Below, one piece after another: positions 1 to 64,000 of a stretch of DNA of 64,000 nucleotides. The notes beneath the pieces were generated by a model. It did no database searches. It was not told the origin of the DNA and saw only the letters and a list, made by a program, of their open reading frames with translations. Source of the DNA: Lineus longissimus (taxonomy: Eukaryota > Nemertea > Pilidiophora > Heteronemertea > Lineidae); NCBI RefSeq assembly GCF_910592395.1, contig NC_088318.1:2668001-2732000 (forward strand). Reading direction: 5' to 3'. Positions within the stretch are counted from its first letter, which is position 1. Each line of letters begins with the position of its first letter. The position numbers and the translations under genes were made by a program.

Positions 1-1055
1 TTACGTGCTCTAATGATAATTGGCACCTAATGGTAGTGGCACGTAAAAACGCTCATCCCGCCTTGGAGGAGGAATACTCCCTTGAGAATAACATCTCCAA
101 TTGCAGAGTGAGAGTCAAAGAAGCAGCAGAAGAAGTAACCACTGTGTACAGCTGAGACCAACACCACAAGGCTTTGGTATTGGCATTCATCGAATCAGCG
201 GGAAGTGCTGAGGCGGGAAATTGATGGTGGGTTGTGCGATGCATATTGAATGACAGTTTTATAACAATGTTAGCGCGGGTGAGGTTACCTATGGATGGTG
301 TCAGATAGTAGAGCCGGGAACCATGAGGTTGAGTTTCGTGTTGCCCTTAAGGATTTTAAATGTATCCAGCATTTCAAATACCCAAGGGTGTTTCTTTGCA
401 AATGAATTTCACGTAATTATCGGGAAAACATGGTCTCTCCTTTGGGAAATCTTAAGATTTGTGGAAGGATGCAGGCAGTGGGTACTTTCACTAAATCACC
501 TACGCAAAGAATGTTATCAGTTATCTTCATGGGAAATCTGAAATCAGCTACTGCGAGAAGTTGGATAAATTCTCAGTACCACCTCACAGATAGGAGGGTG
601 ATGAGATGAAGTTGTTTATGGCAGAGAGAAACTGATATGTTTTCATTGCAACCACAGTGTAGAGTTGGTCTCGAAATTGGAACAGGACCATAAGTGGTGT
701 GAACTAAAATGTAGCGAACTGCAATATTCTGTAGCAAAGCAACCGCAAGCCTTTTAGGAATCAAGCTACATTCCCTTATTTTTTATTGAATTTAGCAATG
801 TTGGGCAGAGTTCCAGCAGACCTTTTATGAGTATTAGCTCCAGACGATTTCACATCATCGACCACGTTAGGTATTGATGACCCATCTGCAGGGAAATCGT
901 CCGTGATCCAAAGGGCTATGCGTGTTGCATTATTCAGGGAGGCTGGGTTTCGGTCACATGAAATTGGAATATAGAATATTAGATGATCCAGTGCATTATG
1001 GGCAAAAACGGCTTTAGAATTGGTAACCAACTGCTGGGAGAAGCAAATATCATGT
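1..1055. other. Non-coding left flank
   Basis: I see no gene here. Open frames are short and lack splice context or family resemblance. Positions about 50-110 match the head of an interspersed element seen again near 11.94 kb and 21.41 kb, containing a stretch like GAATACTCCCT. Confidence 0.6.
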
Positions 1056-1290
1056 GAACTGGTAACCAGCTAGAAGAGGCATACAGCTTGAGAACTGATA
1101 ACCAGCTCGAAGAGGCATACAGCTTGAGAACTGATAACCAGCTAGAAGAGGCATACAGCTTGAGAACTGATAACCAGCTCGATGAGGAAAAACAGTTGAG
1201 AACTGATAACCAGCTTGAAGAGGAAAAACAGATGAGAACTGATAACCAGCTAGAAGAGGCATACAGCTGGAGAACTGATAACCAACTAAA
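1056..1290. repeat. 36-bp minisatellite, about 6.5 units
   Basis: Units of 36 bp are repeated head to tail with a few substitutions. Because 36 is a multiple of three, the + strand reads as a 12-residue repeat (LRTDNQLEEAYS with variants), and two - frames also stay open. The frame continues to about 1474 without a splice signal or recognisable domain. I take it as a satellite rather than an exon. Confidence 0.85.
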
Positions 1291-1420
1291 GAGAGGCAAA
1301 TCCTTTGAAAAGGTCTGTACATGTAGTGGGAGTGCCCTATCATCAAAATTTCTCTACTTAACTCCTGAGCTCAACACCAAGATACTAGGGCCCTTATTTC
1401 TCAAGGCAATGAGAGAAAAT

Positions 1421-1641
1421 GTGACTCGCTCTACCAAAACTAGGCGCTTGTCGCATCTGAACTTGACAGGTTGATACGGACTTGTTGTTCATTTCCCTAT
1501 TGTAGACCTTTTGTGAAATCTATTACAAACTGATTTGGTTACATTCCACAAAAGGTCTACAATAGGGAAATGAACAACAAGTCCGTATCAACCTGTCAAG
1601 TTCAGATGCGACAAGCGCCTAGTTTTGGTAGAGCGGGTCAC
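1421..1641. repeat. Foldback element with 95-bp arms
   Basis: The left arm (1421-1515) is the reverse complement of the right arm (1547-1641), with one mismatch seen (T/C near the outer end). The arms are separated by a 31-bp loop. Such a near-perfect hairpin is typical of a recent palindromic MITE or foldback insertion. No coding capacity is present. Confidence 0.9.
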
Positions 1642-4600
1642 AAATATGAGATTTTGATCTGAGGATGAGGTGGCGTTTTGTTGATGGATATTACATTTCC
1701 TGTTGAGAAAAAGCGTTGGTCTTTAATGTCTGGTATACCTAGAAACATCAATACAAAACAATCAACTCGACTTTACGTCGTCAACGAGAGAAAAATCACC
1801 TCGTTCCGAATCAAAATCTGAACGTCTCAATTGGCTTGATGGCTACTTCTAGAGCAATAATGATGTTGCCATGATTGTTGGGATGGTTACAAATCACTAG
1901 CGGGTGAAAGGAGCAAAGATATAGGTGACGTTATAACTGATTGATGCCCGACACAACTACCTGATGAGACTACCTAAGGATGATCCTTTGATCTCTGCGT
2001 GTTGCTTGCATTTCATATGGAGATTGACCCATTGTGGACCACAAGAGGAGGAAGATTGGATCTTGTGATCTCACGGTGGGTATCGGTTTACCTTTGCAAC
2101 ACAATAGAAACAAAGCTTCCTATGACAGTGTTGGAGAGGCCTTATGGAATATAAATAAGGAATGCCAGCCTTAGCCCCTCAAAATGTACTATTAAGTTTG
2201 CCTGTTTCTTTTTTGTCGTCATTTCCTCTCTATGTAAGCACAAGGCAAACCGATACTTTTCCCCACCGTGGATCTGATGTTGACAAAACATTTGGCTAAA
2301 TTAGGCGTTAGATAAAACCATCAAACCAATTCCCCAGAGCCAATATTGAAGACAACAGATCATAGTTGTTCTAGCTCTATCACATGTCATCGCTTTTAAC
2401 ATGTTTAATGTAACATGACCTCCTTGTTTGCTGCTTAGTCAGCTGAGCGACAGGCTAATGGGCCTCTTGTCTAAGAAGTCATTTTGAAAAGAAATGGTCT
2501 TATTTCATCTTGTATGGTAGGCTCATCACTTTGATTACTCTATAGTTGCAAACCAGGCCTTTGCAAGTTGCTTCATTCCATGCTAACATCAGCAACCTGT
2601 TTCTCCTGCTGGTTTGCAGCCCGAGTTTTCTCATTTGATCTGTAATGTAACCTCTCTTGACACCAATGTCTGAGACATGTGTCTCCTCCCGGTTCACAGA
2701 CAGGCTGTCAATTGGTATGCGGAGCAGTCCGTCGCACACTTGTAATAAATGGCTTGTCGTCCGTCGGCAAATCCGTGACGATATATTGAACAGCATATAT
2801 CTGTTTGAGCTGCCACGGCTGGTACTTTTCGTAATGTTAATAGGATATTGTCGATTTCATCTTTCTTCTCGTAGTGGAACTTTTAGACTATTGACTACTC
2901 GTGGATCAATCAGTTTGGAGACGTAATTGTGATCAATGTTTAACTTATTCTATTGATTGGTTGTTCAGCAGATTTCAGAGATTCAGTCTGGCTATTTTGA
3001 CAGGATGTGTGAAGAATTCAAAGGCTTTTTTAAGCGATCCATATTTGACATCGATTTGGCCACACTCCCATTAAAAGAAATCGGCAGGGGTGCATTTAGC
3101 AGGGGGACAGAGTCTACTGCATCTCCCAAAACATGTTTTCATGCAGATTTTGTATAGTAAGGAACGTTCTCCATCCCCCACCCCCCTACAAAGCCTATTG
3201 CCCCCAGCTGGCCAAGGACCAATATTTTCAATACAGCCCTCCCTGTTCTACATACATAGCTATACTGCATGGTAATGGTCCAGATACCAGATACTGGAAC
3301 CTAATCAACGATGCTACTGATTTTCTGCTGATATGAAGTAATCTTTCCTATTCTAATTGCAAGAAAAAATTTGAAATTTTTCTTCAGATAAAGGAAATAT
3401 GCTGGATGATTAGTGCTAAAGATTGCAAGTTCGCCTCGATCTTCCAATCAAAATTTTAAAAATGTTCGTTGATGTTTGTATATACATGTATTCATAATCA
3501 ACTTTGGCAATTCATATGCTTGTTTATGATACAGCTGTCTATCACCTATCTATAGCTTCAATTACCAGCTGTCATTACCATAATTGAAGGATTCAGGAGA
3601 TGTGATTGGTAATCCGTTCTTGAAAACTTGGTTGGCCAATGAATATTGTAATTTGTATGTATTTGTTGATATCCCTTTAATTAAAGCTTGGAGACGACGG
3701 TATGTTTCTGGTCACAGTGGGATTCCATCTGAATTTTGGAAAGAAGCATTCTAGTAGAGATATGGTCAACAAAGATTCCTACTTCTTCTTCTTTTGCTTT
3801 CGGAATTTTCGAGATGCATGCTAGACAGTCATTCCGAGCAAATATATCTTTTTCTCTGGTCATTTGTCATTGGTCATTGGTCTCCCCGTTGAATCAACAA
3901 CAACAATCCCCTTTGTGGGTTTTCCCTCCGAGTCAAGGCTATAACCACCTGTACTTGCAAATCCAACCTCAGATCAGAAGCTATACCTCTACCTCGGTTC
4001 TAATCCAAGAAAGACAACATCATCTTACCGTCAGGTCAGGCACTTGTGAAAACGGCGTACCCCGGCCCAACAGAGAGTGGTTTGACGTTATAGATCATGT
4101 TGAGATGTCATGCAATGAAAATGGCAGCCTCCATTGACCAGTGATGGTTTATGGCAAGAATGGCCAGCCAAACATACATGGGCCATCGCAAACTTGCGCA
4201 GCATGATCCTGTTTCTGTTGACATTTTGCCTGGTGAAAATCCCAACTGCTTCTCTATCAAATTTTCCATTTGAATAACATACAGGTTTCAAGTTCCTCCT
4301 AGCCGTCATCAGATTTCATATTTGTTGATTATTATATTGTTCGGAATGATATTATTCTGAAATTGGATATGTTCAGGGATTTCAGCTCATTGCCTGTTTT
4401 TGTTTCACCAACAACAATTGCGTTGTTTGCCGTGAACAATTATACCGAATTGCTCGTGTTAACAATGTAATACCCCTTGGTACAGTAATTGCCATCATCA
4501 AATTCCACAGAAAATGGAAAATATTTAAAAAAACCAACGAGTCATCAGAATTATTTGAACCACATTCTGAAATTTGCAAAATGAAAGGCTATTTGTTATC

Positions 4601-5809
4601 ATAGTCAGAAAAACAGCTCAGAGCTAGCTCTGTGCAGTAACCATTCATTCTCAAAGATTGGTAATTTCACAATCCACCAATTTTCACTTCAGCCATGAGA
4701 AATTCATGTCATGATTTAAGATGATACCACTGCTAACTTGCCATTATTAACTGCTGTATTGTTTTTCAACTAATCATGCGAAAATCAATGAAATTGATAT
4801 CTGCAGTTCTGCTGAGAGTGGGTTGAGCATTATGTTGATTTGTTTGCAGTCTTTCATAAGCTTGGAGCATATTAGAATCGCTCGATGTTATCTATGCAGT
4901 CCGGGAAGCTCCTTTATTAGAAATGCCTTAAATTACCAATAATCACCCATTGCCAATGCAGCCAAATAAAAGATGCTGTAAAAGAAGTCCAATAACAAAA
5001 TTCGGACAGTTGGCTCGGGATGAATTATTGGCTATTATGTGGGACCAGCTGAAAACAACTATGTTTGCAGAACACGTAGGGGTAGCCAGAGGGAGTCGGG
5101 GTTGAGTATGACACTTTTTTGGTGGAAAAATCATTGGACTTGACTAAAAAGAGCACTTGAGCTGCAATTCATTTTCAAAATTGACCATGAATCACAGGCC
5201 CTTTTTTCTGGAAAATGACTCCCTGTTAGGAAATTCTCGCTCCGCCTGTGGAGCAAATTCTGATTGTTGAAGACAAACAAGAAGTAGTCTAAACTTCCCA
5301 GCTTTGTGGTCGGGGTATGTGTCCATTGGCCAGTGTTCCTCTCTATGATTCTTCATCTCTATTCTTCATCAGGGAGCAGGTCTAGCACAAGAGCTGGAGT
5401 CTGAATTCAAAATGGCTGAAGACTAATAATCGACTTTGGTAAACATACAATAGTCTCCACATAGCCTAACCTTGAATAGCTATGAAATCAATGTTTCTAA
5501 TGGCAATAACAGAAATGATATAAAGCTGACAATAATGGAAGGAATCTCAACTTAGTTACCATTCGCCTGTTCTGTTAGTCGTTAAGGTAAGTCGCCTTGT
5601 TATGGTGATATCTCGCGCATTATGGAAATAGCCCTTCCTGTTTATGGCAACATTAAATGGAGACATGTCCAAATGGACATGAATGCAAATCAACAACTCG
5701 TGTCAGTATAGCAACCTGTTGCAAGCACTTGGGTATGTTGATGTTATTTCGTAATCAGCCATGGAGAGTGAAATAATCGAATCAGATAATCAAATCAAAC
5801 AGGAGTTGG
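1642..5809. other. Intergenic, no gene recognised
   Basis: No supported exon was found. A possible short MITE lies at about 2070-2276, where an end starting CACGGTGGG with a TATCGGTTT core recurs in inverted form near 2245-2276. Remaining open frames, such as 3736-4137, show no domain and no splice signals. Confidence 0.55.
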
Positions 5810-6033
5810 TTCAAATGGTAACCGGAAAAACGCCGACCGACCGACCGACCGACCGACCTACTTGCCGACTCTGACAACCTCACTTACGGCATCCCATTCG
5901 CGCCTCATAGCCCGGTAACCGGAAAAACGCCGACCGACCGACCGATCGACCGACTGACCTGCCAACCTACCGTCATAGTGCAGTATCCCTTTCGCTTCTC
6001 TATAGCACATGTATCTGTGTAGTGCCCAGCGCA

Positions 6034-25413
<19,380 letters not shown>

Positions 25414-26276
25414 CTTCTTCACGAAAACAGGGATTTTAGTTGTCTGGTGGTCATTTCAAAAAGGCTGCCATGGATCATTGGGGAAGAGGAGCAGTGTGCA
25501 GTGCTCAGTTCATGGTCTCATACATAGGGGGCAGTATCAGAATCTCAAAGATTCTCTGCACCTGAACGAGTGTCCGTGCCAGGGCAGGTTAAGAATCTAA
25601 CATAGGGAGTAAATGTGTAACTTGAAGTTAACTAAATCTAATTGCAACAATCTGAAAATGGGCCACGAAGCCTAAAATGATCAGACTGAATGATAATGAA
25701 GACAGTGTTATGCAATTCATAATCAAAGTGCACTTTCAGGAATGACTGGACTTGGAGGGTAAATCTAGATCTGTGATTTTCACCTTAAACCCCATTGTGA
25801 CTCTACTCTATTATCTACAGTGTGTGTTATTGGTTTGGGTAGGGTGGCATGGAGCGTATGATATTCCCTTTTCCAAAATCTGTTTGTTTTTTAATACGAG
25901 GACTTTTCTACTAGCATTGTTATGATTTGTATATGTGCTTTTGTAAATTGTAAATATGTTAATATCGAATATGTCACATGAGCAGCAAGCAGGAGGGAAA
26001 CCTGTGATATGTGTATAGCATGGTTAGGACTGACTTCATCGGAAAAGTCGCCCTTAGCTGAAAGTTTGTGAAGTATAAATGGTTATGTTATATTTATCAT
26101 TAGAATAAAATCCCGTTTCTTTGAGGGTTAGTTAGTTATATCAAGTATGCATTAATCCTTGGTTTTTACAAACCTCATTAATATGTGAACCAATCGGAGC
26201 ATGGTATTCCGTACCATGTGACCATGTGATAATTTTTACTATTGTATGGCATTATTCTATGACGTCACAGAATAAA
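25414..26276 (+). other. Probable CLC 3' UTR with polyadenylation signals
   Basis: There is no coding potential after the stop. AATAAA hexamers occur at 26104-26109 and 26271-26276, with a later one at 26792. The first two are plausible cleavage signals, giving a 3' UTR of roughly 0.7-0.9 kb. This is inference from motif only. Confidence 0.5.
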
Positions 26277-28515
26277 AATGGCTGCGTGAAGTTGCATTTC
26301 TGTGCATACATTATCCAAATTTCTGCCTTATGAGAAGGATATACCTTTTTTCTCTCAAAATTAACCCCCTCTGTGTGGAATCGTTGCCTATCAATTGTAT
26401 TTTAAACGTCTGTTCCTTTTTCTCATCGTTGGAGGACAGAAAGCCCAGACCACCGCTTTCTACCAAGGAGACTCAACAGGACAAAAGAACAGCAACACAG
26501 TAAATTATGATATTGGACTTTAATAACGATTACAAAATTACAGCAAGGCATCGTTATGTATGTTAGACTTAATAGTTTTGAATGAAGAAATCAAATTTGG
26601 TTATAAAGGATTCGCAAAGCAGAGACATAAATATTACAGATCCCGCTGCACTACTGCAAATGGGATACAATGAAATCTTTGTCCTATGAAGAACAGTTAA
26701 CATGCATTTAAAGTTCTCTTACAAAATTTCTTATACAGTGCGACTAATTTTTCGGTTTTCTAACCTCTGCTTACAACACCAGTCTTATTATAATAAACTT
26801 TTACCCATATGCAAAAAGGGTGGTTCACTTTTTTCCTGACTGGTTTTGCCAGCTCTTCTTCTCAGCAATATGGCTTTTTGAACCTCAAAATGAATTATAT
26901 TTATGTTCTATTTACATCTGTTTCAATTCTTATCAGTATCTTCTGGAGGTACACCAATCAACATTTTTTGCAACTTGACCATCAAATGCAAAAATAACCA
27001 AAATTGCACAAACACAGCCACTGGGTTTATCCCAAATCCTGGCCAATACCCCTCCACTGAAAAACCCGAAATATTTGTGAAAACATTGCTGCCCCGCAAT
27101 TTTTTTAAATGGCGGAAAACAACCAAACAGTCCCGGCCTAAAGTAGCACCTCTCAATTTGAATCAATCACATTAGGCCGTGTCAATATCTATGAACACCA
27201 GGACCAAATGACGAAAATGCAAATCCGTGTGAAGTCGGAGATAAGTTGCATGATCATTCTAGTCAGTCCTATATTCAGGAGATCACATTATCATCTTCCA
27301 ATTGTATACCTGTGTGATTATACAGCTGTTAAGATGAACACATATTATATCAGATGATAATGATCATATAAGAGAAAATAATTCAAAGCAGCAACTTCAC
27401 AGCACATTGAGCACATTGACATCTTCCTATTGTATACATGTGTGATTATACAGCTGTTAAGATGAACACATATTATATCAGATGATAATGATCATACATA
27501 TTATATCAGATGATAATGATCATATAAGAGAAAATAATTCAAAGCAGCAACTTCACAGCACATTGAGCACATTATCATCTTCCTATTGTATACATGTGTG
27601 ATTATACAGCTGCTAAGATGAACACATATTATATCAGATGATAATGATCATATAAGAGAAAATAATTCAAAAAGTTCACAGCACATTGAGCACATTGACT
27701 GAAATACAAGCTTATAATTGCAAGCAAAACAATAACATCAGCCTACTGTGACATAGAAGAATAGAGTACAATATGGTGTCAGACTCAATCAAAAATACAC
27801 AATCACACCAACAGAGTTAAGTTCAGCATAATGAGGGAACACAAAAAAAGTCCTCCACCAATGGGGAGAATCACAATCAAATTCATTTGACACAGAACGA
27901 CTTCTTATACATGAGAAATTCTAATGATGCTGTCTGGAATATTATATTTGAGAACGTGCCAAAAATCTGGCAGTACAAACTGCTCAATCAAGGCCCAATT
28001 AGTGGCTGAACAGGTCAGGACTGAGTAGTTTGTTCTGACATGTCAGCAATCATTTTCTCACAGTCTATAAGTACGTGAAAACAAAAAGCATGGCAATATG
28101 GCATTTTTTTCCAACAGTTTATAATTTTGGATACTATAACACTTTGACACTCAAGAGACTAAGCTGAGAAGTTCGTGAAGTAGACCTCTCTCCAACAATC
28201 TGAGAGGGGTCAAAGTCAAGTTCTGTATTGTTAGTGTCAAAGGCACTGTATTCATTGACAGTTTGAACAATTGAAATTGCCAAGTTTCACCTCCAAAATA
28301 AAAAATTCAACATCTAACACTGAACTATCACTTGACTTTGACCTCACCCGTTCCATCAGCTAAGCATTTTCTCAACTTTCACAGGATTGATATCTATCAA
28401 TCACATAAATTGGATACTTTCCATAATGATCCAATATCTCTTTTTGTTCCTGTGTGATTCTGAGTGCAACACTCGAATTAAGTCAATGGATTTAGAATGC
28501 AATGAAAGAACGAAT
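26277..28515. other. Convergent intergenic interval and RNF213 3' side
   Basis: The CLC gene (+) and RNF213 (-) end toward each other here. I find no gene. The RNF213 3' UTR must start below 28516, but I see no clear - strand AATAAA close to its stop, so the end of that transcript is unresolved. Confidence 0.5.
27230..27700. repeat. About 130-160-bp tandem repeat, 3 units
   Basis: Three units share ATTGTATACATGTGTGATTA, CATATTATATCAGATGATAA and AAAATAATTCAAAG. They begin near 27290, 27421 and 27579. The second unit has an extra internal copy of the ATATTATATCAGATGATAATG piece (27487-27518). Confidence 0.85.
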
Positions 28516-31500
28516 CTAATGTCGTCTGTTTTTTTCTTCCTTGCGCTGCACCTTGATGGCCTCCGTCCAGACGGCCACAGCATGTTTGACCTTGACCTCT
28601 TTGGGGAAGACGCCGTTCGTCAATGCCAGAATCTCTGTGCCGTCTTTCGAGCTGATGTATACGGTCATCACATCGGCAAGGCTGAAAAGGAACACACGTA
28701 TCACTCAGTTACAATTTCACGATTACTCACCTTTGTCACCGTCCACGGCAAAACTAGTCACAGCCTAGGAGACAGCTGGTACCCCTTCTACAGCCTCATT
28801 TTGAGGATCATTGACAAAGAGGAATAGAGATTTCTTGAAGCACTGATAAAAAAGTTTTTGCTGAATAACCTTGTTGGTAAAATGAAGAATATCACCTTCT
28901 CGGGGATTCCCAACAGAAAAACCTACATCAGAGCCTGCACAATTGTCGATACTCACATGTACTCGGTATTGTCCTGGAAATCTTCATCATTGGGTGTTCG
29001 TTGGAGGTTGATGTTCAGTAGAATGCACTCGTAGAGTTCCGACACAAACCTGTCAATGTTCAGGTGCTGCAAGGCTTGTTCGATGGCGAAGGTGGCCTCG
29101 CCTTCTAATGGTTCATGATAATCCTCGGAGACGTCTTCAAATGCATCCTGGTTGAACGGAAATAAACAAGATTACGCGGTGCCCAGAAGCAAGGTGGAGA
29201 GCAGCTTCGAATGTTTAGTAAACCTACGAAACAACTAAATTTGGCCGAGAATTTAAGGCATATTCTGTTTGGATGAGTTTCAGGGTAGCCAGTCTCTGAA
29301 ACAATTTGAACTCTAGTTGCACTTCAGGATATCAGGGTCCAGATTGTTCAAGTTCGGATGCACAGATAGAGAAATGACTACAATTCTTCGGCATCCAAAG
29401 TCTTGAAACAGTTAATTTTGGACAAATGCTACTCTTTTTGCAGTAACAATCATCCAACCTAAGGAGCGTTTTGATGGACAGCATTCTAACAAATGGTGCC
29501 TTACCTGGTTGAAGTACTTGAGCTGTTTGGATCGCTCCATGGTGAGTAAGAGCCACAAGGACTGGACATGCATCAGTGAACAATGCTGCTGGATCTGTAA
29601 TGGAGGAGATTGGTAGAATATGACCGATTAATAAGGAAGGCTTCGGTTGGGTGTAGTAGTTAGACGAATCTGCTGGGGGTGAAGTCGCACCGTGCCAATT
29701 CAGCGCTCATTGACAAGGTCGGTTTTCAAACCCGAAAACAACAAAGGAGGCAAAATTACGATTGCGAAACCATAAGACTTGCAGCTTGTGCTATTGGATA
29801 GTGGTCAAGAGGTCCGCAGTTTGAGCCCCACAGTCGGTGTGAGGTGCTAGGCAGGTCCCTTTGTCTGATTTGCCTTTCCTGAATCACGTGTTTATGTAAA
29901 TAGGTACCAGTCAGAAATGCTCAGGTGCCAGTCCCGCTACTGATTTAACAGCTGCGGTCTGCTGAAAACTTTCAGGATATACCGAGGGAAAGTTTCAAGT
30001 CAGATCTTTTTTAACTTTAAACTTTATTTGAAGACTTCTGAAAACAAGAGCAAGAGGTTAAACAGACCTGCGGTGAGAGAATCTCCTTGTCCATTTCAAG
30101 CGTATTGTGCATGAACGTGACAAGCTTAGTTTCAGGTTCGAGCTTGATGTCGCGTAGCCAGGCGATCGTGATGTCCAGGCTGGCAATCGTTTCACAGAGA
30201 TCTTGGAAGACGCGGTTCTCTCGCAGAATCTCCGCCTTGACTGCATGACTCATTGGCTCCTGAAAATATTTGGAAAGATGTTATTGGGAAGGTGATTTGA
30301 TGGGTTGTTATGGAGAACATCATATTGAAAGGCTTTGAAATAGGCAAAAGGTTTAAACTGGCAAGAATGTGGAGAGCCTCAGCCTGCTGCAAACTGTCCA
30401 GATGCCTTTTGTTATACAGAACTTCAGATAGATATCAACCTTGACTATACTTCTGACAGGCAAAGCTTGACTAACCAACCACTGAGAATACAGAGACTTT
30501 ACACAAGGCCTCATGGCACATCCATCGAAAGGAAGTTCTGGAGATCAGAGCAGAGAGGAATTTTGGAGGTCTGGTTCATTAGCAGAGCCAGCCATGAATC
30601 CGAGACATCTCTTACCTGGCTTATGGTGTCTCTCAACGCACCAAATATGACCCTCGCGTTTCGATACTCGGTCTTGAACACCATGGGTGCCACATCGAAC
30701 ACAAGCTTGGGCTTGCCACGTAGCAGTCTCTCCTCCAGCTCGCGCTCCAGGCGAACGAAGTCGTAACTGATGACAGTGCCCTTGCCGACCTCGAGGGAGT
30801 AGTTACAGTGGGCGAGGACCATGGGGAGGAGGTCCTTCTCAGGGTCGTAGTAGATCAGGTGAGCGGCTGTAGCTTCTGTCACACCAAACTTGGGGAGCTC
30901 TCTGGAGCTGGAATGAGAAGATTGCATTGGTATAGATTCATTGCTTCTGATACACTCCCAATCAGTTTCAGCATGATGCTCTCGACATTTAAACTAAAGG
31001 ATCTCCAAGCAGAACTACATTTACTAACAAAAGAAAAGTCAAAAGAAAGGTTTCGGCCCCACCGATGATGCGGCAGGTTGGTTAGCTGCCAGTTGAATAT
31101 AGGGAACAGACTGCCTCCTCACCAGGGGCCTGGCATTATTGATCTGAGTTTGGAAGTAAAGAGTGCTTCATAAGCCTATTCTGTCTGGCCCATGACGTAC
31201 GGGCGACACCACAATAAACAAACTTCAACTTTACTTTGTCCATGTTTTAACCTACTCTTTGTTTCTGTGTCGACAATACGCCATGATGAAGTCGTTCTGT
31301 CTCCTGGTGAGGTACTCGACCAGCATCATGGAGCACAGACCCAGGCCCCTGGAGCTTGGAATCAGCATGGCGATGGGGGTGTTGGGGTTGACCGTCATGT
31401 TACACATCTCTTCAGGGAGGGTGTAGCCACTTGCACCTGAAAGAGAAGAAATGGTTAAACTTTTGAGTGATGAAAAGGGGTGTAATCTCTCGGGGGGGGG

Positions 31501-34269
31501 GCAATATCACACTTTTTGAAATTTTTAAGGCCAACATCATGGTCAAAAGCACGTTTTTGTTTGACTTCTGGGGGACCTTTTTTCCTCGAACAATGCCTCA
31601 AAATCTGAGGGTTTTCTCTGAACAGTTTTATGGTGTCTGTGATAGTGGTCCATTTGAGGGAATGGAATACTTGTAATCATTGGATTGGTCATTATCACAA
31701 ACTGACCATGTACCAGTAATCAGATATAACACTTACTGTAATTGACAAGCTTATCTTTGACATTCTTCCAAACACTGGTGAAGACTTCCAAGAGATGTAG
31801 CCATTCACCTCGCTGTTGTTCTGCAACGGATTGGAGTAACCTTGTTAAGAAATCTGTTTTGAAACACAACTGGCTGAGTCAGTGGACCCTCCCCACGAGG
31901 ACACCACTCTTAGCAGTACACCATCTTCTTAGGGACAGTGATTTTGGTCCGAAATGGATCCACTCTGTGTGATTTGACCTCAGCTCTGTTATCAGGACAC
32001 CTCTCTATTAAGGACAGCACTTGTCAGAAAATTGAAATATGTTTTCATTTTATCAAAGTTTCTCAAGTAGAAAAATATGACTTACGAGTGAGTGAGTGGA
32101 GCAGTTCCTTGATCGTTATGGTCCTGGCCTCAGCCTGGGTGATACGACGCTGGTAATGCTGGATTAACAGCTGCTGGAGCCGGATGATGTCAGGTAACCG
32201 TGACAACAGACGCAGGTGGGGTTCCTTGAAGAAAAAGATTTGCAAATAATCATTTTCATCCGAGTAAAGTTTAAACAATCCACTGAACAAAATCATTCGG
32301 CCGAAGAACTGATGGACAGAAACCTTACACCCAAAACCACACTTATAGATATCAGCATTGAGCAGGCCCAGCCTTCTCAGGTGTTGGTTGATGCAGAAAT
32401 GTCCAAGACTCAGTCAGAAAATGGCCACATCCGTTTCCCTCTCCAGCCAGCTGATATCGTCTGCCTTGGTTGTACCCATTATTACTTGCCACCACTGGGT
32501 GTTAGTTTTCCTCTTGAATCTTTCATTGAAACAGATAAGTTACTTTGACCTCTTGAGTCAAACTGCATGAATCTTTAGCCGATATTTACCTCACGAATGA
32601 ACAGCTTCAGGGTCTCAGCAGGGCATTTATCGCCCGCATGCTCATTCATCAGTTGTGTCAGGTGCTCCACCGTGACACGGCTGCGGAACTGCCACATCAG
32701 ATGACAGTCATGGATCTGGCTGATATCAACCTGGTCCCCGAGGCTGATTACCTCGTGTACGATCTTGATCAGCGGGTTGTTACCTGAAACGGGGTTGAAC
32801 GGCTCTCAATCAAAGTGTTACCTAGTTGTTGGAACATTTCTTCCGACAGTAAAGTTACAATGCAAAATCAGCCAAGTTAACACCTCCAGCCCTATGTAAC
32901 ACTGTGCTAATATGCACTCCCACCCAAAAATAAACACAGGGAAGAAAAGGGCTCTACAAAGTGGTTATTTTAATGCCTTACAACACCTCATCCATGCCGT
33001 ATAGTGTTCTTCTGAAGAAGAAATGCCTTCAAAGAATGACTAGGACTACTCACTCAAACGTTCGTCATTCACCAGCGCGGCGTTTGCTCTGTTCAGGATG
33101 GCATCTAAATCCTGAAAATGAAGGCATACTGAAAATTATAGGATCTTATACATATACACTTCATGTGACAAGTTTGGAATAAACTGCCACTGGTGGGCAC
33201 TTAGGGAATAGAAACGAGTTAAAGTTTTGGTTCAGAAAGGGCAGGGGGGCAGCAGTTGGCACAAAGAATCCCCCTCCCCCAACCTTGATGAAGAACTTGG
33301 TGAAATCTTTTACGAATAAAGTTTTAAGGAAAGACCTTGGGAACCATCTCTAAACTGGCCCAGAATTGGATGGCGGGCCCGAGTGGATGCCTTGCGTGCT
33401 GTTTTTCGGTACTGAGGAGGCCTTAGTAAGTAAGTTAGGACTGTCACTGATCTTCCACACCCCACGCATCTAGACTAGAGAGACCTCCTTCTGCCCTCGT
33501 ATCACGACTCACTTACATTTAGAAGTGGGTTGACATAGGCCTCGGTGAAAGCTTTCTCCCAGGCAGCACGTGCCTCTTTAGTGGTTAGATCAGCGTTGAC
33601 GTGCGCATCACCTACAAGAAGAAAACCAATTCAGAACAACTTCTGCGTAATTTTTGCAAACATGAACCCAAATGGAACTATAAAAGCCCCAATTTGCTTC
33701 CTTCAGCTCTCCCAGTGGTGCAGCATTGCTGTGGGAAACAAAACGGCCGACCTCTGGTGTGTCTTTGATATTTTCGATATTACGGCAGTCATGATGTCAA
33801 CATAAACGGCACTGACCTCACTCCCTGGCGAAGTTTGGCCACTTCACCGCAACTCTGGTCAGTATGGAAATGAGAGAATTGAAAGCTGCCAATGACAGCA
33901 CAGAATTTTTAGGTCTGGTGGAGTGAAATTCGGTTGTAACCTTAACCTCAGCCTCAACCCTGATCATCTCAAATGGTGTTATTTTACCAGATTTCTTATC
34001 AGGGGATATTCCATAAACCTTGTTGAAGTTATCTCTCCAACCCAGGACTTAACCCTAGATGCAAGAGGTGTCAATTAAAAACTCCTCCAACACTAACTGT
34101 TCTTATTCTCCATGAATGTTTCAATCAGGATGGTCACGAGCGTCAGACAGTCGTCGGGGGACTTGTTGATGGCTCGGCCAAGGACTTGGATGTCGTGGCG
34201 GATGTGATCAAGGAGGAATCTTCGCACCTGGTCAGCTGGGATCGGTGGCTGGATGAGTGCAGTGACACC
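28516..34269 (-). CDS. RNF213: RNF213 C-terminal domain, exons 57-68
   Basis: Exons 34098-34269, 33517-33611, 33054-33111, 32590-32783, 32086-32224, 31737-31820, 31256-31436, 30616-30901, 30068-30259, 29505-29594, 28957-29147 and 28516-28681. Recognisable stretches include DLTTKEARAAWEKAFTEAYV, PDIIRLQQLLIQHYQRRI, PNTPIAMLIPSSRGLGLCSM, LIYYDPEKDLLPMVLAHCNY and ISYDFVRLERELEERLL, all typical of the conserved RNF213 C-terminal fold. Exon 63 ends at a GTAGGT donor overlapping a TAG. The final exon ends KVQRKEEKNRRH and TAG. Confidence 0.93.
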
Positions 34270-37200
34270 CTGTAGTGAAGATGCAATCGAAAATTTGGTG
34301 CCGAGAGCAACAACTTCAACATCTTGTCAATTATCCTGTTTGTTGTGTGTAATACTGACACAATCGTAAGCGAATTAAAAAACTGGAAAATTTGGTGCCG
34401 ATGGAAATAAATCTGGCAAAATATTTGCCATTTATTAAGTGTTCCTAACACAATCTGGCAATTCTACCATCTGGTCATTCTTATGCTAGTATTTGATTTG
34501 ACAAGGGGATGGGGCATCGGGAGCAAGCCCCCTCCCCCAATATTTGGGAAAGTATTCTGAATTTAACCAGGAATTTTGGTAAATGCACCATAAATACCCT
34601 CTGGGTACCTGCTTTTCTCAACGGTGCTCTCCCTTTTCTGATTCCTTGATTCACCCAATTCCACCCAGGTTCAAAGCATCACGTAGTTCATAAAACGAAA
34701 TAAACACCAAGTATCTATAAAATATAGTCCAAACATCTCACCGGCAGGTCACTCTTGGTCCCAATGTGCATGGAGAGATGCAACAGCAGACGGACGATAG
34801 TCGTGGCAGCTGGAGACATGCTTCTCTCCGGGATGGGGGTGAGGTTCGTCATATCAGCGACGTTAAGGACATAACCCTTCTGGGTGTTGTCCCTGAAATA
34901 TTCAAAGCGTCAGTTTGAGATGGAGGTTTGCAAAGTCATATCATTACGTATCAATTTGAGTTTATTGTGGATAATTGCAAACCAAATATGTCATTGAAGT
35001 ACCATATTATGCATCCACTTAGCATTTGAAAATGATCTACTTTCTAGTATGTCTTCCTTGATTCGAGGTCGGACTTCTCAGAAATGGTCCAGATTCTCCA
35101 AAGTAAAAGTGAGAACCAACGCAAATCCTCTGAAAAGTTTGAGGCTGTGACTTCAAATGACATATTATCACCGACGTGCATATTATTGCAATTGACGTCA
35201 CTCCCAATGAATATTTTGGGTGATAATATTTCATCATTACTCATTCTGGTTGATACTATACCTATGATCAATTTTGGCGTTGCCTTCCTTCAGCTGGTAA
35301 CCAATGCCACCGATATCCGAACCACACCAACATTTTGCTCGTTCAACTGGGCGACCACACTATGAAAAAGATGGAAGCAAACTAGGTAAGAAGCAGACTT
35401 GTCTAATAGCTTACCTATGATCCAGTTTGACATTGCCGGCTGACAGATGGTGTCCTTGACCTCCAATATCTGACCCACACCAGCATCGACCGGTATAATA
35501 CGGACGACCACACTGTCAAAAAAATCAAAGAAAAGACATTTTCATCCCAAGCACCATCTTTATCTGAATATTTTTCATGCAAATTCGCGCATAACTTTAC
35601 AAGCTTGAGGGTTTTTTGGCAGAGAAAAGCTTTTTTTGAGCAGACGTTTATAACTAACATGTTGTAATTCGCAACGACACTGAACAACAATAAATTTTTT
35701 GGTAAAAGGGTTAATATTGTAAAGCCAGAAATATCTGTGGCAACTTTGATGGCACAGTAGTGCAAAATGTGTACTCCACAGTTTCAACAGAAAGGCTTCT
35801 GGTTTTCAGCTCTCAAATAGTTATAAACCACTTGAGACAGAACACTTGTACAGTACTAAGTACTGTATAAGAACATACATTTCATTTCATTTACTGCTGC
35901 GACAAAAAATTCTGCTGACCTTAAATTTAGCATACAGTAGCTTCTATGCATATTACTTACATTTCCGATGACGTACGGGTGACCTCGACTACAGGAGTAG
36001 AAGACAGGATTTTCATCGCCAGCACCTCTCCTGGCCGCAAGCAGAGCCGCACGAGTTTCCTCCAGATGATCATGAGGCATCACCGGCAGAAACGCATCTT
36101 TCATCCTCCCGGCCTGGGAGGCCATGACCTTGAAGGGCTTGAGGAGGGGTGTCTCCTTCAAGGACTGCATGACCAGTGTCGTCTGCACCAAGAGATCCCA
36201 CACATCCTTTGTCATTTTGTCGGCTTCCACTGGTTCAGGGCCTATTTTGTTTGATTTGACCTTTTCGAGGGTATCAACCACTGCTTGCTGGAAAGTGAGA
36301 GGGAAAAATCACGAAATGGTACCCAAGACTCGAAATTACCTATCCTTTTTCTGACTTTTAAAGATGAAAACCAACTGATTTTTACTTCCTTTTTTGGGGG
36401 AAGTTTATAGAAAAGCATGCTGATTTAAGACATATCAACACAAATTAAGACTAAGAAGGTGTCTGATGACATGACGACTTTGATGGATTGAGGCTGGGCA
36501 TTTTCCCGATGTTGGAAGAAGACGTACCTTGTTGTTCATGAATGCCTGGTTCATACACACATTCTGTATGTTGTCGATGGTCTGAGACAAAGAAAAGGAG
36601 AAATGATAACTCAAACATCATCCTTTATTGATGCAAACATTAAGAAATTGCCCAATATCATGCGAGATATATTCACCAAATGATCTGCTAAACTTCTAGA
36701 GCCATTCATATTCAAACCTTTAAAGTTACAATACATAACCAATCTTTTGTAGGAACCTGATACCAGGCTTGGTAACATCGAATAACATTAACATTAGTTC
36801 GAGCAAAACCTCACCCATCTTGTCAGCAAAACCTCACCCATCTTGTCAGCAAAACCTCACCCATCTTGTCAGCAAAACCTCACCCATCTTGTCAGCAAAA
36901 CCTCACCCATCTTGTCAGCAAAACCTCACCCATCTTGTCAGCAAAACCTCACCCATCTTGTCAGCAAAACCTCACCCATCTTGTCAGCAAAACCTCACCC
37001 ATCTTGTCAGCAAAACCTCACCCATCTTGTCAGCAAAACCTCACCCATCTTGTCAGCAAAACCTCACCCATCTTGTCAGCAAAACCTCACCCATCTTGTC
37101 AGCAAAACCTCACCCATCTTGTCAGCAAAACCTCACCCATCTTGCCAGCAAAACCTCACCCATCTTGTCAGCAAAACCTCACCCATCTTGTCAGCAAAAC

Positions 37201-40200
37201 CTCACCCATCTTGTCAGCAAAACCTCACCCATCTTGTCAGCAAAACCTCACCCACCTGAAAAAACCCTGTAAAAGACATACCTGATCTGTAACCCTTTGG
37301 GCAACATTCGGTTCAAACAAGTTGCGCGTGTAGACCTCACGATGCAGGGCCAACAGACAGGAGACCTCCTTAACCTGCTTGTTGCCATTCAATCCCTGTA
37401 ACAACCGAAATTCAAGAAACAATGCAAAAGAAGAAGTAGAGGTTTAGCTTTAACAACTAACCACATTTACTCAAAAGTAGGTAATAATAATATCAATATC
37501 AATAATGATATTGAGTTCCTATACAGTGCTTCTCCATGTTTCCCTGTTCAAAGCGCTTTTGGGATATCATATTATTACCCTGGTCTCCACAGAAATCAAT
37601 CAGGGGTTTCAAGGAGCAACCAGAAGGTGCTCACTTGAAGTCGACCAGTAGGGGAACCAAGCAGTGACTCGGCTGGGAGTCGAACCAAGGGTAATTTTCA
37701 CTTCTGACGTTTCTGCAAGAGACCTTCTTAAAGTATTCTAATGAGAAGAAGAACAACGTACTTGACATTTCCCCCTAAAATCCTCGACTGAGCCCCCTAA
37801 AATGACAGCAGCCACCTCGTCGCGTACGGTCTTGTACTGTGCACCAAAGAGGATGAACCTATCAACCCCGTTATCCTCTCTGCCCCGAGCTTCATCGGGC
37901 ATCACCCAGGCCAGATGGCGGCGCTGCGAGATGGTGTCCAAGCTCTCCATCCCATAATTTCTGCAGAGCTGCTTCACGAGAAACAACCTCGGCCACTTTG
38001 AATTGCTCGATTCCGAGAGTCGCTGGGCCACATCCCACAGTCGTCTGGCAGCGTGCATGTCATGATTCTCCTCTTTCAATATATGAATCCTGTTCATCAT
38101 TTCGGCAGCCACGCTCATTCCGAATCTGGTCTTGGCGATTGCTTCGACCTTTCTAATGTCGAGGGCATTGGTGCCAATGTCTTTTTCAGCCGCGTGCATG
38201 CATCTTGTGGCAAACTCGACCCTGGTCTTCAAGGCATTCCCAGGCTGCAAGCCACAGTGGCTGTGATAAGAATCCTGAAATCAGGCAAAAATGTAAATAT
38301 AATGAAGTTTGCACTTTCCCAAGACAAGGTGAAGAATGAAAATTGAAGCCTTATGCGCCCTCTGGCCTCTAGGCACGAAGAGGACTAAGTAAGTAAGTAT
38401 TCTCCTGTTGACGAAGTTCTACTTGGAAATTAACGAAAAAGGGAAGAAGAATGACTACCCTACTGGGAAATGTACAGAGCTTCTCCGGTCTAAGAGGAGG
38501 AATACACTAAATAAGTAACCAAGTAAGTAACACGACCTTCAACAACCGAGCAATGAATACAAATTTCACCGAGATTATGATAAACAGACTCACCTCGAAG
38601 CAGCGAGCACAGAGGAGAGACAACTCGACGATATGTCCCGGTTCTTTCAGTAGACGCTGAGAACGCTCAAAGAAGTACTGGAGGTGATCACAGACGTCAT
38701 CCGAGCTGTATCGGAGTAACAGCTGTAACAGGAGCGATCGTAGCACAGGGGATGCGTCAATGCACTCGTCGTAAACAGTCAACTCCTTAGTACGTGAACG
38801 CATCCCGACACGTTTGTCCCCACGGGGCTCGTGGATGACGTACGACATGAGGATTTCGATGACTTCCTGGGTTGGCGGTTTGTCTTCGGCAAAACACAGC
38901 TGGGAGACGAGGTCCATGAAGAACTCGTTGCAGGCGCAGATATATCTGTTGTAGGATTCGTCACCCTTCCTGAAAAGTTTGAGAGAAACACTGCAAAGGT
39001 AAATTTGGGAAGCCAAACATTGCTGTGTTTAGCGTCTGCTGAGTTCCATAGCACATCTGCAAGGTTTTATGATTGAGTACTTGGAGGGCAAAATAACGCC
39101 AGTGAGACCAGTATGATAGAGCTCGGCTTTTTAACTTTGAGGGCAGGGAACCAAGGAGAGCGGCCTAAACCCTGAAAGCATTCCGGCCGAAAATCACCAA
39201 GCTAGTGGTATTATCAATAAGCACAAGACGAAAAGTAGAAACGCTCAATGGAAGTCAATCTTGTTACAAAACCGGGCAAACATAAGATTAACCTAGGTGT
39301 CAACCTACCTATTTGCTCCTCTCTCAGGAGCTGTGAAGTCTTCAGGTATAACTGCCTTACATTTGAGGCATTCTCTATTGTCAACTTCCATTTGGTCCCG
39401 GAAACATGTTCGACAGATGTCGTGTTTGCAGGGGAGTACCATAGGGTCCTTCATCGGCTCCTCACAAGCGATACATTTCGAGTTGCTCCTGGAGGAAAAA
39501 GGACGGAAGGAATATGAGGCAACTAACGACAAAATGAATGCTAGTTAAAGGGCAAATATTCCATAAAACGAGCACAAGACATTTCGTTTAAGAGACATAC
39601 TTGTAGATTTTCTTGACTGTGTTGAACTTGCACGATCTCAAGAACTCGGCTACCTTCGTCAGTGACTTTGGCGTACGGAAGTTCACCTCTTTTCCGAGGA
39701 ACTGAAATATTGAAATATAAACTAGTCACCAGAAAGTCAAATTAGAATGCTGTGAAATGGAGACCGTGAAATAATCATCAAATTTCAAATACAGATAAAC
39801 TTCATGCATCTACACAATGATATTTCAAATTCCGGACCAGACCTGTGCATGAGTGGAAATAATCGCTTGTAGTGTGTTTTCCCTTTAAACACTGTCGCTG
39901 CAAAAGTGGCACAGATACATTTCCAAACTGCAAATGTTAAGGTGAATGAAGCTTACCATCCAGAGTGGCCTGATGGAATCGACACGCCCCGCCTCTTCCT
40001 TGATGTGGGGAGGACAGACGTGGTCTATGAACAGCTGAACCACGCAAATACGCATCCATAAAGGCCTACAGAGGAAAAGACAAAATTCCGATCATCAATT
40101 TCACAATGGTAAATAAGGTAAATAAGTCCAAAGCGTCACGATGCAAGCCTCCTGAAACAAAATACTGGTCCAATGATATCATGACGCAACTTTGGTCACA

Positions 40201-43200
40201 CTCTCTAGTTTGAGATCAAATCTATGAACTATCTAGTTCAGAAGGCCTACCTGTACTTTTGCATGTACTGCTGGCTGATTGGACCAATTGTATATTTAGA
40301 ATGCAGGATTCTGTCAATCACAGGTTTGAATTTCTTGACGGTTTCGCTCCATTCTTGGCGGCCTTTGAGCGAGTTGAGTTTCTCATCCAACGAACTGATG
40401 TAGTCGACCATCTTTACAAGAATGTTCACATCAAGTGTCTGAAAAGAGGCAGATCATTGATCAGTGGAGCACAGGAAACTCATTCAATGCCAAGGGGCTG
40501 GAGGTTCTTGTGACTATTGGACCAATAATCTGTTGGACCAATAATCCAAACATTGTAATTTCAACAATGGACACATCACATTGCTTGTGGCCTTGGACAA
40601 CTCCCTTATTGGCCTTGTTGTGTCCTTTGAATGAGACATAAACCCAGGTGTTTGATCCTTGGCAAGCAAAAGACTCCTTCTGAGTAGCTTGGGACGTAAT
40701 TCTTCTGGGTCAAAGATGTAGTCATTAGGATCGTTTACAAAGGACCAAAACAAACCAGACCAGATCATATCGCCAACCGCGTCATGATTGACGTAGGTCT
40801 TGTAACGACGTAAGTATGTACACTCATGGTCAAAAGTTTATGGACACCAGTTTTTGCAGATTTTCTCAAAAACGGCTTATCCTATTGAACCCAAATTTTC
40901 ACCAATGGTGGAGAATCTTCTTGGCTATCGAATGACGTGATAGTTGATATCAGGACCAATTGCATAACAAAGTTATTACATAATTCGATAGCCAAGAAGA
41001 TTCTCCACCATTGGTGAAAATTTGGGTAAAAAAGGATTAGCCGTTTTTGAGAAAATGTGCAAAATCTGGTGTCCATAAACTTTTGACCATGATTGTACAT
41101 CCAACCAGACCAGATCACATTCGTGCGTGCCTACATCAGTCTAGACCAACCCAGATCATCTAGATGGGTTTGGTTCATCCAAACGGCCCTATTGGGACAT
41201 TACACCTTACATCATAATGCAGCTAATAGCTACATGTATTACTCAGATTGACACACGGGATCGACAGAAACCTACCATCTCGGTTCGGGTTGTATTCAGT
41301 TCATGACCCGGCTCCTTCTTCAGCCAAGCAACACATTCCTTCCAGACGACGCACGCCTGAATGAAGTGCTCGAAGCGCTCATGGAACTTCATGAATGTCA
41401 GATGAAGCTTTGGAATCGTCAGCTGTCCATAGAGGTCGTTACCTTCTGTGTCAATGTCGCGGCGAGTCTCGCGGAAGGCGGCCTTCAACGTTTTTGTTAG
41501 GATCTGAAGATTTCATCAAATGAATCAAATATCAATTCAATAATGTTTAGGTGTTTTAGCAGACGGTACGTGACAGTGGTGAAAATGATAAACAAAAATA
41601 GCCTTATACTACCACCAGAAATGTGTACATGTATTGTGGTTTCATTTCGGCTATGATAAAAAAACTCCCTCAACTATTTTCGGTGAGCCAGCTAGGAAAT
41701 TAGTCGATAATCGACATTGTGTTCAGAACTGTGACCCCCTTTGGGCCAACCTACCTCCTGCATCCCCTCCTGGCCACAACGCACACTCATGTGGATGAAG
41801 TCGGATATGTAGAGATCCACCATCTCATCATACACTGTCTCTGGTTTATCATTCAAGAAGTCCTTGAAGAACATTCCGATAGCACTGTCGCTGAACAACC
41901 TCTGACAGGTCTTTTCAAGGCCTTCCTCTGAAAAAGTCCACAATATATCAGGAGTTAGATGGCCTGTGCTTCTTAAGGAATTGTCCATTACTTTACAATA
42001 TCATTCTAATGTCACACAGTGTGGAACTTGCCTTAGCGGACACCTCTCTACTAAGGACACCCTCTCTATTAAGAAAACCATAGTTGGTCCCTACTTGGGT
42101 ATTTCTATAGAATTCGACATCTGTCATTAGGACACCTCTCAATCAAGGACAGCATTTGTCAATCCCAAGAGTGTCCTTAGTAGAGAGGTTCTACTAAACT
42201 TAGCTGAGATATTGCGTTATGTTCTCCACATGTGTGTATGAGTATGGGCTATCTATATTCACATAAATGACATTCGTCCCCTGCAAAATCATAGGAATGA
42301 AACACACCCAGTACGCTCCAAGAATGATGCCCCAACAATTGGAATATCTACCTTTCATCGTCTTTGCAGTCTGGATGATTATTTCCATCTGCGCATAGAC
42401 CTCCCACGAAAACGGAAACTGTGGCTGGAATGGCTGACGTCCGGCGGCCGTCTGCTGTGCGATCATCTCCGTCAGTTCTGCACGTGACTTCGGCGACAGG
42501 AGCAACTTTTCGTATGACAGTGGCGTCACATGAACATCTGTGAGCATCTTTAGCCACAGGGTGCAGATCCACTTATCGCGTGCGGTCCTCTGTCGCTGCA
42601 GGATATCCAGGTTACTGTTGGTGTCGAGGTACGCTATAAGACCAGCCAGAGTTGGCATGATTTTCCCTTCAATTATCATATGTATGGCTCGGCTGAAAAA
42701 TAAGGTCAAGAAGTTGTCCCGTGCTAACTAAGAAATGAAATTGACAAGCCACAGGCCACAGTCAGAGCCATCAGAAGGTCCTGATCTTGATTCCCATCAA
42801 GACCAGATTCGAATTCACCTATATTTAAGAAATCTTCTACAGTAATATTATATCAACACTGGCATCCAAGTACCAGTCAAGAAGGGGGGGTTGATGCAAT
42901 GGGAAATGTATTCCAAATATTTGGAATGTTAAACATGTATTCCCAATTTTCAGCATACATTTGAAAACTGCTTGCGTTAGAATAAGGTCTCAAATCTTCA
43001 TTATTTACCTGAATGTTCCCGCTCTGTTGATATTCTCGGGGGCAGCGGCGTCCTTACTCAGCCAATCTTGGGCCAAGCTTTGGGTCATGACAGCATTCTC
43101 CTTCTCTGTGAGCAGCTGAGCGATACGGATCCTCAGAGCACCCATCAATGTGACACCTAGGTGAGAGACAGATACTGTCATATGCCAAATTTTCCGAGTC

Positions 43201-46200
43201 GGGGGCGTTTTATTCTTATGGATTTTGCGAATAACCAAGATTTGTAAAAAAATATTCTTCACACACAGACACAGTCAGGCAATTGACTCTTATAGTTGAC
43301 ACTTTGCATTTTTTTCTAGGGCCACAATTCAACACTTATTCCCCTGGCCTTGAATTCAACCGTCAGGAATTCACCACATTTTCTTGTGGGTTACAGGGTT
43401 TAAATTGACCTCTGCCCCATATCGGTAAAAATGCTCACCATGTTGTCTTGACAGTTCCTTTGACAGGATCTGCAGACGTCTTGTCGGCCTGTCTGCCGCG
43501 ACGGTGTCTGGATCTTTTATCATCGCAGCTGACCCTTGTAGACAGGCGTGTATTAAACCGTCGACATCGAGAACTTCTTGGGTCCTGTCAAAGACCCGAG
43601 TTGGTGGTGGGCCTGGACACTGAAACATAAGGACAGAATGCATATCATTACACACAAGAGCTGGTTGTAATCAGATAATGCACGTATACCTACACTTTCC
43701 ATCTTGCAAGTGCAAGGCCGACTGTGGTTTTGAAGATGGCATTTTTGACTTGTTCTGAAAACAAGTTGGTACATCAAACGATTTGGTTTTAGCAAAGATG
43801 GTCCAACGAATGCAAACGCCAACTGAGGAGGACCTTGTTTTAATGTCTCAAGCTGTGAAATAATCTTACCTAAAATCTGTATGCAGTTGGAAACTCGGGA
43901 GGACATTGGGCCAATGAACCAAGCTGGCACGACACCACCACAAACTATGAATATCGCAGAGAAATCAAGCTTACCGGTACGGACATGCCTCCATCCTCCT
44001 CTGGCGTGCCAGCACAGCCTTCAACCACCTGTGCTCTCCCAATCGACATCTCCATAACCCGTCTCAACTCATCTGCGGACGGCTCGCGAGGTAGTTTATC
44101 AAGACCCAGGAGTTTGATCTGCTCCATGTCAAGGGAGGTTTCTGACACCTCCATTGGCATTGGGGTGCTGGTGCCAGGCGGCAGAGAGGACTGTAACAAA
44201 TACAAACCAATCAATAGATGCAACTTTTGTTACCAGCTCCTTTCTGTATAAGTCCACTGAAGAGAATCAATCCCGCTTCTTTTATCAGACGACTGATGGA
44301 TTGCCACAGACAGCAATGTTTAGGTTAAGTATTATTCAGGTATGGGGTTCTTAATCTGAACTTTACCTCAGTTTCCATCTCAGTCTCCTGGCGTTCACCC
44401 ATCTCTTGTCTGGGCATGGCAAGTCTCTCCACCGCATCGTGGATCAGACTGCTGATCGATTGTTGTTTCATGTTGATGACAGACGGCTGGGTCCCCGCTG
44501 GGGGTCGGAGGTCATCCAAGTGCACCGAGTGCCACTTTCCACCCTACAATGCAGAATGTAAACTATAAACCGTGACATGTTTGAGGAGCTAAAATTTGGC
44601 CATTTTCATTTGGCAGTGAACTACAGCCTGGTCTACACTAACCGTGACATGTTTGAGGAGCTAAAATTTGGCCATTTTCATTTGGCAGTGAACTACAGCC
44701 TGGTCTACATTAGCCAACTTCTCTTAACATCGGTTTGCTTCTGCTTGGGTCAGACGTCCATCATATGAATAAATGATGGGCTCCAGGTGGAAACAACCAT
44801 GTGTCGCACTTAAAAACTGACAATAATTTCGGACTTGAAACACCTCTTTTAGATAGTGGTTTTCTAGTAGGATTGTTCTCACCTGGAATCCGACAAACGA
44901 GCCAGCTACGACTCTCGGCATTTGAACGATAAAGACGAAATGGGCGCGTCCCTGCATGGTCGGCTTGACCTCGTTGTACTCCTCCATGATCTGGTAACGC
45001 GCACACGCGATCAGATTACTGTTCTGGTCACCAGAGTCGCACTGAAGCAACATCACACGCTCGTCATTTTCTTGCTTGAAGAACTCCCTAGAATGACACC
45101 ACAGACTTTGTCAACTACATGCATCATAAAATAACACACTATACAGATGACTATTTGTTCAAAAGTTTTAAAACAGAACTTGAATTTGAAAGCTTCCAAT
45201 TGTGTAAATATGTACTCATAACACCTAAAAAGGGTCGACAATAGTTACCTTAATTCCCTTGAGAACTGTTGCTTGGTGTCCATGGCCTGTAGGGCAAGCA
45301 GACGGCAGTGGGGGATCTTCAAGAATGCGCCCAAAGCTTTGGCATCCTTCTTGGCCAGAAGATGGGATCGCGATGTCACCTGTAATCAAAGATGTTTTAA
45401 AAATCACTAAAACATGATTCTTCAACCAACAGTTAACTAAATCCAAATAGGTTTGGCTTGGTTTAATCTCGTCCAAAGTTTCCATAACCACAAGCAAAGT
45501 TCAAAAATCAATGTTATTCAAATGATAAAGTCATTTCCTGATGAAGTGTGAAGCTGGGAGCTACAATCTACTCACTGTCAGTTCACATATGTAAGACCAA
45601 AAGCCCACGGCTTCTTTTAGTCCACACAAACGTTAGACCAAATGCCTATGACTAGTTTGTTCGGAGGTGCCACTGGTGGGTGTTTGGAAGAATCGGACCA
45701 TTCACATTCTGTTGAGTTAGTCCAGTTTTATCCAGCACTTGCACACACGTACAACAGAAAAGATCCCGGCCGGCTGGAGCTCACCCTCGACTCAAGTCAA
45801 TAACCGTACCATGTCACAGGTAGTGTAAACCAATTTCACTCACCTCCAAGAAAACATCCTCCTCCGCTTTATATTCCTTCAGGAGATACCTGACATGATC
45901 CTGGAGGCTCCGGTGCTTGTTGTCCTTGAAGTACTTCTCAACCAGTTCCGTCTCTTCTGCTATAAGGCTGGTGTTCTTGAGCCTCAAGACGGAGTCCGGG
46001 GTGGCACACGCCAGGAGGATGTCCTTACACCTGGTGTAAACCTGTGAAAAAAACTTGGCGGGTCAGCATACCAATATCGACAGTTACTTTCCCTGAATGG
46101 GCCAATTTTTTATATCAGTTTTTAAAACACTTCGTAAAGATTTCCTGTTGAACATTGCCAGGTTTTTCCAAACTTTCCAAGGATTTCTCCGGCTGTTTCA

Positions 46201-49200
46201 ATCAAAGCACACAGAGAACCCACAACTGTCCAGTAACTTGGGCCTTGAGGATCCGAGCCAAACAGACGTCACTTCAGCTTGATTGACGTCGCTAGACGTC
46301 AGGACGTCACAGACTAGCTAAGGCCATGACGATTCGATGACTAAGTTAAGACGTAAAAAATTTCATTCAAAGTCTACGCACTTTTCTTGCCCATCCAGGG
46401 GTATCAGAAGGAGTTCCCAGGGCTTTGGTGATCTGCAGGACGATTGACGCGGCTGTGTCGGCATGGAAGCCACAGAATACATCACCGGGATTCAGCTGCT
46501 TTTGAACCCTGGAACCAAAACAATTTTAGTCATGAATAAACTTGTTAACAAGAGAACTCAAATATTTGACAAGTGCTGTCAGTAAAAATAAACATTGGCG
46601 CTTCACGAATATTGTAACTGAAGATAACTGAGATAAATATTGAAAGCTGACAGTACCCTGGACCTCAATACAATTTTGTGTTATTGCAAACCACAATAAT
46701 ACTATTGAAGCTCATGTAATAAGATATTTCTATAAGGTTCTCTGCGTTTTCTCGAGTCTTTTCACATGTACCTATATGTACTTTTAAAAGCCCCCCCCCA
46801 CTCCCTGGTGATAAAATGATCAACTTGCTCTCACCTTGAACCAAACATCACTGGCTGTGACCTTGTAACAAAGTCTATCGCCCACTTCTCGACTTTTTTA
46901 GCAACTCTGATCTGTGATTGGTCGAGAACAGTCGTCATGGTGAGGAAGTGTTTCTCGAGACGGTTGATGAGGGGAATTGGGAACTTCTCATAGACAACAT
47001 CCTTCTCTGCAACGACAATGAGCCTGAATCGTTCATCCACCCGACACTTGACGCGATGGGTTCCAAGTCCCAGATCCACATATCGTTGCCCACCCATGTA
47101 GACGTAATATTGGTTGAGAGCATCATAGAGCGACTCGTACAGCGACTCCAGATTCAGCAGCACAACGGTCTTTCCCGTGTCCATGCATTTCTTGATGCGG
47201 TTGATGTTACGACACACCTGAAGAGAAACAATAGCCGGGTCAAACATCTTAATTCGTTAAAAGTCTTATAACATTTATGTTCATTTTGGAATTGTGACGT
47301 GAAAAAAGGCAACAGAGCATAACCCTTGACAACCACACATGTCAAGACCGGTTCATCCTCACCACCACGGGTGACGTCACAAGGGACATCTGACGCCACA
47401 CCAATAGGGTGGGGACGTCAAGACGTCAGGACACACCAACGATACTTTTTCTGATCTGACACAACCTCAGTCACAACGGTCTTACCCGTTGAACAAGCAG
47501 CATCAAAAACCCGTTCTCATATCAACAGAGCACAACATGTCATCAACATTCAGTCATGCATTTTAATACCACATCATCGTTTCGAATTGCCGCCACAATT
47601 TCACTGGAAATAACGTCATGAGGTAGGTAGCAGAATCAGACTTATCTCTTTCTGTGCGTCTCGGGAGATTTCCCAGCCGCACGGAATTGTTATGGGTTTT
47701 TTTCAGTCTGGCCACGACAGTTGAAAAATGGATCCAACCACTCACCTGAGTGTATTCTTGATCGCTACGGAAACTGCTGCCGAAGATGACGATGGTGTCC
47801 TGCATCTCCAGAAGATGTTGCTGGAGGATTCCTAACGCTGCGTAGTTTTCAGTCAGGATGAGCAGGTAGCGACTCTCTCTGAAATACAAAGAAAACTTTC
47901 ATTATTCGTATGCCCAGTACTTATTACAATCGGACACTTTCAAACATTTTCTCTGCTACAGACACATCAAATTCTTCCTTCTCTTCATTATTTTGAACAG
48001 AAGTACAGTGGAACCTCCCTTAGCGGACACCTCTCTATTAAGGACAACCTCTCTATTAGGGACACTAGTTTTGGTCCCAAATTGTTTGTTTCCATTCAAT
48101 TCGACCTCTCTAAACAAAACACCTCTCTATTAAGGACAGCATTTGTCAGTTCCACGACAGTCCTTAATGGAGAGGTTGAATTGTACTTAAGATCGAGTAA
48201 ACCAACCAGATTCATCTTTTTTCTTATTGGAATAAGTCAAGAACAGCACAAAAAACCAAGGGAAATATTCCTCAGAACTTGATACTCATTGGTTGAAACC
48301 CTTACCTGTACACTTCGTTTCCAAGAAGACATGCCTCAATCAATCCAGTCGGGTCGCACCTTGGGTCGCCACGACCACGCTGGAACAAGAACATATTCTA
48401 CAGAGACTGTGCACATGACATCATCAGAGAAAAACTGCCCAGCTTGACGTCAAATGATGTCACTGACCAATGTGGAACTCAATATCATTGTAATATGTTA
48501 ACACCTTCACGGTGGGTGTTTCACCCCCCAACACCCCTCTTCAAATCCCCAGAGAAAAAAAAGTATTAGAGATTGCTGCATAAGTTCTTTTGAAACAGCT
48601 CCTCCAAGAAAAGGTCTTCTTGAATCAATAGAGATATGTTGGCTTCAATGGCAATACAATGTTGTATTCAACTATTCAATTTGTTTTACCTGTTATAGGG
48701 CATGATAGCACAATGATAAAATTTGGCTGTTAAAATATCGCACAGTGTATCGACACAGAGATCACCATAATCGTAGAATGTTTCAGAAACTTGATCACTC
48801 ACCCTCTCATGATGTCCCAGCATGTTGCAATGCTCCGTGAACACTTGCACGGGGTCCGTCTTCTCCAATCCACCGAAATTACGCAGAACAGCATGCTCGA
48901 GTTCGTACCATGTGGGTGGTCGGCGGGAATGGTTAGCGAAGGCATACACCATCTTGACGAGACTGTAGAAATCTCGAAGTCCGAAGAATTCCCTGATTTC
49001 TAACGCAGAGTTGTAAAGCTGGAGATAGGCTTTGGCCATGTTGGGGATGATGGCCTTGATGTGGGTGAGGACCCTCACATCGGTGGAGCATATACCCCTG
49101 GAAGTAAACAATTTATAACATAATCATCTGTGATTAACAGGTCCAGTTTACCATGACCTGGTAAATGGTGAGATCAAGACTTGTCAACCCGATTGAGTAA

Positions 49201-52200
49201 TTTTAAAGATATAAATCCTGCTGACCAGGGGACCAATGACGCCCAATAAAAAGGCTTCGTGGTATTGTTACATTATAAGGTGCAAAACATCAACTAAACC
49301 TACTCAGCACTCTTTCTGAGTTCCTCTTCGTCTGGTACGCCACGCTGGACCAGAATGCCCCGGTTCATCTTGGCCGGATCTAGGGCCCAGTTGGAGATGC
49401 CGATGAAGGCGACCTTCATGTGGGGCAGAGGCTCATCATCACTGCCGCATGTCCCATCCTCAAGCAGGGGGTGCAGAGTCTGCAAACATCAAAAGGAGAT
49501 AGGTGAATCAATCGCTCAATCAGATTCAACTGGTCAAATGCGCAGGTTGCCCCAGCAGTAGCAGTGCTCCGGGACACGATGATGATGATGACATGATGAT
49601 TCAAAACTGCCCACTCACCTTCAGAGGCATCCTTGGAGAGTCTTCAGCAAGACCAACCTCGTCCAACACCACGACTGAGACGAACTGATCGAGGTTCTTG
49701 TCCTTTTGGAACCGGGCACACTGCCTGAACGTACCCTTGATACCGTCAGGGGTCGCCAGGGGAGAGCATTGGAACGACACCATGTGGACCTGAAATGGAA
49801 TTTGAAAGAGTTTGCCGAGAAAATATATTAAAGCTAAGATTGCCAAAACTGTCATGCTATGCTATTGGTGCAAATCAAAAGGCCAAAGAGAGCACATAGA
49901 CAGACGTACATCTCCATCTTAGTTGTCAGCTTCTGAAGGTTTTTATTTTAACTTTCTGCACTATTAATCGGAGGCTTCTTTCTACTGTTGTCACACACCA
50001 CATCTGCAGATCAGGAACAAGAGAATTTGACCAAGTTTGTCTGAAAATTGGCTAATCAGTGACGAAACAAACTCTACCTGTTTCAATGCTTTGAATAAAG
50101 GTGTCCTCGCAGTCTCTCCCTGCATTGCATCAGTCACAATGAGTTTTGCCAGCGATTTGGATGAGCCAGGCTTGCCGACCAAGAAGAGCGGTATGCGTAG
50201 CTCGATACAGACGACCATCATGAAGAGGTTCTCTTTCAGTGCCTGGTTGGGGGCGATGTTTGGCTCCGAGATTTTCACTTGCTCCAGGAACACATCTTGA
50301 CATCTGTAGAACGAAATGAAGCCAATTCAATAAAACTGTACAACCCTCTCATTCCAAACAATGACAACATCAAGTAAGGCTATATCAATGTAATTGTTCG
50401 TTTAAGGGACTTACAGACTTTTTACATGACCTACCTTGTGATTTCATTCCGCAGTGTTTCCGATCCATTAGGTAACACACACGGCTGCTTGAAAAACTTA
50501 GCAATGTGATCTCTGTACTCGACCCTAGTCTTTTCCTGTAAGCACGCGTGGTAGCAGACGCCAAGAGCAAGGATCAATGACCGCGTCACGTCATCACGAT
50601 GTTCTTCATCTTCTTCCGTCTGATGAAAAATAAATTCTTGAGATGAGCCGAGGCCGGAAAGTATTGAAGAGAGGTGTAACTTTTTTTTGGTTGTTTATCA
50701 TATTTAAGTGTTTCCTCACAATATACACCTAGAGAGACCATGACTTCAAACAGAGAGAACATGTCAATCTATCTTTCAGCTTTCCCTAACAATGGCTGAT
50801 ATTTATAAGACTAGTAAATGCTTTTACTTTAAACTTCATGTACATTTACACTAGCCATCTCTGAAGAAAACTGTAGTAAAAGCATTTACTAGTCTTTATA
50901 AATATTAGCCAATGAGGGCAAACACTCAAAAATGTTACACCAGCAGCTCTATAACCATGTTCGGTGATCTGTAATGTAATGTAGGAAGGGACTGGAGAAC
51001 TCAGAGGAGACCAAACTGTCGGGGAGAGCAGGCACTTCAAACTTGGCTTCAGCGAAGTGAACTGAGGAATTTCTCAATGAGTTTCTTGTTGCGAAATAGT
51101 CCCTCTTTCTTCTGCTTGGGGATAATAAACTCGCGGCAATTGGATTGAATAAACCGTCTGACCAAGTTCATTACCTCTTCTTCTTCTTCATCTTTGTCTT
51201 CCGTATTCCCCGCCTCATCTTCATCCATCAGCTTGTAGAGGCGTCTGCGCTGGCTGTAGAACCATGACATCACATCCATCGACCGCTCGACATCTCGCAG
51301 ACTCACAAAGCTACACTCATTCTGAAGAGGGGAAAACAATAAACAGTTGAAATTCTAGATTCTAGATCACTTTTCAGCGTATCAGCAAACCTGTCAGAAG
51401 CGCAGCCAACATCATAACCCTAGCTAAGTGAATGCTACAAAAATCACATAAGAGCTTTTCTTTTTTAAAGGAGAAGCTCATGTAACGAGTCAGGTACGTC
51501 AAGGCAACCTCAATGGGGAATCATAGATAGGAATCTTGTGTGACCATGAATTTATATCAGACCAAGGGAATAATAGTATAACTTGGAGAGGGAGTCCAGA
51601 TAGCGATACAACCATATATACGCAATGAAAGTTGCTAACATCTTCATGATGTAGACGTTTATTTACACTATATACATATTCCACGATCGATTTCGGTTCG
51701 CTCGAACCCTCATCAGGCGGTATACAAGACTGAATGGATTGCATAATGTATAATAGTATGTATGTCACCAGTCTATGGTTCTCATTCAGTCTTGTATACC
51801 GCCTGATGAGGGTTCGAGCGAACCGAAATCGATCGTGGAATATGTATATAGTGTAAATAAACGTCTACATCATGAAGATAAGCAACTTTCATTGCGTAGC
51901 CAACATCATAATCCTAGTTAAGTGAATGCTACAAAAATCACATAAGAGCTTTTCTTTTTTAAAGGAGAAGCTCATGTAACGAGTCAGGTACGTCAAGGCA
52001 ACCTCAATGGGGAATCATAGATAGGGATCTTGTGTGACCATGAATTTATATCAGACCAAGGGAAGTTGTACATTAATCAACCGCCTACCTTCTGTTGTCT
52101 CATGAAGTCCTGTGAGGCAGCCAAAATGTCTGTGATGATCGCATTCAGTCCGGGGTAATTTGGTAGCTGGCCATGCTGCAAAAGGAATAACAAATTCAAC

Positions 52201-55200
52201 GCCAAAATATCGGTTTCTACAACATTTGCCAGAGTCACAGGCATTTACGCATGCTATGAAAGCCAGCAATACTTGCTACCAGCCTTATGGTGTCATGATG
52301 CAATTATGGTTCATGCATGATGCAAAATATGATGGCATGTAACATCACTGCCTTGAAAGAGGCCACAGAAAGCAGTACAGATGCTGTGGGATGTCTTGAA
52401 GTAAATCACTTGTACACAGTAACCCTCTCATCAAACTTCGTCAATTCAACATACTAATGGTACTCTAGGGTACCTTCAAGGTGCTTAAAGAAGACTTGTG
52501 GTCCATCTCAAGTTTCCATTTCAAGCAACCGAACTACAAGAAATTGAATCCAATATATGCCCTACACTTACCTCGATGTATCTCTGTACAATCTGTCTAA
52601 TGTACATCTTCTCCACCTCATCACTGAGCTGTCCAAAGTCCCAGACCAGAGGCAGCATGCTCTGCGGCAGAGGTTGCACCCGGTACACCAGCTGCCTCAT
52701 GGGAACGCGGCCGAGTTTGTCAGCCGTCTTGTCGGCTTTGACGTTGTAACCGAGACCTGCTTGTTCAAGGTTGTGAATCATCTCTTGTGAATGCCTAGAA
52801 AAAGTACATCGAAACATAGTCAGGCAAATGTTATCTGATATGTTTGAGTTCGTGAAGGAATTCAATTAATGGGAAATTGACAACCAATCAGTGGCAAAGA
52901 CCACCAGTAGGAGCTCACCTTGTCAGCATAAGACATCAATTTTGAAACTCTAAGCAGCAGCTGTGTCTCCTTTTAATTCCACCATAGCTAAATTTCCAAA
53001 TATGTGCATCTCAAAATGAACACAAGAGATAACTTAGATATTTGGTTGGAGATGCATCCCATAATAAAAAGAGCTCTCTCCCAAAAACAACAAAACTACT
53101 TACTTTCTGTAAGGATTGCAGGCAGCGACGAATTTAAGACCTGCGTTGGTGTTGATGCGCTCACCATTCATGCTCTGGTCGCACATGATCTCTTTGATCA
53201 GACCGATCGCCTCAGTCGTGTTCGCCTCATCAAAGAACAAGATGGTGTCCATTCTGGGGAACATTGCTCGATTATTGGCCGAGAGCGTCTGCGCTTCTTT
53301 AACCTTTGCGATGATTTCTGCATGTGATGTACCACCATGAACCTGAAGAAAAACAGATTGACCTTGAACTTCACAACAGCGACCTAATATGCTGTTGACC
53401 GACCTTCACTTCCACAACCGGAAACAGATAAGCTGTTGACTGACCTTGACCTTCAAACCAGGAAACAGATAAGCCATTGAATGACCTTGACCTTCACTCC
53501 AGGAAACAGATAAGCTGACCTTGACCTTCACACCAGGAGACAGATAAGCTCTTGAATGACCTTGACCTATAAAGATCCAATCTTGTACCTAACTGTGGTA
53601 GGTTGCACACACATGCTACAGAGAGTACTTGTTCCACAAATACTAAATTTTTCTTAAATAAGTTAAATACTTGCCTTCATGAGCACCATATTCTTGACTT
53701 CTACCCCCGGCTGGGTCTGAAGGTCGCACATGAACTTGATGAGTCTCGTTTTACCACATCCCGTCTCGCCCATCACGACCACTGGGATGCTGCAGCGGAA
53801 CCTCATGAAGATTGCCAGCATCTTTTTTACATTGTCCGTCGTCAGTTCGTACGTTTCGTCTGGGTCGTGGACCATCTCATTTCCCATCACTGTGCACAGC
53901 TTGGTGATCTTGTCAGCCCTGAAATATGAACAACATCACATTGACATCTGACTAAGACATTTTTTTTGCTATTTAACCCAAACAAGGGACATCACCAATC
54001 TACATGTAACATCAATTAGATCAATTTTTAGGATAAAGAAAAGTGACTGAACATCTATCTCAACGATTTCATCAAAATCAAAACCCTGGACACAAAATCA
54101 AAGTTACATCCAATCAAACAATTGAAAATCTAAGTCCCACCTGGTTTCTAGCTGACAAAACAAGAAAGGAGCTAAACTGACCTTGTTAGGTTATCAAAGT
54201 TCTCCAAGAGGTTCACACCCTGTCTGTTGAGTGCCTCAAACAGTTGTTTTGACATGATTTTCTCCTTCAGAACGGCTTTCGTCTGGTGGTCGATCAAGTT
54301 ACCCGTCTCCTTGTCAATGTTGAAGCCAAGGAATGTAATGGAGTGATGGTCAGGATTGAAGAAAATATATGGATGGGGGCTGAAATTGAAAATAGTGGAG
54401 TAATAAGTTACGAGAAGATGTCGGCCCATGGGTTCCCCAGGAGCAGACGTCACCTCATCAAATGGCCTGGAGCAGAAGCCACCGTATTGAAAGTCCTGGA
54501 GAAGACGACACCTTATTCAACAACCTGGAGGAGATGAAACATAGCTCAAAGGCCTGGAGCAGACATCACCTAAATTGAAGGCCTGGAGCAGACATCACCC
54601 CCAATTGAAGGCCTGGAGCACACATCACCTAAATTGAGGCCTGGAGCACACATCACCTAAATTGAGGCCTGGAGCAGACATCACCTAAATTGAAGGCCTG
54701 GAGCACACATCACCTAAATTGAAGGCCTGGAGCACACATCACCTAATTCAACATCCTGGAGATAGTGTCACTTAATTCAACAGCCTGGAGCAGACGTCGC
54801 CTATTTCAACAGCCAGCAGGAGCAGACGTCACTTAATTCAACAGCCTGGAGCAGACGTCACCTATTTCAACAGCATGGAGTAACATCAACAGACACCAGC
54901 TCATGCAAAAGCCCTGAGCAGACGACACTTGACGTACCTTGTTTCCCACGTCCTGCGAAGAGCAATGGGCAGTTCATCCTCCTCCTCTTCCTCCATAGCC
55001 TCATCGGTCATGTCCTGCTGTAACTGGGGCGTTTCTTCCGACATCTTCAACGACCGAGTGGCAAAATCCTTCGACATCTGAATCATGAAGTTGACAACGA
55101 ACGCTGTGAATCCTGGGAGATCGTCTTTCAGTATGTTTGAGCAGAAGATGGAATGTTCGCAGTCGTGGAGTTGGATGTTCAGGAACGAGATGAAGTGACG

Positions 55201-58200
55201 CAGTTCGGCCCATGACGGATTTTCAACCCCACAGTATCTGAAATGTTTGAGCATTGAGGTAAGCCATTAGGCCTATTATCAAAGCAATTAAACAGGAAAC
55301 CTTCCACCATGTATTGCATCGGTGGTTTGAAATGTCAATCAGTGACATTTGGTGCTGCCCTTTGAACAGAGATACTCTCCATTGATTTTATGAGATTTTC
55401 GGTCTTGCAAAACCAGGACAAAATCATGTCATACCTCAGGAGCAAGTCCAGCCAAAAGAACGGAGGAGTGTCCTGTCGTCCTGTCAACTCCTTCAGGTAT
55501 CTGTACGGTCTCTGGAATTCCTGGCTAGTACAGATGTCGTTGTGAAGCAGCGGGTCATCACGATTGAAATCTAAAACAGGACACAACACTTTAGCTGAAA
55601 GTTATGCTGAACCTGAGCAGCAGTTCTAGCTCTGGAACTCTATCCGTATTCATCAATTCTGGTTGGGGAACAGCCGGTCTCCTGGCTGTCAAGTCCCTCA
55701 AGTATATGTACGGTCTCTGAAACTCTTTGCTAGTACATATATTATCATACAGCAGGGGGGTCATCCTGGCTAAAATCTACAAAACAAACACGGTTCAGCA
55801 TTTGATAGGACACCCTGATTCTAAAGAGAGCAAATAAAGTAGAAGAGGGAGGATAACTTCTTTCAACTTTTAGCTTTTCCAGGTATGATACTTATTGAGT
55901 AGAGGGTTTCTTGGCAGAGTTCAAGAGACATAATCGAATTAATCAGCTGAGTTGAGCTCCTTTTAACCAATTATTCATTGATGAATTTAGCACAGTTCTT
56001 TTTCGGCTGTGGCCAGGTTTGTTTAGTTTACCTTCTGGTCGATATTCATTCCTCAATATCTTCAACGTTTCCTTTGGCGGACGGCAGGTTACACTTGGAA
56101 GAATATTCAGCATGCGATGGACGAACTGAACTTTTTCTGTTTGCTGAAGATAGGAAAGAAACAAGATGGAAGCCAAGCAAATGAAAGTTAAATGTATTTT
56201 ATCATTCATTGAAATGGCACAAATGAAGAGTGCTACTCGAGATTTTATCCAGTTTTTACAAGGCCAAATTTATCCGATTTTAGCTGAACCCTCTCCCCCA
56301 AGATCAATTAATCCTCTAGTTGAAGTAACTTGTAAATGATCAAGTTCTAATCCACTGTGTGCGAGTATACCAGGCTATACACCCCAGGAGACGAGCCCAT
56401 TGATCATATTCTTTGTTTCTTGGTGTATTTTCATATAAGCTATACACCAGATCCACTTAAATGTGCCCGTTTACCCTAAAAAACAGAGGCCGTAACCATT
56501 GGACTGATCTTCATGTCTGTATAGCAGGGTATGCTCGCGATACATAATCCAAATCAATTTTCAAGGGAACAATCGCATCACAGTCACCACAACACCGCAA
56601 AACACTGAGGCTTACATTTGTTCTCTGGACCTCTCGCTTGAGCAAGGGCAGATTCTCAATCAGGTAGAGGTCAGCAGGCGACCGCCTCCAACATTGCCCA
56701 GAAGCATCTTTAATGCAGCGGAGGACAAGGAGATTGAACAGGACATGGTCCACGCCATCCACAACCTGAAATAAAGTGTGGACTCAGTTATGGTATTCAT
56801 ATTCACAATTGCTACAGTTGCACCAATGACTACATCTGCATTTGGTTAGCTGAACGGCCAAATGGGCAAAAAGTCAGAGCCTTTGATGAGACTACAAGTG
56901 ACAACAATCTCGACACCAAGGTCAAAACCAACTTGATCTGATAGGACGATCTTAATGAAATCAACAACAGTATGAACTATAGAAAGCCAGACATGAACTT
57001 ACGTCGTGTCCGATGTCTATGTGAAACAACCTGGCAACATTCCGACCCCCAGCTTCTGTTCGAACGATCAGCTTTTCAACGAGGTCAGATTCTGTAACGT
57101 ATCTCTCGTGAAGAGGGATGCTGACAGTCGCACCATGCTTCTTCTTCAAGTCTGCACTCATTCTAGTGGCAATCAGGGTCTTGCCTACCCCCGCAGTGGA
57201 TGATTTCACAAGGCGAACAGAGCAGCTGAAAAAATTTGGTGTTATGCTTAATCACAAATAACAATTGGGCCAAACTCACATAACATTACATAATCATCTG
57301 AAATCAATATCTTAGCACTCCAGTCCCATAATGATGATAGTGATGATGAGCCTTCAATAGGACTAAATTCAAGGCAGATTCACTGCACAAAGCACTTTTC
57401 CAAATGAACTTACTTATCGTAATCTAACTTTGGTGCTGACTGGTCCCCGGGATAATCTCTCTTGAACTGCTGTTTCAGGTATTCACTGATCTTGGCTGTG
57501 GGACGGATCAGCGGGTTGCATCTGTCACGGTCAAGTGCCGTAACCATGCGGGATTTGTCCTCTCGCTCTGACGAGCAGACGATGACCAGGCGATAGTCTG
57601 CAAGACAGAAATAACAACACTACAGTTGACTGCAACTTTGACAGAAATAAAAAACACTACCATTGACTGCAATGTTTACATTGTATGGGGTTGACAGGTC
57701 TACAGTCTATGGTATTCTGGTTTTTGTGCAATGTGGAAAAATAGTTCATTATATAAATAGACAAGGAAGACATGCAGACTATTCAGAGATATATCCATAA
57801 AAAAACTTTAAGGCAGCCATAACTGACCAACTTTGTAGCGAAAACCCAATACTTTACATGCATCCAATGTGCCACCAGGGGGAAAATCGACAATGAGTAG
57901 TTTTTGTTGTCTAGTAATTTCCCCGAGAGTAGATCAAGATAAAGTGCAGAAAAATCCTGTTACCTTTCTTTCCTTTGATGTGCTTCTCCAATGACTTCTC
58001 GACGCTATCGCTGACATCATAGTCAAGTCTGTCGGCGTTCACCAGGCAGTAGATCTTGCCCTGGTTCATCTGATCGCAAGTCGCTCGTTGCCAGAGCAAG
58101 TCAACCTACCAAGGAGGAGTTGGAATAAGAAGATGACAACAAAAAAGAAAATGAACTCTCGGCCAGAAAGTAGGACACATCACCAGTCACAAAAAGCATA

Positions 58201-61200
58201 GTGGAGAAACCTGGTCACTTACTTCCTCTGTGGTAGTTGAGTTTGTACAGAGAAGGATCTCCTCATCATCTGGTAGAGGGAGCTTGGGGTCATCCATGTA
58301 AAGGCCGAGTACCATGTTGTATATATCAGCTGAAAAAGAGAGCAGGGTTACATTTTATGCTTTCAGCTTTTTTGGAACCGTTTTTGACTGAGACAACTAT
58401 CAGTTATTAGCCAATAGTAGAAATACTAGCGGATAAGATTAGGTCAGGAAAAAGATAAGATTTCAAGCAGACGGCCACCTACCTTCTGGGCAGACAATCA
58501 AGTTGGGTCGCCCTGATCTCAGAAATGGTGGGAAGGTCCTAAGTATTCTGCCCTCTGAAAGAGTAGAGGTTGAAAAATGAAATAAGTCAACGAGTTATTT
58601 TACATGAGTGACCTCAAACTACACTCAATACACACTTTTCATCAAATTTTAAGAAAACAATTCTTTCCAGTTGCTAGGGAAACAGACCTAAATCAGAAAA
58701 TTCAAACTGAAGTCAGCTGACATGTAAACCTTAAAATGATGAAGATAGGTTTAATTTTACATGGAAGTTCTCAGACTAGTTTTTTTGCCTCTCTTACCTC
58801 TGTCTGAGAGCCGGTCCAGAATCAATCCAAGATGCTCGACGCTGCGGTAGTCCTTCACGCTCATCGAGACCGCACTGAGAAACTTGTCCCAGAGTTCCTT
58901 GAGCTGATCACACAGGGCCCTGGAAGTGAACGAGGAGTTTATGAGCCGAAACTCGACAGCACTTGTAACTTAACCCCTGTCAAATAACACTCCAGGGCAT
59001 AGCTAGCTTTTTGGTCGGGGGGGGGCAATATGAAAGTTTCGGATAATTTTTGCCGAAAATCATGGTCAAAAACACACTTTTTCGACAACTTCAGCCCCCC
59101 AAGCTTGCTGCGTCCATGACACTGGTCTCAAACTCGACTCATGTTTCGTTTTCTGTCTCATGACTTTCACAATATCAATGAGCGGGCTGAGATTGCCACT
59201 TTCCCGAGCAAGAATGTGGGCCTTCCACTCGGGTACTGCCCAGTCAGAAGCCCTGTAAACCCCATTGCCGAGGCTGTCTGGGCCGAACAAGCATGATAGA
59301 GCTCTTCTGATTGCTCAAGTCCCAGTAAGAAGTAAATACAAGACACAATCTATTTCAACCAAATCAGATGCCAGACATACTTCTGATGCCTATCCAGCTG
59401 ACCCAATAGTTCTGATGTCACAGTATTCATCGACGTGGTTGGCTGCAGACGATCAAGATCTCTCATCATTTCAGCCTCTCCATCATCGCCCATCGTCACA
59501 TCCCCATCCTCATCATCAGCATCATCACTATCGGCATTGTCGATTCTGTCCCGATTCTCTAAACACCAGACCATACCTGAACGAAGTTCAATTTGGTTCA
59601 GTCACAGGGTAACATTGGGTGCATTTTCAGGAAATTTCACTAATGTAAAGCAAGGTGGTACAATTATGGCCAAATACAATTATAGCCTCTGTACTCATTG
59701 ATGCGTACTGCACAGTCTGATGAAATGACTTGTCAACATGATGTTATTAGGTAACACACTTTATGACAATGGCCCGAGCTGTTTTCTATATTGCAGAGGC
59801 TATAACTGTACCCCTTTCCCTTTTCTGATTACCTAGCAAAAAGTGCTCATTAAGACAACCTCAGTCTCCTGCATTTGACCACAAGTACTTCAATTATTTC
59901 CGAACGGGATTTTCAAAATTATTGGAGGTAAACACACTTACACCTATCCTCATCGTAGCCGTCCCTTACACTCTCCTGGATAGCCAGACACGCCAACTTC
60001 TCACTGAAGCCCGCGTCGATTAGCCGCTCCTTCAAATCAAGCAAGTTCTCTGATGGTTCCTCGGGCATTTCTGTGTCCTCCTCTTCCTTTTGCGGCGATG
60101 CCTTTGCCTCAAGGTAATCGTGAGCAGCTCGCACAGCCCCAATCAAATCCTCTCTCCTGGCATTGGTTTTGACGCTATGAAGCATATTATACGTCAAGCT
60201 TTTGACGTCTGCACTAGTGACCGTGGCAAACTCACTGCGAAGTAGGACAATTTGTGCCGTTGTGAAATGATTCAGCTGCGGATACTTCCCACGCTGCCTG
60301 ACGAGATATTCCTGCCAATCTTGTAAACAAGACTCCATGAAGTCGGCCAGATTGTGGATCTGTTGTGTCAGTTGACCTTGGTTCTTCTCCATCAATATTC
60401 CCTTCTCCAGATGGAAGTCGACCCGGATATTGTTTTTCGTTGTCAAGTTGCAAAACAGTGTCGACACCCAATCTTGGAAGAGGATATTTCCAGCAGAACA
60501 TATTCTGATGTAGGCTTTGGCAAGCCTGGTCACACCTTCAAAGATCTAAAATGTGGAAAAGGTGACACTGAACGACACGGAAGGGGAGGGAAACCAACCT
60601 AAAGCAGCAAAAGTAAGGTGATTTATACAAGCAGCACTTTTAACAGACTGCGGATCAATCATTTACTAAAAATGTTGACAAGGACACGTGTCCACATTTT
60701 AGCCATACCCCACTCATTCTATTGTACGCATGCGAGTGAGGTCGGTGTTGGACAAAATTCAACCTACCTCTGTGAATCTGTCAATCTGGCTGAGCTGCAC
60801 ACCCTCATCTTGGTTACCTCTCTTCCCAGACGACATCAACATCAGTTTGCTCTGGAGTTCATTCAGCTGATCAATGTTGTACGTTCTCTTCGGATCGTCT
60901 TTCAATGCAGGCACCGTCAACTGAATGACATCTCGGATGTCCTAAAGAAAAACAAAGGATGATATTCTAATCTGCACAACTGGTAAAATGAGTGTCTTTT
61001 AACCAAACAATTGGGGTTCCAACCCACACCTCATGATTGTCCTCAATTACTCAACAACAAGCCAACAAATGATACCATCCCAGTTCACCTCAAGTCTACT
61101 GAAAAAGTGAATACCCCTAGAATAATATCTCTTGAAAATGAAAGTCTCCAGCTTGATTTGCATGTAAATTTATGAAAGATACCATCTGCAAATAAGGATT

Positions 61201-63953
61201 TCTTCCTCAAACAATTCTATTAGAGATTTCCTGATGAGCATTTCGTGTGGAACCATCACCCAGCAGTACAATAAGATCGAGAAGAGAACAGGAACTTTAG
61301 ACTGTATGAATACCTTGTGTCCTTTCTTGAGATTGCCAACTTTGTAGACACCTCGCCCGTTGATGGCGTCCACCTCGCTGAGCGAAGAGACTTCAACTGA
61401 CCCATGTGAGTCCTTGATGAACTTCAGCCAGGCCATGTGCCTCTTGGTGTCCAGCTGCAAAAGATTGCGGTAAACTTGTGTCCTTGGGTAAAGTGCTTAT
61501 AAAAACAGACAGCTCAATGCCCTCACCACAACCAAAGCCAAGGCTATGAAGTAACTGTCCACCATTCTTTGAAATTAAATATCTCGAATCTCTTCCTCGA
61601 ATCATTGAGCACTTTACTCTCAAACATTACAACCTCCACCTGGTGAATCAAGGTAGTAAGAACTTCAGTACAAGTACCTACCAATTTGTCTGTAAGCATA
61701 TTATCCGACTCCAAAGCGCGCCAAACCATCTTACAGTGGCCCAAGAAAACCTCGGCAGAAGCATCTTGCTTCAGGTCGCAGATGAGTGGGGCATAGCCGG
61801 TCACCACAGCATGGAGCATGGAGACGCGATCCAGGTCCATATCTCCCTCACCAGCGGTCGTACTCGCCAAATCAACAAATACTTTTAGCTCCTTTGTACC
61901 TGCAGACATAGCAATAAGTTAAGAGCAGGGCCGAAGAAGTTAAGAATTATCATCACTAGACGAGAGCCAGTGCGCCTTCAAACATCCGAATTTACAAGAA
62001 TATGCTAATGGTGACTCTAGACAACATACATACAGTTAAGCTTTGAAATCAGGAGAAGTACTTCGGCAAAAGTGTTCTGCTCAAGGAAATCAACAATGTT
62101 CAAAAACTCTCGTCAACAATTACCACCAATGTCTTTCAACCATATCACAAGTTCCTTGCACTTGGCCACAGCCTTCAGACACTCCACCTGCTCGACTGTG
62201 ATGTTTTCCAAGATCTTTCCTGTCGTCAGCAGGTTCCTGTTCATGCTCCTGAGTGGTTTATGCTTGTGCTCAGTCTGAAATGAACAAGAGGTGGACGACC
62301 ACGTTTTTTATCGGTTTATTCTGAGTCCCAAATTGCTGCTGAAAGAAAGCGACAAATGCTTTGTCGCATCAACTACTTCTGACTTCCATCTCAACGCTTA
62401 TGCTCGACGACAGTTTTTGAACACTTTTCATTGTTCCTCTCACAGCCAGGGAGGAAGACACCAGACCCCTTGCCTCAAGGACTCCACACCATTACGGGGG
62501 TCTTTAGCGTTATTGATGGACCCAGGATGACCCCCGGTGCTACCGGTTGCAGGCTCATCATAGCCGAGCAGAATGCAGAAGAACTACACCTGAACTTAGC
62601 CAAACTAATAATAATCATCACATACGGTAATATAAAGAGATCAAGGAGGTTGTACAAACTGCTACCTACCACATTAGCCAGTGTCTCGACCTGACTGAAG
62701 TCTCCTGTCAGCTCCATCTCTTTCTTGACCTTGAGAATGGTCACAGCACCCCTGGTGTAACCATCCAACTTGTAGTAGAGTTCAATCTGCTTGAGGATCT
62801 CTTCCACATTCAGCTCTTCTTCAACATAATCTCGCATGCATTCCAACTCCATCTTTATGTCTTCAAACTTCCTCCTGAAGCATTCGAAATATGCATCAAC
62901 CTGTTTCAAGGAGATATTGCCAACGTTCAACATTGAGATCAGCTCACACCACCTGTCCCAAGATGGCTGCCAAACTCGATCAACTGCATCATCAATCTGT
63001 AGTGGAAGCTGAGTTGCATCATGACCAGTTTCCTCCTTTTCGACTGTGCCGAATTTGAGCCACAACTTTTTCAGAATGATGCTTGTTGACAGGGTCTTGA
63101 CCTTGTCTAGAATGCCCAGCAATCTGTCGGATAGCCCAAAGAGTTGTATCTTGGGGACGTTCTTTCCCTCATATGGCCCCTTGGCTGGAGCAACAATGTC
63201 AATCATCGCTCGTTTATTGTTGTTTTCACGGAGGAGAACAGCAAAGGACTCTGTGTGGACTTCTGAAAGTGAACAGCAAAACCAGAAGTGAGTGAGGGCC
63301 ATGAGCCAAAATGGACGTGGGCCAAAATTCAAAAATGGCCAGTATCCCTGGCAATCAGGGCCTCATTCTAGAATAGAGGGGAAAACTTTTATTATGGTGG
63401 GAAATTCACCAAAAGCTCATTAATGGCAAAATCTACCAAGACGTTACAGTCTTGTTCAGAATTTTTTCTCTCCAAGAACAGGCCCACCTCTGTTTATCAA
63501 AAAAGTTTTTTAGTTCAATCACCCTTGGTTGTGCAGCGCAATACATTAAAAACCTATTTTCAAACACAACTGGCAATTCACCAAATGAGAATTACTGTTT
63601 CAATGACAACTTACTGCAGGGAAGTTCAGCACAATGACCAAGTAGAACTCGAAGCTTATCACACGTCCGCCTGAAGTATTCCAACTCATATTGTCTCAGC
63701 TGGAAGAACTGTGTCAAATATGAATGCAAGGAATCCTGTTTCGCCTTCTTTCCCTCAGGATCCTTGGCATCATCTTCACGAGCAGCCCCGATACAGCAGA
63801 GCGTGATGAATGATTCCTGGTGCTTGAGGAGAAGTTCTAAGTCTGAGACCCTGATCTCGTGCTTTAGAAGCACATCTTTCTTTTCTGAGAGAACGGACAC
63901 GGCCGCAGTGATGTGAGCAATGCAGGCATCGTTGAAGAGAATTTCTCTCTTGT
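28516..63953 (-). CDS. RNF213: RNF213 (mysterin) giant AAA+ E3 ligase, N-terminus outside window
   Basis: RNF213 is a giant cytosolic ubiquitin ligase with a dynein-like ring of six AAA+ units, a RING and an RZ zinc finger. It acts in lipid-droplet biology, antimicrobial ubiquitin coating of pathogens and vascular disease in vertebrates. I rebuilt 68 exon positions read from 63953 down to the TAG at 28516-28518. They sum to 13,262 nt in one continuous frame, about 4,419 residues; the human protein has about 5,200. Motifs found in order are AGVGKT (AAA2), GETGCGKT with ILFFDEANTT (AAA3), GKPGSSKS with VVVLDEVGLAED (AAA4), C3HC4 RING, and CSRGHPYVIGN-CGRP (RZ). The first exon here (63615-63953) starts inside a codon after an acceptor, so the gene continues rightward. 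Two exons have unresolved ends (40580-40798 and 59139-59252). One exon has a tandem alternative copy. Confidence 0.96.
31068..31210 (+). mobile_element. SINE tail fragment, same family as 9.3 kb
   Basis: The stretch shares GAATATAGGGAACAGACTGC, CTGGCATT, TGAGTT and CCTATTCTGTCTGGCCC with the SINE at 9322-9545. The Pol III head is missing, so it is a 5'-truncated copy in the intron before exon 64. Confidence 0.7.
31487..31592. repeat. G-run interspersed repeat
   Basis: A G-run followed by GCAATAT, a degenerate stretch, then ATCATGGTCAAAA and CACTTTTT-like sequence also occurs at about 59010-59105. Both copies lie in RNF213 introns. Confidence 0.6.
31870..32035. repeat. Interspersed repeat with CTCTCTATTAAGGAC motif
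   Basis: Contains GACACCTCTCTATTAAGGAC and GATTTTGGTCCGAAA-type sequence, matching elements at about 42010-42197 and 48003-48189. This copy is diverged. Confidence 0.5.
34742..36287 (-). CDS. RNF213: RNF213 RZ zinc finger region, exons 54-56
   Basis: Exon 54 (35961-36287, 109 codons) ends with the first RZ half, FYSCSRGHPYVIGN, giving the Cys and His ligands. The second half comes from one of two alternative exons, 35415-35512 or 35262-35359, each starting CGRP and containing CWCGSDIGG. Exon 56 (34742-34892) follows with an AG|G Arg codon and DNTQKGYVLNVADM. The RZ finger, shared with ZNFX1, is needed in RNF213 for lipopolysaccharide ubiquitylation and antimicrobial function in vertebrates. 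Both choices join exons 54 and 56 in frame. Confidence 0.93.
35262..35359 (-). CDS. RNF213: RZ-finger alternative exon 55b
   Basis: Also 98 nt with the same phases. It reads CGRPVERAKCWC, GSDIGGIGYQ and LKEGNAKIDH. The acceptor is TTTTTCATAG and the donor GTATAG. Reading frame and splice sites are intact, so it is not a decayed copy. The donor is weaker than that of 55a. Confidence 0.88.
35415..35512 (-). CDS. RNF213: RZ-finger alternative exon 55a
   Basis: This 98-nt exon has phase 0 start and two leftover bases (AG). It reads CGRPYYTGRCWC, GSDIGGQGHH and LSAGNVKLDH. The acceptor is TTTTGACAG and the donor GTAAGC. It is the copy closer to exon 54 in the transcript. See the findings for its relation to 55b. 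Confidence 0.92.
36528..38274 (-). CDS. RNF213: RNF213 E3 shell between RING and RZ, exons 51-53
   Basis: Exons 37762-38274 (513 nt), 37282-37395 and 36528-36581, all in phase 0. The segments are helical (EMMNRIHILKEENHDMHAAR, FLVKQLCRNYGMESLD, HREVYTRNLFEPNVAQ). The 23-bp satellite lies in the intron between exons 52 and 53. Confidence 0.9.
36802..37254. repeat. 23-bp satellite, about 20 units, in RNF213 intron 52
   Basis: The unit CAGCAAAACCTCACCCATC plus CTTGT repeats with almost no change; one unit has CTTGCCAG at about 37141. Since 23 is not a multiple of three, all three + frames are open and encode the same cycling peptide. It begins 28 nt after the exon 52 donor. On the transcript (-) strand each unit contains GGGTGAGG and TGCTGAC, which resemble a 5' splice site and a branch point. 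Confidence 0.95.
38594..39701 (-). CDS. RNF213: RNF213 RING finger, exons 48-50
   Basis: Exons 39601-39701, 39309-39488 and 38594-38969. Exon 49 holds a canonical C3HC4 RING: CIAC, then CKHDIC and RTC, then CLKC, with 11 residues between each of the first-second and third-fourth ligand blocks. It lies near model residue 3200. The proline after the last pair region and the hydrophobic residues of an E2-binding face are visible (PMVLPC). In this family ubiquitin transfer does not depend wholly on the RING. Exon 50 continues with helices (FFMDLVSQLCFAED, VLRSLLLQLLLRY) of the E3 shell. Confidence 0.95.
39957..40798 (-). CDS. RNF213: RNF213 pre-RING region, exons 45-47
   Basis: Exons 40580-40798, 40251-40438 and 39957-40065. 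Exon 45 begins TYVNHDAVGDMIWSGLFWSF and runs through DPEELRPKLLRRSLLLAKDQ. Its 3' end is uncertain: the frame stays open to 40514 and the only phase-0 donor I found is GTGATG at 40579. Exon 46 (NILVKMVDYISSLDEKL) and exon 47 (VVQLFIDHVCPPHIKEE) are clear. A mariner-type MITE lies in the intron just upstream of exon 45. Confidence 0.75.
40819..41097. mobile_element. Palindromic Tc1/mariner-type MITE
   Basis: The ends are CACTCATGGTCAAAAG and its near inverse. Inner arm sequence continues TTATGGACACC, typical of Tc1/mariner termini. Arms of about 115 bp (40821-40937 and 40981-41095) pair with few mismatches. The element is flanked by TA on both sides (40819-40820 and 41096-41097), the expected target duplication. 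It lies in the intron between RNF213 exons 44 and 45. No transposase. Confidence 0.9.
41276..45087 (-). CDS. RNF213: RNF213 AAA6 and core-to-E3 linker, exons 37-44
   Basis: Exons 44883-45087, 44367-44543, 43975-44190, 43439-43619, 43009-43156, 42352-42692, 41755-41927 and 41276-41503. AAA6 features are VMLLQCDSGDQNSNLIACAR, HFVFIVQMPR, and FVGFQ|GGKWHSVHLDDLRP across the exon 37-38 join; no P-loop is seen. Exons 39-44 are helical (for example LPFSWEVY-like and YISDFIHMSVRCGQ stretches) and form the hinge leading to the ligase part. All junction phases agree. Confidence 0.88.
42010..42197. mobile_element. MITE-like repeat with CAGTGGAACCTC-type ends
   Basis: The left end reads GTGTGGAACTTGCCTTAGCGG and the right end inverted reads TAGTAGAACCTCTCTACTAA. 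Internal GACACCTCTC blocks repeat. Compare 48003-48189. Confidence 0.65.
44566..44712. repeat. Tandem duplication of about 72 bp
   Basis: Two nearly identical units start AACCGTGACATGTTTGAGG and end CAGCCTGGTCTACA, just upstream of RNF213 exon 38 in the intron. Confidence 0.9.
45249..49097 (-). CDS. RNF213: RNF213 AAA5 and start of AAA6, exons 30-36
   Basis: Exons 48803-49097, 48306-48379, 47746-47878, 46835-47217, 46382-46508, 45844-46041 and 45249-45379. The AAA5 strands are recognisable as REFFGLRDFYSLVKMVYAFA, YLLILTENYAALGILQQHLL, KTVVLLNLESLYESLYDALN and RFRLIVVAEKDVVYEKFPIP. There is no P-loop, as expected for this inactive unit. The exon 30 junction SAE|GICSTD uses a GTAGGT donor just before a would-be stop codon. 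Exons 34-36 lead to AAA6. Confidence 0.9.
48003..48189. mobile_element. MITE-like repeat, pogo-type termini
   Basis: TA is followed by CAGTGGAACCTCCCTTAGCG. The right end inverted reads CAATTCAACCTCTCCATTAA before TA. CAGTGGAACC starts with TA target sites are typical of pogo/Tigger-like elements, so I infer a non-autonomous member. A fragment with CAGTAGAACCTCTCTATCAA also occurs at 20766. Confidence 0.65.
49304..50619 (-). CDS. RNF213: RNF213 AAA4, catalytic ATPase unit, exons 26-29
   Basis: Exons 50435-50619, 50078-50303, 49619-49789 and 49304-49479. Exon 27 carries ALKENLFMMVVCIELRIPLF followed by the Walker A GKPGSSKS. Exon 28 carries Walker B VVVLDEVGLAED. Exon 29 carries the sensor Asn in VAFIGISNWALDP and a possible arginine finger in KMNRGILVQRG. 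The Walker lysines of AAA3 and AAA4 are about 368 residues apart in the model, close to the vertebrate spacing. This is the second ATP-hydrolysing unit and looks intact. Confidence 0.94.
50790..50910. repeat. Small hairpin repeat
   Basis: TATTTATAAGACTAGTAAAT and GCTTTTACT at about 50800-50830 recur in inverted form at about 50875-50908, with a loop of roughly 45 nt. It lies in the intron upstream of exon 26. Confidence 0.75.
51175..53918 (-). CDS. RNF213: RNF213 AAA3, catalytic ATPase unit, exons 21-25
   Basis: Exons 53675-53918, 53104-53342, 52572-52794, 52089-52175 and 51175-51321. Walker A is GETGCGKT (exon 21). Exon 22 starts VHGGTS and holds Walker B ILFFDEANTTEA and the sensor-1 Asn in AACNPYRK. 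Exon 23 has RQLVYRVQPLPQSMLPLVWD and exon 25 the family block FVSLRDVERSMDVM. All catalytic residues expected for an active unit are present. The intron after exon 21 uses a GC donor (AAG|GCAAGT); the family match MK|VHGG fixes the junction. Exon 25 ends at a GTAATG donor inside a Glu run. Confidence 0.93.
51396..52066. mobile_element. Foldback element between 170-bp direct repeats
   Basis: A hairpin with about 115-bp arms (51620-51735 and 51784-51897) lies between two copies of a flanking stretch of about 170 bp (51397-51568 and 51898-52066; both contain GCTACAAAAATCACATAAG and TATCAGACCAAGGGAA). The arms include GGTTCGAGCGAACC-type palindromic sequence. The whole lies in the intron between RNF213 exons 24 and 25. 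Confidence 0.85.
53386..53570. repeat. About 45-bp degenerate minisatellite
   Basis: Four or so units share TGACCTTGACCTTCA and AGGAAACAGATAAGC. They lie in the RNF213 intron that uses the GC donor. Confidence 0.8.
54182..56143 (-). CDS. RNF213: RNF213 AAA2-AAA3 connecting region, exons 17-20
   Basis: Exons 56032-56143, 55435-55570, 54938-55237 and 54182-54379. Conserved blocks are FFWLDLLLRYCGVENPSWAE, HSIFCSN, PGFTAFVVNFMI, ETSPHPYIFFNPDH and LLENFDNLTRADKIT. They match the helical lid and insert before the AAA3 P-loop in RNF213. Exon 19 carries an acidic insertion (EAMEEEEEDELP). A broken copy of exon 18 lies just upstream, at 55656-55776. Confidence 0.9.
54430..54890. repeat. About 30-bp minisatellite, about 14 units
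   Basis: Units share GGCCTGGAGCAGACATCACC with an AAATTGAA or TTCAACA spacer. The array fills most of the intron between RNF213 exons 19 and 20. Confidence 0.85.
55656..55776 (-). pseudogene. Decayed tandem copy of RNF213 exon 18
   Basis: On the - strand, an acceptor-like TTTTGTAG precedes a segment matching exon 18: DFSQDDP, then LLYDNICTSKEFQRPY and LRDLTARR. The real exon has DFNRDDP and LLHNDICTSQEFQRPY. One extra base in a G-run (GGGGGG near 55755) shifts the frame after DDP and soon gives TGA. No donor is seen at its 3' end. It is a dead duplicate exon within intron 17. Confidence 0.85.
56616..58919 (-). CDS. RNF213: RNF213 AAA1 (degenerate) and AAA2, exons 10-16
   Basis: Exons 58798-58919, 58483-58554, 58223-58329, 57964-58105, 57414-57597, 57003-57225 and 56616-56765. 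The first five carry an AAA1 fold without a P-loop (GRPNLIVCPE, DEEILLCT, IYCLVNADRLDYD, YRLVIVCSSE). Exon 15 has a complete Walker A, STAGVGKT, around model residue 1063, identifying AAA2, which binds ATP statically in the family. Exon 16 ends the core beta strands with LYLIENLP, which keeps the Walker B-type glutamate. All junction phases agree. Confidence 0.9.
59010..59105. repeat. G-run interspersed repeat, second copy
   Basis: Same family as 31487-31592 (G-run, GCAATAT, AAAATCATGGTCAAAAACAC). It abuts the uncertain donor of RNF213 exon 9. Confidence 0.6.
59139..63953 (-). CDS. RNF213: RNF213 stalk and pre-AAA region, exons 1-9
   Basis: Exons, in transcript order: 63615-63953, 62670-63262, 62124-62274, 61682-61899, 61314-61454, 60768-60941, 59942-60545, 59381-59576, 59139-59252. 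The region is largely helical, with family-typical stretches such as KELKVFVDLA, SHGSVEVSSL and LNELQSKLMLM. Exon 7 is the longest (604 nt) and contains an acidic run (EEEDTEMPEEP) and a UBA-like helix pair (DLKERLIDAGFSEKLACLAI). Exon 8 has an Asp-rich stretch (DSDDADDEDGDVTMGDD). The donor of exon 9 is unclear: 59138 (GTCGAG) and 59120 (GTCATG) both keep frame and both are weak. This part forms the arm and linker packed against the AAA ring in the known family structure. Confidence 0.85.
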
Positions 63954-64000
63954 CTGCAAATGAATAATGCAGTATGGAATAAGCCATTTAACAAACAAAC

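Follow-up and report, generated by a model that had tools for sequence, protein, structure and literature searches.

The ligase RNF213 acts broadly against microbes, and its gene is associated with moyamoya disease. In the bootlace worm Lineus longissimus, for which a published assembly of 391 Mb is described, the copy of this gene examined here carries two similar 98-nt exons in immediate succession, at the place where the second half of the RZ finger is encoded. Are these exons, here called A and B, alternatives of which each message takes one? And if so, what would the exchange change in the protein?

The window, which denotes the whole stretch of 64,000 nucleotides analysed here, corresponds to C11:2668001-2732000 of the genome. 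Its minus strand harbors a large RNF213 (rnf213-alpha-like) gene, recognized by protein search and by mapping of the NCBI model P0001 ('rnf213-alpha-like isoform X2 [Lineus longissimus]', 6038 residues). All 65 junctions among the 66 segments of P0001 resolve to the model protein, with AG acceptors and GT donors apart from a single GC. This GC-AG donor (AAG/GCAAGT) belongs to the intron at 53343-53674. To judge from their names, P0001 and a second model, P0002, are RefSeq predictions; P0001 is called isoform X2 and P0002 isoform X1, which implies further models for each of the two genes concerned. C11 comprises 19,188,348 bases here and 19,191,461 in the NCBI contig behind both models while C8 is the same in both, so the assemblies differ slightly. 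On the opposite strand to RNF213, an open frame at 22285-22668 (+) resembles a CLC-type chloride channel by eye. Furthermore, a 23-nt unit is repeated 19.7 times with 99% match at 36802-37254, within an RNF213 intron, and similar repeats match in a second copy of the gene. The features around the exon pair are collected in Table 1.

Table 1. Position of the RNF213 gene in the window and of the exons and introns surrounding the A/B pair (exon numbers as in the initial annotation).
Feature	Position	Strand	Length	Remarks
RNF213 gene body in window	28519..63951	(-)		P0001 residues 1729-6038, 66 exon segments
Exon 54	35961..36287	(-)		Encodes first half of RZ finger, including the first two Zn ligands (CSRG cysteine, GHP histidine)
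Intron 54-A	35513..35960	(-)	448 nt	
Exon A	35415..35512	(-)	98 nt	CGRPYYTGRCWCGSDIGGQGHHLSAGNVKLDH + AG; used by model P0001
Intron A-B	35360..35414	(-)	55 nt	GTAAGC...TCATAG
Exon B	35262..35359	(-)	98 nt	CGRPVERAKCWCGSDIGGIGYQLKEGNAKIDH + AG; weak donor (TAG/GTATAG)
Intron B-56	34893..35261	(-)	369 nt	
Exon 56	34742..34892	(-)	151 nt	Phase-2 junction to A or B

Exon 54 ends in phase 0 (...FYSCSRGHPYVIGN/), and both A and B run from phase 0 to phase 2, each terminating in a split AG codon (...GACAG/A/GTAAGC and ...CATAG/B/GTATAG). The initial annotation had described two open 98-nt segments with AG and GT boundaries, common phases and 20 of 32 identical residues; all these facts hold on recheck. 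At the nucleotide level, 64 of 98 positions are identical, with 24, 24 and 14 identities out of 32 at the first, second and third codon positions, plus the last two bases. When neutral divergence was simulated at the identity of the coding nucleotides (62/96), 20 residues were kept in 0 of 3000 runs starting from A and in 0 of 3000 starting from B, the maximum being 19 in both cases. The NG86 estimates, which concern 32 codons only, are a dN of 0.31 and a dS of 1.83. This resemblance between A and B fits selection for similarity of the protein.

Tandem duplicates are scarce elsewhere in the gene. In an ungapped scan of the 66 exons against their own neighbouring introns (at most 100 residues each), exon B was the best duplicate, reaching 0.66 of the self score. 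The only other clear duplicate scores 0.34; it copies the exon at 55435-55570 and lies at ~55686-55782 (-), within the intron that immediately precedes this exon. This copy retains 75% nucleotide identity over 97 nt and has decayed, as it meets a stop in the acceptor's phase; exon B, in contrast, is open and undecayed. When both peptides were scanned against all six frames of the window without gaps, no third copy of the A/B exon rose above threshold.

How do the two exons combine with their neighbours? Exon 54 followed by A, 56 and 57 gives an open frame, and so does exon 54 followed by B, 56 and 57. Inclusion of both produces a stop within the would-be exon B, and omission of both a stop within exon 56; constitutive use of A and B together was rejected, as such a message stops early. 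The joint skip of exons 55 and 56 (249 nt) remains in frame. In Mya arenaria, P0044 is annotated without 55/56, the residues VIGN being followed by sequence which aligns with exon 57. Introns of the modelled gene within the window, 65 in all, measure 112-837 nt, so that the intron between A and B has half the minimum length. It contains two matches to yTnAy, one with its branch A at nucleotide 28 from the donor and the other 3 nt from the acceptor, and the former appears to be the only usable candidate branch site. In a human survey, steric interference was considered possible when donor and branch point were separated by less than 50 nt (PMC5740500). As for docking and selector RNA pairing, the inverted repeats reported in the region comprise only one of 16 nt and one of 13 nt. 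Splice sites were scored in a leave-one-out manner against the other junctions of the same gene. The donor of A exceeds 38 of 64 modelled sites and its acceptor 11 of 64, whereas the donor of B exceeds 1 of 65 and its acceptor 3 of 65; these low scores make B the weaker choice.

The functional weight of the pair depends on which residues it encodes. Both spliced forms match the Pfam family ZnF_RZ-type (PF20173; A 58.3 and B 60.6 bits, cut-off 27). Residues were assigned through the HMMER match to mouse RNF213 (7oik) from 4404, counted on the printed 6tax row for the same 138-residue stretch. The active site of the RZ finger was mapped only recently, in 2025 (PMC12075652): mouse Cys4462 is reported as the nucleophile and Cys4451, His4455, Cys4471 and Cys4474 as metal ligands, and His4483 is presented as the likely general base, with H4483A lowering autoubiquitination. 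The corresponding human residues C4516 and H4537 are predicted to play the same roles, and C4516S is reported to abolish ubiquitylation of S. Typhimurium, L. monocytogenes and T. gondii vacuoles (PMC11549300). In Lineus, the CSRGH of exon 54 provides the positions of Cys4451 and His4455. The first residue of A as well as of B (C of CGRP) corresponds to Cys4462, and the C-W-C pair of both exons to Cys4471 and Cys4474. Thus the four zinc-ligand residues C, H, C and C are present in both forms. The ligand pair of A and B reads C-x-C, one residue shorter than the mouse C-x2-C; a finger of this kind would presumably still bind zinc.

The two exons part at the position of His4483. Exon A keeps the histidine (GGQGH, QGHH) and exon B has a tyrosine instead (GGIGY, IGYQ), so that the full Cys/His dyad is absent from B. 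The tyrosine is found in B of both gene copies (as GGIGY in the window gene and GGIDY in the second). The exon contains both positions of the dyad, and the exchanged segment is therefore the catalytic half of the finger. The initial annotation had spoken of half of the RZ finger, which was right but understated, 'catalytic half' being the more apt term; its proposal that the exchange alters substrate recognition is too narrow for an exon which carries both dyad positions and lacks the histidine in B. Catalysis by form B is likely altered or reduced. However, C4462S is reported to retain autoubiquitination activity in vitro (PMC12075652), hence the activity of altered sites cannot be read from sequence alone. 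A tyrosine at the His4483 site is also seen in an RNF213-like protein of the lizard Hemicordylus capensis (P0043, GGENYRAV), so it occurs beyond lophotrochozoans.

The same exon pair recurs in a second RNF213 gene at C11:2.617 Mb, which is oriented opposite to the window gene. Genome matches at C11:2617519-2617616 and 2617672-2617769 correspond to exon A with 98/98 identity and to exon B with 87%, and the length of the 55-nt intron between them is kept. The presence of the pair, with a diverged B, in this inverted gene makes an assembly artefact unlikely. The model P0002 uses the B-like half (CGHPVKQGKCQCGSDIGGIDYQLREGN), and its slot equals the second locus letter for letter. P0002 was considered as an isoform of the window gene and rejected, as it shares 87.3% identity over 5038 residues, differs throughout and matches the other locus exactly in the slot. 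Both gene copies were compared over 5445 nt, taken 3' from the start of exon A. Substitutions amount to 100/3669 in introns (2.7%; the 55-nt intron with 4/55 is included) and to 37/1558 in the other ten exons. Exon A shows 0/98 and exon B 13/98 (Fisher p 5e-6 against introns). Nine of the 32 residues of B differ, leaving the nucleophile, the Cys pair, the GG and the tyrosine unaffected. Between the copies B has a dN of 0.145 and a dS of 0.164, both of them raised. We make no claim of positive selection on B; escape from gene conversion fits equally. Exon 62 (31737-31820), which differs at 9/84 sites between the copies, is a second hotspot behind exon B.

Approximately 10 nt upstream of its exon A, the second gene contains an insertion of 2458 nt (L005 2052-4509), with a reverse-transcriptase-like open frame on the minus strand of the insertion by eye. 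The acceptor of A scores 3.9 in this gene against 6.4 in the window gene, and the insertion may be the reason why P0002 uses B. A further, more distant RNF213-like gene lies on C8; its slot holds just one exon, with the same start and phase, and no second copy was found in the 3.1-kb locus or, by motif scan, in the 200 kb around it. When the B peptide was searched against the whole genome (E up to 10), five places were among the best candidates scored, namely the two C11 pairs and the C8 exon. For the related protein P0003, its own exact exon was not located. The C8 gene (L010, C8:11642515-11642610) and P0003 are both without histidine at the His4483 site (GGTANVS and GGRENVS).

We interpret A and B as probable mutually exclusive exons of Lineus longissimus RNF213, which would give one zinc finger with two alternative active-site halves; our estimate for this reading is roughly two in three. 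Exon 54 would be spliced to A or to B and then to exon 56, with both exons being used in vivo from the window gene. Joining of A to B would be blocked by steric exclusion, since donor and branch point would lie too close together in the 55-nt intron; messages with both exons or neither would be frame-shifted to an early stop. Isoform A would possess the full Cys/His catalytic dyad. Isoform B would keep the ubiquitin-accepting cysteine and the zinc-ligand cysteines, with a tyrosine for the general-base histidine and a different loop behind the cysteine, and its E3 activity would be weakened or redirected: it may load ubiquitin and discharge it slowly or to other acceptors. Exclusion is made likely by the frame incompatibility, the short intron and the models with A (window gene) and B (second gene), so the alternative-splicing swap proposed in the initial annotation finds partial support. 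Several observations count against a mutually exclusive pair: for the window gene, the one model observed contains A, whereas the model with B belongs to the second gene; B has weak splice sites; and the slot of the C8 gene is occupied by just one exon.

In a different and considerably less probable arrangement, the inverted gene copies have divided the pair and no switching occurs within either gene. The window gene would then use A only, and the second gene B only, since the retroelement-like insertion would have removed the branch site and most of the polypyrimidine tract of its A. The assignment of A to P0001 and B to P0002 is what such a division predicts, and the insertion with the reduced acceptor score in one gene and the poor splice sites of B in the other agree with it. 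However, B of the window gene is intact, with a divergence from A that fits constraint at the protein level, A of the second gene is identical to its counterpart and undecayed, and the names X2 and X1 imply additional models of each gene.

The weak donor and acceptor could also mean that B of the window gene is a dead duplicate heading to decay, and the degraded exon copy at ~55686-55782 indicates that duplicates do decay in this gene. Against this, B keeps an open frame, the RZ cysteines and both splice dinucleotides, none of the 3000 neutral simulations reaches its residue identity, an NCBI model of the other gene includes its B-like exon, and B is free of the stop which the degraded copy hits in the acceptor's phase; we regard a dead exon as quite improbable. 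Still harder to credit is a poison switch, whereby a frame-shifted message with A and B or with neither would lower the RNF213 level and the protein encoded by B would not be the point. Double inclusion and double skipping indeed both stop early, but a single poison exon would suffice without preservation of B's protein sequence, and the short intron makes joining of A to B unlikely.

Does a comparable exchange exist in other animals? Relatives were gathered in two protein searches (14 and 41 proteins at the thresholds, P0001-P0045 together), in which clustering at 90% hides isoforms of one gene. At the slot, 36 bivalve rows fall into 14 with Y/F and H, 12 with A/V and Y, and 10 others with H (five of them A/V with H). 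The combination of Y/F with Y is found in 0 of these 36 rows (Fisher p 0.0007, a guide only since the rows are related). This count left out P0024, P0044 and the tunicate P0045, where the pattern missed. The contrast between slot and flanks is strong in two bivalve pairs, with flanks 97-99% identical and slots of 53% (Mercenaria P0004/P0005) and 73% (Mya P0012/P0023). Between Lineus P0001 and P0002, the flanks are 97-98% and the slot 55% identical. The contrast is smaller in six other A-to-B or mixed pairs (slots of 53, 50, 70, 58, 82 and 55%, with flanks of 64-93%) and absent from two A-to-A pairs (slots of 91 and 97%, with flanks of 81-92%). In Lineus the slot ranks among the most dissimilar windows of 33 residues, with 6/1270 at its identity or below, but this does not hold for every pair: the corresponding figures are 98/1268 for P0004/P0005 and 588/1529 for P0012/P0023, where one protein is partial. 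The bivalve pattern looks like alternative exon choice; alternatively, it could reflect paralogous genes with converted flanks.

A deep homology of A and B between nemerteans and bivalves is not supported outside the two diagnostic sites. For the class-sorting test, P0024 was added (37 bivalve rows: 15, 12 and 10) and Hydra was dropped. Outside the diagnostic sites, A leans to the B-like class (-4.5, permutation p 0.15) and B to none (-0.6, p 0.44); only B of the second gene leans to its own class (p 0.02). With one sequence per species, the values for A, B and B of the second gene are 0.0, -2.0 and -9.2 (p 0.51, 0.34 and 0.02). In addition, both Lineus exons share residues atypical of bivalves (CWCGSD and the DH end), so that A and B may have arisen independently or exchanged sequence by conversion. 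We therefore view as doubtful the broader proposal of an ancient switch between His and Tyr exons at the RNF213 active site, common to nemerteans and bivalves, according to which lophotrochozoans would splice in a Cys/His or a Cys/Tyr RZ half to obtain active and altered forms of this antimicrobial, coat-forming ligase. The altered form would load ubiquitin but release it slowly, or act on different targets, and the Tyr half would diversify from one gene copy to another. The single C8 exon and the failed class sorting count against common descent of the pair.

On the preferred reading of A and B as mutually exclusive exons, the interesting part is that exon choice would exchange the catalytic half of an E3 ligase, one form being devoid of the general-base histidine. 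If real, the swap replaces this half while ~6000 other residues stay the same, and offers a ready-made test of the role of the histidine; it would also mean that the animal can tune RNF213 ligase chemistry by splicing. Among the titles and abstract openings listed from the open-licence literature, no report of an RNF213 exon pair of this kind was found.

The pair can be related to several known systems. Exclusive exons enforced by steric hindrance or by frame, as described in a human survey (PMC5740500) and for OGDH (PMC7969005) and U2AF1 (PMC5224494), share the tandem similar exons, the frame-breaking double inclusion and the distance of less than 50 nt from donor to branch site. In contrast to the exons of these reports, the Lineus swap would concern an E3 ligase active site. 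The second C11 gene shares an identical A and the length of the short intron, and is distinguished by its altered B, the insertion beside the acceptor of A and the use of B by its model. Bivalve RNF213 proteins likewise display His-type and Tyr-type halves (Y...H versus A/V...Y), with near-identical flanks and divergence concentrated in the same slot; they were compared as proteins, and the Lineus exons do not sort with their classes outside the two sites. Finally, the RZ finger of vertebrate RNF213 belongs to the same family and has the nucleophilic cysteine and the first zinc ligands in common with both Lineus forms and the histidine with exon A, whereas Lineus has two tandem coding copies of the catalytic half, with a C-x-C ligand pair and a tyrosine in B.
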